The notes below the pieces were generated by a model, which was not told where the DNA came from, made no database searches, and saw nothing but the letters and a program-made list of their open reading frames with translations. This document shows positions 1 to 64,000 of a stretch of DNA of 64,000 nucleotides, in pieces. The stretch covers positions 28,501 to 92,500 of the forward strand of contig NC_085129.1 in the NCBI RefSeq assembly GCF_030269925.1, read 5' to 3'. A program made the position numbers and the translations under genes. This DNA comes from Bombyx mori (Eukaryota > Arthropoda > Insecta > Lepidoptera > Bombycidae). Position 1 is the stretch's first letter. The number at the start of each line of letters is the position of its first letter.

Positions 1-799
1 GCACGTCCGCCGGCTCGCCCAGGGAGTCCAACCGCCAGGCCTGGACGACGGCCGCCTCCTGCAGCCGCTCCGTGTCGAGGCGCTTCAGGGCCCAGCGCGG
101 GCCCTCCACGCCGCCACCAAAGGGCAAAGTCGTTACCGAAGAAGACTCCGGGGCCGCGGCCACACGGAAACCAATGTAGCGGTGGTCGGAGAGCGTCTCC
201 ACGTCGACCAACACCTCCCAACCGCAGACGCGGCGCGCGACGTCGGGGGTCCCAAAAGACACATCCACCACGGACCCACCCGAACGACGGACGCATGTGT
301 TCTCGGCGCCGCGGTTGAGTACAACGAGACCACTCCCGACCAACCACTCCTCCGTCTCCCGTCCCCTGGGACAGGTGACCGGGGAACCCCAAGCGGACGA
401 CTTCGCGTTGAGGTCCCCGAGAACGAGCGCGCGCCTTGAGCGCGACCTCCCCACGACCTGACCGAGTTCGTCGAGAAAGGACTCGAATTCGGCGAGCGGC
501 CGGTTGGGGGAGAAGTACACCCCGACGACGAGCAAGCCCGCCCAGAAGACTGCGACGAAGCCCCGACCCCTCTGTACGACGTCGAATTCGGGCGGAGCGC
601 CCACCGCTGACCGACGCTGGACCACGGCCACCAGGCCGTCAATATCTCCCGCCCAGTTGGGAACCGAAGGGACCCGATAGGGCTCGGCGACGACCGCGAG
701 ATGGGTCAACCGCTCCGCCATGCTCTGGATCAGCAGGTCCTGAGCTCTGGCGGAGCGATTGAGGTTGCCCTGTAAAATATGATACGGGCTGCTGGTCAT
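1..799 (-). CDS. A1 ORF2, N-terminal endonuclease part (runs off window)
   Basis: Partial ORF2 polyprotein. The visible ~266 codons are the apurinic/apyrimidinic-type endonuclease domain that cuts the telomeric target to prime reverse transcription. Visible motifs include a GNLNRSARAQD start, an AEPYRVPS block, GVYFSPNRPLAEFE, and a GDLNAKSSAWGSP block with the expected D and N residues. The ATG (799-797) overlaps the ORF1 TGA (798-796) as ATGA, implying translation by coupled termination and reinitiation. The RT domain would lie beyond the window start. The frame is open throughout the visible part and matches the corresponding segment of A2 (53781-54579) with only substitutions. Confidence 0.85.
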   Translation of the reverse strand, partial: MTSSPYHILQGNLNRSARAQDLLIQSMAERLTHLAVVAEPYRVPSVPNWAGDIDGLVAVVQRRSAVGAPPEFDVVQRGRGFVAVFWAGLLVVGVYFSPNRPLAEFESFLDELGQVVGRSRSRRALVLGDLNAKSSAWGSPVTCPRGRETEEWLVGSGLVVLNRGAENTCVRRSGGSVVDVSFGTPDVARRVCGWEVLVDVETLSDHRYIGFRVAAAPESSSVTTLPFGGGVEGPRWALKRLDTERLQEAAVVQAWRLDSLGEPADV

Positions 800-2940
800 T
801 GTTCGTCGTCCATTGGTGTCACCGTAGCCGTACCGGGCTGACTCCGCCGTTTCTCTTCGGCGGCGCTGCTCCTCTGTTGCCTTTGTTTCGGGGGCTTGGC
901 GCAAGCCTTGCCCCCGGAGACGTGCGCTGCAGGCCTACCGGCGCCGGCGCAGATTGTACAATGCGGCGTGAGCGCGCAGCCCGCGGACTTGTGGCCGGTC
1001 TGGCCGCAGCGGTAGCACTCACCACTGCGGTCCACCGACGATGGGCAACGGGCACTCACGTGGCCCAGTGCGTGGCAGCGGTAGCACTGCAGGCGCCTCG
1101 CCTCGAGGAGTTGCGCGCGAAGGACGCTCCACCCGATCCGCAGCTTGTTGACGGCCAATATTTTTTTGACACCCGCTATGGGGCATCTGACCAAGACCTG
1201 GCCAGTGCCTCCGGGGCCCATTTTTATTTCCCCAACCTTCACAATGTCGGGGGGGCACTCTCCAATCCTGGCGACCTCGGCAACAAGCTCCTCCCGGGAT
1301 ATGGATTCGTCGAGGCCGCTCAGTCTGACAGCGGCCGTTATTGTCGGCCTCGAGACGACAATGCTGTCCGAGGGCAAAACCTCCCGTAATTTCTCCGCCA
1401 GCAAATCAGCTTTTTCGTTCTGGTCGGCGCCGTCTACGACCAATACCTTTGCTCCCGTCACCGCCGAGCGTATCCGCTGGATAGGGATCCCCAGCTCTGC
1501 CGTATCGATTTTAGCCCTGGCCTCGGCGAGGACTGCCCGATAGGTGACTCCGCGCTCGACGGCCTCCGGCTGCAGCTTGACAATAACTGCCTGCGAGCGG
1601 GGTGGCCGGAGTCTCTTCTTCTTTTCCTTCAGGGGCGGTGGAGCGGGCACGGTGCCGGTCGCCGTCGCCGTCCTCGGCTTGGCGCCTCTTCGGGCTACCG
1701 TCGTCCAGGCTTCCGTCAGAGCAGCTGGGGCGGGGGGGAATGTCCGTGGTTCTGGTTGAGCCGGCTGCTGCCTGCTTTTCGGCGCCTTCTTTTTCTGCGG
1801 GCCACCACCGTTGGGTGCCGCCGTCGCGACTGCAGCTGTTGGTCCGGGCGTCGGCATTGATTCTGCTGCCGTTGGCGGTGTCGGCGTCTTTTCTTGACCG
1901 CGGCTTCTCCTGTGGTCTGCGGCCAGGGGTGGTCTCATCCTGGGCTCTGGAGGCAGTCGCGCTTCCAGCCCAGAGAGGCGCGCATCCAGCATGGTGCCGA
2001 CCGCACGCATGATGCGCTGGAGGCGCCGCTCCTCCTCGTCGTCGTTCCGTTGGATCGGGGCGGGGGGGGGTACGGGGGCGGGGACGGCTGCCGGCGATCC
2101 CACGGCCTGGGCCAGGCGCGCCATCTCCGACCTCATGTCGGCGATCGCATTCTTGAGGTGCAGGATCTCGGCCTCCTGCCTCCTGCAGAGCTCCTGCAGC
2201 CTCTTCGTCTCACCGTCGGTAGTCCTTGCTGCCATATCTTCCTTGGCCTCCCGAATGGCGGCAGCCATCTCCTTCAGGGCACGTACGTATGTGCCCTTCA
2301 GGTTCCCAGACTTGGCCGCGATTGCTACGGCCAGCTTCGCGGACTCGTCTAGTCGACGTTCGGGGTCGAGTGCTGGTTCCCCCGTGCTGCCCGCGACGGC
2401 GTCTTCCCTCACTCGCAGCTTTCGGACACTCTCGGTGACCTCTCTCTCGGCGCGCAGCGCCAGCTCCTCTCGTTGGGCCTTCACATACGCCTCCTTGGCG
2501 GCGGCGAGGCCAACGTACTGCCCGGTTGTGGGCGGTCTTCCTCTGCCCCTCTTTGACGGGGTCTTGGAGGCGGCTCTTCGGGCTGAGCACGCCGTCTCTT
2601 CACCGGAGCTGCTCTCTGAGCACTCCGTGCTGGAGCCCTTCAGCCTCTTTCTTCGGCTTCCGGTCAACGACGAACGGCTCGAGCTGGCCGTCGCCATGCT
2701 ATCGTCCGACAAGACGTTTGCTGCTTCGTTGTCCTTCACGGACCCTCCTCTACGTTCTATATTTTCTCCGTCCTTCGCGGACACCCTACCACCGTCCTTC
2801 ACGGACCTCTTCGAACAGTTATTGCCCCCCCCAGAAGACGAGGGGCAGCGTGCGGCCGATCGCTCGGCCGCACGGAGGGATTCTCCCCCCGCGGAGCGGG
2901 AGGTACCCTCCTGGGGTAATTCTTCTTTATAACTGGACAT
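796..2940 (-). CDS. A1 ORF1, gag-like protein with three zinc knuckles (714 aa)
   Basis: Gag-like RNA-binding protein of the element, expected to coat its mRNA and bring it to telomeres. It has a charged, Ser-rich N terminus, a Lys/Arg-rich stretch near residues 130-140 (KRGRGRPPTT, AT-hook-like), a predicted coiled coil near 230-280, a Pro/Ala-rich linker near 285-420, a conserved gag core near 450-600, and three C-terminal zinc knuckles (about 615-690): CYRCHALGHVSARC, CYRCGQTGHKSAGC and a CTIC...H...C variant. The first ~45 codons are very close to family B ORF1, while the middle is not. The stop is TGA because the copy has CAATGA where copy A2 has TAATG. It starts at ATG 2940. Intact. Confidence 0.9.
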   Translation of the reverse strand: MSSYKEELPQEGTSRSAGGESLRAAERSAARCPSSSGGGNNCSKRSVKDGGRVSAKDGENIERRGGSVKDNEAANVLSDDSMATASSSRSSLTGSRRKRLKGSSTECSESSSGEETACSARRAASKTPSKRGRGRPPTTGQYVGLAAAKEAYVKAQREELALRAEREVTESVRKLRVREDAVAGSTGEPALDPERRLDESAKLAVAIAAKSGNLKGTYVRALKEMAAAIREAKEDMAARTTDGETKRLQELCRRQEAEILHLKNAIADMRSEMARLAQAVGSPAAVPAPVPPPAPIQRNDDEEERRLQRIMRAVGTMLDARLSGLEARLPPEPRMRPPLAADHRRSRGQEKTPTPPTAAESMPTPGPTAAVATAAPNGGGPQKKKAPKSRQQPAQPEPRTFPPAPAALTEAWTTVARRGAKPRTATATGTVPAPPPLKEKKKRLRPPRSQAVIVKLQPEAVERGVTYRAVLAEARAKIDTAELGIPIQRIRSAVTGAKVLVVDGADQNEKADLLAEKLREVLPSDSIVVSRPTITAAVRLSGLDESISREELVAEVARIGECPPDIVKVGEIKMGPGGTGQVLVRCPIAGVKKILAVNKLRIGWSVLRAQLLEARRLQCYRCHALGHVSARCPSSVDRSGECYRCGQTGHKSAGCALTPHCTICAGAGRPAAHVSGGKACAKPPKQRQQRSSAAEEKRRSQPGTATVTPMDDEQ
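2850..2873 (-). promoter_or_regulatory. Perfect 10-bp hairpin inside the start of A1 ORF1
   Basis: GTGCGGCCGA, loop TCGC, TCGGCCGCAC is a perfect stem-loop within the first ~30 codons of ORF1. The same place in B2 and B4 has one mismatch, and in B1 two. It lies within the block shared between SART families A and B, so RNA structure may constrain it. Confidence 0.55.
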
Positions 2941-3814
2941 TTTTTTTCATTATGTTATTTCCTGTTTTTATTAGCCAGGGGTACGGTCCCCTGGGACGCC
3001 CTCGCGACTGGTCTCCCACCAGCCATGCATCCCATCGCCGGGCGCCAGAGCTTAAGATTGGGGTATTTTTTATAGAGGTTTACGTCCTCGCAGCCCCGTA
3101 CCTCGCGGCAGCGGCCCCCGTCCCCCACACGGTGAGGATTACGGGTTGGCCGGCAGTCCATCGAGTGCAACGAGCAGCACGACGGACCACCGCCCTACGC
3201 TCGAGTGAGCACCAATCCACGAAGCCACGCCGGTATACCGGTACCCCCCTCTGGAGGGCGTTCCCCTGTAGCTGTGCAGCCGGGGACATGGCGACCAGCG
3301 GCCGGAAGAAGCGCAAACAACGCCGGCTTGCTTTCTCAACGACGAAGGCAGACCAAGAGCGGCCCGCCACCTCCGATGGGTCACGCCGAAAATAGTTCGG
3401 ACGTGGCCCCAAAACAAAAAGATGAAAAAAGAAAAAGTAAAACCAATAAGACAAATAAAACAAAAGAAGGCAAAACAAACAGAAAAACAAAATAACATAA
3501 AGGGGAAGATAAAAACGAAGGGGGAAAATGGGAACGAGGAGGCCCGGGCATCCCCAGAAGAAACACCCTTCAGCCAGTGAAGGGCGTGGAGAGCCCGGAA
3601 CCCCCCGTGCTGGTTTTGGTCCGCGTCGCTCAATCTCCCCCGCCGTGACACGACGAGAAAGAAGGAGCGATACCCCTGGGAGTGTGACTGCTCCCAGAAG
3701 CCCGTTATCCGCCACCTACGGACGCGCCCGGTGGAAGTCCAGCAAAACTCCCCCACAGACGGAGCCCCCGGCCACGCAGAGTGCGCGCCGGGGGGCCCGC
3801 CCAGGTCCCGGGAA
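2941..3814 (-). promoter_or_regulatory. A1 5' UTR (874 bp)
   Basis: Untranslated leader between the telomeric junction and ORF1. Much of it is recognisably the same as the family B leader (for example 35253-36101), including the terminal ~95 bp next to the telomere repeats. A hairpin sits about 35 nt before the ORF1 start at 2975-2994 (CCAGGGG, loop TACGGT, CCCCTGG). It should hold the internal promoter, but I see no specific promoter motif. ORFs that read through it on either strand look accidental. Confidence 0.7.
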
Positions 3815-3931
3815 CCTAACCTAACCTAACCTAACCTAACCTAACCTAACCTAACCTAACCTAACCTAACCTAACCTAACCTAACCTAACCTAACCTAAC
3901 CTAACCTAACCTAACCTAACCTAACCTAACC
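3815..3931. repeat. Telomeric (CCTAA)n tract, ~23 units
   Basis: Uninterrupted CCTAA pentamers, the arthropod TTAGG telomere repeat read on the complementary strand. The tract separates the 5' end of minus-strand element A1 from the 5' end of plus-strand element E1, so two element heads face each other across it. Confidence 0.98.
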
Positions 3932-5102
3932 AGTCTGCTGGCAGCCACGACCGCGAGCGCCACGAAAATACATCGCTCCGCGTTTAAAAAATCCGAAAAA
4001 TAGTGTCAAGTGCATGGATTGCAGTGAAAGTGGTCTTAAAAGAAGCGGACAGTGACAAGGAAGCCGACGCTGAAAACCGCGTGCTTCGGAGACAACGGGT
4101 TCTGGAGTTATTCCGGAAAACCTGAAAAAACCACGTGCTTGGAACACAAAGTGGCGTGCGCCGCTCGATATTGATCGACGACGTGTTGTTTTTCAAGTGT
4201 ATTTCTATAGCACACGGTGCCGCACACCTTCCACCCCAATTTCGGATTTTTTCAGTGAAAGTATCCGGAGATACAACACTTTTTCTCGAAACCACGTGGC
4301 CACGTGGTCCTAGAAATAGGGCAGCTCGACAGGAGTGTGATATACCAACAGAAGCGCCTTGAAGAGACAAACACGGACGTGTAAACAGCATCATCCGGAA
4401 TAAGCTGTGAAAAGAGATAGAGTGAAAAACATTTTGTGACCACGTGCTCGGGACACAAAAGTGCATTTTTCTCTAGATTTAGAGTGACGACCTGTGAGTT
4501 TTTTCGTGCGTCGAGAACGGCGCTTCGACGGGCTATACAACGACACCACTCGCCGATTTTTCCGGTAAGAATTTCCGGAGTTACAGTGTTTTTTCTTAAA
4601 CCCACGTGGACACGTGGTCCCAGTTCTGGGGCAGTGCGGCGGGAGTGCGATATACCAAAAGACGCGCCTCGACGAGACATTTACAACAATAAAAACCGCA
4701 TCACCCAGGAACACATAGAAAAAAAGTTATTACATAAAATGTGTTTATAACCTCTAAAATAGACAAAATTAGGAAAGTGTATATAAGTGGGACATATCGA
4801 CGACGTGAAAAACAGCAGACTTATTTATATAGATAGTTTTAAGCTTATTATAAACAATTTATTGATATTATAGGATACTATATAGTTAGTGATATTAGAT
4901 ATAAGTTGACTTTAATATAATTGACATATTTTGTCAATGTTAATTTAAGTTATTATTACTTAGACTGTATGTGATCTCTGATTACTGGCTGCTGTTAAAC
5001 TGTTAAATATACAACTTATACAAACTTTGAAGTAACACAGCTAGTAACAGTCATTGGGGATCACTTTGTTTTATAATAATTGACTCTAATCTCTCAAACA
5101 AG
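3932..5102 (+). promoter_or_regulatory. E1 5' UTR with two ~310-bp repeat units and CACGTG palindromes
   Basis: Two related units of about 310 bp begin near 4131 and 4440. Each opens with CCACGTGCT and carries a later pair of CACGTG sites 8 bp apart (4293 and 4301; 4603 and 4611), then the shared text GATATACCAA and GACGCGCC or similar. The same period and CACGTG spacing occur in E4. Repeated 5' monomers often hold LINE promoters, and CACGTG is an E-box, so promoter function is a reasonable inference. The last ~360 bp before ORF1 (4743-5102) are A+T-rich with nothing else recognisable. Confidence 0.7.
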
Positions 5103-6377
5103 ATGTACGCCGCATCAAGAACCCCTCCCAAGAGGAGTACAGATGAGACAGTTCCCCCCGGAAACGCTAAAAGGACTTCTATGACGGACACAGCGACAGC
5201 ACGGTTGGAGACCAGGAGCCCATATGACAAACTGGACCGGGTTGCTGAGGCCAGGGGTTGCCTGACTAGGGTGATGATCGGCCTCAGCAATTCGAAAAAT
5301 ATAAAAACCGAAATAAAGGAGGCGGTAAAGATATCGGTGGAGCGACTTTTTGTTCTGGTTAAGGAAGCTGAATCCGATAGAAAAAAGGGTAGTGGCGTGC
5401 AGGGAGGAGAGAAACTCCCTCAACCTGTGTCCACGCAGCACCCCCCTTCAGAACAGAAGGAACTCAGAGACATCCTGAAGGAGCACGGTGAGCTATTGGC
5501 GGACAGCAATGGCAAAATCAAACAACTGCAGGACCAGCTGACGCTGCACAGGGAAACGATGGAGAAGATGACCTACGCTGGTGTGGTGGCTGGAGGAACA
5601 CAAAAGACAAATTCTCCTAAAAGAACACTTCATACCGTGATGATAACCTCGACCGACGAGACAGACACGGGAGACCAAGTCCTGGAAAAAATCAGGAAAA
5701 CTGTTAATGCGAGGGACGAAGAGATAAAGGTAGATAAAATAAGGAAAGTTAAAGATAGGAAAATTATAGTGGGATGCAAGGATGGAAAGGAAATGGATAG
5801 AGTTAAAGACAAGATAAGAGAGCAGGAAGGGCTAACCATCGAGGACATAAAAGCCAAAGACCCACTAGTAATTCTATATGGAGTCTTGCAGTCAAACTCG
5901 GACGAGGATATAATGAAGTCTATAAAAAACCAAAATAGGCACCTGTTCCAGGGCTTAGGAAATGACGAATATAGGATTGAAATGTTATATAGGCGAAGAG
6001 CGAGGAACCCACTGACGGTACATGTGGTCCTGAGGGTATCGCCACAGGTGTGGAACCGGCTCACAGAGGCCGGGGCTGTGCATGTGGATATGCAGCGCGT
6101 CAGGGTCGCTGATCAGTCCCCCATAGTGCAGTGTTCGCAATGCCTGGGATATGGACACGGTCGCCGTTTTTGCCAGGAACAGGAGGTTGCGTGCGGTCAT
6201 TGTGGTGGGAACCATCTCCGAGCCCAGTGCACTAAATGGCAAGATGCCGAGGAACCCAGTTGCGTGAACTGCCAGAGGGCTAAGGCAATAAAGACCAGTC
6301 ATAGTGTATATAGTCAGGAGTGTCCAGTAAGAAGGAAGTGGGACACCCTGGCAAGATCTAGGGTTGCGTATTGCTGA
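5103..6377 (+). CDS. E1 ORF1, gag-like protein (424 aa)
   Basis: Gag-like nucleocapsid protein of a TRAS-type element. It has a short basic N terminus, a helical region near 40-90 (KNIKTEIKEAVK), a Lys/Glu-rich coiled coil near 115-155, a gag core near 170-330, and three zinc knuckles near 344-410: CSQCLGYGHGRRFC, CGHCGGNHLRAQC and CVNC...H...C. It ends in VAYC*, an ending E3 and E4 share. The ATG at 5103 is the natural start, since the homologues begin at the same point. ORF2 follows in the +1 frame and overlaps it. Shorter than E2 and E3 ORF1 mainly in the linker. Intact. Confidence 0.92.
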   Translation: MYAASRTPPKRSTDETVPPGNAKRTSMTDTATARLETRSPYDKLDRVAEARGCLTRVMIGLSNSKNIKTEIKEAVKISVERLFVLVKEAESDRKKGSGVQGGEKLPQPVSTQHPPSEQKELRDILKEHGELLADSNGKIKQLQDQLTLHRETMEKMTYAGVVAGGTQKTNSPKRTLHTVMITSTDETDTGDQVLEKIRKTVNARDEEIKVDKIRKVKDRKIIVGCKDGKEMDRVKDKIREQEGLTIEDIKAKDPLVILYGVLQSNSDEDIMKSIKNQNRHLFQGLGNDEYRIEMLYRRRARNPLTVHVVLRVSPQVWNRLTEAGAVHVDMQRVRVADQSPIVQCSQCLGYGHGRRFCQEQEVACGHCGGNHLRAQCTKWQDAEEPSCVNCQRAKAIKTSHSVYSQECPVRRKWDTLARSRVAYC

Positions 6378-6381
6378 GGGC

Positions 6382-9300
6382 ATGCTAAGGTATAGAGTGA
6401 CCCAGGTGAATCTCCAGCGCAAGTTGTTGGCAACGGAAGAATTGATAGTTGAGGCACAACGCCGAAAAATTAAAATAGCGTTAATCCAGGAGCCGTATGT
6501 GGGTGGTGCGAGAAGGATGAGAGACTACAGGGGGGTAAAGATTCTGCAGAGTGTCTTCGATACCGGGGAAGTCGTCAAAGCTGCGATAGCAGTGTTTGAC
6601 GATGACCTTGAGGTCTATCAATGCTTGGAACATACTACAAACAACATCTCAGTGGTAAAAATCAGAAATCTGACCTCTGAACTCATCCTGGTGTCCTTTT
6701 ACTTCGAGCCTGGGAAGCCCATAGAGCCGTACCTGGAACAACTGAGAAACATCCACAAAAGTTTCGGTGGTTGTGGTATCATCATGGGAGGGGACTGTAA
6801 CGCAAAGAGTGTGTGGTGGAACAGCCAAAGAGAAGACGAAAGGGGCAGACTTATGGCATCCTCCTTCATAGAAATGGGAATGCACATATTAAATGAGGGA
6901 GACGAGCCTACTTTCAGAACGATAAGAGGAGACAAGACTCTTAAGAGCCACATTGACGTTACTGTCTCCACCGAAAACATGATGGATAAAATACACAGCT
7001 GGTCGGTCGATGACTTCATAGGATCTGACCACGGAACGATCATTTTCGAGGTGGACTTACAGAAAAAGGTAGGGCAAAAGTGTATTAGGACAACCAGAAA
7101 ATTTAACACTAAAAAAGCAGACTGGGATAAATTTACGACAAAACTAGCAGAACTACAAATAAAATTTACAATTAACGAGGATAAAGTAAGGAAAATAAAT
7201 AACAAGAGTGAACTGGAGGAAATAGCTAAGAAGTATAATGACATAATAGTGGAGGCTGCCGAAGAAACTATACCGAAACTAAAAAGGACAGAATTACTTA
7301 CCTTGCCGTGGTGGACCGGGGAACTGGAAGCCTTGAAGAAGAAAGTCACGACCATGAGGCGACGTATTCGCTGTGCTGCGCCTGTCCGCAGGGGATACGT
7401 CATTGCCGAATACCTGAAAGAGAAGCAAAATTATGAGGAACAAGCTCAAAAGGCAAAGATAAACAGTTGGAAGGACTTCTGTGGGAAACAGGATAGGGAG
7501 AGTCTCTGGGAGGGAATATATAGGGTAATAGGACGGACCAAGAAGCGCCCGGAAGACATTCCGCTGATGGTATCTGGGAGGCAGTTGGGGCCGGAGGAAT
7601 CGGCCAGGTATTTGACCGACACTTTTTACCCCGAGGACTCCGAGGAGGAAGATACTTCCGAACACCGAGATATCAGGAGAAGGGTAGAACAACTAAACGA
7701 TGTGGTTCATTCTGAAGTCAATGACCCACCGTTTACGATGGCAGAGCTCCGAAACTCGGTGAGAAGTTTCAACCCGAAGAAGGCCCCGGGGTCCGACGGG
7801 CTGACGTCGGATATCTGCTCACAGGCTTTCCGGCAGGACGAGGGTCTCCTACTGGCGCTGACCAACAAGTGCCTAGAGCTGGGTAGTTTCCCGAGAGTGT
7901 GGAAACGGGCGACCGTAGTCGCACTGCGGAAACCGGGAAGGCCCGATTACGCATCGCCGAAGTCATATAGACCAATCGGTCTGCTCCCGGTCTTAGGAAA
8001 GATTCTGGAGAGAATGCTAGTGAGACGGTTGAGATGGCACCTGCTCCCGACAGCTAGTGCGGCGCAGTATGGTTTCACGCCACAAAAAGGAACCGAGGAT
8101 GCCCTGTATGACCTGATGGGACACATACGGAACATGCTGGAGCTAAAGAAGCTGATCGTGGTCGTCTCACTGGACATACAGGGTGCATTCGACTCGGCGT
8201 GGTGGCCGATGATTAAAACAAGGCTGGCGGAGGAAGATTGCCCAATAGGCATCCGCAGGATGTTGAACGATTACCTGAGAGACAGAATGGTAACTTTGAG
8301 CTACGCCGGTGGACAGCACCATAAGAAAACCGAAAAAGGTTGTGTCCAAGGGTCCATTGCGGGTCCGACCCTCTGGAACCTCCTGCTCGATCCCCTTTTG
8401 AGGACTCTAAAGGGTCGTGGGGAGTTCTGCCAAGCCTATGCAGACGACGTAGTCATTGTCTTCGATGGTGACGACGCGTTGCATATTGAGCGACGGGCAA
8501 ATCTGATCCTGGAGCTCGTCGGAGCATGGGGTAGAAAAAATAAGCTGCTATTTGCGCCGCAGAAGACGCGGTCTATGGTAATTACTAATAAAATCAAATA
8601 TGACGCCCCAAGGTTGGAAATGGGGGGAATCTCTATTGAAAGTGTTGACGAGATTAAGATCCTGGGGTTGACCATAGACCGCAAATTGACATTCAACACT
8701 CATGTCGACAACACTAGGGTGAGAGTGGCGCAAATATACAAGCAATTATCCAGAGCTGCCAGGGTCAGTTGGGGACTCCACCCCGAGGTTATCCGAGCGA
8801 TATACTCTGCAGTGGTGGAGCCCATAGTCCTTTACGCGGCTAGCGCTTGGGCTCGGGCGGCGGAGAAGGTGGGGGTTCAGAGGCGCCTATGGACGTTGCA
8901 GAGAGACTTTGCGCAAAAAATTATACTATACTAGCACTGTCCATATGGAAAGATGAAGTCGAGGTTGGCTCAAAAAGATATAGGCTCGAACCCTACTGCA
9001 CAGTCTACCAGGCGGAGTTGTTGGCGCTGGCGAGGGCCACTAGAGTGATAATGGGATCAGGGGCGAGTGAGTTCTGTATTTTTTGTGACTCAAGAGCGGC
9101 GCTAGACTCGATAATAAACAATGATTGCTATCACCCGTTGGCCGTGGAAGCTAGAGAGAACATTATAGCACTACAAGGAATAGGCAAAATAATAAAAATA
9201 TTGTGGATCAAGGCCCACGTGGGAATTAAAGGAAATGAAAGAGCTGACAAATTGGCAAAGGAAGCGGCCCTTAAACTAAAAACTAAAGCGGACTACAGCG

Positions 9301-9749
9301 CGTGCCCGGTGTCCTATATTAAAACGCAAATAAGGGGAACCTCTATAAAAGAATGGCACCGTAGATATGACGACGGGGAAACAGCATCGGTCACGAAGGC
9401 CTTCTTTCCACGGGTGGAGACGGCGTACCCTATTGTGAGGAAACTGGAATTTGACCAAACATTGACACAACTTATGACTGGACACGGGGGGTTTCTGTCT
9501 TATCTGTATCGGTTTAAGCTGAGAGACAGTCCGGCATGCACATGCGACTCAATATACGACGAAACGCCCTTACACATTATAACAGAATGTGCCATATTTA
9601 GCCGGGAGAGGCAAGACTTAGAAACTAAGTTAAAAATCCAAATTTGTACAGTAGAAATAAAAAATATTATGAAAAATAAAAAAGTAAGAGACAGTTTTAT
9701 AACGTACTGTAAAGATATTGTTAGTAAAGTCATAAGTAAAAATAAATAA
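6382..9749 (+). pseudogene. E1 ORF2 (endonuclease-RT-RNase H), broken by a 289-bp deletion
   Basis: ORF2 begins at ATG 6382, five bases after the ORF1 stop, although the frame is open further upstream. The endonuclease is complete (IQEPYVGG near residue 35, GGDCNAKSVWW, SDHGT near 214), as is the RT (YGFTPQKG, SLDIQGAFD, AYADDVV near 686). The frame stops at 8934. From about 8914 another frame continues to 9749 with the rest of RNase H (YCTVYQAELLAL, DSRAALD, IKAHVG, GNERAD) and a terminal Cys/His cluster. Aligned to E3, 289 bp are missing between 8911 and 8934, removing the stretch with the first RNase H catalytic Asp (FTDGS in E3) and shifting the frame. The element is therefore defective. 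Confidence 0.9.
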
Positions 9750-10225
9750 TAGACAAACATATGATTACGTATATCATAAGTATATATTAACATATGATAA
9801 GAAATAGTAATATAATGTAAGTTAGATAAGATATGCAAATAAGAATGTAAATAAACTGTAAAAATTAGATATTAACAATTGTAATAGTATATAAGAAACG
9901 AAAATAGATAATAAGCAACTTAGATAATAGTAATAGTGTAAATAATAAATGTTTAAAGATAGACTGATAGTTATAAGTTACATAATAAAACAAAAGAACT
10001 TAAAATTATTGAACCTGTAAAAAAATATAAAAAATATAGTTTAGATAAAATAGGCCGTAATCCCAGCGGCAATAATGTGAAAGAAGTGCGTGGATGTGAC
10101 GTATGGGTATAGATGCGGAAGGATGACTGATAGAACTAGAACGAATGAGGTACAACAGGTCTCCAATTAATTTGGAGGAGAGATTAGTTATAAAGAAAAA
10201 TTAAAAAAAAAAAAAAAAAAAAAAA
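9750..10225 (+). other. E1 3' UTR and poly(A)
   Basis: A+T-rich trailer ending in A23 directly before CCTAACC. It contains the small hairpin at 10054-10070 listed separately. No coding potential is visible. Confidence 0.8.
10054..10070 (+). promoter_or_regulatory. E1 3'-UTR hairpin (GCCG / CGGC)
   Basis: GCCG, loop TAATCCCAG, CGGC. E2 and E3 have a hairpin at the equivalent distance from the tail with the same ATCCCA-type loop but different, still paired, stem bases. A candidate signal for recognition by the element's reverse transcriptase. Confidence 0.55.
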
Positions 10226-10267
10226 CCTAACCTAACCTAACCTAACCTAACCTAACCTAACCTAACC
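10226..10267. repeat. Telomeric (CCTAA)n tract, ~8 units
   Basis: CCTAA pentamers between the poly(A) of E1 and the 5' end of E2. The two TRAS-like elements are head-to-tail in the same orientation. Confidence 0.98.
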
Positions 10268-11908
10268 AGAGTCTGCTGGCAGCCACGACCGCGAGCGCCA
10301 CGTTTTTTCCACGCTCCGCAACTTAAAATTACGAAAAATGGTTTTTTCGCGAGAAGATACAAGTGTGTAGTATCAAAATACGCGTCTCAGTGAGAGGAAC
10401 ACAACCGTGAAAACCGCTCGGAAATAAGTGAAAGTGAGAGAAAGTTGTGGTTCAAAAACTAAATTTTTTGTATGTTTTTGTGATACGCTGACAAAACCAG
10501 ATCGACGACCCCCCACTTTTTTGGGGTCTAAATAATCGTCTCGTCGAGCCCTACCTTCTGGACTATACCCAGGATTTTTCCGGTGGAAAACAGCCAGTGT
10601 AATCCCGAATTTCTGAAAACCACGTGCTACCGAGATCGACTCCCAGAACACCTGGACAGGCGTGTGGCACACCAATAGAAGCGTCTTGGCAAGGCGAGTC
10701 TTTTGACACCTGGATCATCGAGATCAGACAACCCGGGACAACACAGTGACGCTTTAAAGGTCGGCAAAATTTTGAAAATCTTTGGTGTCATTTTCCAGCT
10801 AAAGTAAATCGACAACCCCCCTTTTTTATTTTGTTATTATAAAGTAGACCCCTTAAAATTAAATTCTCCAAATTTTTAGATTTTTTGGATGTGTAGTTTA
10901 TTAAAAAATTAATTTTGAATAGTGTACTAAATAATCAGTTCAATATAAATGGAGTTAAACCCCCCTACCGATAATATTTTAAAAATTAATTTTGTTAAAA
11001 GTGTTCAAAAATAGACCTCTGAAGAAAGTTTAATTTTGTTTTTCTAATTAATCTAGTTAATATATAAAAACAAGGCTTTTTGCGGTTGGGCGGGAAAGTG
11101 ACACCAAAGCAAACCCCTTTGAAGAGGGTGAAAAAACCACGGCGCGCAGATTATAATATAAGTATAGTATAGTTTAGGTCATAAGGAACACATTACTTTT
11201 TAAATGGTGAATTTTGGACAATTTTTCGAATCGCGATCTTCGTTAGCATCTTTATTTACATCAGAGTTCAGCCGCAAATTGAGGCTGTCGCGGAGATCGC
11301 GATCTGAAAATCTACTTTTTAGATAATAATAAATTCGAGATTTTCTTATAAGGACTGGATAAAGCGTGGTTAAAAACCACCCTCCACGTTTTTAAATTTT
11401 TGGAAAAACTCTTTTTTCAGCAGAAAAAATTGACCTAAACTTAAAAAATTTAATAACAAATTTTACCCGATATATCGGGCAGTGTTGAAAAGGGAAATAA
11501 TGTTTTGCACGACCCAGGGCCGTATCCAGTAAACCAAGGGAGATAGACAAATTTTTGAGCTCGAATTCGACTTCAATTAGATAATTCAATTAACTAAAAA
11601 TATTTTAGTATTCTTTGTCATAGAATAGACTACCATTATTTATAACAGGTACATAAGGGACTACAAAAATTTTTAAATCGACTTAGCTAGATTTAGAAAT
11701 CTACTAAACTAACTTCGACTAAACTTCGACACTAAAAAATATATCTTTATTAATTTATAATTTTAATTGCACTGTATTAACATTTACATTTGGACACTGA
11801 CCCCCCTATACAGGGTCAGACAGACATATACACTCGACAACTTTCCCCGCTGTACTCGCACTACATCACATCACACTTACATCACACTCTCTCACACACA
11901 TACACACA
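10268..11908 (+). promoter_or_regulatory. E2 5' UTR (1.64 kb)
   Basis: Long leader. The first ~45 bp match E1. One CACGTG lies at 10621. A 9-bp inverted repeat TCGCGATCT/AGATCGCGA lies at 11231-11239 and 11294-11302. The rest is A+T-rich with several short C runs. No second ORF is convincing. Confidence 0.6.
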
Positions 11909-13429
11909 ATGTTCCATACACCAACAACATCTGGCGCTGCCAAAAAACCTCAAATTCCCAGCCCCGCTACCTCACCTTCGGTAATGCCGGACGCTGCCAG
12001 GACTTTCATTAAAAGACCGGAAACAAAAAGAAGGTCGCTTGATAATATGGACCTGTATAGAAAGCAGCAGCAGTACTATGCTGAGACACCGAGCGACCAA
12101 TTACTCCAGGAAGTGATGAAAACGTTTGAGGATATACCCTCAAAGGTCCAGCAGTACCCTCAGATGAGGCGGGACATCAAGTCCTTCCTGGAGTCACAAT
12201 CGGACAAAAGTATCCGCATACTCTTTGAGTTGAGTAAGCGGATGAAGTGTCTGGAAGCAGCGGCGTCCGGGACTAGCATACATACAGTAGCGTCATCTTC
12301 TAACAAAGAAGAAAAACTGCTGGGAAAATTGCAAGAGGTGGAAAACACACTAACTTCACGGCTTAGTCAAATGGAAGTTAACCTGAAGCATGAAATATCA
12401 GAACTTAATATAGGAAACGACGATCGAGGCGCTGACATCCTCGAACATATGTTTAAAAATTTCGAAGAGACCAAAGCCGAAATAGTTAAATCGACCGAAG
12501 GTGTCGTGGGACGGACGCAGGCTCTCTTTGAAGATCTGGCTGGTACTGTCGCCAGAGACGTCGTCGAAGCCAAAACGCAAATAAGCCAGATAGCAAAAGG
12601 GTTGACAGCTGAGAGCAACATGGTTCCCCAAACATATGCCAGCGTCGCAGCAACAAAACCTGGGCGTCGTCCGGCGCTTCACTCGATGGCGGTGACCTTC
12701 GAGGACAATCAAGAGACTGTCGAAGAGGTACTCGCGAGAGTGAGGAAGGCGGTCGACGCCAGGGGTACTGGCCTTAAAATAAATAAAATAAGGAAGGCAA
12801 AGAATAGCACAGTCATACTCGGCTGCGATACGGAAGTGGAACTAGATAAGGTGAGAGAAAGGATAAAAAGCCACGGTGATGGGTTAATCGTAGCGCCCAT
12901 GAAGAATAAGGACCCACTCGTCGTCCTTAAAGACGTCTTTATGGACAATGACGACAACGAAATGGTTAAGGCCCTTTACGCTCAAAACGCCGACATCTTC
13001 ATGGGTCTATCACAAGAGGAGATGGATTTGACAATTAAATATAAAAAGAGGACCAGAAATCCTAAGACCTCTCACGTTGTCATCCAGGTGAGACCGAAGG
13101 TATGGCAGAGGATGACGGAGGCTGGCGCCCTCTATCTGGACCTGCAAAGGGTCAGAGTGGAGGACCAGTCTCCGCTCATCCAATGCACGAAGTGCCTCGC
13201 CTTCGGCCACGGCCGCAAATTCTGCACCGGGAGTGTAGACAAGTGTAGCCACTGCGGAGGCCCACACTTGCGTGAGGAATGCGCCGACTACATCGCGGGA
13301 ATTAAACCGCAGTGCTGCAATTGCTTGCACTCCAGGTTGCAGAGTACGGATCACAACGCATTCAGTGTCGATTGCCCAACCCGCAAAAAGTGGGACTACC
13401 TGGCGCGATCAAACACTGCATATATATGA
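11909..13429 (+). CDS. E2 ORF1, gag-like protein (506 aa), sole ORF of the element
   Basis: Full-length TRAS-type gag protein. It has a Pro/Ser-rich N terminus (1-45), a helical region with coiled-coil character (about 60-230), a YASVAAT segment near 247, a gag core homologous to E1 and E3 (about 260-420), and three zinc knuckles near 426-495: CTKCLAFGHGRKFC, CSHCGGPHLREEC and CCNC...H...C. It ends AYI* where the others end AYC*. The ATG at 11909 follows a CACACA run. The frame has no break, while the element has no ORF2, which suggests the protein is still kept by selection. Its middle part is longer and quite different from E1, E3 and E4, so E2 is not a simple recent deletion of one of those. 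Confidence 0.92.
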   Translation: MFHTPTTSGAAKKPQIPSPATSPSVMPDAARTFIKRPETKRRSLDNMDLYRKQQQYYAETPSDQLLQEVMKTFEDIPSKVQQYPQMRRDIKSFLESQSDKSIRILFELSKRMKCLEAAASGTSIHTVASSSNKEEKLLGKLQEVENTLTSRLSQMEVNLKHEISELNIGNDDRGADILEHMFKNFEETKAEIVKSTEGVVGRTQALFEDLAGTVARDVVEAKTQISQIAKGLTAESNMVPQTYASVAATKPGRRPALHSMAVTFEDNQETVEEVLARVRKAVDARGTGLKINKIRKAKNSTVILGCDTEVELDKVRERIKSHGDGLIVAPMKNKDPLVVLKDVFMDNDDNEMVKALYAQNADIFMGLSQEEMDLTIKYKKRTRNPKTSHVVIQVRPKVWQRMTEAGALYLDLQRVRVEDQSPLIQCTKCLAFGHGRKFCTGSVDKCSHCGGPHLREECADYIAGIKPQCCNCLHSRLQSTDHNAFSVDCPTRKKWDYLARSNTAYI

Positions 13430-14461
13430 CCCATACACTCAGCGGAACGCACACACATGACAAATATAAACACACACACACACACACACACACATGCACA
13501 CACACTGATATAAAAGTATATAATAAATATATATGGATATATCAACACAGCAAGTCAAACAAACACTGAACACATATGCAAATGACTAAATAGAAAAAAG
13601 CCAAAGAAATAACCCCGCAATAAGAAATGACAATAAGTATATATACTAGAGTATATATATACTATTGACGAAGAAACAATGGAAATTATAGAAACACTGA
13701 GTCAAAATGTCACTATCCCTAAGTTTAAATAATAGTACCTAACTAAAAAGACATCCTTAGATAGAGTAAATACCGGAAGAAACCATAATAATAAGTTAAA
13801 AACATATTGTTAATAGAATAAGAAACAAAAACTGTACAAAACTAGATGTTAAGAATTATGTAAGAGTGAGTACAATAAACTGTGAATAGAATAAGAAATA
13901 GTAATAGTAAACTGTAGACATAACAACATAATACTATACTGTAAGAAAATTAAGTTAAAACATATTGATAAATAAAGCAAGAAACGAATAATTGTAAAGA
14001 ACTAGATGTTAAGAATTATGAAAGAATGAAGACAAGAAACTGTGAATAGAATAAGAAATAGATAGTAAGCTGTAGACATAACATTATAAAATTGTACTGT
14101 AAGAAAATTTAAGTTTAAAAATATTGTAGCTATGTTGTATTGGACAATGTCGTCAAAGGTGTTAAGTAAAAAAGTTATGTAGTAACATCAGTATGTAGTA
14201 TGTATGTATCAACAACATTATGTAGTAACAGGTTACAATAAACGGTCACATACGTAGTAAAATTATTACCCCAACAGATAAAAATACAAGGTAGTCAAAT
14301 TAGCGGGAGTCCCACCCGGCAAAGAAAGTAAGGTGATGGATAAAAGAAAGAAATAGTATGAGGCATGTCAGTGCGAGAGGCATACAAGCGAGAAATAGTA
14401 TGAATGTGTTACATAGAATAATAAGGTCCTGCCGAGCCTATGGGCGGGGAAAGGCGTAGAA

Positions 14462-14513
<52 letters not shown>
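13430..14513 (+). other. E2 3' UTR with 160-bp tandem duplication and poly(A)
   Basis: About 1 kb of A+T-rich noncoding sequence in place of ORF2. It begins with a short CA run (13470-13504). Roughly 13800-14120 is an imperfect tandem repeat with a 160-bp period: ACTAGATGTTAAGAATTATG occurs at 13841 and 14001, and GTAAGAAAAT at 13941 and 14099. It ends with A50 at 14464-14513. Confidence 0.8.
14304..14318 (+). promoter_or_regulatory. E2 3'-UTR hairpin (CGGG / CCCG)
   Basis: CGGG, loop AGTCCCA, CCCG. Corresponds to the E1 hairpin at 10054 and the E3 hairpin at 22108. Downstream text (AAGTAAGGTGATGG) also resembles E3. Confidence 0.55.
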
Positions 14514-14516
<3 letters not shown>

Positions 14517-14565
14517 AACCTAACCTAACCTAACCTAACCTAACCTAACCTAACCTAACCTAACC
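14514..14565. repeat. Telomeric (CCTAA)n tract, ~10 units
   Basis: CCTAA pentamers between the E2 poly(A) and the 5' end of E3, again head-to-tail. Confidence 0.98.
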
Positions 14566-16377
14566 AGTCTGCCGTGGCCCTCCGCAGCGAACACGCGCGT
14601 CCCAAGTTGCTCCGCAGTGATTTACGCTCGAAAAATCATTAAAAATTCCGAAAAGTGGTGAAAAGTGTACCAAAATTGCAGTGTGATACACCAAAATTTG
14701 TGGAAAAGTGCGGCGAACCGGTTGGTGAAAGTTTATTTTGGATCGCAGTGAAATTTGGACGATTTTCCGTGGAAAAACTCGGAAATTGCAGAATTCCAAA
14801 ACTTTGATCGCGTGCGCCGCGCGTTTTATCGCTGTGACATACAGTTTTTCTACTGCTATCCTGACGGGCTTGTTAAACCCTACAATCCAATACCAAATTT
14901 GGAATTTTTCGGCCAGAGACGGCCGAGAAATCACCGAAAAAAACAAAAACCACGTGGCACGTGGTCAGTGATCGGCGGCCATTTTGGAAAATTAGAAAAT
15001 ATATACTGGTGGAGGCAGACGAAAGAAGCCCAGAACCGTTTCAAGACCTGAAAAAAGTTAAGGCGTTTTTGAGTTGTTGAATTTTGAAAATTTGGAAATA
15101 TTTGAAATTTTTATCTTTTTGTAATGATCTATAACATATAGTTTCATTATTATCATTCCTTAGTCATATTAAAGCTTACATACACCTGCAACATTGTTGA
15201 AAAAATCAGAAATTTCTATCAGAAAACTCCGGAGAAAATAATTTTTCAAAATTTTTTAAATTTTCAACTGCGTTTAAAAAATAATTACAAAAAATCTAGA
15301 ACATTTTAATTTAAATATTATTGTAGAGCTAAAAATTTAGCATAACTTTAACGCCTTAATTGAAATTATTGGACCGAAATTTAGTACTTTTATAATCATT
15401 TTAAGGAAAAAATTTATTACTTTTAGAAATAATAAATCGTAGGTCAGTTGGTTCTTATTGTTAAATAAATATTCGTGACCCTGAGAGAAGCCCTTACAAA
15501 ACGAGCCCAAACTCGACTAGTTTCGGACCACTTTTTAAATTTTTAATTTTTGGCTTATTTTATTTGTGTTTGTATTATTAATTAGGAACTTTAAAAATTT
15601 AGAACTGTACATACTTCTGCTGTGCGTGTTGTGTATGTCTTAGAATAGGTTATGAATTTGACTGATTCGTGAATCACTTGTATTTTTGACCCGCATAGAA
15701 AGCGGAACAATATAAAACATTTATCTTAAGCCGTAAGAAACCGAGCGAACTTGCGGACCAATAGAACGGCGCGGCGGTGACGTGATATCGATGTTGTTTA
15801 CATGCAGGTGAGCGGATGAGTCACGCGCCGCACCATCTGGTCCCGTCTTTTGTTTCTTTATGTTTTGTTACATTTAAATTTGAAATAAAATAACATCGGA
15901 CATAACACGGCCAACTTGTTGATTTATTGTGTACGCGACAAATGAAAATAGAACGAAATTGGATGCTTGGTTTGGTTACTTGCTGTCACTGACTTAGATG
16001 TACATATCTAGTGCATAATAATATTAGTTTTAGTGTGAATGAGAAATACATAACTGTATTCCTTAGAAATTGTGGACAGTGTGTGACTGAGCTGACGTCA
16101 TTGTTTTGTTTCGTTTTGTTTTTATTTTAATTTTATATTTACTTTTTTATTTATTTGTTTTATATATTTCATATTATAATTCGGAACTGCGAGTGATTTA
16201 ATTGTGTCGGTTATGTTTAAAATAGTTTAACAGTTTGACTGCTTATTTTAGTTAGTTGGTCCACACACACACCCACACACACAGACACACACACACACAC
16301 ACATACACACACACACACACACACACATACACACACACACACACACACATACATACACACACACACCCACACACACA

Positions 16378-16424
<47 letters not shown>

Positions 16425-16742
16425 AAGTAAACAAATAGGGAAATAAAAATAAATAAAATAAAGAACTTCTTACCGACATCCGACGAGTCCAGTACTCGTG
16501 CAGTCTGACAAATCTGTAACAAAAAAAAAAAAAAAAAAAAACTTTTATCTTGCTACTTATCACGACTTATTTGACTGACCCTATTGGGCAAATAAAATCT
16601 TTTCTGAGTACTGACAAGTCAGTGACTCATCCTATACATATTGACTACCGTTTTCTCTGTTATTTTAACGGTTACAACAAAAGGGGCAGCTCCTTTTACA
16701 ACTTTTACAAAACTGTCTGCCCCTCCGCACCACATTGTCAAA
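14566..16742 (+). promoter_or_regulatory. E3 5' UTR (2.18 kb)
   Basis: Long leader different from E1 and E4 in most of its length. It carries a CACGTG pair at 14951 and 14958, an A+T-rich middle, and a CA microsatellite at 16260-16421 followed by A20 near 16520. Promoter function is inferred only from position and from the shared CACGTG pair. Confidence 0.6.
16260..16421. repeat. (CA)n microsatellite in the E3 leader
   Basis: About 160 bp of CA dinucleotides with occasional CATA, CCCA and CAGA variants. Two segments around ACACCCACACACACAGACAC are alike (near 16267 and 16364), so part of it grew by duplication of a larger unit. Confidence 0.95.
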
Positions 16743-18188
16743 ATGTTTGGACTTGGACTCCGCACGCCTGTTAAAAGACAGGAGAGCCATAAGTCACCCC
16801 CAAAGGTGATCGTTCGCAAAAGTATAGACAGGTGGGAGGCCGCTGAGCGAAGCGAAGAACTGACTGCGAAAACATGTCCAGAAATAACAAAGACCAATGC
16901 GACAACGCAGGCAGGCCCTGCAGAAACAACTAAGGCGGCCACCAAGCCAGCCGAAAACATCACCGCCGCGCGCAGGGCATCAACGGGAAATGACGAGTCC
17001 CCCAAAAAATTCTACGTCAGCAGAGCAGCAGAGGCGGCAGCCTGTCTGAATAAGGCGAAGGCCCATTTGAGGGCCTCACGAAACCTCAAGACAGAGATAA
17101 AAGAGGGGGTTGAAAAGGCACTCACACGACTACTTGAGCTAGTCAAGGAAGCTGAAAAAGAGCTCAAGACGAAGGGAAGTACAACGGTGAGGGGAGTAAG
17201 AGCGTTTGATGCTCCTTCTTGCAGCTCCGCTCCCTCTCCTTCCTCTACCTCCAACGAAAGCCTAATCATGGCACGTTTAGAAGAACATACAAACCTGATG
17301 CAGGAAAGCGGCAGGAGAATGGAAGAACTGAAGGCGACGATCGAAAGGCATGCCGAAAAAATGGAAAAGATAGAAACGCCTACCTACGCCGGGGTGACCG
17401 CGACCCAGAGCGACAGGGCGCTGCAAAAGCGCACGCTGCACTCGGTCGCGGTCACCTCGACCGTGGAGACGGAAACAGGAGAAGAAGTGCTCGAAAGAGT
17501 AAGGAGAACCATAGACGCTAAGGAGGGATGGGTAAAAGTGGAGAGGGTAAGAAAGGCCAAAAATAGGAAAGTAATAATGGGCTTTGAATCTAAGGAAGAA
17601 CGAGACAAAATAAAGGATAGAATAGGAAAAGAAGGTGGCAGCCTCACCATCGAGGACGTGGAGAACAAAGATCCGCTGGTTAGGCTTGGAGATGTACTGA
17701 CGGTCAATACCGATGAGGACATCCTCAAGGCTCTTCGGAACCAGAATGGGGCTGTTTTCCGCGGCCTTGAGGAGGGGGAGGACAGGATAGTAGTGAAATA
17801 TAGAAGGAAAGCCAGAAACCCTCACACTAATCACGTAATTATTAGCGTCTCGCCCAGTGTCTGGAGGCGGGTAACGGAAATGGGCTATGTCTATATAGAT
17901 CTCCAGCGGGTCAGAGCAGAAGATCAGACCCCGCTAGTCCAGTGCACGCGCTGCCTGGGGTACGGCCACAGCCGTAAGTACTGCCATGAGACTGCAGATG
18001 CATGCAGCCACTGCGGCGGCCCTCACATGAGAACGGAGTGCGCGGACTGGCTAGCTGGGGGGTCACCGGCCTGCAGAAACTGCAGAAAGGCGAAATTAAC
18101 GCAGATAGAGCACAATGCCTTCAGTTCTGAGTGCCCTGTACGCCGCCGCTGGGACGAACTGGCCCGTTCGACTGTAGCGTATTGTTAA
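16743..18188 (+). CDS. E3 ORF1, gag-like protein (481 aa)
   Basis: TRAS-type gag protein. The frame is open 34 codons further upstream, but the first ATG is 16743, and E4 ORF1 also starts MFG, so this start is chosen. It has an Ala/Thr-rich N terminus, a helical ACL-NKAKAHL region near 100-140, a coiled coil near 180-210, a YAGVTAT segment, a gag core near 220-390, and zinc knuckles from about residue 401: CTRCLGYGHSRKYC, CSHCGGPHMRTEC and CRNC...H...C. It ends VAYC*. The ORF2 frame is +1 relative to it and overlaps its end by 11 nt. Intact. Confidence 0.93.
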   Translation: MFGLGLRTPVKRQESHKSPPKVIVRKSIDRWEAAERSEELTAKTCPEITKTNATTQAGPAETTKAATKPAENITAARRASTGNDESPKKFYVSRAAEAAACLNKAKAHLRASRNLKTEIKEGVEKALTRLLELVKEAEKELKTKGSTTVRGVRAFDAPSCSSAPSPSSTSNESLIMARLEEHTNLMQESGRRMEELKATIERHAEKMEKIETPTYAGVTATQSDRALQKRTLHSVAVTSTVETETGEEVLERVRRTIDAKEGWVKVERVRKAKNRKVIMGFESKEERDKIKDRIGKEGGSLTIEDVENKDPLVRLGDVLTVNTDEDILKALRNQNGAVFRGLEEGEDRIVVKYRRKARNPHTNHVIISVSPSVWRRVTEMGYVYIDLQRVRAEDQTPLVQCTRCLGYGHSRKYCHETADACSHCGGPHMRTECADWLAGGSPACRNCRKAKLTQIEHNAFSSECPVRRRWDELARSTVAYC

Positions 18189-21100
18189 CGCCAAGGTTGT
18201 CACCACAAAATACAGCTTTATTCAAGCGAACCTCCAGCGCAAAAAGCTAGCAACCAACGAGCTACTTGTTGAGGCAGAGAAACGCGGAGTAGCTGTAGCA
18301 CTCATACAAGAACCTTATGTGGGTGGAGGGAAGGCGTTGAGGAGCCATAGAGGCGTCAGGATCTTCCAGGACACTGGTGGAGATGGAACCGTTAAGGCAG
18401 CAATAGTTGTCTTCAACAACGACTTCAAAGTTATACAGTATCCAAAACTCATCACCAAAAACATCATGGTGGTGGGGATCCAAACGGTTGCTTGGGAGAT
18501 CACACTAGTCTCCTTCTACTTTGAGCCGGACTCCCCTATAGAACCCTACCTGGAGCATCTGAAAAGGATAGAGCTCGAGATTGGGTCTATAAAATTGCTC
18601 GTTGGAGGAGATACGAACGCGAAAAGCTCGTGGTGGGGAAGCCCAATAATAGATCATAGGGGTGAAGACCTTTCTGGGACGCTTGAGGAAATGGGCCTAC
18701 ATATACTCAACGCAGGTGAAACTCCGACTTTCGACTGCGTTCGAGGAGGCAAGCGGTATACAAGCTATATAGACATCACCGCGTGTTCAGTCGACCTACT
18801 AGACTTGGTGGACGGCTGGAAAATTGACGAAGGTCTCACGAGCTCGGATCACAACGGTATTGTATTTAATATTCGGCTACAAAGGTCAAAAGGCATTAAT
18901 ATCTCAAGAACAACTAGGAAATTTAACACAAAAAAAGCAAATTGGCCTAAGTTTCATGAGAAGCTTAGCCAATTAATGCAAGAAAACAAACTAACAGCAG
19001 CAGAAATAAATAACATAAACACTATAGAACAATTGGAAAAAACAATAAATACACTTACCAAAACAATAGATAATACATGTACAATCTCAATACCAATTAA
19101 ACAAACAAAAGAAAAACTTACCTTGCCGTGGTGGTCCGAGAAACTAGCTGGGATGAAGAAGGAAGTCGCCACCAGGAAACGTAGAGTGCGAAACGCCGCT
19201 CCAATTCGTAGGTCCAAGGTCGTTGAAGAGTACCTAAAAAAGAAAGAAGAGTATGAGGAGGAGGCAGCCAAAGCGCAGACAGATAGCTGGAAGGATTTTT
19301 GTTGTAGGCAAGACGGGGAGGGGGTTTGGAGCGGAATATATAGAGTAATATCGAGAACGACTACTAGGGAGGAAGACTCTATACTGGTAAAGGACGGAGA
19401 GTTCCTGGACGCGAAGGGGTCCGCAAAGTTACTAGCGGATAACTTCTATCCGGAGGATCTGAGGACCAACGATAACGCCTATCACCGCCAGATTAGAAGT
19501 GAGGCTAATATTGTGAATGTTGGTAAACAAACTGAGTATTGCGACCCACCTTTCACGATGGCCGAATTGAGACAGGCGAGTGGATCCTTCAACCCAAAAA
19601 AGGCCCCGGGCATGGACGGTTTCACTGCGGACATCTGCTGCCATACCATAGAAGCCAATCCAGAACTCTTTTTGTCGTTGCTCAATAAATGCCTGGAGCT
19701 ATATCATTTCCCCATGGCTTGGAAGGTAGCTACAGTTGTAATGCTGAGGAAGCCAGGAAAAGGAGACTACACCACTCCAAAGGCGTACAGACCAATTGGA
19801 CTACTGCCTATACTAGGCAAGATTTACGAAAAGATGCTGGTGACCCGCCTCAAATTCCATCTATTACCAAGGATGAGTACTCGCCAGTACGGATTCATGC
19901 CACAGAGGGGTGCCGAAGACTCCCTCTATATTCTGATGCAACATATCCGCAAGAAGCTAAAAGAAAAGAAAATAATTGCATTAGTATCGTTGGATATAGA
20001 GGGAGCCTTCGACAGTGCCTGGTGGCCAGCAATAAGAGTCCGACTGGCTGAGGAAAAGTGTCCAGTAAATCTGAGGCGGGTCATAGACAGCTATCTTAGT
20101 AACAGGAAGGTGGTGGTCAAGTACGCTGGGGAGGAATATGATAAGGGAACGAATAAGGGATGTGTTCAAGGCTCAATCGGGGGCCCAATTTTATGGAACC
20201 TGCTGCTCGACCCTCTCCTGAAAAGTCTCGAAAACAGTGGAGAGTATTGCCAGGCGTTTGCAGATGACGTCGTCTTGGTGTTCGACGGGGAGACTGGGGA
20301 AGAGGTGCAGAGACGTGCCAATGATACCCTCGGGCGTGTCCAGGCGTGGGGGGTCAACAACAAGCTAAAGTTTGCCCCGCACAAGACAAGTGCAATGATT
20401 ATTACAAGGAAGCTCAAGTATGACACTCCTCGCCTGGACATGGGCGGTGCTGTTATTGGTATGTCAAAAGAGATCAAGCTGTTGGGAGTCATAATCGACC
20501 ACCAACTTACATTCAACGCCCACGTCTCGAGCGTCTGCAGGAAAGCCATGGGCATATTTAAACAGCTATCGAGAGCGGCTCGAGTAAGTTGGGGGCTTCA
20601 CCCAGAGGTCTTAAGGGTGATATATGTTGCCACCATAGAGCCTACCGTACTGTACGCTGCCAGCGTCTGGGCGCCGGCCACAGCCAAGCTTATGGTAATA
20701 AAGCAGCTAGCAACTCTCCAACGTGGAATTGCGCAGAAATTGTGCAAAGCCTACCGCACGGTCTCCCTGAACTCGGCGCTGGTGCTCGCTGGAATACTCC
20801 CTCTTGACCTCCGAGTTCGTGAGGCGGCTTCACTGTATGAAGCCAAGAGGGGTGTTCCATGGCTGGCCATCGGGGACGGGGAGGTCGAGCGGATGGCTTC
20901 TGCAATCGAAGCCCCACACCCAGCCGAGCACGAGGACTTAAATATCGTAAGCCTGGCGAACCAAGAGCAAATGAAAGAACACAACTGCTATGACGTGCGT
21001 ATATTTACGGACGGGAGCAAGATTGAGGGCAAAGTCGGAGCCGCACTATCCATATGGAGTCGCGAGGTAGAATCCAAAGCCCTCAAGCTTGCTCTACCAA

Positions 21101-21861
21101 AATACTGCACGGTTTACCAGGCTGAACTCCTGGCCATATGCAAGGCAACAAAGGAGATCCTCGGGCACAAGGCGTCCACGTTTGGGATATTTAGTGACTC
21201 CATGGCGGCCCTTCAAACTATTAAAAACCCCGGTTGCCCCCACCCCCTCGCTGTGGAAGCCAGAGATAATTTGAGATCCATATCTCTCCAGAACAAGGTA
21301 GTTACTTTGTTCTGGATAAAGGCTCACGTGGGGTTGGATGGTAACGAGAGGGCTGACCAACTAGCGAAGGAGGCTGCCCTGAAGTCAAAAAAGAGACCGG
21401 ATTACGATCGATGCCCTGTTTCATTCGTCAAGCGTAGCATTCGTATGGCGACGCTTGACGAATGGAACCGCAGGTACCAAGCGGAAGAAACTGCGTCAAC
21501 AACAAAACTCTTCCTCCCGGACGCGAAGGCGGCCTACAAAGTGGTGCGAAATTTCGTACCGACACAGTTGACTACACAAATCCTAACGGGGCACGGTGGA
21601 TTTTCCGATTATCTTAATCGTTTTAAATGCAAGGAGAGTCCATCGTGCGTCTGTGACTCAGTCCAAGCGGAAACAGTACAACACCTGCTTTTAGAGTGTC
21701 CAATTCATATAAATGAAAGATTTGAACTCGAGCAAACAGTAAAACAAAACCTGACACTTGAGACGATTCAGGAGCTAATCTCGGGAAAAAATAGAGAACT
21801 ATTTATAAAATACTGTATAAAAATTGTAGAAAGAGTAATAAATAGAAACAAATTAGCCTAA
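18178..21861 (+). CDS. E3 ORF2, endonuclease-reverse transcriptase-RNase H (~1227 codons)
   Basis: Complete enzyme polyprotein. The endonuclease should nick the telomeric strand and the RT copy the mRNA from that nick. Counting from the first codon of the open frame at 18178: IQEPYVGG near 43, GGDTNAKSSWWGS near 150, SSDHNG near 222 (endonuclease); YGFMPQRG, SLDIEGAFD, GCVQGSIGGP and FADDVV near 694 (RT); FTDGSK near 943, DSMAAL, IKAHVG and GNERAD (RNase H); and a C-terminal CVCD...H...C cluster. There is no ATG before the endonuclease core, so ORF2 must start at a non-AUG codon, by frameshift or by another coupling to ORF1. The coordinates give the open frame, not a proven start. Confidence 0.9.
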   Translation, partial: RIVNAKVVTTKYSFIQANLQRKKLATNELLVEAEKRGVAVALIQEPYVGGGKALRSHRGVRIFQDTGGDGTVKAAIVVFNNDFKVIQYPKLITKNIMVVGIQTVAWEITLVSFYFEPDSPIEPYLEHLKRIELEIGSIKLLVGGDTNAKSSWWGSPIIDHRGEDLSGTLEEMGLHILNAGETPTFDCVRGGKRYTSYIDITACSVDLLDLVDGWKIDEGLTSSDHNGIVFNIRLQRSKGINISRTTRKFNTKKANWPKFHEKLSQLMQENKLTAAEINNINTIEQLEKTINTLTKTIDNTCTISIPIKQTKEKLTLPWWSEKLAGMKKEVATRKRRVRNAAPIRRSKVVEEYLKKKEEYEEEAAKAQTDSWKDFCCRQDGEGVWSGIYRVISRTTTREEDSILVKDGEFLDAKGSAKLLADNFYPEDLRTNDNAYHRQIRSEANIVNVGKQTEYCDPPFTMAELRQASGSFNPKKAPGMDGFTADICCHTIEANPELFLSLLNKCLELYHFPMAWKVATVVMLRKPGKGDYTTPKAYRPIGLLPILGKIYEKMLVTRLKFHLLPRMSTRQYGFMPQRGAEDSLYILMQHIRKKLKEKKIIALVSLDIEGAFDSAWWPAIRVRLAEEKCPVNLRRVIDSYLSNRKVVVKYAGEEYDKGTNKGCVQGSIGGPILWNLLLDPLLKSLENSGEYCQAFADDVVLVFDGETGEEVQRRANDTLGRVQAWGVNNKLKFAPHKTSAMIITRKLKYDTPRLDMGGAVIGMSKEIKLLGVIIDHQLTFNAHVSSVCRKAMGIFKQLSRAARVSWGLHPEVLRVIYVATIEPTVLYAASVWAPATAKLMVIKQLATLQRGIAQKLCKAYRTVSLNSALVLAGILPLDLRVREAASLYEAKRGVPWLAIGDGEVERMASAIEAPHPAEHEDLNIVSLANQEQMKEHNCYDVRIFTDGSKIEGKVGAALSIWSREVESKALKLALPKYCTVYQAELLAICKATKEILGHKASTFGIFSDSMAALQTIKNPGCPHPLAVEARDNLRSISLQNKVVTLFWIKAHVGLDGNERADQLAKEAALKSKKRPDYDRCPVSFVKRSIRMATLDEWNRRYQAEETASTTKLFLPDAKAAYKVVRNFVPTQLTTQILTGHGGFSDYLNRFKCKESPSCVCDSVQAETVQHLLLECPIHINERFELEQTVKQNLTLETIQELISGKNRELFIKYCIKIVERVINRNKLA

Positions 21862-22259
21862 GAAAGTTATGTTTACATAATATAATGTTAATATTAAGAT
21901 AAACATAAAAATATAAAGTAAGTAAATAGTATAGTTAAGGAAATGTAAAAATAGTAATAAGATAAATAAGTATAAAACAAAAGTGACGCCCTGTGTTGTT
22001 GTCTGTGTTTTTTATGTGTGTTTTATATGTGTGTAATGTAAAAATCAACCTGCCCTTGTATCCCTAAGAAAATAGATTATTATAATTAGCGTAGCTAGTA
22101 AGCGTAGCTGGGAATCCCACCCAGAAAAAGTAATGAAAGATGATGAATGAAAGAAAGATGGTATGTAGCATGAAAGTACGAGAAGAAAACTTGCGAGAAC
22201 TGGAATGAAAGAGAACTTGTTAGAACAGGCTCCGATCACGTTGGAGGTAGACAGATTAT

Positions 22260-22318
<59 letters not shown>

Positions 22319-22330
22319 AAAAAAAAAAAA
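21862..22330 (+). other. E3 3' UTR and poly(A)
   Basis: A+T-rich trailer with a hairpin at 22108-22124, then A-rich tail 22264-22330. Nothing coding. Confidence 0.8.
22108..22124 (+). promoter_or_regulatory. E3 3'-UTR hairpin (CTGGG / CCCAG)
   Basis: CTGGG, loop AATCCCA, CCCAG. Stem bases differ from those of E1 and E2 but pair in each copy. Confidence 0.55.
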
Positions 22331-22337
22331 CCTAACC
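22331..22337. repeat. Single telomeric unit CCTAACC between E3 and B1 tails
   Basis: Seven bases separate the poly(A) of plus-strand E3 from the poly(T) (22338-22352) that is the tail of minus-strand B1. Confidence 0.95.
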
Positions 22338-22866
22338 TTTTTTTTTTTTTTTCGGGTAGAGGGCCGAACCTCCTACGAGGTCCCCGCGCAAAAGGGGCGC
22401 GCGGGGTATGTGAGACTCAACGATCTGCATGGTGTTGTGAGCAGACCGCGGGCCCAAGGATTTTAGAGCCCACCCACTAAACGACTCCTCTGCACTCTTA
22501 CACCCGACGTCCGATCCCCTCCGAGCTCAAAACCCGGATGAGGTAGGGGGGCTACCGCGGTCAACACTACAACCAGACGGCGCGGCTCACCCCAAGGACG
22601 CCCAGCCGACGGAGCCTTCGAGGCGAATCGAAGGCTCTGAAACGTCGGCCGTCTCGGTACGGCAGCCCGTCGGGCCGCCCAGACGGTGCCGCTGGTGTCC
22701 CGGAATACCCCGCTGGACCAGAACCAGCCTGCCGGGTCGGGACGCGATACACCGTCGACCGGTCGCTCTAATCACTCCACGGCAGCGCGCTAGAGTGCTG
22801 GTAGCGCGCCGCGCGGCCTCACCCCCTCAGGTCGCCCCTTGACCTTCACCGGGGGGAGGCCGCCAC
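22338..22866 (-). other. B1 3' UTR
   Basis: Trailer of about 515 bp plus T15 tail. It shares the terminal hairpin CCCCGCGC...GCGCGGGG (about 22381-22405) with all family B copies. Silkworm SART1 needs its 3' UTR for reverse transcription, so such structure may be functional. Confidence 0.75.
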
Positions 22867-25847
22867 CTACAGGGGCCGGGACGTACGGGCGTATTCCCGC
22901 CTCCGGCCCCCGGCTCGACGGCGACGGATCGGTGCGGAAAGGGAAGAGCTCTCCCTCTCTCGCTCCGCCGCCTCCTTCTGCGAGATGGTGGACTCGCAGA
23001 AGTCGAGCATCGCCTTCCAGGACGCCTCGCTGCCGAGCATCGTAGCCACGACGCGCGGCAGCGAGAGGTCCTCTCCAATGACCGCGACGAGGGCGGCGCG
23101 TTGCTCGTCGAATCCAGAGCAACGCGCCAGCGTGTGTTCCGCTGTGTCTTCCTCGTCGCGGTCCGCGCAGTGGTGGCACTGCGCCGTCGGTTCCCTTCCG
23201 GCTATCTTGTGCAAGTACCGGCCGAAACAACCATGGCCGGTAAGCATCTGCGTTAGCCGGAAGGTGAGGCATCCGCGGTCGCGGCCCACCCAGTCCGCGA
23301 GAACCGGGCGGACCGCCTCGACGGTTCGGAGGCCGGCCGACGGGTCCGCCAAGCGGCGAGACCACGCCTCCAGCACGGACCGCCGAGAGTGGAGCCTCCG
23401 CGCTCGAACTACACCTTCGCTGGGGCGCCCTTCCCCCCTAGAGCGGAGGTCGCTACGCCACCGGTAATCGGCAGCGAGCGCCTCCGCCTCCAGGTCCCAG
23501 GGTGGCGCCCCGGCGAGCAAGCACGCCGCCTCGAAGGAGACGGTGCGGTATCCTCGGATCGCCCTGACCGCGATCGCGCGCTGCGGACGTCGCAGCGCCG
23601 CGACGTTCTCGCGGGTCAGGGCGTGGCACCATACGGGAGCCCCGTATAGTGCCATCGACCGCACCACCAAAGTGGCGCAAAGTGAGCGCGGAAGTTCCAC
23701 CGACCATCCAGTTCAAGGCCGAGGTACCGAAGACCGGTCACCCCGACCCCGACGCGGACGCCTCCGATCACGAGGTGGGCACCCAGAGGCGGCGCTCGTC
23801 CCGGCCCGTGAAACAACAGGGCCTGGGTTTTGTCGAGCGCCACCTCGAGTCCCAGCCGTCGGATCCTTGTGACGACGTGTGCCACGCCTGCGCACGCCAG
23901 ACGGGCAGACTCCCGGTAGTCCCTCCCCGGAGCCACGACCAACGTGTCGTCGGCGTAACATATTACGCTCAGCCCGGGGAGGGGACCCCGAATGACGCCC
24001 CGCAGGACCCAGTCGTAGCCGATGTTCCACAGCAGGGGGCCCAGGACAGACCCCTGCGGAACACCGCGCTCGACGGGGAAGCGGAACATCGCCCCACCGT
24101 GTCCGATGCACTGGATCGACCTGCCCTCGAGGTAGGAGCCGATCAGTCGGCGGAGGTATGCGGGGACGCCGTGATACTCCAGCGCCCCCGCGATCACCGA
24201 CCAGGGCAGGGTGTTGAAGGCGTTCCTCTCGAGCATCTTGCCCGCTTCGTCCAGCAACACGATGGGGCGATAGCCCGCGGGTGAGTCCGCGGGGCGCCCG
24301 TCCTTCCGCAGAAGGACCAGTCTGCCCGTCTTCCATTTCGACGGGAACCGTCCCGACTCGAGGCACGCTTCGAAAAGCCCCCCGAGCCGGTCCCCTAGGG
24401 CCTCGAAGGCCAAGCTCCAGACCCGGCCGTGAACGCCGTCAGGGCCGGGGGCCGCGTCCTTCGCTCTCATTCTGGACACGGCCGCATGGATCTCCGCCCC
24501 CGTGATAGGGGGAGGGGGCTCCTCGGCAGCGGGAACGCTGGGGCGACGCGGAGGCGTGCCCCACGTGGCGTCCATCTGGGGAGGCTCAAAGTCCCCCCCC
24601 GCTGCCGGCGGGAAGAGTGCCGCAACAATTTCCCGCAGCTGCCGAGGCTGGAGCCGCTCGGTCACCGGGAGCGCCCACGGTTGCAGTTTCCTGCGAACCA
24701 TCTTGTATGGGCGCCCCCAGGGATCTTCGTCGAGCGACTCCAGGAGAGTCTTCATGCTCTGCTTCTTGGCCTCGCCGATGGCCAGCTGCAGCGCCGTCTG
24801 CTTTTGACGACAGTCAGCGTGCAGCTGGGCCGCCGTCTCCGCGAACGCAGCGTCGCGACGACGGCGGCGGCGGTGGCGTGCGCTCCGGCGGCGCGCCCTC
24901 ACGCACTCCTCGCGGAGTCTTGCGATCTCGGGCGACCACCAGAACGAACCCCCACGTGGTGCTCGGGGGCCGACCCGGGGCATGGCGGCATCGCAAATGT
25001 TTGCCATGGTGCCCCGGAACCAGTCGACCTCCGCATCCACGTCCGCGAGCCGCGCGGGTTTTGGTGCCCACGCAGCAACAGCGGCCGCCTCCATCAGCAA
25101 CTCCTTATTCATTCGTTTCAAGGCCCACCTGGGGAACGAACGGGGCGCACCTTGCGGGAGCTCCTCCTCACCGCGGGCGCCCGCGGCTGACGACGACGAC
25201 AAGGAGGAGGCGGAGAGCTCAAATCGGACGTATCTGTGGTCCGAGAGCGTCTCCGCCCCCTCGAGTACGCGCCAGCCGCGGGTGCGGCGCACGGCGGACG
25301 GGGACGCGAACGTCACGTCCACGTGAGATTCCCCGTTCCACCGCACGCAAGTCGCGACCGTGCCTCTGTTTAGGAGACAGAGGCCAGTCGCGATCGCCCA
25401 CTCCGAAAGGGCCTCGCCTCTCGCATCCGTGCGGGGGGAACCCCAAGCCGTGCACTTGGCATTGAAGTCCCCCGCGACGATGACAGGGCGGGACCCGAGG
25501 CGGTGCAAAAGCGCCTCGAGCCCGCCCAGAAACCGCTCGAACTCGGCGAGGCTCCTGTTCGGAGAAAAGTACGCCCCGATCACGACGGTCCCGTCGATCC
25601 TAGCCGCGACGTACCCGGGTCCCCTGGCCACCATATCCAAGGGGGGTAACGCCGCGGACTGTCTCAGTACGATGGCCACGGAGCCGTCGACGTCCCCGAT
25701 CCAGCAGTCCTGGTCGGTGGGGACGAAGTACGGCTCCGCGGCGACAGCGACGTCGATTGACCACTCCGCCATGGTGTGGACGAGGAGATCCTGTGCCCTG
25801 GCGGAGTGGTTCAAATTGCACTGGAGGAAGCGGTGGACGCAACCCAT
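22867..25847 (-). pseudogene. B1 ORF2, RT lacking motif A and frameshifted
   Basis: It starts at ATG 25847 in a TAATG overlap with the ORF1 stop. The endonuclease is intact (SDHRY present). Between 24226 and 24234 the sequence joins MLER to NAFNTLPWS. Compared with B2, 177 bp (59 codons, in frame) are missing, including the SLDV motif A with a catalytic Asp, through a TCCT microhomology. Near 23668-23684 a further net 91 bp are missing, with the 7-mer CAAAGTG present twice at the break; this shifts the frame, and the reading frame stops at 23616. The remaining C-terminal part continues in another frame to 22867 with its CHHCADRDEEDTAEHTLARC knuckle. The enzyme cannot be active. Confidence 0.92.
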
Positions 25848-28192
25848 TACGGGGCTACGTCCATCGCTCCCTCGTCTGTCCCGCCCTGCGGCTCGTCTGG
25901 TGCCGCGGCGGGAACTGACTCACCGGCTGCCCTTATTGCAGCCGGCCTCTCCTTCTTTTTATTTTTCTTGCCGCCCCTCCTCGTTTTGGTAGAGGAGGGG
26001 GCGGACTTACACGCCGGGCCCCCGGCCCGGTGGTCGGCCTTCCTTTTAGCCGCGTCGCACAAGACGCAGTGCGGCGCGGCTGTGGTGCAGGAGGCTGCCT
26101 TGTGCCCCGGTTGGCCGCAGCGGAAACACAGATCGCTGCGGTCCACGGTCGAGGGGCACTTGGCGAGGCCGTGGCCGGTGCCGAAGCACCGAAGACAACG
26201 CCACGGCCTGCTCTCCTGCAGTTGCACGTGGGCCACTACCCAGCCCACGCGCAGCCATCCAGGGCTGTCCGAAGGCCGACCCTGTGGAGGGGTGGCCAGG
26301 AGGTTCGCCGTTACTACCGGGCAACGCGCCCACGCCGTCCGGGTTCCGGAGTACGTCGCCCGGAGCTCCCCGACTTTGACGTCGGCGAGGGCGCAGTTGC
26401 CCTGCGACGCGATGGCCGCGGCGACCTCCTCTTTCGTGGCGCACTCGTCGAGGCCCGTGATTTTTACTTCCCCCATCTTCACGGGCCGCGCGATGCGCAC
26501 CACCTCGGGGTCCGGCAGGATCTCCCTCAGCCGGGCCGCCAATTTTTCGGCCGCGGCGTTTGTGTTGGGGCCGGGGCACTCTATAAGACGAGCCCCGTTG
26601 GCCGTCTGCCGGACCTTGATGCCCCCCTCCACGCCGAGGGCGTCCACATTCACGCCGCCGCGCGCCTGGGTCATCACCTCGTGGTAGGTGATGCCCCGTT
26701 CTTTAGCGGCCGGCAGCAGCTCTACGACTACTGCAGCCGACCGCGGGGCGCGCGGCCTCCTTCGTCCAGGTCGGCCCCTCGGCTCCGCTCGACCCTCTTG
26801 GCGGGGAGCGGTGGCCGCAGGGGCGGGCTTGGGGCGCGGCGCGGCAGGCACCGCTACCTTTTTGGGCCCTCGCCGCACCACCGTCGTCCAGGCCTCATTC
26901 ATGTTGGCCGGGGCGGGGGGCAGTGGGCGGGGCTGGGGGGTCGGTGCCGGTTTGGCGGCGTTGACGCCCCCCTTCTTCTTGTTACGGCTCCTGCCGGGCC
27001 CTGCCTTCGCAGGCTGGGGCGGGGCAGGAGCGGACGCCGGTTTTCTTGTAGGGGCCGTGGGTGCCGGCACCCCCGCAGCCGCAGGTGTAGGTCTAGCCGC
27101 AGCGGAAGTTCGCGCGGGTGTTGTTTTTATCTTCTGGCTGGGCTGCACCTTCCTGCGGGGCGCCGGCACAGGCGCACTGCTTTTCGCTTCATGGGCGAGG
27201 GGCGGTCTCGCGCGCTCCACGTTGGAGCTACGTGCCTCCTGTATTAGGAGCTGCCGCCTCAGCTCCTCGGCCTCATTGGCCTCTTCGGTCTCGAGCGGAG
27301 TAGGTACAGGGGCCGAGTTGCACTGCTTCTCGATTAGGTCGTTGACCAGTGTGCGCAACTCGGCCAAGTCCACCTTCATCTGCCCGTTCTCAGCGCGAAG
27401 ATGACCGTTCTCCGCGCTGATTTGGGCCAGTCGGGCGTGCAGCAGGTCCACCGATTTGCGCAGACCTTCCGTCTCCCCATCCTTGGTGCGCTCCAACACC
27501 TCTACCATTACTTCCTCCATGGAGGAGGCGGCCGATTTTAGGGCCCGCACATAGTCGCCCTTTAGGCCTGCACTCGACTTCGTCGCCACCGTAGAAACAA
27601 TTTTTTGGCTGATGCCATATCTACGGAGGGGGTCATAGGGACCCACCTCTGTCAGGGAGCGCTCCAGTCGCTCGACCTCTCCAACCGTTGCCAACCGTTT
27701 ATGTGCCTCACGGCAGGCGGCCCTGGACTGCGCCGAGGAGGCAGCATCCAGTCCGCAAGATGCTCTTTTGTCAAAGCCGGTGGCGGGCGACGCCGCAGCA
27801 GTCGCCGGCTTTTCCGCCAACGCCAAGTACTTTGCGCTGGTAGGCTCTCCTTCCGAGGAGTCGGACGGAGGGACAGATGCCGGCTGACGAGCCGACTTCC
27901 TCTTCCGTCTAGTGCGCTGTCGAGCACTGTCCACGAACAGCGCTGGCGTCTCCCGCCCACTGGACGCGTCGCCCCTTGCGGAGCTCCGCGCCGAGTAGAG
28001 CGAGATCAGGCTCTCGCAGCGTTCGAGGCGCACGGTGGGGACTCTGTCCCTTACGCGACCCGTGCTGTCGCCCCCTTCGTCGTGGCAATGTTTGCCCCCC
28101 CCAGAAACGGTGGGGCAGCGTGCGGCCGATTGCTCAACCGCACGGAGGGATTCTCCCCCCGCCTGGGGTAGTAAACTTTTTACATGTGCCAT
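25847..28192 (-). CDS. B1 ORF1, gag-like protein (781 aa)
   Basis: Gag-like protein of the B family. The N-terminal block shared with families A and B is present but lacks about seven residues found in A1, B2 and B4 (EGTSRSA). It has a helical or coiled-coil region near 230-290, a long Ala/Pro/Lys linker near 300-470, a gag core near 490-660, and zinc knuckles CLRCFGTGHGLAKC, CFRCGQPGHKAASC and CVLC...H...C near 665-735, followed by a basic tail. It ends in TAATG with the ORF2 start. Intact, although ORF2 is dead, so it could still act in trans. It differs from B2 and B4 ORF1 at many positions and is an older or separate lineage. Confidence 0.92.
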   Translation of the reverse strand: MAHVKSLLPQAGGESLRAVEQSAARCPTVSGGGKHCHDEGGDSTGRVRDRVPTVRLERCESLISLYSARSSARGDASSGRETPALFVDSARQRTRRKRKSARQPASVPPSDSSEGEPTSAKYLALAEKPATAAASPATGFDKRASCGLDAASSAQSRAACREAHKRLATVGEVERLERSLTEVGPYDPLRRYGISQKIVSTVATKSSAGLKGDYVRALKSAASSMEEVMVEVLERTKDGETEGLRKSVDLLHARLAQISAENGHLRAENGQMKVDLAELRTLVNDLIEKQCNSAPVPTPLETEEANEAEELRRQLLIQEARSSNVERARPPLAHEAKSSAPVPAPRRKVQPSQKIKTTPARTSAAARPTPAAAGVPAPTAPTRKPASAPAPPQPAKAGPGRSRNKKKGGVNAAKPAPTPQPRPLPPAPANMNEAWTTVVRRGPKKVAVPAAPRPKPAPAATAPRQEGRAEPRGRPGRRRPRAPRSAAVVVELLPAAKERGITYHEVMTQARGGVNVDALGVEGGIKVRQTANGARLIECPGPNTNAAAEKLAARLREILPDPEVVRIARPVKMGEVKITGLDECATKEEVAAAIASQGNCALADVKVGELRATYSGTRTAWARCPVVTANLLATPPQGRPSDSPGWLRVGWVVAHVQLQESRPWRCLRCFGTGHGLAKCPSTVDRSDLCFRCGQPGHKAASCTTAAPHCVLCDAAKRKADHRAGGPACKSAPSSTKTRRGGKKNKKKERPAAIRAAGESVPAAAPDEPQGGTDEGAMDVAP

Positions 28193-29034
28193 TTTTTCAT
28201 AATTCCTTTTTGATTAACCAGGGGTCGGTCCCCTGGGGTCTGGTTGGTACCCTTGGGACTGGACTCTCTCCAGCCATTCATCCCATCGCCGGGCACCAGA
28301 GCTTAGGATTGGGGCATTTTTTAAAGAGGTTTACGTCCTCGCGGCCCCGTGCCTCGCGGCAGCGGCCCCCGTCCCCCACGCAGTGAGGATTACGGGTTGG
28401 CCGGCGGCCTGCCGAGTGCAACGAGCAACACGACAGACCCCCGCCCGACGCTCAAAAGAGCAACAACCACGAAGCCACGCCGGTATACCGGTACCCCTCT
28501 CTGGAGGGCGTGCCCCTGTAGCCGAAGCCGGGGACATGGCGACCAGCGGCCGGAAGATGCGTAAGCAACGCCGGCTCACTTCTCCATCGAAGGGCAGGCC
28601 AAAAGTGGCCCACCACCACCCATGGGTTACGTCCGAAACAGGTCGGACGTGACCCGAAGAAAAACAAAAAAGGGGGAAGAAGGGGAAGAGAGAGGGAGCC
28701 CGAGCGTCTCCAGGAGGAACACCCTTCAGCGAGTGAAGGGCGTGAAGAGCCCGCAACTCCCCCTGCTGGTTTTGGTCCGCGTCATCCGATCTCTTTCGTT
28801 GCAAAGCCTAACTAGGCTACCCTACTCCTACACCTAGCCTACCTACCTAACACCTAGAAATCCTTGCAACGAAAAAGACCGGACGATACCCCTGGGAGTG
28901 GGACTGTTCCCAGAGGATCCCGTTATCCGCCACCTACGGACGCGCCCGGTGGAAGTCCAGCAAAACTCCCCCACAGACGGAGCCCCCGGCCACGCAGAGT
29001 GCGCGCCGGGGGGCCCGCCCAGGTCCCTCGGGAA
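28193..29034 (-). promoter_or_regulatory. B1 5' UTR (842 bp)
   Basis: Leader with the pre-AUG hairpin CCAGGGG-TCGGT-CCCCTGG at 28218-28236, 26 nt before the ORF1 start, and the long inverted repeat around a CCTA-rich loop at about 28787-28882. The terminal part is shared with A1. Confidence 0.7.
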
Positions 29035-29041
29035 CCTAACC
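29035..29041. repeat. Single telomeric unit CCTAACC between B1 and B2
   Basis: The only telomeric sequence between the 5' end of B1 and the poly(T) tail of B2 (29042-29061). Confidence 0.95.
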
Positions 29042-29574
29042 TTTTTTTTTTTTTTTTTTTTCGGGTAGAGGGCCGAACCTCCTACGAGGTCCCCGCGCAA
29101 AAGGGGCGCGCGGGGTATGTGAGACTCAACGATCTGCATGGTGTTGTGAGCAGACCGCGGGCCCAAGGATTTTAGAGCCCACCCACTAAACGACTCCTCT
29201 GCACTCTTACACCCGACGTCCGATCCCCTCCGAGGTCAGAACCCGGATGAGGTAGGGGGGCTACCGCGGTCAACACTACAACCAGACGGCGCGGCTCACC
29301 CCAAGGACGCCCAGCCGACGGAGCCTTCGAGGCGAATCGAGGCTCTGAAACGTCGGCCGTCTCGGTACGGCAGCCCGTCGGGCCGCCCAGACGGTGCCGC
29401 TGGTGTCCCGGAATACCCCGCTGGACCAGAACCAGCCTGCCGGGTCGGGACGCGATACACCGTCGACCGGTCGCTCTATTCACTCCACGGCAGCGCGCTA
29501 GAGTGCTGGTAGCGCGCCGCGCGGCCTCACCCCCTCAGGTCGCCCCTTGACCTTCACCGGGGGGAGACCGCCAC
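29042..29574 (-). other. B2 3' UTR and tail
   Basis: About 513 bp plus T20. The hairpin CCCCGCGC (29091-29098), loop of 9, GCGCGGGG (29108-29115) lies about 30 nt from the tail. Confidence 0.75.
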
Positions 29575-32500
29575 CTACAGGGGCCGGGACGTACGGGCGT
29601 ATTCCCGCCTCCGGCCCCCGGCTCGACGGCGACGGATCGGTGCGGAAAGGGAAGAGCTCTCCCTCTCTCGCTCCGCCGCCTCCTTCTGCGAGATGGTGGA
29701 CTCGCAGAAGTCGAGCATCGCCTTCCAGGACGCATCGCTGCCGAGCATCGTAGCCACGACGCGCGGCAGCGAGAGGTCCTCTCCAATGACCGCGACGAGG
29801 GCGGCGCGCTGCTCGTCGAATCCAGAGCAACGCGCCAGCGTGTGTTCCGCTGTGTCATCCTCGTCGCGGTCCGCGCAGTGATGGCACTGCGCCGTCGGTT
29901 CCCTTCCGGCTATCTTGTGCAAGTACCGGCCAAAACAACCATGGCCGGTCAACATTTGCGTCAGCCGGAAGGTGAGGCATCCGCGGTCGCGGCCCACCCA
30001 GTCCGCGAGAACCGGGCGGACCGCCTCGACGGTACGGAGGCCGGCCGACGGGTCCGCCAAGCGGCGAGACCACGCCTCCAGCACGGACCGCCGAGATTGG
30101 AGCCTCCGCGCTCGAACTACTCCTTCGCCGGGGCGCCCTTCCCCCCTAGAGCGGAGGTCGCTACGCCACCGGTAATCGGCAGCGAGCGCCTCCGCCTCCA
30201 GGTCCCAGGGTGGCGCCCCAGCGAGCAAGCACGCCGCCTCGAAGGAGACGGTGCGGTATCCTCGGATCGCCCTGACCGCGATCGCGCGCTGCGGACGTCG
30301 CAGCGCGGCGACGTTCTGGCGGGTCAGGGCGTGGCACCATACGGGCGCGCCGTATAGTGCCATCGACCGCACCACCCCCATGTAGAGGCGGCGCGCCACC
30401 TGATCGGGACCCCCGACGTTTGGAAGCAGCCGGCTCAAAGAGCCGGCCGTCGCCATCAGTCGAGGGCCCAACTTCGCGAAGTGAGCGCGGAAGTTCCACC
30501 GACCATCCAGTTCAAGGCCGAGGTACCGAAGACCGGTCACCCCGACCCCGACGCGGACGCCTCCGATCACGAGGTGGGCACCCAGAGGCGGCGCTCGTCC
30601 CGGCCCGTGAAACAACAGGGCCTGGGTTTTGTCGAGCGCCACCTCGAGTCCCAGCCGTCGGATCCTTGTGACGACGTGTGCCACGCCTGCGCACGCCAGA
30701 CGAGCAGACTCCCGGTAGTCCCTCCCCGGAGCCACGACCAGAGTGTCGTCAGCGTAGCAAATGACGCTCAGCCCGGGGAGGGGACCCCGTATGACGCCCC
30801 GCAGGACCCAGTCGTAGCCGATGTTCCACAGCAGGGGGCCCAGGACGGACCCCTGCGGAACACCGCGCTCGACGGGGAAGCGGTACATCGCCCCACCGTG
30901 TCCGATGCACTGGATCGACCTGCCCTCGAGGTAGGAGCCGATCAGTCGGCGGAGGTATGCGGGGACGCCGTGATACTCCAGCGCCCCCGCGATCACCGAC
31001 CAGGGCAGGGTGTTGAAGGCGTTCCTTACATCTAAGGATAACGCCATCGCCACCCCGCCCCGGGATACGGCTTCATCGGAGAGGGCCCGCACGCGCAGAA
31101 TTGCGTCGATAGTCGAGCGGCCCTCTCTGAAGCCGTATTGCTCCGCCGAAAGATCGGGACCCGTCTCGGTCAGGTGCCGGACGATGCGGGCCGCGACGAT
31201 CCTCTCGAGCATCTTGCCCGCTTCGTCCAGCAACACGATGGGGCGATAGCCCGCGGGTGAGTCCGCGGGGCGCCCGTCCTTCCGCAGAAGGACCAGTCTG
31301 CCCGTCTTCCATTTCGACGGGAACCGTCCCGACTCGAGGCACGCTTCGAAAAGCCCCCCGAGCCGGTCCCCTAGGGCCTCGAAGGCCAAGCTCCAGACCC
31401 GGCCGTGAACGCCGTCAGGGCCGGGGGCCGTGTCCTTCGCTCTCATTTTGGACACGGCCGCATGGATCTCCGCCCCCGTGATAGGGGGAGGGGGCTCCTC
31501 GGCAGTGGGAACGCTGGGGCGACGCGGAGGCGTGCCCCACGTGGCGTCCATCTGGGGGGGCTCAAAGTCTCCCCCCGCTGCTGGCGGGAAAAGCGCAGAA
31601 ACTATTTCCCGCAGCTGCCGAGGCTGGAGCCGCTCGGTCACCGGGAGCGCCCACGGCTGCAGTTTCCTGCGAACCATCTTGTATGGGCGCCCCCAGGGAT
31701 CTTCGTCGAGCGACTCCAGGAGAGTCTTCATGCTCTGCTTCTTGGCCTCGCCGATGGCCAGCTGCAACGCCGTCTGCTTTTGACGACAGTCAGCGTGCAG
31801 CCGGGCCGCCGTCTCCGCGAACGTTGCGTCGCGACTACGGCGGCGGCGGTGGCGTGCGCTCCGGCGGCGCGCCCTCACGCACTCCTCTCGGAGTCTTGCG
31901 ATCTCGGGCGACCACCAGAATGCACCCCCACGTGGTGCTCGGGGGCCGACCCGGGGCATGGCGGCATCACAAATGTTTGCCATGGTGCCCCGGAACCAGT
32001 CGACCTCCGCATCCACGTCCGCGAGCCGCGCGGGTTTTGGCGCCCACGCAGCAACAGCGGCCGCCTCCATCAGCAACTCCTTGTTCATCCTTTTCAAGGC
32101 CCACCTGGGGAACGAACGGGGCGCACCTTGCGGGAGCTCCTCCTCACCGCGGGCGCCCGCGGCTGACGACGAAGACAAGGAGGAGGCGGAGAGCTCGAAT
32201 CGGACGTATCTGTGGTCCGAGAGCGTCTCCGCCCCCTCGAGTACGCGCCAGCCGCGGGTGCGGCGCACGGCGGACGGGGACGCGAACGTCACGTCCACGT
32301 GAGATTGCCCGTTCCACCGCACGCAAGTCGCGACCGTGCCTCTGTTTAGGAGACAGAGGCCGGTCGCGATCGCCCACTCCGAAAGGGCCTCGCCTCGCGC
32401 ATCCGTGCGGGGGGAACCCCAAGCCGTGCACTTGGCATTGAAGTCCCCCGCGACGATGACAGGGCGGGACCCGAGGCGGTGTAAAAGCGCCTCGAGCCCG

Positions 32501-32823
32501 CCCAGAAACCGTTCGAATTCGGCGAGGCTCCTGTTCGGAGAAAAGTACGCCCCGATCACGACGGTCCCGTCGATCCTAGCCGCGACGTACCCGGGTCCCC
32601 TGGCCACCATATCCAAGGGGGGTAACGCCGCGGACTGTCTCAGTACGATGGCCACGGAGCCGTCGACGTCCCCGATCCAGCAGTCCTGGTCGGTGGGGAC
32701 GAAGTACGGCTCCGCAGCGACAGCGACGTCGATTGACCACTCCGCCATGGTGTGGACGAGGAGATCCTGTGCCCTGGCGGAGTGGTTCAAATTGCACTGG
32801 AGGAAGCGGTGGACGCAACCCAT
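29575..32823 (-). CDS. B2 ORF2, endonuclease-reverse transcriptase (1082 aa)
   Basis: Intact polyprotein for target-primed reverse transcription into telomeric repeats. The endonuclease (1-~215) has AEPYFVPT, GAYFSPNRSLAEFE, GDFNAKCTAWGSP and SDHRY near 203. The RT has a DGRPADSPAGYRPIVLL entry block, YGFREGRST, motif A SLDVRNAF with Asp near 598, GVPQGSVLGPLLWN and YADD near 690. A C-terminal region carries a CHHCADRDEDDTAEHTLARC zinc knuckle near 975-1000. No RNase H motif is visible, unlike the TRAS-like ORF2s. The ATG at 32823 shares its A with the ORF1 TAA (TAATG), the junction reported for silkworm SART1, where ORF2 is made by termination-reinitiation. Confidence 0.95.
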   Translation of the reverse strand: MGCVHRFLQCNLNHSARAQDLLVHTMAEWSIDVAVAAEPYFVPTDQDCWIGDVDGSVAIVLRQSAALPPLDMVARGPGYVAARIDGTVVIGAYFSPNRSLAEFERFLGGLEALLHRLGSRPVIVAGDFNAKCTAWGSPRTDARGEALSEWAIATGLCLLNRGTVATCVRWNGQSHVDVTFASPSAVRRTRGWRVLEGAETLSDHRYVRFELSASSLSSSSAAGARGEEELPQGAPRSFPRWALKRMNKELLMEAAAVAAWAPKPARLADVDAEVDWFRGTMANICDAAMPRVGPRAPRGGAFWWSPEIARLREECVRARRRSARHRRRRSRDATFAETAARLHADCRQKQTALQLAIGEAKKQSMKTLLESLDEDPWGRPYKMVRRKLQPWALPVTERLQPRQLREIVSALFPPAAGGDFEPPQMDATWGTPPRRPSVPTAEEPPPPITGAEIHAAVSKMRAKDTAPGPDGVHGRVWSLAFEALGDRLGGLFEACLESGRFPSKWKTGRLVLLRKDGRPADSPAGYRPIVLLDEAGKMLERIVAARIVRHLTETGPDLSAEQYGFREGRSTIDAILRVRALSDEAVSRGGVAMALSLDVRNAFNTLPWSVIAGALEYHGVPAYLRRLIGSYLEGRSIQCIGHGGAMYRFPVERGVPQGSVLGPLLWNIGYDWVLRGVIRGPLPGLSVICYADDTLVVAPGRDYRESARLACAGVAHVVTRIRRLGLEVALDKTQALLFHGPGRAPPLGAHLVIGGVRVGVGVTGLRYLGLELDGRWNFRAHFAKLGPRLMATAGSLSRLLPNVGGPDQVARRLYMGVVRSMALYGAPVWCHALTRQNVAALRRPQRAIAVRAIRGYRTVSFEAACLLAGAPPWDLEAEALAADYRWRSDLRSRGEGRPGEGVVRARRLQSRRSVLEAWSRRLADPSAGLRTVEAVRPVLADWVGRDRGCLTFRLTQMLTGHGCFGRYLHKIAGREPTAQCHHCADRDEDDTAEHTLARCSGFDEQRAALVAVIGEDLSLPRVVATMLGSDASWKAMLDFCESTISQKEAAERERESSSLSAPIRRRRAGGRRREYARTSRPL

Positions 32824-35252
32824 TACGGGGCTACGTCCATCGCTCCCTCGTCTGTCCCGCCCTGCGGCTGCTCTGGTGCCGCGGCGGGAGCTGACTCACC
32901 GGCTGCCCTTTTTGCAGCCGGCTTCTTTTTCTTTCCGCCCCTCCTCGTTTTTGTAGAGGAGGGGGCGGATTTACACGCCGGGCCCCCGGCCCGGTGGTCG
33001 GCCTTCCTTTTGGCCGCGTCGCACAAGACGCAGTGCGGCGCGGCTGTGGTGCAGGAGGCTGCCTTGTGCCCCGGTTGGCCGCAGCGGAAACACAAGCCGC
33101 TGCGGTCCACGGTCGAGGGGCACTTGGCGAGGCCGTGGCCGGTGCCGAAGCACCGAAGACAACGCCACGGCCTGGCATCCTGCAGCTGCACGTGGGCCAC
33201 TACCCAGCCCACGCGCAGCCTTCCGGGGCTGTCGGAAGGCCGCCCCTGTGGAGGGGTGGCCAGGAGGGTCGCCGTTGCAATCGGGCAACGCGCCCACGCC
33301 GTCCGGGTTCCGGAATATGTCACCCGGAGCTCTCCGACTTTGACGTCGGCGAGGGCGCAGTTGCCCTGCGACGCAATGGCTGCGGCGACCTCCTCCTTTG
33401 TGGCGCACTCGTCGAGGCCCGTGATTTTAACTTCTCCCATCTTCAAGGGCCGCGCGATGCGCACCATCTCGGGGTCCGGCAGAATTTCTCGAAGCCGGGC
33501 CGCCAGTTTTTCGGCCGCGGCGTTCGTGTTTTCGCCGGGGCACTCCAAAAGACGAGCCCCGTTGGCCGTCTGCCGGACCTTGACGCCACCCTCCACGCCG
33601 AGGGCGTCCACATTTACGCCGCCGCGCGCCTGGGTCATCACGTCGTGGTATGTGATGCCCTTTTCTTTGGCGGCCGGCAGCAGCTCCAATACCACTGCAG
33701 CCGACCGCGGGGCCCGCGGCTTTCTGCGTGCTCCTCTCCTTCCTTTTTGGCCCCTCGGCTCCGCTCGACCCTCTTGGCGGGGAGCGGTGGCCGCAGGGGC
33801 GGGCTTGGGACGCGGCGCAGCAGGCGCCGCCACTTTCCTAGGCCCACGCCGCACTACCGTCGTCCAGGCCTCTTCCATATTGGCCGGGGCAGGGGGCAGT
33901 GGGCGGGGCTGGGGGGTCGGGGCCGGTTTGGCGGCGTTGACGCCCCCCTTCTTCTTATTTCGGCTCCTGCCGGGCCCCGCCTTCGCAGGCTGGGACGGGG
34001 CAGGAGCATTCTTCTTAGTCTTCCGCTGGCCGGTGACTGGTGCTCCTGAGGGGGCGGGTTTTGGTGCCCCCGTATTTTGTTGGTTCCGCGGGTCCGTTGG
34101 TCCAGGCTTGGCCGGAACAGCAGCCGAGGCGACCGGGCGTGCCGCAGGTGTCGCGCCCTTTGTAGGGCCGCCATAAGTTCTGACGGCCACTATTTTCCGG
34201 GGCGCTGGCAAGGGCGCACTGCCTTTCGCCTCATGGGCGAGGGGCGGCCTCGCACGCTCCACCCTGGAGCTGCGTGCTTCCTGTATGAGGAGCTGCCGCC
34301 TCAGCTCCTCGACCTCAGTGAGGCCTTCTGCTTCGGGCGGAGGAAGGACAGGGGCCGAGCTGCGTTGCCGCTCGATGAGATCGGCAACCATTGTTCGCAG
34401 CTCGGCCATGTCGACGCGGAACTGTCCGTTCTCCGCCCGAAGTCGGCCATTTTCCTCCGCCAGTTGCTCAAGGCGGGCGTGCTGCAGGGCTATTTCCTGC
34501 CGCAGGCCTGCCGTTTCCGTGGTTGTGGTGCGGTCCACAACGTCCTGCAGCCGTTCCTCGAGTGTGGCGGCCGCCGATTTCATGGCCGACACTTCTGAGC
34601 CCTTGAGGCCTCCAGTGGATTTAGCCGCAATGGTCGCGACTATCTTCCCGACTATTTTACAAGCTCGGAGGGGGTCAGAGGGACCCACCTCCGTCAGGGA
34701 TCGCTGTAGGCGCTCAACCTCTTCTATTTTCCTATTTTTATTTTTCGCCTCACGGCAGGCGGCTCTGAACTGCGCCGAGGAGGCAGCGTCCAGTCCGCAA
34801 GACGACGGCTTCTCAAAATCAGTGGCGGGCGGCGCCGCAGCAGCCGCCGGCCCTTCCGCCAACGCCATGTACTTGGCGCTGGCAGGCTCTCCTTCCGATG
34901 AATCGGACGGAGCGGAGGACGCCGGCCGACGAGCCGACTTCCGCTTCCGCCGAGTCCGCTGCCGATCGCAATCGGCAAACAGCGCTGGCGTCTCCCGCCC
35001 ACTAGACGCGTCGCCCCTTGCGGAGCTCCGCGCCGAGTACAGCGAGATTAAGCTCTCGCAGCGCTCAATTACTACGGTTGGGACTCTGTCCCTTACGCGA
35101 CCCGTATTGTCGCCCCCATCCTCGTGGCAGTGTTTGCCCCCCCCAGAAACGGTGGGGCAGCGTGCGGCCGATCGCTCGACCGCACGGAGGGATTCTCCCC
35201 CCGCGGAGCGGGAGGTACCCTCCTGGGGTAATAACTTTTCAACAGATGCCAT
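32823..35252 (-). CDS. B2 ORF1, gag-like protein (809 aa)
   Basis: Gag-like protein. It has a conserved N terminus (1-45), a basic Arg/Lys stretch near 95-105, coiled-coil heptads near 235-300, a long Pro/Ala/Thr/Lys linker near 320-490, a gag core near 500-690, zinc knuckles near 697-760 (CLRCFGTGHGLAKC, CFRCGQPGHKAASC, CVLC...H...C) and a Lys-rich tail. It is identical to B4 ORF1 except for a few residues in the last ~35. The start at ATG 35252 matches the other copies. The SART ORF1 protein is known to direct the complex to telomeres, so this is the likely role. Confidence 0.95.
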   Translation of the reverse strand: MASVEKLLPQEGTSRSAGGESLRAVERSAARCPTVSGGGKHCHEDGGDNTGRVRDRVPTVVIERCESLISLYSARSSARGDASSGRETPALFADCDRQRTRRKRKSARRPASSAPSDSSEGEPASAKYMALAEGPAAAAAPPATDFEKPSSCGLDAASSAQFRAACREAKNKNRKIEEVERLQRSLTEVGPSDPLRACKIVGKIVATIAAKSTGGLKGSEVSAMKSAAATLEERLQDVVDRTTTTETAGLRQEIALQHARLEQLAEENGRLRAENGQFRVDMAELRTMVADLIERQRSSAPVLPPPEAEGLTEVEELRRQLLIQEARSSRVERARPPLAHEAKGSAPLPAPRKIVAVRTYGGPTKGATPAARPVASAAVPAKPGPTDPRNQQNTGAPKPAPSGAPVTGQRKTKKNAPAPSQPAKAGPGRSRNKKKGGVNAAKPAPTPQPRPLPPAPANMEEAWTTVVRRGPRKVAAPAAPRPKPAPAATAPRQEGRAEPRGQKGRRGARRKPRAPRSAAVVLELLPAAKEKGITYHDVMTQARGGVNVDALGVEGGVKVRQTANGARLLECPGENTNAAAEKLAARLREILPDPEMVRIARPLKMGEVKITGLDECATKEEVAAAIASQGNCALADVKVGELRVTYSGTRTAWARCPIATATLLATPPQGRPSDSPGRLRVGWVVAHVQLQDARPWRCLRCFGTGHGLAKCPSTVDRSGLCFRCGQPGHKAASCTTAAPHCVLCDAAKRKADHRAGGPACKSAPSSTKTRRGGKKKKPAAKRAAGESAPAAAPEQPQGGTDEGAMDVAP

Positions 35253-36101
35253 TATACATTTTTTCCTTTTTTATTAACCAGGGGTCGGTCCCCTGGGGTC
35301 TGGTTGGTACCCTTGGGACTGGACTCCCTCCAGCCATTCATCCCATCGCCGGGCACCAGAGCTTAGGATTGGGGCATTTTTTAAAGAGGTTTACGTCCTC
35401 GCGGCCCCGTGCCTCGCGGCAGCGGCCCCCGTCCCCCACGCGGTGAGGATTACGGGTTGGCCGGCGGCCCGCCGAGTGCAACGAGCAACACGGCAGACCA
35501 CCGCCCGACGCTCAAAAGAGCAGCAACGACGAAGCCACGCCGGTATACCGGTACCCCCCTCTGGAGGGCGTGCCCCTGTAGCCGAAGCCGGGGACATGGC
35601 GACCAGCGGCCGGAAGATGCGTAAGCAACGCCGGCTCACTTCTCCATCGAAAAGGCAGGCCAAAAGTGGCCCACCATCTCCCATGGGTTACGTCCGAAAC
35701 GGGTCGGACGTGACCCGAAGAAAAACAAAAAAGGGGGAAGAAAGGGGAAAAGAGAGGGAGCCCGAGCGTCTCCAGGAGGAACACCCTTCAGCGAGTGAAG
35801 GGCGTGGAGAGCCCGCAACTCCCCCTGCTGGTTTTGGTCCGCGTCATCCGATCTCTTTCGTTGCAAGGCCTAACTAGGCTACCCTACTCCTACATCTAAC
35901 CTACCTCCCTAACACCTAAGAATCCTTGCAACGAAAAAGATCGGACGATACCCCTGGGAGTGGGACTGTTCCCAGAGGATCCCGTTATCCGCCACCTACG
36001 GACGCGCCCGGTGGAAGTCCAGCAAAACTCCCCCACAGACGGAGCCCCCGGCCACGCAGAGTGCGCGCCGGGGGGCCCGCCCAGGTCCCTCGGGTCGGGA
36101 A
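35253..36101 (-). promoter_or_regulatory. B2 5' UTR (849 bp)
   Basis: Leader with the pre-AUG hairpin at 35278-35296 and the inverted repeat at 35849-35943. Its 5' terminus in sense is GGTTCCCGACCCGAGGG, four to six bases longer than in B1 and A1. Confidence 0.7.
35849..35943. repeat. 20-bp inverted repeat enclosing a CCTA-rich loop in the family B leader
   Basis: Left arm 35849-35868 and right arm 35924-35943 are complementary at 19 of 20 positions. The 55-bp loop has degenerate CCTAA, CCTA and CCTAC words. Same structure in B1 (about 28787-28882) and B4 (about 44128-44222). It is absent from A1, where the flanking leader is otherwise alike. Confidence 0.8.
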
Positions 36102-36108
36102 CCTAACC
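36102..36108. repeat. Single telomeric unit CCTAACC between B2 and B3
   Basis: Seven-base spacer before the T23 tail of B3. Confidence 0.95.
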
Positions 36109-37298
36109 TTTTTTTTTTTTTTTTTTTTTTTCGGGTAGAGGGCCGAACCTCCTACGAGGTCCCCGCGCAAAAGGGGCGCGCGGGGTATGTGAGACTCAAC
36201 GATCTGCATGGTGTTGTGAGCAGACCGCGGGCCCAAGGATTTTAGAGCCCACCCACTAAACGACTCCTCTGCACTCTTACACCCGACGTCCGATCCCCTC
36301 CGAGGTCAAAACCCGGATGAGGTAGGGGGGCTACCGCGGTCAACACTACAACCAGACGGCGCGGCTCACCCCAAGGACGCCCAGCCGACGGAGCCTTCGA
36401 GGCGAATCGAAGGCTCTGAAACGTCGGCCGTCTCGGTACGGCAGCCCGTCGGGCCGCCCAGACGGTGCCGCTGGTGTCCCGGAATACCCCGCTGGACCAG
36501 AACCAGCCTGCCGGGTCGGGACGCGATACACCGTCGACCGGTCGCTCTAATCACTCCACGGCAGCGCGCTAGAGTGCTGGTAGCGCGCCGCGCGGCCTCA
36601 CCCCCTCAGGTCGCCCCTTGACCTTCACCGGGGGGAGGCCGCCACCTACAGGGGCCGGGACGTACGGGCGTATTCCCGCCTCCGGCCCCCGGCTCGACGG
36701 CGACGGATCGGTGCGGAAAGGGAAGAGCTCTCCCTCTCTCGCTCCGCCGCCTCCTTCTGCGAGATGGTGGACTCGCAGAAGTCGAGCATCGCCTTCCAGG
36801 ACGCGTCGCTGCCGAGCATCGTAGCCACGACGCGCGGCAGCGAGAGGTCCTCTCCAATGACCGCGACGAGGGCGGCGCGTTGCTCGTCGAATCCAGAGCA
36901 ACGCGCCAGCGTGTGTTCCGCTGTGTCTTCCTCGTCGCGGTCCGCGCAGTGGTGGCACTGCGCCGTCGGTTCCCTTCCGGCTATCTTGTGCAAGTACCGG
37001 CCGAAACAACCATGGCCGGTAAGCATCTGCGTTAGCCGGAAGGTGAGGCATCCGCGGTCGCGGCCCACCCAGTCCGCGAGAACCGGGCGGACCGCCTCGA
37101 CGGTTCGGAGGCCGGCCGACGGGTCCGCCAAGCGGCGAGACCACGCCTCCAGCACGGACCGCCGAGAGTGGAGCCTCCGCGCTCGAACTACACCTTCGCT
37201 GGGGCGCCCTTCCCCCCTAGAGCGGAGGTCGCTACGCCACCGGTAATCGGCAGCGAGCGCCTCCGCCTCCAGGTCCCAGGGTGGCGCCCCGTCGGGAA
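36109..37298 (-). mobile_element. SART-like remnant B3 (1.19 kb, 3' part only)
   Basis: T23 tail, complete 3' UTR and the last ~215 codons of ORF2. At 37290/37291 the ORF2 sequence is joined to bases that read GGTTCCCGAC in sense from the telomere inward, the same as the true 5' terminus of B2 and B4. It is therefore either an internal deletion or a truncated copy that regained a 5' terminus. Confidence 0.9.
36646..37290 (-). pseudogene. B3 ORF2 C-terminal fragment
   Basis: Encodes the C-terminal ~215 residues of family B ORF2, including the CHHC...H...C knuckle. It lacks endonuclease and RT, so has no enzymatic function. Identical in translation to the matching part of B4, B5 and B6. Confidence 0.92.
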
Positions 37299-37305
37299 CC
37301 TAACC
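37299..37305. repeat. Single telomeric unit CCTAACC between B3 and B4
   Basis: Seven-base spacer. The tail that follows is T28, C, T8, an interruption shared with B6. Confidence 0.95.
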
Positions 37306-37856
37306 TTTTTTTTTTTTTTTTTTTTTTTTTTTTCTTTTTTTTCGGGTAGAGGGCCGAACCTCCTACGAGGTCCCCGCGCAAAAGGGGCGCGCGGGGTATG
37401 TGAGACTCAACGATCTGCATGGTGTTGTGAGCAGACCGCGGGCCCAAGGATTTTAGAGCCCACCCACTAAACGACTCCTCTGCACTCTTACACCCGACGT
37501 CCGATCCCCTCCGAGGTCAAAACCCGGATGAGGTAGGGGGGCTACCGCGGTCAACACTACAACCAGACGGCGCGGCTCACCCCAAGGACGCCCAGCCGAC
37601 GGAGCCTTCGAGGCGAATCGAAGGCTCTGAAACGTCGGCCGTCTCGGTACGGCAGCCCGTCGGGCCGCCCAGACGGTGCCGCTGGTGTCCCGGAATACCC
37701 CGCTGGACCAGAACCAGCCTGCCGGGTCGGGACGCGATACACCGTCGACCGGTCGCTCTAATCACTCCACGGCAGCGCGCTAGAGTGCTGGTAGCGCGCC
37801 GCGCGGCCTCACCCCCTCAGGTCGCCCCTTGACCTTCACCGGGGGGAGGCCGCCAC
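37306..37856 (-). other. B4 3' UTR and tail
   Basis: Same trailer and hairpin as B2 with a few substitutions. The tail carries one C interruption at 37334. Confidence 0.75.
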
Positions 37857-40800
37857 CTACAGGGGCCGGGACGTACGGGCGTATTCCCGCCTCCGGCCCC
37901 CGGCTCGACGGCGACGGATCGGTGCGGAAAGGGAAGAGCTCTCCCTCTCTCGCTCCGCCGCCTCCTTCTGCGAGATGGTGGACTCGCAGAAGTCGAGCAT
38001 CGCCTTCCAGGACGCGTCGCTGCCGAGCATCGTAGCCACGACGCGCGGCAGCGAGAGGTCCTCTCCAATGACCGCGACGAGGGCGGCGCGTTGCTCGTCG
38101 AATCCAGAGCAACGCGCCAGCGTGTGTTCCGCTGTGTCTTCCTCGTCGCGGTCCGCGCAGTGGTGGCACTGCGCCGTCGGTTCCCTTCCGGCTATCTTGT
38201 GCAAGTACCGGCCGAAACAACCATGGCCGGTAAGCATCTGCGTTAGCCGGAAGGTGAGGCATCCGCGGTCGCGGCCCACCCAGTCCGCGAGAACCGGGCG
38301 GACCGCCTCGACGGTTCGGAGGCCGGCCGACGGGTCCGCCAAGCGGCGAGACCACGCCTCCAGCACGGACCGCCGAGAGTGGAGCCTCCGCGCTCGAACT
38401 ACACCTTCGCTGGGGCGCCCTTCCCCCCTAGAGCGGAGGTCGCTACGCCACCGGTAATCGGCAGCGAGCGCCTCCGCCTCCAGGTCCCAGGGTGGCGCCC
38501 CGGCGAGCAAGCACGCCGCCTCGAAGGAGACGGTGCGGTATCCTCGGATCGCCCTGACCGCGATCGCGCGCTGCGGACGTCGCAGCGCCGCGACGTTCTC
38601 GCGGGTCAGGGCGTGGCACCATACGGGAGCCCCGTATAGTGCCATCGACCGCACCACCCCCATGTAGAGGCGGCGCGCCACCTGATCGGGACCCCCGACG
38701 TTTGGAAGCAGCCGGCTCAGAGAGCCGGCCGTCGCCATCAGTCGAGGGCCCAACTTCTCAAAGTGAGCGCGGAAGTTCCACCGACCATCCAGTTCGAGGC
38801 CGAGGTACCGAAGACCGGTCACCCCGACCCCGACGCGGACGCCTCCGATCACGAGGTGGGCACCCAGAGGCGGCGCTCGTCCCGGCCCGTGAAACATCAG
38901 GGCCTGGGTTTTGTCGAGCGCCACCTCGAGCCCCAACCGTCGGATCCTGGTGACGACGTGTGCCACGCCTGCGCACGCCAGACGGGCAGACTCCCGGTAG
39001 TCCCTCCCCGGAGCTACGATCAACGTGTCGTCAGCGTAACAAATTACGCTGAGCCCGGGGAGGGGTCCCCGAATGACGCCCCGCAGGACCCAGTCGTAGC
39101 CGATGTTCCACAGCAGGGGGCCCAGGACGGACCCCTGCGGAACACCGCGCTCGACGGGGAAGCGGTACATCGCCCCACCGTGTCCGATGCACTGGATCGA
39201 CCTGCCCTCGAGGTAGGAGCCGATCAGTCGGCGGAGGTATGCGGGGACGCCGTGATACTCCAGCGCCCCCGCGATCACCGACCAGGGCAGGGTGTTGAAG
39301 GCGTTCCTTACATCTAAGGATAACGCCATCGCCACCCCGCCCCGGGATACGGCTTCGTCGGAGAGGGCCCGCACGCGCAGAATTGCGTCGATAGTCGAGC
39401 GGCCCTCTCTGAAGCCGTATTGCTCCGCCGAAAGATCGGGACCCGTCTCGGTCAGGTGCCGGACGATGCGGGCCGCGACGATTCTCTCGAGCATCTTGCC
39501 CGCTTCGTCCAGCAACACGATGGGGCGATAGCCCGCGGGTGAGTCCGCGGGGCGCCCGTCCTTCCGCAGAAGGACCAGTCTGCCCGTCTTCCATTTCGAC
39601 GGGAACCGTCCCGACTCGAGGCACGCTTCGAAAAGCCCCCCGAGCCGGTCCCCTAGGGCCTCGAAGGCCAAGCTCCAGACCCGGCCGTGAACGCCGTCAG
39701 GGCCGGGGGCCGTGTCCTTCGCTCTCATTTTGGACACGGCCGCATGGATCTCCGCCCCCGTAATAGGGGGAGGGGGCTCCTCGGCAGCGGGAACGCTGGG
39801 GCGACGTGGAGGTGTGCCCCACGTGGCGTCCATCTGGGGGGGCTCAAAGTCCCCCCCCGCTGCCGGCGGGAAAAGCGCGGAAACTATCTCCCGCAGCTGC
39901 CGAGGCTGGAGCCGCTCGGTCACCGGGAGCGCCCACGGCTGCAGTTTTCTGCGAACCATCTTGTATGGGCGCCCCCAGGGATCTTCGTCGAGCGACTCCA
40001 GGAGAGTCTTCATGCTCTGCTTCTTGGCCTCGCCGATGGCCAGCTGCAGCGCCGTCTGTTTTTGACGACAGTCAGCGTGCAGCCGGGCCGCCGTCTCCGC
40101 GAACGTAGCGTCGCGACGACGGCGGCGGCGGTGGCGTGCGCTCCGGCGGCGCGCCCTCACGCACTCCTCACGGAGTCTCGCGATCTCGGGCGACCACCAG
40201 AACGCACCCCCACGTGGTGCTCGGGGGCCGACCCGGGGCATGGCGGCATCACAAATGTTTGCCATGGTGCCCCGGAACCAGTCGACCTCCGCATCCACGT
40301 CCGCGAGCCGCGCGGGTTTTGGCGCCCACGCAGCAACAGCGGCCGCCTCCATCAGCAACTCCTTGTTCATCCGTTTCAAGGCCCACCTGGGGAACGAACG
40401 GGGCGCACCTTGCGGGAGCTCCTCCTCGCCGCGGGCGCCCGCGGCTGACGACGACAAGGAGGAGGCAGAGAGCTCGAATCGGACGTATCTGTGGTCCGAG
40501 AGCGTCTCCGCCCCCTCGAGTACGCGCCAGCCGCGGGTGCGGCGCACGGCGGACGGGGACGCGAACGTAACGTCCACGTGAGATTCCCCGTTCCACCGCA
40601 CGCAAGTCGCGACCGTACCTCTGTTTAGAAGACAGAGGCCGGTCGCGATCGCCCACTCCGAAAGAGCCTCGCCTCGCGAATCCGTGCGGGGGGAGCCCCA
40701 AGCCATACACTTGGCATTGAGGTCCCCCGCGACGATGACAGGGCGGGACCCGAAGCGGTGCAAGAGCACCTCGAGCCCGCCCAGAAACCGCTCGAACTCG

Positions 40801-41102
40801 GCGAGGCTCCTGTTCGGAGAAAAGTACGCCCCGATCACGACGGTCCCGTCGATCCTAGCCGCGACGTACCCGGGTCCCCTGGCCACCATATCCAAGGGGG
40901 GTAACGCCGCGGACTGTCTAAGTACGATGGCCACGGAGCCGTCGACGTCCCCGATCCAGCAGTCCTGGTCGGTGGGGACGAAGTACGGCTCCGCGGCGAC
41001 AGCGACGTCGATTGACCACTCCGCCATGGTGTGGACGAGGAGATCCTGTGCCCTGGCGGAGTGGTTCAAATTACTTTGGAGGAAGCGATGGACGCAACCC
41101 AT
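37857..41102 (-). CDS. B4 ORF2, endonuclease-reverse transcriptase (1081 aa)
   Basis: Intact. Domain order and motifs are as in B2 ORF2: endonuclease with SDHRY, RT with SLDVRNAF and YADD, C-terminal CHHC knuckle. It is one residue shorter (one Ser missing after the endonuclease) and has substitutions concentrated in the endonuclease, for example QSNLNHS for QCNLNHS and GDLNAKCMAW for GDFNAKCTAW. The start is in TAATG with the ORF1 stop. Together with B2 this is one of two copies in the window that could still be autonomous. Confidence 0.95.
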   Translation of the reverse strand: MGCVHRFLQSNLNHSARAQDLLVHTMAEWSIDVAVAAEPYFVPTDQDCWIGDVDGSVAIVLRQSAALPPLDMVARGPGYVAARIDGTVVIGAYFSPNRSLAEFERFLGGLEVLLHRFGSRPVIVAGDLNAKCMAWGSPRTDSRGEALSEWAIATGLCLLNRGTVATCVRWNGESHVDVTFASPSAVRRTRGWRVLEGAETLSDHRYVRFELSASSLSSSAAGARGEEELPQGAPRSFPRWALKRMNKELLMEAAAVAAWAPKPARLADVDAEVDWFRGTMANICDAAMPRVGPRAPRGGAFWWSPEIARLREECVRARRRSARHRRRRRRDATFAETAARLHADCRQKQTALQLAIGEAKKQSMKTLLESLDEDPWGRPYKMVRRKLQPWALPVTERLQPRQLREIVSALFPPAAGGDFEPPQMDATWGTPPRRPSVPAAEEPPPPITGAEIHAAVSKMRAKDTAPGPDGVHGRVWSLAFEALGDRLGGLFEACLESGRFPSKWKTGRLVLLRKDGRPADSPAGYRPIVLLDEAGKMLERIVAARIVRHLTETGPDLSAEQYGFREGRSTIDAILRVRALSDEAVSRGGVAMALSLDVRNAFNTLPWSVIAGALEYHGVPAYLRRLIGSYLEGRSIQCIGHGGAMYRFPVERGVPQGSVLGPLLWNIGYDWVLRGVIRGPLPGLSVICYADDTLIVAPGRDYRESARLACAGVAHVVTRIRRLGLEVALDKTQALMFHGPGRAPPLGAHLVIGGVRVGVGVTGLRYLGLELDGRWNFRAHFEKLGPRLMATAGSLSRLLPNVGGPDQVARRLYMGVVRSMALYGAPVWCHALTRENVAALRRPQRAIAVRAIRGYRTVSFEAACLLAGAPPWDLEAEALAADYRWRSDLRSRGEGRPSEGVVRARRLHSRRSVLEAWSRRLADPSAGLRTVEAVRPVLADWVGRDRGCLTFRLTQMLTGHGCFGRYLHKIAGREPTAQCHHCADRDEEDTAEHTLARCSGFDEQRAALVAVIGEDLSLPRVVATMLGSDASWKAMLDFCESTISQKEAAERERESSSLSAPIRRRRAGGRRREYARTSRPL

Positions 41103-43531
41103 TACGGGGCTACGTCCATCGCTCCCTCGTCTGTCCCGCCCTGCGGCTCGACAACAGCCGCGGCGGGAACTGACTCGCCGGCTGCCCTTGTTGCAGCCGG
41201 CTTCTTTTTCTTTCCGCCCCTCCTCGTTTTTGTAGAGGAGGGGGCAGATTTACACGCCGGGCCCCCGGCCCGGTGGTCGGCCTTCCTTTTGGCCGCGTCG
41301 CACAAGACGCAGTGCGGCGCGGCTGTGGTGCAGGAGGCTGCCTTGTGCCCCGGTTGGCCGCAGCGGAAACACAAGCCGCTGCGGTCCACGGTCGAGGGGC
41401 ACTTGGCGAGGCCGTGGCCGGTGCCGAAGCACCGAAGACAACGCCACGGCCTGGCATCCTGCAGCTGCACGTGGGCCACTACCCAGCCCACGCGCAGCCT
41501 TCCGGGGCTGTCGGAAGGCCGCCCCTGTGGAGGGGTGGCCAGGAGGGTCGCCGTTGCAATCGGGCAACGCGCCCACGCCGTCCGGGTTCCGGAATATGTC
41601 ACCCGGAGCTCTCCGACTTTGACGTCGGCGAGGGCGCAGTTGCCCTGCGACGCAATGGCTGCGGCGACCTCCTCCTTTGTGGCGCACTCGTCGAGGCCCG
41701 TGATTTTAACTTCTCCCATCTTCAAGGGCCGCGCGATGCGCACCATCTCGGGGTCCGGCAGAATTTCTCGAAGCCGGGCCGCCAGTTTTTCGGCCGCGGC
41801 GTTCGTGTTTTCGCCGGGGCACTCCAAAAGACGAGCCCCGTTGGCCGTCTGCCGGACCTTGACGCCACCCTCCACGCCGAGGGCGTCCACATTTACGCCG
41901 CCGCGCGCCTGGGTCATCACGTCGTGGTATGTGATGCCCTTTTCTTTGGCGGCCGGCAGCAGCTCCAATACCACTGCAGCCGACCGCGGGGCCCGCGGCT
42001 TTCTGCGTGCTCCTCTCCTTCCTTTTTGGCCCCTCGGCTCCGCTCGACCCTCTTGGCGGGGAGCGGTGGCCGCAGGGGCGGGCTTGGGACGCGGCGCAGC
42101 AGGCGCCGCCACTTTCCTAGGCCCACGCCGCACTACCGTCGTCCAGGCCTCTTCCATATTGGCCGGGGCAGGGGGCAGTGGGCGGGGCTGGGGGGTCGGG
42201 GCCGGTTTGGCGGCGTTGACGCCCCCCTTCTTCTTATTTCGGCTCCTGCCGGGCCCCGCCTTCGCAGGCTGGGACGGGGCAGGAGCATTCTTCTTAGTCT
42301 TCCGCTGGCCGGTGACTGGTGCTCCTGAGGGGGCGGGTTTTGGTGCCCCCGTATTTTGTTGGTTCCGCGGGTCCGTTGGTCCAGGCTTGGCCGGAACAGC
42401 AGCCGAGGCGACCGGGCGTGCCGCAGGTGTCGCGCCCTTTGTAGGGCCGCCATAAGTTCTGACGGCCACTATTTTCCGGGGCGCTGGCAAGGGCGCACTG
42501 CCTTTCGCCTCATGGGCGAGGGGCGGCCTCGCACGCTCCACCCTGGAGCTGCGTGCTTCCTGTATGAGGAGCTGCCGCCTCAGCTCCTCGACCTCAGTGA
42601 GGCCTTCTGCTTCGGGCGGAGGAAGGACAGGGGCCGAGCTGCGTTGCCGCTCGATGAGATCGGCAACCATTGTTCGCAGCTCGGCCATGTCGACGCGGAA
42701 CTGTCCGTTCTCCGCCCGAAGTCGGCCATTTTCCTCCGCCAGTTGCTCAAGGCGGGCGTGCTGCAGGGCTATTTCCTGCCGCAGGCCTGCCGTTTCCGTG
42801 GTTGTGGTGCGGTCCACAACGTCCTGCAGCCGTTCCTCGAGTGTGGCGGCCGCCGATTTCATGGCCGACACTTCTGAGCCCTTGAGGCCTCCAGTGGATT
42901 TAGCCGCAATGGTCGCGACTATCTTCCCGACTATTTTACAAGCTCGGAGGGGGTCAGAGGGACCCACCTCCGTCAGGGATCGCTGTAGGCGCTCAACCTC
43001 TTCTATTTTCCTATTTTTATTTTTCGCCTCACGGCAGGCGGCTCTGAACTGCGCCGAGGAGGCAGCGTCCAGTCCGCAAGACGACGGCTTCTCAAAATCA
43101 GTGGCGGGCGGCGCCGCAGCAGCCGCCGGCCCTTCCGCCAACGCCATGTACTTGGCGCTGGCAGGCTCTCCTTCCGATGAATCGGACGGAGCGGAGGACG
43201 CCGGCCGACGAGCCGACTTCCGCTTCCGCCGAGTCCGCTGCCGATCGCAATCGGCAAACAGCGCTGGCGTCTCCCGCCCACTAGACGCGTCGCCCCTTGC
43301 GGAGCTCCGCGCCGAGTACAGCGAGATTAAGCTCTCGCAGCGCTCAATTACTACGGTTGGGACTCTGTCCCTTACGCGACCCGTATTGTCGCCCCCATCC
43401 TCGTGGCAGTGTTTGCCCCCCCCAGAAACGGTGGGGCAGCGTGCGGCCGATCGCTCGACCGCACGGAGGGATTCTCCCCCCGCGGAGCGGGAGGTACCCT
43501 CCTGGGGTAATAACTTTTCAACAGATGCCAT
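41102..43531 (-). CDS. B4 ORF1, gag-like protein (809 aa)
   Basis: Intact gag-like protein, same domains as B2 ORF1: N-terminal block, coiled coil, Pro/Ala-rich linker, gag core and three zinc knuckles. Apart from a few residues near the C terminus (for example PAATRAAGESV instead of PAAKRAAGESA) the predicted protein is identical to B2, because both lie in the duplicated block. Confidence 0.95.
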   Translation of the reverse strand: MASVEKLLPQEGTSRSAGGESLRAVERSAARCPTVSGGGKHCHEDGGDNTGRVRDRVPTVVIERCESLISLYSARSSARGDASSGRETPALFADCDRQRTRRKRKSARRPASSAPSDSSEGEPASAKYMALAEGPAAAAAPPATDFEKPSSCGLDAASSAQFRAACREAKNKNRKIEEVERLQRSLTEVGPSDPLRACKIVGKIVATIAAKSTGGLKGSEVSAMKSAAATLEERLQDVVDRTTTTETAGLRQEIALQHARLEQLAEENGRLRAENGQFRVDMAELRTMVADLIERQRSSAPVLPPPEAEGLTEVEELRRQLLIQEARSSRVERARPPLAHEAKGSAPLPAPRKIVAVRTYGGPTKGATPAARPVASAAVPAKPGPTDPRNQQNTGAPKPAPSGAPVTGQRKTKKNAPAPSQPAKAGPGRSRNKKKGGVNAAKPAPTPQPRPLPPAPANMEEAWTTVVRRGPRKVAAPAAPRPKPAPAATAPRQEGRAEPRGQKGRRGARRKPRAPRSAAVVLELLPAAKEKGITYHDVMTQARGGVNVDALGVEGGVKVRQTANGARLLECPGENTNAAAEKLAARLREILPDPEMVRIARPLKMGEVKITGLDECATKEEVAAAIASQGNCALADVKVGELRVTYSGTRTAWARCPIATATLLATPPQGRPSDSPGRLRVGWVVAHVQLQDARPWRCLRCFGTGHGLAKCPSTVDRSGLCFRCGQPGHKAASCTTAAPHCVLCDAAKRKADHRAGGPACKSAPSSTKTRRGGKKKKPAATRAAGESVPAAAVVEPQGGTDEGAMDVAP

Positions 43532-44380
43532 TATACATTTTTTCCTTTTTTATTAACCAGGGGTCGGTCCCCTGGGGTCTGGTTGGTACCCTTGGGACTG
43601 GACTCCCTCCAGCCATTCATCCCATCGCCGGGCACCAGAGCTTAGGATTGGGGCATTTTTTAAAGAGGTTTACGTCCTCGCGGCCCCGTGCCTCGCGGCA
43701 GCGGCCCCCGTCCCCCACGCGGTGAGGATTACGGGTTGGCCGGCGGCCCGCCGAGTGCAACGAGCAACACGGCAGACCACCGCCCGACGCTCAAAAGAGC
43801 AGCAACGACGAAGCCACGCCGGTATACCGGTACCCCCCTCTGGAGGGCGTGCCCCTGTAGCCGAAGCCGGGGACATGGCGACCAGCGGCCGGAAGATGCG
43901 TAAGCAACGCCGGCTCACTTCTCCATCGAAAAGGCAGGCCAAAAGTGGCCCACCATCTCCCATGGGTTACGTCCGAAACGGGTCGGACGTGACCCGAAGA
44001 AAAACAAAAAAGGGGGAAGAAAGGGGAAAAGAGAGGGAGCCCGAGCGTCTCCAGGAGGAACACCCTTCAGCGAGTGAAGGGCGTGGAGAGCCCGCAACTC
44101 CCCCTGCTGGTTTTGGTCCGCGTCATCCGATCTCTTTCGTTGCAAGGCCTAACTAGGCTACCCTACTCCTACATCTAACCTACCTCCCTAACACCTAAGA
44201 ATCCTTGCAACGAAAAAGATCGGACGATACCCCTGGGAGTGGGACTGTTCCCAGAGGATCCCGTTATCCGCCACCTACGGACGCGCCCGGTGGAAGTCCA
44301 GCAAAACTCCCCCACAGACGGAGCCCCCGGCCACGCAGAGTGCGCGCCGGGGGGCCCGCCCAGGTCCCTCGGGTCGGGAA
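43532..44380 (-). promoter_or_regulatory. B4 5' UTR (849 bp)
   Basis: Same as the B2 leader, with the pre-AUG hairpin at about 43557-43575 and the long inverted repeat at about 44128-44222. Confidence 0.7.
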
Positions 44381-44387
44381 CCTAACC
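44381..44387. repeat. Single telomeric unit CCTAACC between B4 and B5
   Basis: Seven-base spacer before the T23 tail of B5. Confidence 0.95.
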
Positions 44388-45577
44388 TTTTTTTTTTTTT
44401 TTTTTTTTTTCGGGTAGAGGGCCGAACCTCCTACGAGGTCCCCGCGCAAAAGGGGCGCGCGGGGTATGTGAGACTCAACGATCTGCATGGTGTTGTGAGC
44501 AGACCGCGGGCCCAAGGATTTTAGAGCCCACCCACTAAACGACTCCTCTGCACTCTTACACCCGACGTCCGATCCCCTCCGAGGTCAAAACCCGGATGAG
44601 GTAGGGGGGCTACCGCGGTCAACACTACAACCAGACGGCGCGGCTCACCCCAAGGACGCCCAGCCGACGGAGCCTTCGAGGCGAATCGAAGGCTCTGAAA
44701 CGTCGGCCGTCTCGGTACGGCAGCCCGTCGGGCCGCCCAGACGGTGCCGCTGGTGTCCCGGAATACCCCGCTGGACCAGAACCAGCCTGCCGGGTCGGGA
44801 CGCGATACACCGTCGACCGGTCGCTCTAATCACTCCACGGCAGCGCGCTAGAGTGCTGGTAGCGCGCCGCGCGGCCTCACCCCCTCAGGTCGCCCCTTGA
44901 CCTTCACCGGGGGGAGGCCGCCACCTACAGGGGCCGGGACGTACGGGCGTATTCCCGCCTCCGGCCCCCGGCTCGACGGCGACGGATCGGTGCGGAAAGG
45001 GAAGAGCTCTCCCTCTCTCGCTCCGCCGCCTCCTTCTGCGAGATGGTGGACTCGCAGAAGTCGAGCATCGCCTTCCAGGACGCGTCGCTGCCGAGCATCG
45101 TAGCCACGACGCGCGGCAGCGAGAGGTCCTCTCCAATGACCGCGACGAGGGCGGCGCGTTGCTCGTCGAATCCAGAGCAACGCGCCAGCGTGTGTTCCGC
45201 TGTGTCTTCCTCGTCGCGGTCCGCGCAGTGGTGGCACTGCGCCGTCGGTTCCCTTCCGGCTATCTTGTGCAAGTACCGGCCGAAACAACCATGGCCGGTA
45301 AGCATCTGCGTTAGCCGGAAGGTGAGGCATCCGCGGTCGCGGCCCACCCAGTCCGCGAGAACCGGGCGGACCGCCTCGACGGTTCGGAGGCCGGCCGACG
45401 GGTCCGCCAAGCGGCGAGACCACGCCTCCAGCACGGACCGCCGAGAGTGGAGCCTCCGCGCTCGAACTACACCTTCGCTGGGGCGCCCTTCCCCCCTAGA
45501 GCGGAGGTCGCTACGCCACCGGTAATCGGCAGCGAGCGCCTCCGCCTCCAGGTCCCAGGGTGGCGCCCCGTCGGGAA
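44388..45577 (-). mobile_element. SART-like remnant B5 (duplicate of B3)
   Basis: Same length, same T23 tail and the same internal junction (45569/45570) as B3, so it arose by duplication of the B3 region and not by a second truncated insertion. Confidence 0.92.
44925..45569 (-). pseudogene. B5 ORF2 C-terminal fragment
   Basis: Last ~215 codons of family B ORF2 with the CHHC knuckle. Translation identical to B3. No catalytic domains. Confidence 0.92.
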
Positions 45578-45582
45578 CCTAA

Positions 45583-45584
<2 letters not shown>
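45578..45584. repeat. Single telomeric unit CCTAACC between B5 and B6
   Basis: Seven-base spacer. The following tail is T32, C, T8 (45585-45625). Confidence 0.95.
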
Positions 45585-45616
<32 letters not shown>

Positions 45617-46139
45617 CTTTTTTTTCGGGTAGAGGGCCGAACCTCCTACGAGGTCCCCGCGCAAAAGGGGCGCGCGGGGTATGTGAGACTCAACGATCTG
45701 CATGGTGTTGTGAGCAGACCGCGGGCCCAAGGATTTTAGAGCCCACCCACTAAACGACTCCTCTGCACTCTTACACCCGACGTCCGATCCCCTCCGAGGT
45801 CAAAACCCGGATGAGGTAGGGGGGCTACCGCGGTCAACACTACAACCAGACGGCGCGGCTCACCCCAAGGACGCCCAGCCGACGGAGCCTTCGAGGCGAA
45901 TCGAAGGCTCTGAAACGTCGGCCGTCTCGGTACGGCAGCCCGTCGGGCCGCCCAGACGGTGCCGCTGGTGTCCCGGAATACCCCGCTGGACCAGAACCAG
46001 CCTGCCGGGTCGGGACGCGATACACCGTCGACCGGTCGCTCTAATCACTCCACGGCAGCGCGCTAGAGTGCTGGTAGCGCGCCGCGCGGCCTCACCCCCT
46101 CAGGTCGCCCCTTGACCTTCACCGGGGGGAGGCCGCCAC

Positions 46140-46867
46140 CTACAGGGGCCGGGACGTACGGGCGTATTCCCGCCTCCGGCCCCCGGCTCGACGGCGACGG
46201 ATCGGTGCGGAAAGGGAAGAGCTCTCCCTCTCTCGCTCCGCCGCCTCCTTCTGCGAGATGGTGGACTCGCAGAAGTCGAGCATCGCCTTCCAGGACGCGT
46301 CGCTGCCGAGCATCGTAGCCACGACGCGCGGCAGCGAGAGGTCCTCTCCAATGACCGCGACGAGGGCGGCGCGTTGCTCGTCGAATCCAGAGCAACGCGC
46401 CAGCGTGTGTTCCGCTGTGTCTTCCTCGTCGCGGTCCGCGCAGTGGTGGCACTGCGCCGTCGGTTCCCTTCCGGCTATCTTGTGCAAGTACCGGCCGAAA
46501 CAACCATGGCCGGTAAGCATCTGCGTTAGCCGGAAGGTGAGGCATCCGCGGTCGCGGCCCACCCAGTCCGCGAGAACCGGGCGGACCGCCTCGACGGTTC
46601 GGAGGCCGGCCGACGGGTCCGCCAAGCGGCGAGACCACGCCTCCAGCACGGACCGCCGAGAGTGGAGCCTCCGCGCTCGAACTACACCTTCGCTGGGGCG
46701 CCCTTCCCCCCTAGAGCGGAGGTCGCTACGCCACCGGTAATCGGCAGCGAGCGCCTCCGCCTCCAGGTCCCAGGGTGGCGCCCCGGCGAGCAAGCACGCC
46801 GCCTCGAAGGAGACGGTGCGGTATCCTCGGATCGCCCTGACCGCGATCGCGCGCTGCGGACGTCGCA
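46140..46867 (-). pseudogene. B6 ORF2 C-terminal fragment (family B)
   Basis: Last ~242 codons of family B ORF2, with the zinc knuckle, identical in translation to B4. Upstream it is joined at 46867/46868 to family A ORF2 in a different frame, so it cannot be translated as the continuation of that ORF2. Confidence 0.9.
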
Positions 46868-47868
46868 ATGGTGCGGTAGCCCCGCACGACCCTCACCGCC
46901 AGCACCCTCTGAACCCTCTGCAAGAGGGCCGCGTTGCGAGCGGAGAGCGTGGGCGACCAGACGGGAGCGCCGTACAGGGCCATGCTCCGCACCACTCCCA
47001 GGTAAAGACGCCGGACCGACTTTCCTCCTCCTCCAATGTTCGGGAGCAAGCGGGCTAAGGCACCCGCCGCCCCGAGCAATTTCGGGACCAGCACATCAAA
47101 ATGCCGGTCAAAACTCCACCTGCTGTCCAGCACGAGCCCCAGATATTTAAGTTGGGACCGGACAGCGATCGCAGTCCCTCCGATGGTTATGCTCGCGCCG
47201 GGAGGAGGCCCCTTCCGAGCCGGGTGAAAACACACGGCCTCAGACTTGTGCAGGGCGACCTCCAGGCCGAGCTTCCTTATTCTGGCTACGACTGTTGCCA
47301 CCGCAGCCGCAGCCAGAATCGACGCCGAACGGTAGTCGTCTCCGCGGGCCGTCACCAGCGTGTCGTCGGCGTAGCAGATGACCTGCACGCCACGCAGGTT
47401 AGCCCCGCGGAGGACCCAGTCGAACCCGACGTCCCACAGGAGCGGACCCAGAACCGACCCCTGCGGGACACCACACGAGACCGCTTTGTGTCCCCACCCC
47501 CTCCGTTCGGGGAAGACCACAGCCCGCCCTGCGAGGTAATCCTCGATCAGGTTCCGGAGACCGGTGGGGACGCGGTGAAACCTTAACGACTCCAGGATCG
47601 TGCTCCAGGGGATCGTATTGAAGGCGTTGGATATGTCTATAGACACCGCCAACAACACGCCTCCCCGGGAGCACGCCTGGTCGGAGAGGTCGCGGACGCG
47701 CTGGACCGCGTCCAAGGTCGAGCGACCCCTCCGGAACCCGTACTGAGAGTCGGCCAGATTTGGCCCGACATTTTCAAGGTGCCGCACGAGGCGACCGGCA
47801 ACGACGCGCTCGAGAAGCTTGCCGGCCTCGCTCAGCACGACTATTGGGCGATACCCCGATGGCTGGCC
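46868..47868 (-). pseudogene. A2 ORF2, RT domain segment
   Basis: Continues the ORF2 that is cut by D. It starts PSGYRPIVVLSEAGK and contains YGFRRGRST, motif A SIDISNAFN, GVPQGSVLGPLLW and YADD, ending at RGYRTI before the joint with B6. The translated frame runs past the joint into out-of-frame B sequence and stops at 46726. RT residues are present, but the protein lacks its own endonuclease part (beyond D) and C terminus. Confidence 0.88.
47863..47868. repeat. Target-site duplication CTGGCC, left of D
   Basis: CTGGCC precedes the poly(T) of D. The same hexamer follows D at 53047-53052; a seventh base T is ambiguous with the tail. Confidence 0.85.
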
Positions 47869-47895
47869 TTTTTTTTTTTTTTTTTTTTTTTTTTT

Positions 47896-48123
47896 ATGAG
47901 TGAAAGTTTACTGGTGGCCCGAAGGCCTTTCCAGTTTCACCAGGACAGGTGGGCGAGCAAAGGCTCAGCCAAGAGGGGTGGGATTTGCTAACAACTGCCC
48001 GAGCGCCTCCGAAGGAGACCTAACAACTCAAGAGCAATTGTTTCGCGAATGAATCTACTACCGGATCGGAATCGCGACCCGCTGAGAAGATCCGGCGAGA
48101 AACTCAGCGGGCTGATGCATGGG
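47896..48123 (-). other. D 3' UTR
   Basis: Short noncoding trailer between ORF2 and poly(A). Apart from one GGTTAGG-like word near 48122-48130 nothing telomeric is seen in it. Confidence 0.7.
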
Positions 48124-51006
48124 TTAGGTTGCACGTCGACCTCTTTGTCGAGTTCGACGAGTACGGTTACCGGGGTCCCTAAGCCTGCCCCTAGTATTAG
48201 AGCTGAAGGCATCTAATGCAAAGGTTATTGGATCTGATGGATCCGTAAGGACGTGTCTAGGGCGTCGACGGTGACTGGCTCCTGCATGATCAGGATTCGG
48301 GGAGTAGTCAGCGGCGGCAACGATAAGGCGATTATCATGACGCATAGCCTTATCGAAGTATCGTTCCGACGCTGACTTCATGTATTTCCGAATTGATTCG
48401 AGGCCCAGGTCGTCGTGTAGGTCAACGTTCCTCACGAACCACGGAGCCCCGACAGCTAACCTGCAAAAGCGGGATTGTAGGGATTGGAGGGTGTCTATGT
48501 GTGTGCGGGCCGCGTGAGCGAACACCACACTCGCGTAAGTCATGACGGGCCTTATGCAAGTTTTGTAAAGTGTCACCTTGTTCCGAAGGGACATTTTACT
48601 CCGCTTACAGATCATGGGGTAGAGTCTACCGAGAATAAACGCGGCACGGTCACGGACTGATTTTATATGCGGGCGGAATGTCATCGATGCATCCAGGGTA
48701 ACGCCCAGGTACTTGACCTTCCTGGCCCAGGGTATGGGTTGTCTAAAGAGAGTAATCGGGGGTGTGAGATTCCTCCTCCTAATCCGGGAGGAAATCCGTG
48801 TGGAGCTTCCCCTCTGAAATAGCACCGCAGTACTTTTCGCTGGGTTGATGTCTATGCGCCATTTTCGGAACCACTGTCCTAGGGCTAGGGCTGCGCTCTG
48901 AAGCTTCTTCGCGATTAGGGACTTATTTCTACTAGAATAGTAAACAGTCGTGTCGTCGGCGAATAAAGCTAAATGGGTCGGTGGCGACCGGGGAATATCG
49001 TTGACGAATAAGCTAAATAGGAGGGGTGAGAGGACAGAGCCTTGCGGGACTCCAGCTGTGAGAGGTCGTGGGGAGGAGCGGGTTCCCTCGACTCGATATC
49101 GAAAAGAGCGGTTCGACAAGAAGTCCCGTATGATGAGCACGAGACTATCCGGCACGCCCATGTTGAATAGTTTGAAAATCAAACCATTGTGCCAGACTTT
49201 GTCGAACGCTTTTGCGACGTCGAAGAAGAGAGCTCCCGTGTATAACGGTTTTGGTCGATTAAGCCCCACAAGAATGTGCTCCGTGAGGCGGTGCACCTGT
49301 TGAACGCATGAGTGATTTGTACGGAATCCGAATTGTTCATCGATAAGAATGCCCTTGGATGAGACGAAGTCTCTGAGGCGTTTGTAGAGCAGACGCTCAT
49401 ACAGTTTGCCTAGAGACATGAGGAGGCTAATCGGGCGGTAGCTCGTCGGATCATTTTTTGGTTTACCGGGTTTATGTATGCCGATAACGTCCGCTTCTTT
49501 CCACACCGCGGGAAAGATACAGTTCGCCATAGCGGCATTGAAAATAGATGCCAACATCACGATGAGTTGGACGGGTAGAAGTTTAATAACGCGGTTGGAT
49601 ATACCGTCGGAACCGGGAGCCTTGCGAGGACGTAGGTCTTTGATCAAGTCTTTAACTTCCATCGGGGTGACGGGTGGTAACGCATCAGAGGGTGGCAAGG
49701 AGGCTCTGCGTTCTACCTCACTGTCTACTAATTCTACATGAACAGGGTCCACGGATTGAGTGCTGGGCGTGCACTGGGTTTGCAATGTATCGGCCAGCAG
49801 CTCTGCTTTTTCGTCATCATCGAACGCCGCGAGTCGGCCTGAGGGGCCTACGAGGGGGGGCATAGTTACTACCGTATCCGATTTGAGAGTACGAGCTAAG
49901 CGGTAGTAAGACCTTTGGGAGGGCGCGAGTCCTTCTAAGAAATCAGACCATCTGGCATCTCGGACTTCGGCGATGCGAGACTTTACGTCGCGTTGTAGGG
50001 CACGCATTCGAATACGATTTTCCGCGGTAGGATACCTGTCGTAGGCGCGTATCGAGGCGTTCTTAGCTCTAAGAAGTTCCCTAATATCGTCGGACAATTT
50101 GAAGCGGTGAAGGAAGTCCTCCGCTACAACTTGTTTCGATGACCTATCTAATGTCGAGGTGATGTGTGACGTTAAGATGTCTATGGCTTCAGCGGTATCC
50201 TGAGGAGACGGGATAGAGTCCGGGTTAAACGGGAGCGATGGTGGATCAGATTCAGCCAGGCTGATGCCCAGCGTGTGCCAATCCACCACAGTCCTCGTGA
50301 CGGGAACGGAATCGGGAGCGCGACCGAGCTTCATAACGACGGGACGGTGGTCTGAATCTAACTCTGAAACTACTTCGATCGAGTGTAAGCGCAGAGTTAC
50401 GTTTTTTAATAACGCTATGTCGAGTATATCCGGGCGATGCGCGATATTTAGCGGGTAGTGAGTCGGGGTTAGCGGAGCGACGATATCGAAGGCGAGATCA
50501 TCGACTAACGCGTCAAGCCGCCTGCCATTCGGGGTTGTGGTGTGTGAGTTCCACCTGATGTGTTTACAATTTAGGTCGCCCGCCAGAATGACAGAGCTCC
50601 CCATACCGAGCAGCGCCTCGATATCACTGCTTAGAACGATCTTATCCGGTGGAAGATAAACGGACGCGATAACGATCGGCGCGTGTCCCGTCAGTGAGAT
50701 TCGGCACACTGATGCTTCGATATTAGCGAGCGCGGGAGGATCGAGCGGGACGCAATGCAGGGCTCTTCTATAGTAAATGACGGTACCACCACCACGGGCA
50801 GAGAGCCTGTCGTTCCTGACCATGTTATAGTTCGCGATTTTAGGGTCACGGCGCGCGGGCTTAAGTAGGGTCTCCTGCACTAAAAAGATATCAATTTGGT
50901 GGTCACGCAAAAAGTCAGAAACCTGATCACGTTGATTTGCGAGACCGTAAGCGTTAAAAAATCCTATCGTTACGGATAGGGGCTTTATTCTACTTATATA
51001 CGCCAT
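48124..51006 (-). CDS. D ORF2, endonuclease-reverse transcriptase (960 aa)
   Basis: Intact Jockey-type enzyme polyprotein. The N-terminal endonuclease has GFFNAYGLANQ, QETLLKP, SVYLPPD, GDLNCKHIRWNS and SDHRP near 219. The RT has RKAPGSDGISN, YRPISLLMSLGKLYERLL, FGFRTNHSC, motif A FFDVAKAFDKVWH, GVPQGSVLSPLLF and FADDTT near 683. The C-terminal region has no RNase H. The ATG at 51006 lies 3 nt after the ORF1 stop (TAATCAATG). All expected motifs are present, so the copy may be active. Confidence 0.93.
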   Translation of the reverse strand: MAYISRIKPLSVTIGFFNAYGLANQRDQVSDFLRDHQIDIFLVQETLLKPARRDPKIANYNMVRNDRLSARGGGTVIYYRRALHCVPLDPPALANIEASVCRISLTGHAPIVIASVYLPPDKIVLSSDIEALLGMGSSVILAGDLNCKHIRWNSHTTTPNGRRLDALVDDLAFDIVAPLTPTHYPLNIAHRPDILDIALLKNVTLRLHSIEVVSELDSDHRPVVMKLGRAPDSVPVTRTVVDWHTLGISLAESDPPSLPFNPDSIPSPQDTAEAIDILTSHITSTLDRSSKQVVAEDFLHRFKLSDDIRELLRAKNASIRAYDRYPTAENRIRMRALQRDVKSRIAEVRDARWSDFLEGLAPSQRSYYRLARTLKSDTVVTMPPLVGPSGRLAAFDDDEKAELLADTLQTQCTPSTQSVDPVHVELVDSEVERRASLPPSDALPPVTPMEVKDLIKDLRPRKAPGSDGISNRVIKLLPVQLIVMLASIFNAAMANCIFPAVWKEADVIGIHKPGKPKNDPTSYRPISLLMSLGKLYERLLYKRLRDFVSSKGILIDEQFGFRTNHSCVQQVHRLTEHILVGLNRPKPLYTGALFFDVAKAFDKVWHNGLIFKLFNMGVPDSLVLIIRDFLSNRSFRYRVEGTRSSPRPLTAGVPQGSVLSPLLFSLFVNDIPRSPPTHLALFADDTTVYYSSRNKSLIAKKLQSAALALGQWFRKWRIDINPAKSTAVLFQRGSSTRISSRIRRRNLTPPITLFRQPIPWARKVKYLGVTLDASMTFRPHIKSVRDRAAFILGRLYPMICKRSKMSLRNKVTLYKTCIRPVMTYASVVFAHAARTHIDTLQSLQSRFCRLAVGAPWFVRNVDLHDDLGLESIRKYMKSASERYFDKAMRHDNRLIVAAADYSPNPDHAGASHRRRPRHVLTDPSDPITFALDAFSSNTRGRLRDPGNRTRRTRQRGRRAT

Positions 51007-51009
51007 TGA

Positions 51010-52638
51010 TTACCGGCGGAGTGAGGGGAGGACGTACGTATTTAATGACGCGTATACGTCGGCGTATTCCTGCACAACGGCGATAAAGTGTTGTGCAGTG
51101 GAGGCAGCGCGAATGGCGTCGCCCAAAGCGTTAACGCGCTCAAAGTTGATCGACTGAAAGAAGTCGATCGCTAAAGCGAGATTGTCGGACGCGGTCGGAG
51201 GGCAAGTCGCGGGAGAGGGACGAGTCGCGGGGGCGGGACGAATCGCGGAGGAGGGAGTTGTAGCCGTGTTCGTGTACGGCAGCGGTTTTGCCCAGGCCGA
51301 GACACTGGGCACCGCCGCCGGAACGAACGCTGGCTTAGCCTGCGACGCAGAGGGTGCCGAGGCTTTGATGTCTGGGCCGGAAGCTCGGAGGCGGTTTTGG
51401 CGGGCGACGCGGCGATTTATTTTAGGGGCTCGGGGGCAACCACGGTAATTCGCGGGGTGACCCTGTGTTCGACACAGGACGCAGCTAGGCGGTTCCGTCG
51501 CGGTTTTTTGGTCGCGAGCGCAGAGGGCCGTGGCGTGATCGCCCAAACACTTAACACATCGGGGGCGCGCGTGACAGTTACGGGAAGAGTGCCCGTACAA
51601 TTGACAGTTATGGCACTGGCTAGGAGTGCCTTTTTTATGGGGGGCTTCGACAGCGATACCAGAGAGCCTACAGACGGTCTGTGTGTTAAAGATTTTCTTA
51701 CCCTCGGGGGTAGGCTGGAGAGCGACTAGAACCATATTATATGGCTCCCTACCGCGACCGGTGTGCATACGGTGCACAGAATTCACTGGTAGGCCTTGTT
51801 CTAACAGGTCGGCTTTTACGAGCTCTACATCTAACTCTTTAGGGATTCCGCGTATTACAACGCGGAGTTCGCGCTCCTCCTGGAGCGTATACGTATGGAA
51901 ACTTATACGCTCCTTACGGAGGTAAGAAGAGAGGGCCCTATGATCGTCGGGTGTTTGAACCTTAATTTGAATGCCGTTCGCGAGGTTACGGGCATTCGTG
52001 AAATTTATATTTTTGGCCTTAAGGGCCAGGCAAACTCGATCCCAAGCTGCCTTCTCCTGAAGGATAACCGGGGGAGGGGTCTGGGTTTTATTTTGTGCCA
52101 CCGGACGCGGCGACGGAGTAGCACGGGCTGGGGGCGCAACGGGAGTCTGAGGGCGGGGGCGCGACGCGTTCACGGCTTTGCTAATTTTAGCGGCCGCGGG
52201 AGCTCGAGACTCCGCGGCACGCTTCTTACCCTTCTGTACCAGGGTGAATCCATCCGTCGATGAGGCGGGGGCGAGGTCGACCTCCATGTCCGAGTCAGAG
52301 TCGGAGCACGAGGAGGCGGGTGCAGGCGACCTACGAGCAAGTGTAGGTGTTTTAGAGGGCGCGACGGAGGCCGCGGATGATCGCTCAGCTGAAACGATGG
52401 TCACGGCGGACGACGCAGCAGCTTTTCTCGCCAGTATAGGCGACACGGGAGCGGCAGGCACGACAGAGGCTGCGGTGCTCAATGCAGAAGCTCTGCACGC
52501 AGGTACAGGCGACGCAGGAGCAGCGAGCGCGGCGGAGTCCTCGAGAGGGCTCGCAGTGTGATTGGCCTTGAAGGCCAAAAACTCCGAGGCGAGCTGTGGG
52601 TGGCGAAGTCGGAGGAATTCCGCGAATACAGCGTCCAT
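51010..52638 (-). CDS. D ORF1, gag-like protein with zinc knuckles (542 aa)
   Basis: Jockey-type gag. The frame is open 44 codons upstream from a TTG at 52770, but the first ATG is 52638 (MDAVFAEFLRLRHPQ), chosen as start. It has an Ala/Ser/Pro-rich N-terminal half, a conserved WDRVC and HTYTLQEERELRVVIRG core near 215-280, and zinc knuckles near 335-410: CHNCQLYGHSSRNC, CVKC...H...C and CVLCRTQGHPANYRGC. This knuckle order is typical of Jockey-clade ORF1. Intact. Confidence 0.9.
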   Translation of the reverse strand: MDAVFAEFLRLRHPQLASEFLAFKANHTASPLEDSAALAAPASPVPACRASALSTAASVVPAAPVSPILARKAAASSAVTIVSAERSSAASVAPSKTPTLARRSPAPASSCSDSDSDMEVDLAPASSTDGFTLVQKGKKRAAESRAPAAAKISKAVNASRPRPQTPVAPPARATPSPRPVAQNKTQTPPPVILQEKAAWDRVCLALKAKNINFTNARNLANGIQIKVQTPDDHRALSSYLRKERISFHTYTLQEERELRVVIRGIPKELDVELVKADLLEQGLPVNSVHRMHTGRGREPYNMVLVALQPTPEGKKIFNTQTVCRLSGIAVEAPHKKGTPSQCHNCQLYGHSSRNCHARPRCVKCLGDHATALCARDQKTATEPPSCVLCRTQGHPANYRGCPRAPKINRRVARQNRLRASGPDIKASAPSASQAKPAFVPAAVPSVSAWAKPLPYTNTATTPSSAIRPAPATRPSPATCPPTASDNLALAIDFFQSINFERVNALGDAIRAASTAQHFIAVVQEYADVYASLNTYVLPSLRR

Positions 52639-53046
52639 GATCGCTGAGTACCCAGGTGGGGCGGCCCCGGGTCTTGAAAAACACTCGCCTTGCGGCGAGG
52701 CCCCAACTTCTCGGACCTGAGCGGTTCTATTGAACACAGGTGGCAATGCGGCGCGATTACTACAGGACAAAGAAAAAGCACAACAAAACAGAAATTACGA
52801 AAAGAAACAAAACAAATAAATACTTGCAGGAAACCACTTTGTCGGCAGATGTACCACGAACACAGAAACAACAAAAGGAAACAAAACAAATAAAAACTTC
52901 CAGAAAGAGCACTTAGTCGGCAGATGTACCACAAACACAGGCCGCGCGAACAATGGCCGGGCTAACAAAAGCCGGGCGAACAAAGACCGGGCGATCGAGT
53001 GGACGATGAGCACGTCCGCACGTGACGGGTGCCTCTATCGGAATGA
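52639..53046 (-). promoter_or_regulatory. D 5' UTR with ~75-bp direct repeat
   Basis: GAAACAAAACAAATAAA occurs at 52804 and 52878, and the two units both end in CAGATGTACCAC and AACACAG. A second small series of CCGGGC-containing repeats lies at 52955-52995. Jockey elements have internal promoters near the 5' end, so the region is the likely promoter. Confidence 0.6.
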
Positions 53047-53052
53047 CTGGCC
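53047..53052. repeat. Target-site duplication CTGGCC, right of D
   Basis: Matches 47863-47868. Removing D and one copy restores a continuous reading frame. Confidence 0.85.
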
Positions 53053-54579
53053 TCTGGGGCGCCCCTCCTTGGGGATGAGGACCAACCGACCCGTCTTCCA
53101 TTCTTCCGGGAACCTGCCCTCTCGGAGGCACCTGCTGAGCAGCCCTCGGAGGACAGGTCCCAGACCACCCTCAGTCTGTAATGCCAGCGCCCAGGCCCGA
53201 TTCGACAGTCCATCGGGACCTGGCGCCGTCCTCCTCGCCTTCATTTTTTCGATGGCCGCACCAAATTCCGCCGGCGACACCTCCTCCTCTTCTGCACCAA
53301 TCTGAGCTCCGGTTGTCGGTGTTATCATGACGGGGGGAACGAAGGGAGTTCCAGGTGCGTCCGGAAACAGTCCCCCAATCACGTGCCGAACGATGTCAGG
53401 CGGCAGGGTGCTCGTCGCGGGCGGGGCCCAAGAGCGCATTGTGCTCCGCGCGAGGCGATACGGTCGCCCCCACGGGTCGCGGTCCAGCGTCTCCAAAAGC
53501 TCCTTCCACGCCGCCTCCTTCGCCTCTCCAATGGCGACGCGCAGGGCCCGCACGTCCTCCCGGTACTCCTCGTACGCCCGGTCCTCTTCTTCCTCGTCCC
53601 GGCGCCTCCGACGACGAAGGTGTTGATATTTTCGGCGACTACCGGCGCATTGGCGTCGCAGGCCAGCGATCCCCTCGTTCCACCAGTAGACTTGGCGCCT
53701 CGGCGCGTACGCTCGGACGCGGGGCATGGCGTAGTCGCAGACTCGCGACATCGCCTCGCGCAGCCGCTCCGCACCCTCGCGCACGTCCGCCGGCTCGCCC
53801 AGGGAGTCCAACCGCCAGGCCTGGACGACGGCCGCCTCCTGCAGCCGCTCCGTGTCGAGGCGCTTCAGGGCCCAGCGTGGGCCCTCCACGCCGCCACCAA
53901 AGGGCAAAGTCGTTGCCGAAGAAGACTCCGGGGCCGCGGCCACACGGAAACCAATGTAGCGGTGGTCGGAGAGCGTCTCCACGTCGACCAACACCTCCCA
54001 ACCGCAGACGCGGCGCGCGACGTCGGGGGTCGCAAAGGACACATCCACCACGGACCCACCCGAACGACGGACGCAAGTGTTCTCGGCGCCGCGGTTGAGG
54101 ACAACGAGACCGCTCCCGACCAACCATTCCTCCGTCTCCCGGCCCCTGGGACAGGTGACCGGGGAACCCCAAGCGGACGACTTCGCGTTGAGGTCCCCGA
54201 GAACGAGCGCACGCCTTGAGCGCGACCTCCCCACGACCTGACCGAGTTCGTCGAGAAAGGACTCGAATTCGGCGAGCGGCCGGTTGGGGGAGAAGTACAC
54301 CCCGACGACGAGCAAGCCCGCCCAGAAGACTGCGACGAAGCCCCGACCCCTCTGTACGACGTCGAATTCGGGCGGAGCGCCCACCGCTGACCTACGCTGG
54401 ACCACGGCCACCAGGCCATCAATATCTCCCGCCCAGTCGGGAACCGAAGGGACCCGGTAGGGCTCGGCGACGACCGCCAGATGGGTCAACCGCTCCGCCA
54501 TGCTCTGGATCAGCAGGTCCTGAGCTCTGGCGGAGCGATTGAGGTTGCCCTGTAGTATATGATAAGGGCTGCTGGTCAT
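53047..54579 (-). pseudogene. A2 ORF2, endonuclease part, cut by element D
   Basis: Family A ORF2 from its ATG through the endonuclease (GDLNAKSSAWGSP, SDHRY near 197) and linker up to RLVLIPKEGRPRGQ at the entry of RT, where D interrupts it; read directly the frame stops three codons into D, at about 53035. It starts in TAATG with ORF1 (TAA 54581-54579, ATG 54579-54577). Near-identical to A1 ORF2 over the shared 799 bases. Confidence 0.92.
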
Positions 54580-55870
54580 TATTCGTCGTCCATTGGTGTC
54601 GCCGTAGCCGTACCGGGCTGACTCCGCCGTTTCTCTTCGGCGGCGCTACTCCTCTGTTGCCTTTGTTTCGGGGGCTTGGCGCAAGCCTTGCCCCCGGAGA
54701 CGTGCGCTGCAGGCCTACCGGCGCCGGCGCAGATTGTACAATGCGGGGTGAGCGCGCAGCCCGCGGACTTGTGGCCGGTCTGGCCGCAGCGGTAGCACTC
54801 ACCACTGCGGTCCACCGACGATGGGCAACGGGCACTCACGTGGCCCAGTGCGTGGCAGCGGTAGCACTGCAGGCGCCTCGCCTCGAGGAGTTGCGCGCGA
54901 AGGACGCTCCACCCGATCCGCAGCTTGTTGACGGCCAATATTTTTTTGACACCCGCTATGGGGCATCTGACCAAGACCTGGCCAGTGCCTCCGGGGCCCA
55001 TTTTTATTTCCCCAACCTTCACAATATCGGGGGGGCACTCTCCAATCCTGGCGACCTCGGCAACAAGCTCCTCCCGGGATATGGATTCGTCGAGGCCGCT
55101 CAGTCTGACAGCGGCCGTTATTGTCGGCCTCGAGACGACAATGCTGTCCGAGGGCAAAACCTCCCGTAATTTCTCCGCCAGCAAATCAGCTTTTTCGTTC
55201 TGGTCGGCGCCGTCTACGACCAATACCTTTGCTCCCGTCACCGCCGAGCGTATCCGCTGGATAGGGATCCCCAGCTCTGCCGTATCGATTTTAGCCCTGG
55301 CCTCGGCGAGGACTGCCCGATAAGTGACTCCGCGCTCGACGGCCTCCGGCTGCAGCTTGACAATAACTGCCTGCGAGCGGGGTGGCCGGAGTCTCTTCTT
55401 CTTTTCCTTCAGGGGCGGTGGAGCGGACACGGTGCCGGTCGCCGTCGCCGTCCTCGGCTTGGCGCCTCTTCGGGCTACCGTCGTCCAGGCTTCCGTCAGA
55501 GCAGCTGGGGCGGGGGGGAATGTCCGTGGTTCTGGTTGAGCCGGCTGCTGCCTGCTTTTCGGCGCCTTCTTTTTCTGCGGGCCACCACCGTTGGGTGCCG
55601 CCGTCGCGACTGCAGCTGTTGGTCCGGGCGTCGGCATTGATTCTGCTGCCGTTGGTGGTGTCGGCGTCTTTTCTTGACCGCGGCTTCTCCTGTGGTCTGC
55701 GGCCAGGGGTGGTCTCATCCTGGGCTCTGGAGGCAGTCGCGCTTCCAGCCCAGAGAGGCGCGCATCCAGCATGGTGCCGACCGCACGCATGATGCGCTGG
55801 AGGCGCCGCTCCTCCTCGTCGTCGCTCCGTTGGATCGGGGCGGGGGCGGGTACGGGGGCGGGGACGGCTG
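54579..55870 (-). pseudogene. A2 ORF1, 5'-truncated gag-like protein
   Basis: C-terminal ~430 codons of family A ORF1: Pro/Ala linker, gag core and the three zinc knuckles, matching A1 with few substitutions. The N-terminal ~285 codons and the 5' UTR are missing; the sequence runs directly into CCTAA repeats at 55871. The first Met in the remaining frame is at 55790. Typical of 5'-truncated LINE insertion. Confidence 0.92.
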
Positions 55871-55988
55871 ACCTAACCTAACCTAACCTAACCTAACCTA
55901 ACCTAACCTAACCTAACCTAACCTAACCTAACCTAACCTAACCTAACCTAACCTAACCTAACCTAACCTAACCTAACCTAACCTAACC
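55871..55988. repeat. Telomeric (CCTAA)n tract, ~23 units
   Basis: Lies between the truncated 5' side of A2 and the 5' end of E4, the same head-to-head arrangement as A1-E1 and about the same length as the tract at 3815. Confidence 0.98.
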
Positions 55989-57546
55989 CAGTCGCAGCGC
56001 AACCGCGAGCCCGAGCGCCACGAAAATACGTCGCTCCGCGTTCAAAAAATCCGATAAATAGTTTAAAGTGCACGGATTGCAGTGAGTGAGGTCTCAAAAG
56101 AAGCGGACAGTCACGAGGAACTCGACAGTGAAAGCCGCGTGCTCCGGAGACAACGGGTTCAGGAGTTATTTCGGAAAAACTGGAAAAACCACGTGCTCAG
56201 AACACAAAGCGGCGTGCGCTGCTCGATATCGATCTACAAGGTGCAGTTTTTAAAGTGTAGTATTATAGCGCATGGTGCCACCCACCTCCTACCCCAATTT
56301 CGGAATTTTTCGGTGAAAGCATCCGGAGATAAAACACTTTTTCGCGAAACCACGTGGCCACGTGGTCCCAGATATAGGGCAGTCCGACAGGTGTGTCATA
56401 CATCAAAAGACGCGCCCTGACGAGGCAAACGCGAAAGTGTAAAGAGCATCATCCGGACAAATCTGTGGAAAGAGATAAGGTGGAAAACAATTTGCGACCA
56501 CGTGCTCGGGACATAAATGTGGATTTTTCTCTGGATTTCAAGCGACGACCTGTGAGTTTTTTGGTGCGCCGAGGTCGGCGCTCGCACGGGCAACAGAACG
56601 ACACCACTCGCCGATTTTTCCGGGGAGCATTTCCAGTGATATGGCGTTTTTCATAAACCCACGCGAACACGTGGTCACGGTCCTGGGGCAGTGAGGCAGG
56701 AGTGCGCTACACCAAAAGACGCGCCTTAAAGAGTCAAATACAATAGTGAAAACCGCATCACCCAGAAACCACTAATAAAAAAGTTATCGCATAATATGTG
56801 TTTATAACCTCTAAAAATAAAGACAAAATTGTGAAATACTAAGTAGATAAGTGTAAAATTATAGTTATAACTAGTGATAAGTGTGAACGATAACTGCCCC
56901 CCTCACCCTAGGGCTGTAGGAAAACTTTCGGGCGGGAAATCAGCCGGGAAAACGGAAAAACCATAAACCACGTGGTTCTGTGGTGTCGGATCCCGACGTT
57001 ACGGGGAGCTGAAGTTTGAACTCCAGCTGGGCGCCTCCACGGACAATATAATAGTGCAGTTAGAAAAATTTTATATCATCGCAATCCGAAGTTATAAATA
57101 GTTGAAATTCCGAACTTCAACTGCTGCTAACTCAAGATCTTCCAGGCAAGACCCCCCCTTTATTTTTCTCGGGCGGAGCGGGCTTCGCGCCCCTTTAAGA
57201 CGAGCATAGCAGTAAGCATAGATTTTTAAGATTAGATTAAGATAGAAATAGCTTATGATTACTTATATTTAATTGACCGAGTCTGTGACTACGAAGACTT
57301 CTACCATTGGAGGATACTTTTCTTTTTATTGACTTAATATATATTTTCACAAACTTTTATTAGAATAAATCTATATTTTTTGCTTGCGGTGTATACGGAC
57401 GCATACCCCCAAGATTATCTACTCTACAGATAGACTTCTACCATTAGAAGATAATTCTCTTTTATTGGCAATAAAACTTTTACAAACTTTTTCTAAAATA
57501 AACTTGCACCTTTTGCTCACGGTATACACGGACGCACACCTTCAAT
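55989..57546 (+). promoter_or_regulatory. E4 5' UTR with ~310-bp repeats, CACGTG sites and a ~135-bp repeat
   Basis: About 870 bp resemble the E1 leader. CACGTG at 56190 and 56500 marks two ~310-bp units; CACGTG also at 56351, 56359, 56668 and near 56969. Just before ORF1 an imperfect ~135-bp tandem repeat is seen: GACTTCTACCATT at 57296 and 57433, and CGGTGTATACGGACGCA / CGGTATACACGGACGCA at 57387 and 57520. Confidence 0.7.
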
Positions 57547-58109
57547 ATGTTCGGAATCAGGACTCCCCCACCGAAAAGCGACAACTCGTCCCCAAATTTG
57601 GATGAAGGGGCTCTCAATGTTAGACGCAGTATAGGCGAGTGGGAAGCGGCAAACGCTGATCCTACTCCATCAATGACATGCATGACGAAGCAGACTGGCC
57701 CTGCTACAAACCCGAAAGCTCGTCTAACTCCATCGCGGGACGCTTCAGCCGCAGCCGGACTTGGACCATCAACCGGAACCCACAGTCCACAAAAATTAAA
57801 GAACGCGGACCGTATTGCGGAGGCAAGAGCCTGCCTACACAAGGGCAAGCTACACCTTAACGCCTCTCGCAATACCAAAACAGAAATAAAGAGTGTGGTT
57901 TTCGAAGTTCTGGAGCGGTTGTATCAGCTTGTAAAGGAGGCTGAAGCAGCCCTAAAATCAAAAAAGCCTAAAGACGGAACTAACGCAACTGTGGGGCTAG
58001 AGCCGGTACCTATAGTCACTGACTCTACCTTCACAGTCAGCGAGGATCCTAAGCTATTGAGCAAAATAGAGGAGCACAGCAAATGCAAATAGAGGAGCAC
58101 AGCAAATTG
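57547..58109 (+). pseudogene. E4 ORF1, N-terminal part, cut by F
   Basis: N-terminal ~180 residues of a TRAS-type gag (MFGIRTPPPK, ACLHKGKLHLNASRN, LVKEAEAALK), close to E3. A 23-bp tandem duplication (58064-58086 and 58087-58109) shifts the frame and brings a stop just before F. The rest of the gene resumes at 61844. Confidence 0.9.
58064..58109. repeat. 23-bp tandem duplication at the F insertion site
   Basis: Two copies, sharing AGAGGAGCACAGCAAAT, directly left of F. It is not present on the right side, so it is not a normal target-site duplication. The last six bases AAATTG (58104-58109) recur right of the F tail and are the likely target duplication. Confidence 0.85.
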
Positions 58110-58748
58110 GGGGTTGATTGCTTCCCGCTTCCGTAGGTTTAACCCGCGATTCCCTACAAGTAACCCCTGGGTGGTGCAAAACGGGAGCCGAATACATAAT
58201 CGGTGGTAGGACTTGTCCGACTGGCTGGCGACCACCCTCCAACTAGAGTCCGCCGCCAAATAGCCTAGCTGTGTTCCGGCGTGTGGGTTGGAGAGCCAGT
58301 GTTATTCCTACCCTTTCCTCTTCCTTGTTGGGGGTGAATCTTGGCGATACCTGGAACATGCGGAGCAGACGTGCGTGTGAGCTCGCGGGACGTGATTGTT
58401 TGACGGGGGTATAGGGAGACCCAGTGAAACGGTGTTCGCCGCCGCCCGCCGGTCAGTTGGGGACCTGAACCCGGGTGTCACTACTAAACTCCGCCCCGGG
58501 AAGCTGTCCCGCCAACCGGTGTAAAATCCTGTCGTGCGGTCGTCGTGCCGGAGTCGGAGACCGGAGTGGATCCCGGCGATCGCACGCAGGGTGGACTGGG
58601 GGCCCTTCCATGCCCTGCGTCAGTCGCTCACGCAACCCGTGGTCGAGCACGTACTGTGCTCCGCGCTTTATTCAGGTATTGTCACGATTTCGCCTCGAAC
58701 ATCCTACCCCGCCCAATCCCACTCTCCAAATAAAAAAAAAAAAAAAAA
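58110..58748 (+). promoter_or_regulatory. F 5' region ending in an A18 run
   Basis: G+C-rich leader without a convincing ORF. It ends in a run of about 18 A just before the ORF ATG at 58749. The run could be a slippage-prone tract in the leader or the scar of a fused older 3' end. Confidence 0.55.
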
Positions 58749-61709
58749 ATGAAAGTTCGAAAAAGGAAAAGGGTTTTGTCGGCGACTCCCCATTCCACAT
58801 TTAATGTGGATTTCAGCAATGTAAGGGGTCTACATAGCAACCTCGACGCCGTACACCACCATCTTGAGACGGCGCAGCCTGCCCTTCTTTTTCTGACGGA
58901 GACGCAGATATCTGCTCCGGATGATACTTCGTACCTTGAATACCCCGGCTACGTATTGGAGCACAACTTCCTGCGTAAAGCCGGGGTGTGTGTATTCGTC
59001 CGGGCTGATGTCTGTTGTCGCCGTCTACGAAGCCTCGAACAACGGGACCTGTCCCTCTTGTGGCTGCGCGTAGATCACGGGGGCTGTACCCGAGTCTACG
59101 CGTGCCTGTACAGGTCCCACAGCAGTGATGCAGGTTCAGCTCTGATAGAGCATGTGCAAGAGGGGACTAACCGCGTGCTTGAGCAGTACCCATCTGCGGA
59201 GGTGGTGGTTCTTGGAGACTTTAACGCTCATCACCAAGAGTGGTTGGGGTCCAGAACCACTGACCTCCCGGGTCGGACTGCCTACGATTTCGCCTTGGCC
59301 TACGGCCTCTCCCAGCTGGTGACACAGCCCACCCGTGTCCCAGATATTGAGGGGCACGAGCCTTCTCTGTTGGACCTTCTGCTGACCACCGATCCAGCCG
59401 GATACAGTGTGGTGGTCGACGCTCCACTTGGATCGTCTGATCACTGCCTTATCCGTGCTGCCACACCACTCTCTCGTCCTAGTCGTCGAACGACGACCAG
59501 GTATCGAAGAGTTTGGCAGTATTTGTCAGCAGATTGGGATGGATTGCGTGAGTTTTACGCATCCTACCCATGGGGGCGGTTCTGCTTTTCCTCTGCTGAT
59601 CCTGACGTCTGTGCGGACCGTCTTAAAGACGTGGTGCTCCAGGGGATGGAATTGTTTATTCCCTCCTCTGAAGTGCCCGTTGGGGGTCGCAGCAGACCCT
59701 GGTATAACAATGCCAGCAGGGATGCTGCACACCTCAAGCGGTCCGCATACGTTGCATGGGATGATGCTAGGAGACGTCGGGATCCTAACATCTCAGAGGA
59801 AAGGCGGAAATATAACGCCGCTTCCAGGTCCTACAAGAAGGTTATTGCCAGGGCGAAATCGGAGCACGTTGCTAGAATTGGCGAGCGACTGAAGAGCTAT
59901 CCCTCTGGGAGCCGTGCTTTTTGGTCGCTCGCCAAAGCTGCAGAAGGTAACTTTTGCAGGTCTAGTCTCCCACCACTACGCAAGTCCGATGACAGTCTGG
60001 CCCATAGTGCGAAAGAGAAGGCTGACCTTCTGGTCAAACTCTTCGCCTCGAACTCGACTGTGGACGACGGGGGTGCCACACCACCGAACATCCTCCGGTG
60101 TGATAGTTCCCTGCCGGAGATCTGCTTTACACAGTGTGCAGTCAGGCGGGAACTCCGACTCCTGGACGTCCATAAGTCGAGCGGGCCAGACGGCATCCCT
60201 GCAGTGGTTCTGAAAACGTGCGCCCCTGAGCTGACGCCTGCGCTAACGCGTTTGTATCGCCTCTCTTATTGCGCTAACAGGGTTCCGTCTTCATGGAAGA
60301 CTGCCCACGTCCACCCTATCCCCAAGAAGGGTGACCGGTCGGACCCATCGAGCTACAGGCCTATCGCGATAACTTCCTTGCTTTCCAAGGTGATGGAGCG
60401 AATAATTAATATACAACTCCTGAAGTATCTGGAGGATCGCCAGCTGATCAGTGACCGACAGTACGGTTTCCGTCACGGTCGCTCAGCTGGCGATCTTCTT
60501 GTATACCTTACTCACAGGTGGGCTGAAGCCTTGGAGAGCAAGGGCGAGGCTCTTGCTGTGAGCCTTGATATTGCGAAGGCCTTCGACAGGGTCTGGCATA
60601 GGGCACTTCTGTCGAAGCTACCATCTTACGGAATCCCCGAGGGTCTCTGCAAGTGGATCGCTAGCTTTTTGGATGGGCGGAGCATCACGGTCGTTGTAGA
60701 CGGTGACTGTTCTGATACCATGACCATTAACGCTGGCGTTCCACAAGGTTCGGTGCTCTCCCCCACGCTTTTCATCCTGTATATCAATGACATGCTGTCT
60801 ATTGATGGCATGCATTGCTATGCGGATGACAGCACGGGGGATGCGCGATATATCGGCCATCAGAGTCTCTCTCGGAGCGTGGTGCAAGAGAGACGATCAA
60901 AACTTGTGTCTGAAGTGGAGAACTCTCTGGGGCGAGTCTCCAAATGGGGTGAATTGAACTTGGTTCAATTCAACCCGTTAAAGACACAAGTTTGCGCGTT
61001 CACTGCGAAGAAGGACCCCTTTGTCATGGCACCGCAATTCCAAGGAGTATCCCTGCAACCTTCCGAGAGTATTGGGATACTTGGGGTCGACATTTCGAGC
61101 GATGTCCAGTTTCGGAGTCATTTGGAAGGCAAAGCCAAGTTGGCGTCCAAAATGCTGGGAGTCCTCAACAGAGCGAAGCGGTACTTCACGCCTGGACAAA
61201 GGCTTTTGCTTTATAAAGCACAAGTCCGGCCTCGCGTGGAGTACTGCTCCCATCTCTGGGCCGGGGCTCCCAAATACCAGCTTCTTCCATTTGACTCCAT
61301 ACAGAGGAGGGCCGTTCGGATTGTCGATAATCCCGGTCTCACGGATCGTTTGGAACCTCTGGGTCTGCGGAGGGACTTCGGTTCCCTCTGTATTTTGTAC
61401 CGTATGTTCCATGGGGAGTGCTCTGAGGAATTGTTCGAGATGATACCGGCATCTCGTTTTTACCATCGCACCGCCCGCCACCGGAGTAGAGTTCATCCAT
61501 ACTACCTGGAGCCACTGCGGTCATCCACAGTGCGTTTCCAGAGGTCTTTTTTGCCACGTACCATCCGGCTATGGAATGAGCTCCCCTCCACGGTGTTTCC
61601 CGAGCGCTATGACATGTCCTTCTTCAAACGAGGCTTGTGGAGAGTATTAAGCGGTAGGCAGCGGCTTGGCTCTGCCCCTGGCATTGCTGAAGTCCATGGG
61701 CGACGGTAA
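58749..61709 (+). CDS. F endonuclease-reverse transcriptase (986 aa)
   Basis: Intact LINE polyprotein. Endonuclease: SNVRGLHSNLD, LTETQIS, GDFNAHHQEWLGS and SSDHC near 231. RT: KSSGPDGIPAVVLK, YRPIAITSLLSKVMERII, YGFRHGRSAGD, motif A SLDIAKAFDRVWH, GVPQGSVLSPTLF and CYADDST near 690. The C-terminal region has the HLWAGAPKYQL and RTIRLWNELPS text common in insect LINEs. The first ATG follows the A run. No ORF1 is seen upstream. The frame is complete. Confidence 0.92.
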   Translation: MKVRKRKRVLSATPHSTFNVDFSNVRGLHSNLDAVHHHLETAQPALLFLTETQISAPDDTSYLEYPGYVLEHNFLRKAGVCVFVRADVCCRRLRSLEQRDLSLLWLRVDHGGCTRVYACLYRSHSSDAGSALIEHVQEGTNRVLEQYPSAEVVVLGDFNAHHQEWLGSRTTDLPGRTAYDFALAYGLSQLVTQPTRVPDIEGHEPSLLDLLLTTDPAGYSVVVDAPLGSSDHCLIRAATPLSRPSRRTTTRYRRVWQYLSADWDGLREFYASYPWGRFCFSSADPDVCADRLKDVVLQGMELFIPSSEVPVGGRSRPWYNNASRDAAHLKRSAYVAWDDARRRRDPNISEERRKYNAASRSYKKVIARAKSEHVARIGERLKSYPSGSRAFWSLAKAAEGNFCRSSLPPLRKSDDSLAHSAKEKADLLVKLFASNSTVDDGGATPPNILRCDSSLPEICFTQCAVRRELRLLDVHKSSGPDGIPAVVLKTCAPELTPALTRLYRLSYCANRVPSSWKTAHVHPIPKKGDRSDPSSYRPIAITSLLSKVMERIINIQLLKYLEDRQLISDRQYGFRHGRSAGDLLVYLTHRWAEALESKGEALAVSLDIAKAFDRVWHRALLSKLPSYGIPEGLCKWIASFLDGRSITVVVDGDCSDTMTINAGVPQGSVLSPTLFILYINDMLSIDGMHCYADDSTGDARYIGHQSLSRSVVQERRSKLVSEVENSLGRVSKWGELNLVQFNPLKTQVCAFTAKKDPFVMAPQFQGVSLQPSESIGILGVDISSDVQFRSHLEGKAKLASKMLGVLNRAKRYFTPGQRLLLYKAQVRPRVEYCSHLWAGAPKYQLLPFDSIQRRAVRIVDNPGLTDRLEPLGLRRDFGSLCILYRMFHGECSEELFEMIPASRFYHRTARHRSRVHPYYLEPLRSSTVRFQRSFLPRTIRLWNELPSTVFPERYDMSFFKRGLWRVLSGRQRLGSAPGIAEVHGRR

Positions 61710-61755
61710 CCACTCACCATCAGGTGGGCCGTATGCTCGTCTGCCTACAAGGGCA

Positions 61756-61757
<2 letters not shown>

Positions 61758-61843
<86 letters not shown>
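61758..61843 (+). other. Poly(A) tail of F
   Basis: 86 consecutive A, the last three possibly part of the target duplication. The length and purity suggest a recent insertion, or uncertain homopolymer length in the assembly. Confidence 0.9.
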
Positions 61844-61846
<3 letters not shown>

Positions 61847-62734
61847 TTGCTAGAAAGCAACAAAAAAATGGAGGAGCTAAGACTAGCGATGGAGAGACAG
61901 CAAGAAAGCTTAAAAAGTACTGCAACATATGCGAGCGCGACCGCCACTCTGAACGAAAAGCCACTACCAAAACGGAATACGTTACACTCACTGGTGGTAA
62001 CCTCAAAAAATGAATCGGAAACTGGAGAAGAGGTTTTAGATAGAGTTAGAAAGGCGGTTGACGCAAAGGAGGGTTGGATTAAGGTTGAAAGAGTAAGGAA
62101 GGCGAAAGATAGGAAAATCATAATGGGCTTCAGAACGACAGAAGAAAGGAACAAAATAAAAGATAGATTTGGAAAAGAGGGAATAGACCTCGTTGTCGAG
62201 GAGGTGAAAAATAAAGACCCACTCCTGATCCTCAAAAACGTCCTACTGGTCAATACTGATGAAGATGTTCTCAGGGCTTTGAGGAACCAGAACAGGGATA
62301 TCTTTCGCGGTCTGGACAGCGAGGAGGACAGGTTGGGAATTAAATACAGAAGAAGAACCAGGAATCCCCACACGAATCACATCGTGATCAGCACCTCCCC
62401 CGCTATCTGGCGTAAAGTCTTGGAAGTTGGATATCTGCATATTGATCTTCAGCGGGTCAAGGCGGAAGACCAATCTCCACTTGTGCAGTGTACTCGCTGC
62501 TTGGGGTATGGTCACAGTAAACGCTTCTGCAAAGAGCCCACAGACCTGTGTAGCCATTGTGGAGGACCCCACCTGAGAACCGAGTGTGCAGATTGGCTTG
62601 CAGATATACCACCCACATGCAAAAATTGTACTGGAGACAAACTGGACCAAGTTTGCCATAACGCCTTTAGTTATGATTGCCCAACCCGACAAAAACGGGA
62701 TGAGCTGGCACGTTTGACCATAGCCTATTGCTAA
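61844..62734 (+). pseudogene. E4 ORF1, C-terminal part
   Basis: Continues E4 ORF1 after F: coiled coil (NKKMEELRLAMERQ), gag core, and zinc knuckles CTRCLGYGHSKRFC, CSHCGGPHLRTEC and CKNC...H...C, ending IAYC*. Homologous to E3 residues from about 190 onward. The only Met-free entry (TTG at 61844) reflects interruption, not a real start. Confidence 0.9.
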
Positions 62735-64000
62735 GGGCACGCTCAGGTACGAACAGCAGACAACAAAATACCTCCCTATAAATATAGCCCAGATTAACTT
62801 ACAGCGCAAAAAACTAGCAACTGACGAATTAATGATTGAGGCGAACAGGGAGAAAATTGACATTGCTATGATCCAGGAACCCTATGTCGGTGGAGGAAGC
62901 TTTATGAGGGACTACAGAGGCGTAAAAATATACCAAAGAAATGGGACGGACGAGGGAACGGTAAAAACAGCAATAGCCGTATTTAATAAAGACCTCGAGG
63001 TAAATATGATTCCACACTTTACCACAAACAACATCTCGATGGTAAGAGTCAAAATAGCTTCATGGGAAATGTATGTCGTAGCATTCTACTTCGAGCCTGA
63101 CCAACCAATCGACCCCTACCTAGAAAAATTAAGAGAAATAAAAACAGAATTGGGCACAAAGAAAATAATTATGGGGGGAGATATAAATGCAAAAAGCACC
63201 TGGTGGGGAGGGTTAAAGGAAGATAGTAGAGGAAGATCTGTGTCAGGAGCTATAGAAGAAATGAGAATGCAAATCCTAAATACCGGGGATACTCCGACTT
63301 TCTACACAATCAGAGGAAGCAAGATTTATAAAAGCTTCGTAGATATCACTCTCTGCTCAGAGAATATTTACGATCTTGTTGAGGACTGGGAAGTGAAGGA
63401 CTTCATCAGCTCGGATCATGGTGTGATTACAATGAAGATTAAACTTCAAAGACAAAGAGGGAAAGAGATAGTGAGAACGACTAGATTATACAACACGAAG
63501 AAAGCGGACTGGGAAAAATTTCACAAAAAGTTGACTGAAACAAAAAAAGATTACAACATACAATTAGATAAAGTTCAACAAATTAAAACTAGAAATGAAT
63601 TGGAAAAATTTATAGAGACATATACTAAAGCAATGACCGATACATGTAAAAAAGTAATACCAATGAAGAAGAAAAAGGAAAAAGTTAACTTACCATGGTG
63701 GTCCGATGAACTCCGGAGATTGAAGAAGGACGTGATCACGAAGAAACGAAGAATCCGATGCGCAGCCCCAATCCGGAGGGAGAGTGTGATAAAAGAGTAT
63801 CTGGAAGCAAAGGAAAAATATGAGAATGAAGTAAAAACTGCACAAGTAGAAAGCTGGAAGAACTTCTGCAATAAACAGGACAGAGAAGGAGTATGGGAAG
63901 GAATATATAGGGTCATTAGGAAAACATCGAGACAACCGGAGGATATGCCATTGATCAAGGATGGGAAATGCCTAGAACCGGAAGAATCGGCACAACTGCT
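62724..64000 (+). CDS. E4 ORF2, endonuclease part (runs off window)
   Basis: The frame is open from 62724 to the window end with no stop. Endonuclease motifs are IQEPYVGGG, GGDINAKSTWWGG and SSDHG, followed by the linker up to KDGKCLEPEESAQLL, before RT. It lies in the +1 frame relative to ORF1 with an 11-nt overlap. Where E1 has ATG, this copy has ACG (62739-62741), so there is no AUG at the expected start. Coordinates mark the open frame. Confidence 0.88.

Follow-up and report, generated by a model that had tools for sequence, protein, structure and literature searches.

A gag-only TRAS-type element at a Bombyx mori telomere and its putative autonomous partner

The 64,000-nt stretch of Bombyx mori DNA analysed here (the window) contains an element, E2 (10268–14513, plus strand), for which the evidence supports classification as a telomeric element of TRAS type with gag only. 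It is the one instance of the gag-only form observed. With a probability of roughly 0.58, we consider E2 to be a non-autonomous TRAS-type element that carries only its own gag and is copied by the ORF2 of an E3-like element. The direct basis for this reading is the anatomy of E2, the pol that was not found in it, its insertion in the repeat phase used by E1 and E3, the likeness of its tail to that of E3, and the open pol of E3. From the E3 tail match and the precedent of SART1, we infer that E2 may be mobilised in trans; its gag presumably has a function, and E2 has presumably moved in its present form.

Structure and boundaries of E2

E2 consists of a 5′ UTR, a gag gene, a 3′ UTR and an A tract, and is bordered by perfect CCTAA tracts at 10226–10265 and 14514–14563. 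The 5′ flank comprises (CCTAA)8 plus CC (10226–10267) and the 3′ flank (CCTAA)10 plus CC (14514–14565), with the 54-nt poly(A) tract (14460–14513, plus strand) running directly into the latter. The sequence CCTAACC lies directly 5′ of E1, E2, E3 and E6, with one extra C in E6, and the phase of the 5′ junction is identical in 4/4 TRAS-type elements of the window. Likewise, poly(A) is followed by CCTAA in all three TRAS-type elements of the window with a visible 3′ end, an orientation that we take to be that of TRAS and not of SART. E4, in contrast, lies on the minus strand and has the SART direction.

The 5′ UTR extends over 1641 nt (10268–11908, plus strand) and begins like that of E1, a TRAS-type element (3932–10223, plus strand) whose pol is divided between two frames that overlap. 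Positions 10270–10342 are 81% identical to the 5′ end of E1 (3932–4004), and a second E1 match of 40 nt lies at a comparable offset (score 40, against at most 35 in 300 shuffles); the 5′ end of E2 matches E1 and not E3. The gag frame is unbroken from the ATG at 11909 to the stop codon at 13427–13429. It is followed by a 1-kb 3′ UTR (13430–14459, plus strand) containing a 160-bp direct repeat (13792–14128, plus strand; 2.1 copies, 84%). A sequence-only reading of this DNA had described E2 as flanked by CCTAA, with a TRAS-like 5′ end, a 506-codon gag, a repeat-bearing 3′ UTR and a poly(A), and each of these features was confirmed. The long A tract, the perfect flanking repeats and the open gag suggest that E2 is a young copy.

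Telomeric arrays are difficult to assemble, and the SART array in the window has 8.2-kb stretches that are 98.8% identical; a collapse or mis-join that deleted ORF2 would thus be conceivable. Outside simple repeats and A runs, E2 resembles other window sequence at 85% or less, so it was not mis-joined with such sequence, and we regard an assembly artefact as highly improbable.

Search for pol sequence in E2

When the two pol frames of E1 and those of E3 and E4 (EN) were used as tblastn queries, E2 showed no trace of an endonuclease, RT or RNase H, as the sequence-only reading had stated. The best E values, none convincing, were 0.06 (E1), 0.32 (E3) and 1.5 (E4); the SART pol frames at 23616–43531 were left out of the queries. 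Within the 3′ UTR, where neither tblastn nor a stop-to-stop scan found a pol remnant, the longest stop-to-stop stretch is 61 aa. The TRAS feature of an ORF2 with EN, RT and RNase H is therefore absent from E2. The frame at 51010–52770, considered as a possible pol, is a gag, and its match at E=0.001 covers the zinc-knuckle region of E2.

The E2 gag and its relatives

The gag ORF1 (11909–13429, plus strand) encodes 506 aa plus the stop codon, and its clade relatives were designated P0001–P0012. The ATG at 11909 is supported as the start, since the five relatives with the N-terminus present also begin with M..TP. The protein is of TRAS type, with 51% identity to the E3 gag over 267 aa and 42% to the E1 gag in the C-terminal half. 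The sequence-only reading had described it as well diverged from E1, E3 and E4, and these values agree with that. Agreement between the E2 and E3 gags at the three codon positions is 0.67/0.71/0.37; this agreement may reach back to a time when the carriers still possessed ORF2, and so need not reflect selection on the gag since a loss of ORF2.

An N-terminal domain (residues 47–241; 12047–12631, plus strand) is typical of the E2 clade, according to a profile from 12 members, and may be helical, as predicted in a low-confidence model. The AlphaFold model of the whole protein has a mean pLDDT of 56.8, and Foldseek returned no PDB match to it at E<0.001. Residues 258–410 (12680–13138, plus strand) are predicted by AlphaFold and Foldseek to form two RRM-like folds, with pLDDT values of 62–88 in 10-residue blocks of residues 251–410 and weak Foldseek matches (best E 1e-3) that include tandem-RRM proteins among others. 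Towards the C-terminus, three zinc-knuckle-like motifs are present on the plus strand: C426 C429 H434 C439 (13184–13225), C446 C449 H453 C458 (13244–13282) and C469 C472 H482 C489 (13313–13375). All 12 C/H ligands of these CCHC-like motifs are identical in 12/12 aligned gags. The three zinc knuckles of the sequence-only reading are thus upheld by their ligands, but the third has long spacing and the Pfam zinc-knuckle model gave no match to the E2 gag at E≤0.1; no Pfam family passed the cut-off for this protein.

The E2 gag falls inside a supported clade of 13, which includes Helicoverpa, Arctia and Parnassius, and it has relatives at 97% and 81% identity, so that this gag is not unique to the window. 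Among the 120 matches listed, all named relatives are lepidopteran. On sequence comparison, the clade is supported as a divergent, conserved group of gags. Two scans of viral contigs and one of prokaryote genome contigs yielded pattern matches, none of them a relative. The N-terminal domain is not private to the E2 clade: its core also occurs in the Diatraea proteins P0071 (1.7e-10) and P0081 (7e-10), with weak matches in P0106 (8.4e-6, over 35 residues) and P0076 (2e-5). P0106 probably has a pol, because its contig has the same size as that of the pol P0139.

Alternatively, E2 could be the product of a single deletion, which removed ORF2 from a member of a normal two-ORF TRAS family with this type of gag, during or after the present insertion, and left a dead copy. 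Consistent with this, the 3′ UTR of E2 retains segments that lie after ORF2 in E1 and E3. The other clade members are known as proteins only, E2 being the one read as DNA, and four of them come from contigs of 1659–3840 nt, too short to be informative here. Many other TRAS gags are likewise known as isolated protein entries, which makes such an entry a poor indicator. Such a deletion must nevertheless have taken out ORF2 while leaving the gag stop codon and the tail, and no relative bearing ORF2 was found: the E2-type N-terminal domain is present in 0/30 gag-pol fusion proteins. The long-protein search recovered 7/28 already known fusions and so may miss some. The best long match, P0241 (551 bits), is not an E2-type gag with a pol, as its model holds two ordinary TRAS gags. 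Three gag/pol pairs, all outside the E2 clade, were seen on equal-sized contigs (6159, 5504 and 9698 nt); the pairing was done by eye with the best 120 of 285 on the pol side, and is therefore weak evidence. A dead copy also fits poorly with a gag that appears to be without clear decay, with 13 differences in 460 residues relative to P0001 and 2/158 conserved columns altered, compared with 0 to 9 in other members. We consider the deletion explanation rather unlikely.

Tail similarity and the putative partner E3

The sequence-only reading had called for partner elements with a matching 3′ UTR, and one such match was found in the adjoining element. A stretch of about 105 nt inside the last 160 nt of E2 (14301–14404, plus strand) is 75% identical to E3 22105–22209 (score 72). 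In the comparison of the terminal 170 nt, this score of 72 stands against a maximum of 31 in 1000 dinucleotide shuffles; in another run, 500 shuffles reached at most 44. The corresponding score for E1 and E3 is 33 (4/1000 shuffles equal or better), and that for E1 and E2 is 21, which is not significant (297/1000 shuffles as good; 210/500 in another run). E2 thus has a TRAS-type 3′ tail, in a comparison limited to the tails of E1 and E3. Fourfold sites in the gag are near chance in all three pairs (E2–E3 20/60, E1–E3 15/60, E1–E2 10/49).

Further upstream, an A-rich segment of the E2 3′ UTR (13785–13926, plus strand) resembles the post-ORF2 3′ UTR of E1 (9812–9948; score 75, against at most 62 in 500 shuffles), and the middle of the E2 3′ UTR shows no significant similarity to E3 (362/500 shuffles). 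When aligned over their full length, the 3′ UTRs of E1 and E3 score slightly above shuffles in an A-rich part (score 46, maximum 45 of 500), so TRAS UTRs have some general similarity.

Template switching, recombination or descent from a common parent might also account for the E2–E3 tail match. E2 is a mosaic in its likenesses, with the 5′ end and middle 3′ UTR resembling E1 and part of the last 160 nt resembling E3, as would be expected if synthesis from an E3-like RNA had jumped to an E2-gag RNA, or the two had recombined, to give a chimera without ORF2. An identity of 75% would make such an event old; a chimera carrying that tail would have had to move in the meantime, and this account then converges with copying by an E3-like ORF2. 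Moreover, a set of three elements does not suffice to polarise the mosaic. As a separate explanation, we find it improbable.

E3 (14566–22330, plus strand) is the putative autonomous partner, a TRAS element with two intact ORFs. Its gag runs to 18188 (first Met at 16743), and its open ORF2, listed as 18319–21861, contains EN, RT and RNase H according to Pfam. This ORF2 is 64% identical to the Bombyx mori ORF2 Q93139, which we take to be that of TRAS1.

The mechanism we favour is that an E3-like ORF2 copies E2, because SART1 acts in trans through its 3′ UTR: helper proteins of SART1Bm are described as mobilising a reporter mRNA with the SART1 3′ UTR into telomeric repeats (PMC7265360). By analogy, an E2 RNA would keep its TRAS-type 5′ end and its TRAS-type 3′ tail with poly(A). 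The ORF2 protein of an E3-like TRAS element would recognise this tail, nick the telomeric repeat and copy the RNA into it, while the E2 gag would probably coat E2's own RNA.

Comparison with known elements

E2 resembles TRAS elements (R1 clade; TRAS1 of Bombyx mori) in its insertion into CCTAA, related gag and poly(A), and shares its 5′ end and tail with those of the window (E1 and E3, respectively), but it lacks the ORF2 that TRAS has. MoTeR2 of the blast fungus, as described in PMC7367193, is also a telomeric element without RT, and its sequences at both the 5′ and the 3′ terminus are shared with MoTeR1, which has an RT. In place of the RT region, MoTeR2 carries unrelated sequence with no evident function, whereas E2 retains a gag. 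Both ends of MoTeR2 have the same sequences as those of one partner, whereas E2 shares its 3′ tail with E3, at 75% identity, and its 5′ end with E1. HAL1 (half-L1) of mammals is an ORF1-only LINE with poly(A), like E2, that needs the RT/EN of full-length LINEs; it is derived from L1, and PMC5322556 does not describe it as telomeric.

The sequence-only reading had proposed an analogue of Drosophila HeT-A, a telomeric element reported to have gag only, a long 3′ UTR and an RT supplied by another element (partners TART and TAHRE; PMC4700185, PMC5537684). E2 shares the gag without pol, the telomeric location and the long 3′ UTR, and the putative division of labour would be a parallel. The anatomy differs: HeT-A is described as building arrays of head-to-tail copies at the chromosome ends of a species that lacks telomerase, with a promoter in its 3′ UTR, whereas E2 lies within CCTAA beside TRAS and SART, in the phase of its TRAS neighbours. 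MoTeR2 and HAL1 are nearer to E2 in design, and HeT-A is an analogue.

A broader and speculative reading, which we think unlikely to be correct, is that the E2 gag clade, perhaps with its Diatraea sister group, represents an old gag-only telomeric lineage living beside TRAS and SART, which gave up ORF2, kept its gag under selection and has a tail tracking active TRAS ORF2. If this were so, the HeT-A arrangement would have arisen independently, here within a telomere of the telomerase type. To our knowledge, the question of why HeT-A keeps gag and drops RT rests on one lineage. A second, independent lepidopteran case would make this question testable, because telomeric retrotransposition can already be assayed in lepidopteran cells, with SART1 in Sf9 cells (PMC7265360).

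Predicted hairpins in the tails

The tail common to E2 and E3 is a concrete candidate for what TRAS ORF2 recognises. Rfam gave 0 matches across 3932–22330 up to E=0.1. A possible stem-loop with the loop AGUCCCA lies at 14304–14318 (plus strand), and the tails of E1 and E3 contain counterparts. The heptamer occurs once in each of the three elements, in the tail, and 16 times in the window, and only these three occurrences are part of a stem of at least 4 bp. In minimum-energy folds of whole tails, this hairpin appears in E3 only, not in E1 or E2, and the E2 stretch folded in isolation prefers other pairing. A terminal hairpin just 5′ of the poly(A) (14427–14449 in E2, plus strand) is predicted in the tails of E1, E2 and E3, with stem sequences that differ among them.

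Structure of the gag-only element E2

E2 (10268-14513, + strand) is a genuine gag-only element of TRAS type with a clean structure. It is set between perfect CCTAA tracts (10226-10265 and 14514-14563) and comprises a 5' UTR of 1641 nt, a gag ORF of 506 codons (ATG at 11909, stop at 13427-13429), a 3' UTR of 1030 nt containing 2.1 copies of a 160-bp unit (13792-14128, 84%), and an A tract (14460-14513). The sequence-only reading of E2 as an open gag with a repeat-bearing 3' UTR and poly(A) between telomeric tracts is borne out. It had also assigned three zinc knuckles to the gag. All 12 ligands are kept in 12 of the 12 aligned gags, but the Pfam zinc-knuckle model has no match to the E2 gag, which leaves ligand conservation as the basis for the three motifs.

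The reported lack of any trace of endonuclease, RT or RNase H also held in tblastn searches: the pol frames of the neighbouring two-ORF TRAS-type elements E1 (3932-10223, +; two frames) and E3 (14566-22330, +), together with the EN frame of the minus-strand element E4, gave nothing convincing against E2 (best E 0.06, 0.32 and 1.5). The longest stop-to-stop stretch in the E2 3' UTR is 61 aa. A further frame, 51010-52770, matches E2 at 0.001 across the zinc-knuckle region; it is the gag (PRE_C2HC) of another LINE and was rejected as a pol match.

Relatives of the E2 gag

Over its C-terminal half, the E2 gag is 51% identical to the E3 gag and 42% to the E1 gag. Among the best 120 of 228 matches in the protein database, near-full-length relatives (89-100% of the query) were found at 97% (P0001), 81% (P0002) and 58-63% identity (nine proteins), with Helicoverpa armigera and Arctia plantaginis as named sources. 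Another database protein, P0012 from Parnassius apollo, is 74% identical to the C-terminal half and carries an RNase H domain ahead of its gag part; it looks like a 5'-truncated E2-type element inserted in another LINE. Scans of viral and prokaryote collections found no relatives of the E2 gag.

For the gag tree, 246 proteins were examined, 154 of which had the C-terminal domain, and removal of rows with fewer than 180 model positions left 147. E2 and P0001-P0012 form a single clade (support 1.0), whose sister comprises five Diatraea saccharalis gags (0.994). Proteins longer than 1200 aa contribute 23 tips, and none of these lies inside the E2 clade; the rows of other fused proteins were too short and left out of the tree.

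A profile of the N-terminal domain (residues 47-241) was made from E2 and P0001-P0011 and necessarily recovers those 12 sequences (4e-72 or better). The next-best matches, the Diatraea proteins P0071 (1.7e-10) and P0081 (7e-10), are true matches of the core, followed by P0106 (8.4e-6 over 35 residues) and P0076 (2e-5). Against the 120 listed proteins of the pol search (best 120 of 285 matches), the best value was 0.035; the 28 fused gag-pol proteins among them reached 0.25 at best, and none has an E2-type domain. A search restricted to long proteins, with the E2 gag (region 1-506) three times in tandem, returned nine matches: seven of the 28 known fusions and two new ones, P0241 and P0242, both without the E2-type N-terminal domain. 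In total, the domain occurs in 0 of 30 gag-pol fusion proteins. This count is limited by the low recovery of known fusions (7 of 28) in the long-protein search, although a fusion of E2 type would have more words in common with the query; in addition, many other TRAS gags are recorded as lone proteins (best 120 of 228 matches), and four E2-clade members sit on contigs of only 1659-3840 nt. The clade may be gag-only, and E2 may be part of an old, independent HeT-A-like lineage.

The division of labour proposed for E2 is that of HeT-A, whose anatomy differs. MoTeR2 (PMC7367193) and HAL1 (PMC5322556) are nearer to E2 in design than HeT-A is. Among the matches listed from the open-licence PubMed Central literature, no title or abstract opening mentions a gag-only TRAS or SART element.

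3' tails and telomeric junctions

E2 14301-14404 and E3 22105-22209 are 75% identical; their local score is 72, and 500 dinucleotide shuffles reach 44 at most. When the comparison is confined to the last 170 nt, the score of 72 compares with a maximum of 31 in 1000 shuffles. Over the same length, the E1-E2 score lacks significance (297 of 1000 shuffles) and E1-E3 shows a weak match (4 of 1000). The whole 3' UTRs of E1 and E3 score 46 in an A-rich part, against a maximum of 45 in 500 shuffles, so TRAS UTRs have some general similarity. Fourfold sites in the gags agree near chance (E2-E3 20/60, E1-E3 15/60, E1-E2 10/49), and E2-E3 agreement at codon positions 1, 2 and 3 is 0.67, 0.71 and 0.37, which indicates gags constrained as proteins and neutral sites near saturation. 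Despite this near-saturation, E2 and E3 still match in their non-coding tails, which points to a tail kept by function, or exchanged. Upstream, E2 13785-13926 resembles the E1 UTR after ORF2 (score 75, shuffle maximum 62 of 500); E2 thus appears as a TRAS element minus ORF2.

A loop, A(A/G)UCCCA, spotted by eye, occurs once each in E1, E2 and E3 (164, 205 and 217 nt upstream of the 3' end), in each case between arms that could pair over 4 bp or more, the stem sequence varying by element. By a post hoc count over the whole window, the heptamer occurs 16 times (6 on +, 10 on -), and only these three copies have stem-capable arms. In minimum-energy folds of whole tails only E3 forms the loop hairpin, and the isolated E2 piece is predicted to favour a different pairing. 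A second hairpin is predicted directly before the poly(A) in all three elements. The Rfam search gave 0 matches.

The tracts before E1, E2, E3 and the further TRAS-type element E6 end in a common phase, CCTAACC (one extra C at E6), and E1, E2 and E3 share a poly(A)-CCTAA 3' end. The common phase indicates that E2 entered the repeat at the same position as its two-ORF neighbours. This would be explained by a TRAS endonuclease working on E2 RNA; none was found encoded in E2.

At 22331-22352, the E3 poly(A) is followed by just CCTAACC and then a T run that appears to be the poly(A) of an element on the minus strand, giving a tail-to-tail junction of ~1.5 telomeric repeats.

Proposed mobilisation of E2

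The tail match, the junction phase and the open E3 pol are observed; how E2 moves and what its gag does are inferred. SART1Bm proteins act in trans to move a reporter RNA with the SART1 3' UTR into telomeric repeats (PMC7265360), and silkworm elements are described as requiring their 3' UTR (PMC4700185). E3 ORF2 is open, with EN, RT and RNase H. Given this precedent, the 3' UTR requirement and the open E3 frame, the most economical reading has an E3-like ORF2 copying E2 RNA via the common tail; the E2 gag would coat E2's own RNA. E3, immediately downstream, is a plausible partner.

Other elements in the window

Because its pol (6364-9749) falls into two overlapping frames, E1 is probably non-autonomous. 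Minus-strand SART-type units lie in tandem at 28901-45479 (gag 809 aa, pol 1081-1082 aa), with 29042-37200 recurring at 37322-45479 at 98.8% identity. At 48124-52770 the minus strand carries a LINE, which we take to be Jockey-type, whose gag is PRE_C2HC and whose pol has EN and RT; it adjoins SART-type frames (53035-55790) and may interrupt the element to which these belong. In E6 (55872-64000), the gag is split into an N-terminal part (57535-58080) and a C-terminal part (from 61844), and between them lies a LINE whose 986-aa pol is open and which has an A tract of 86 nt.
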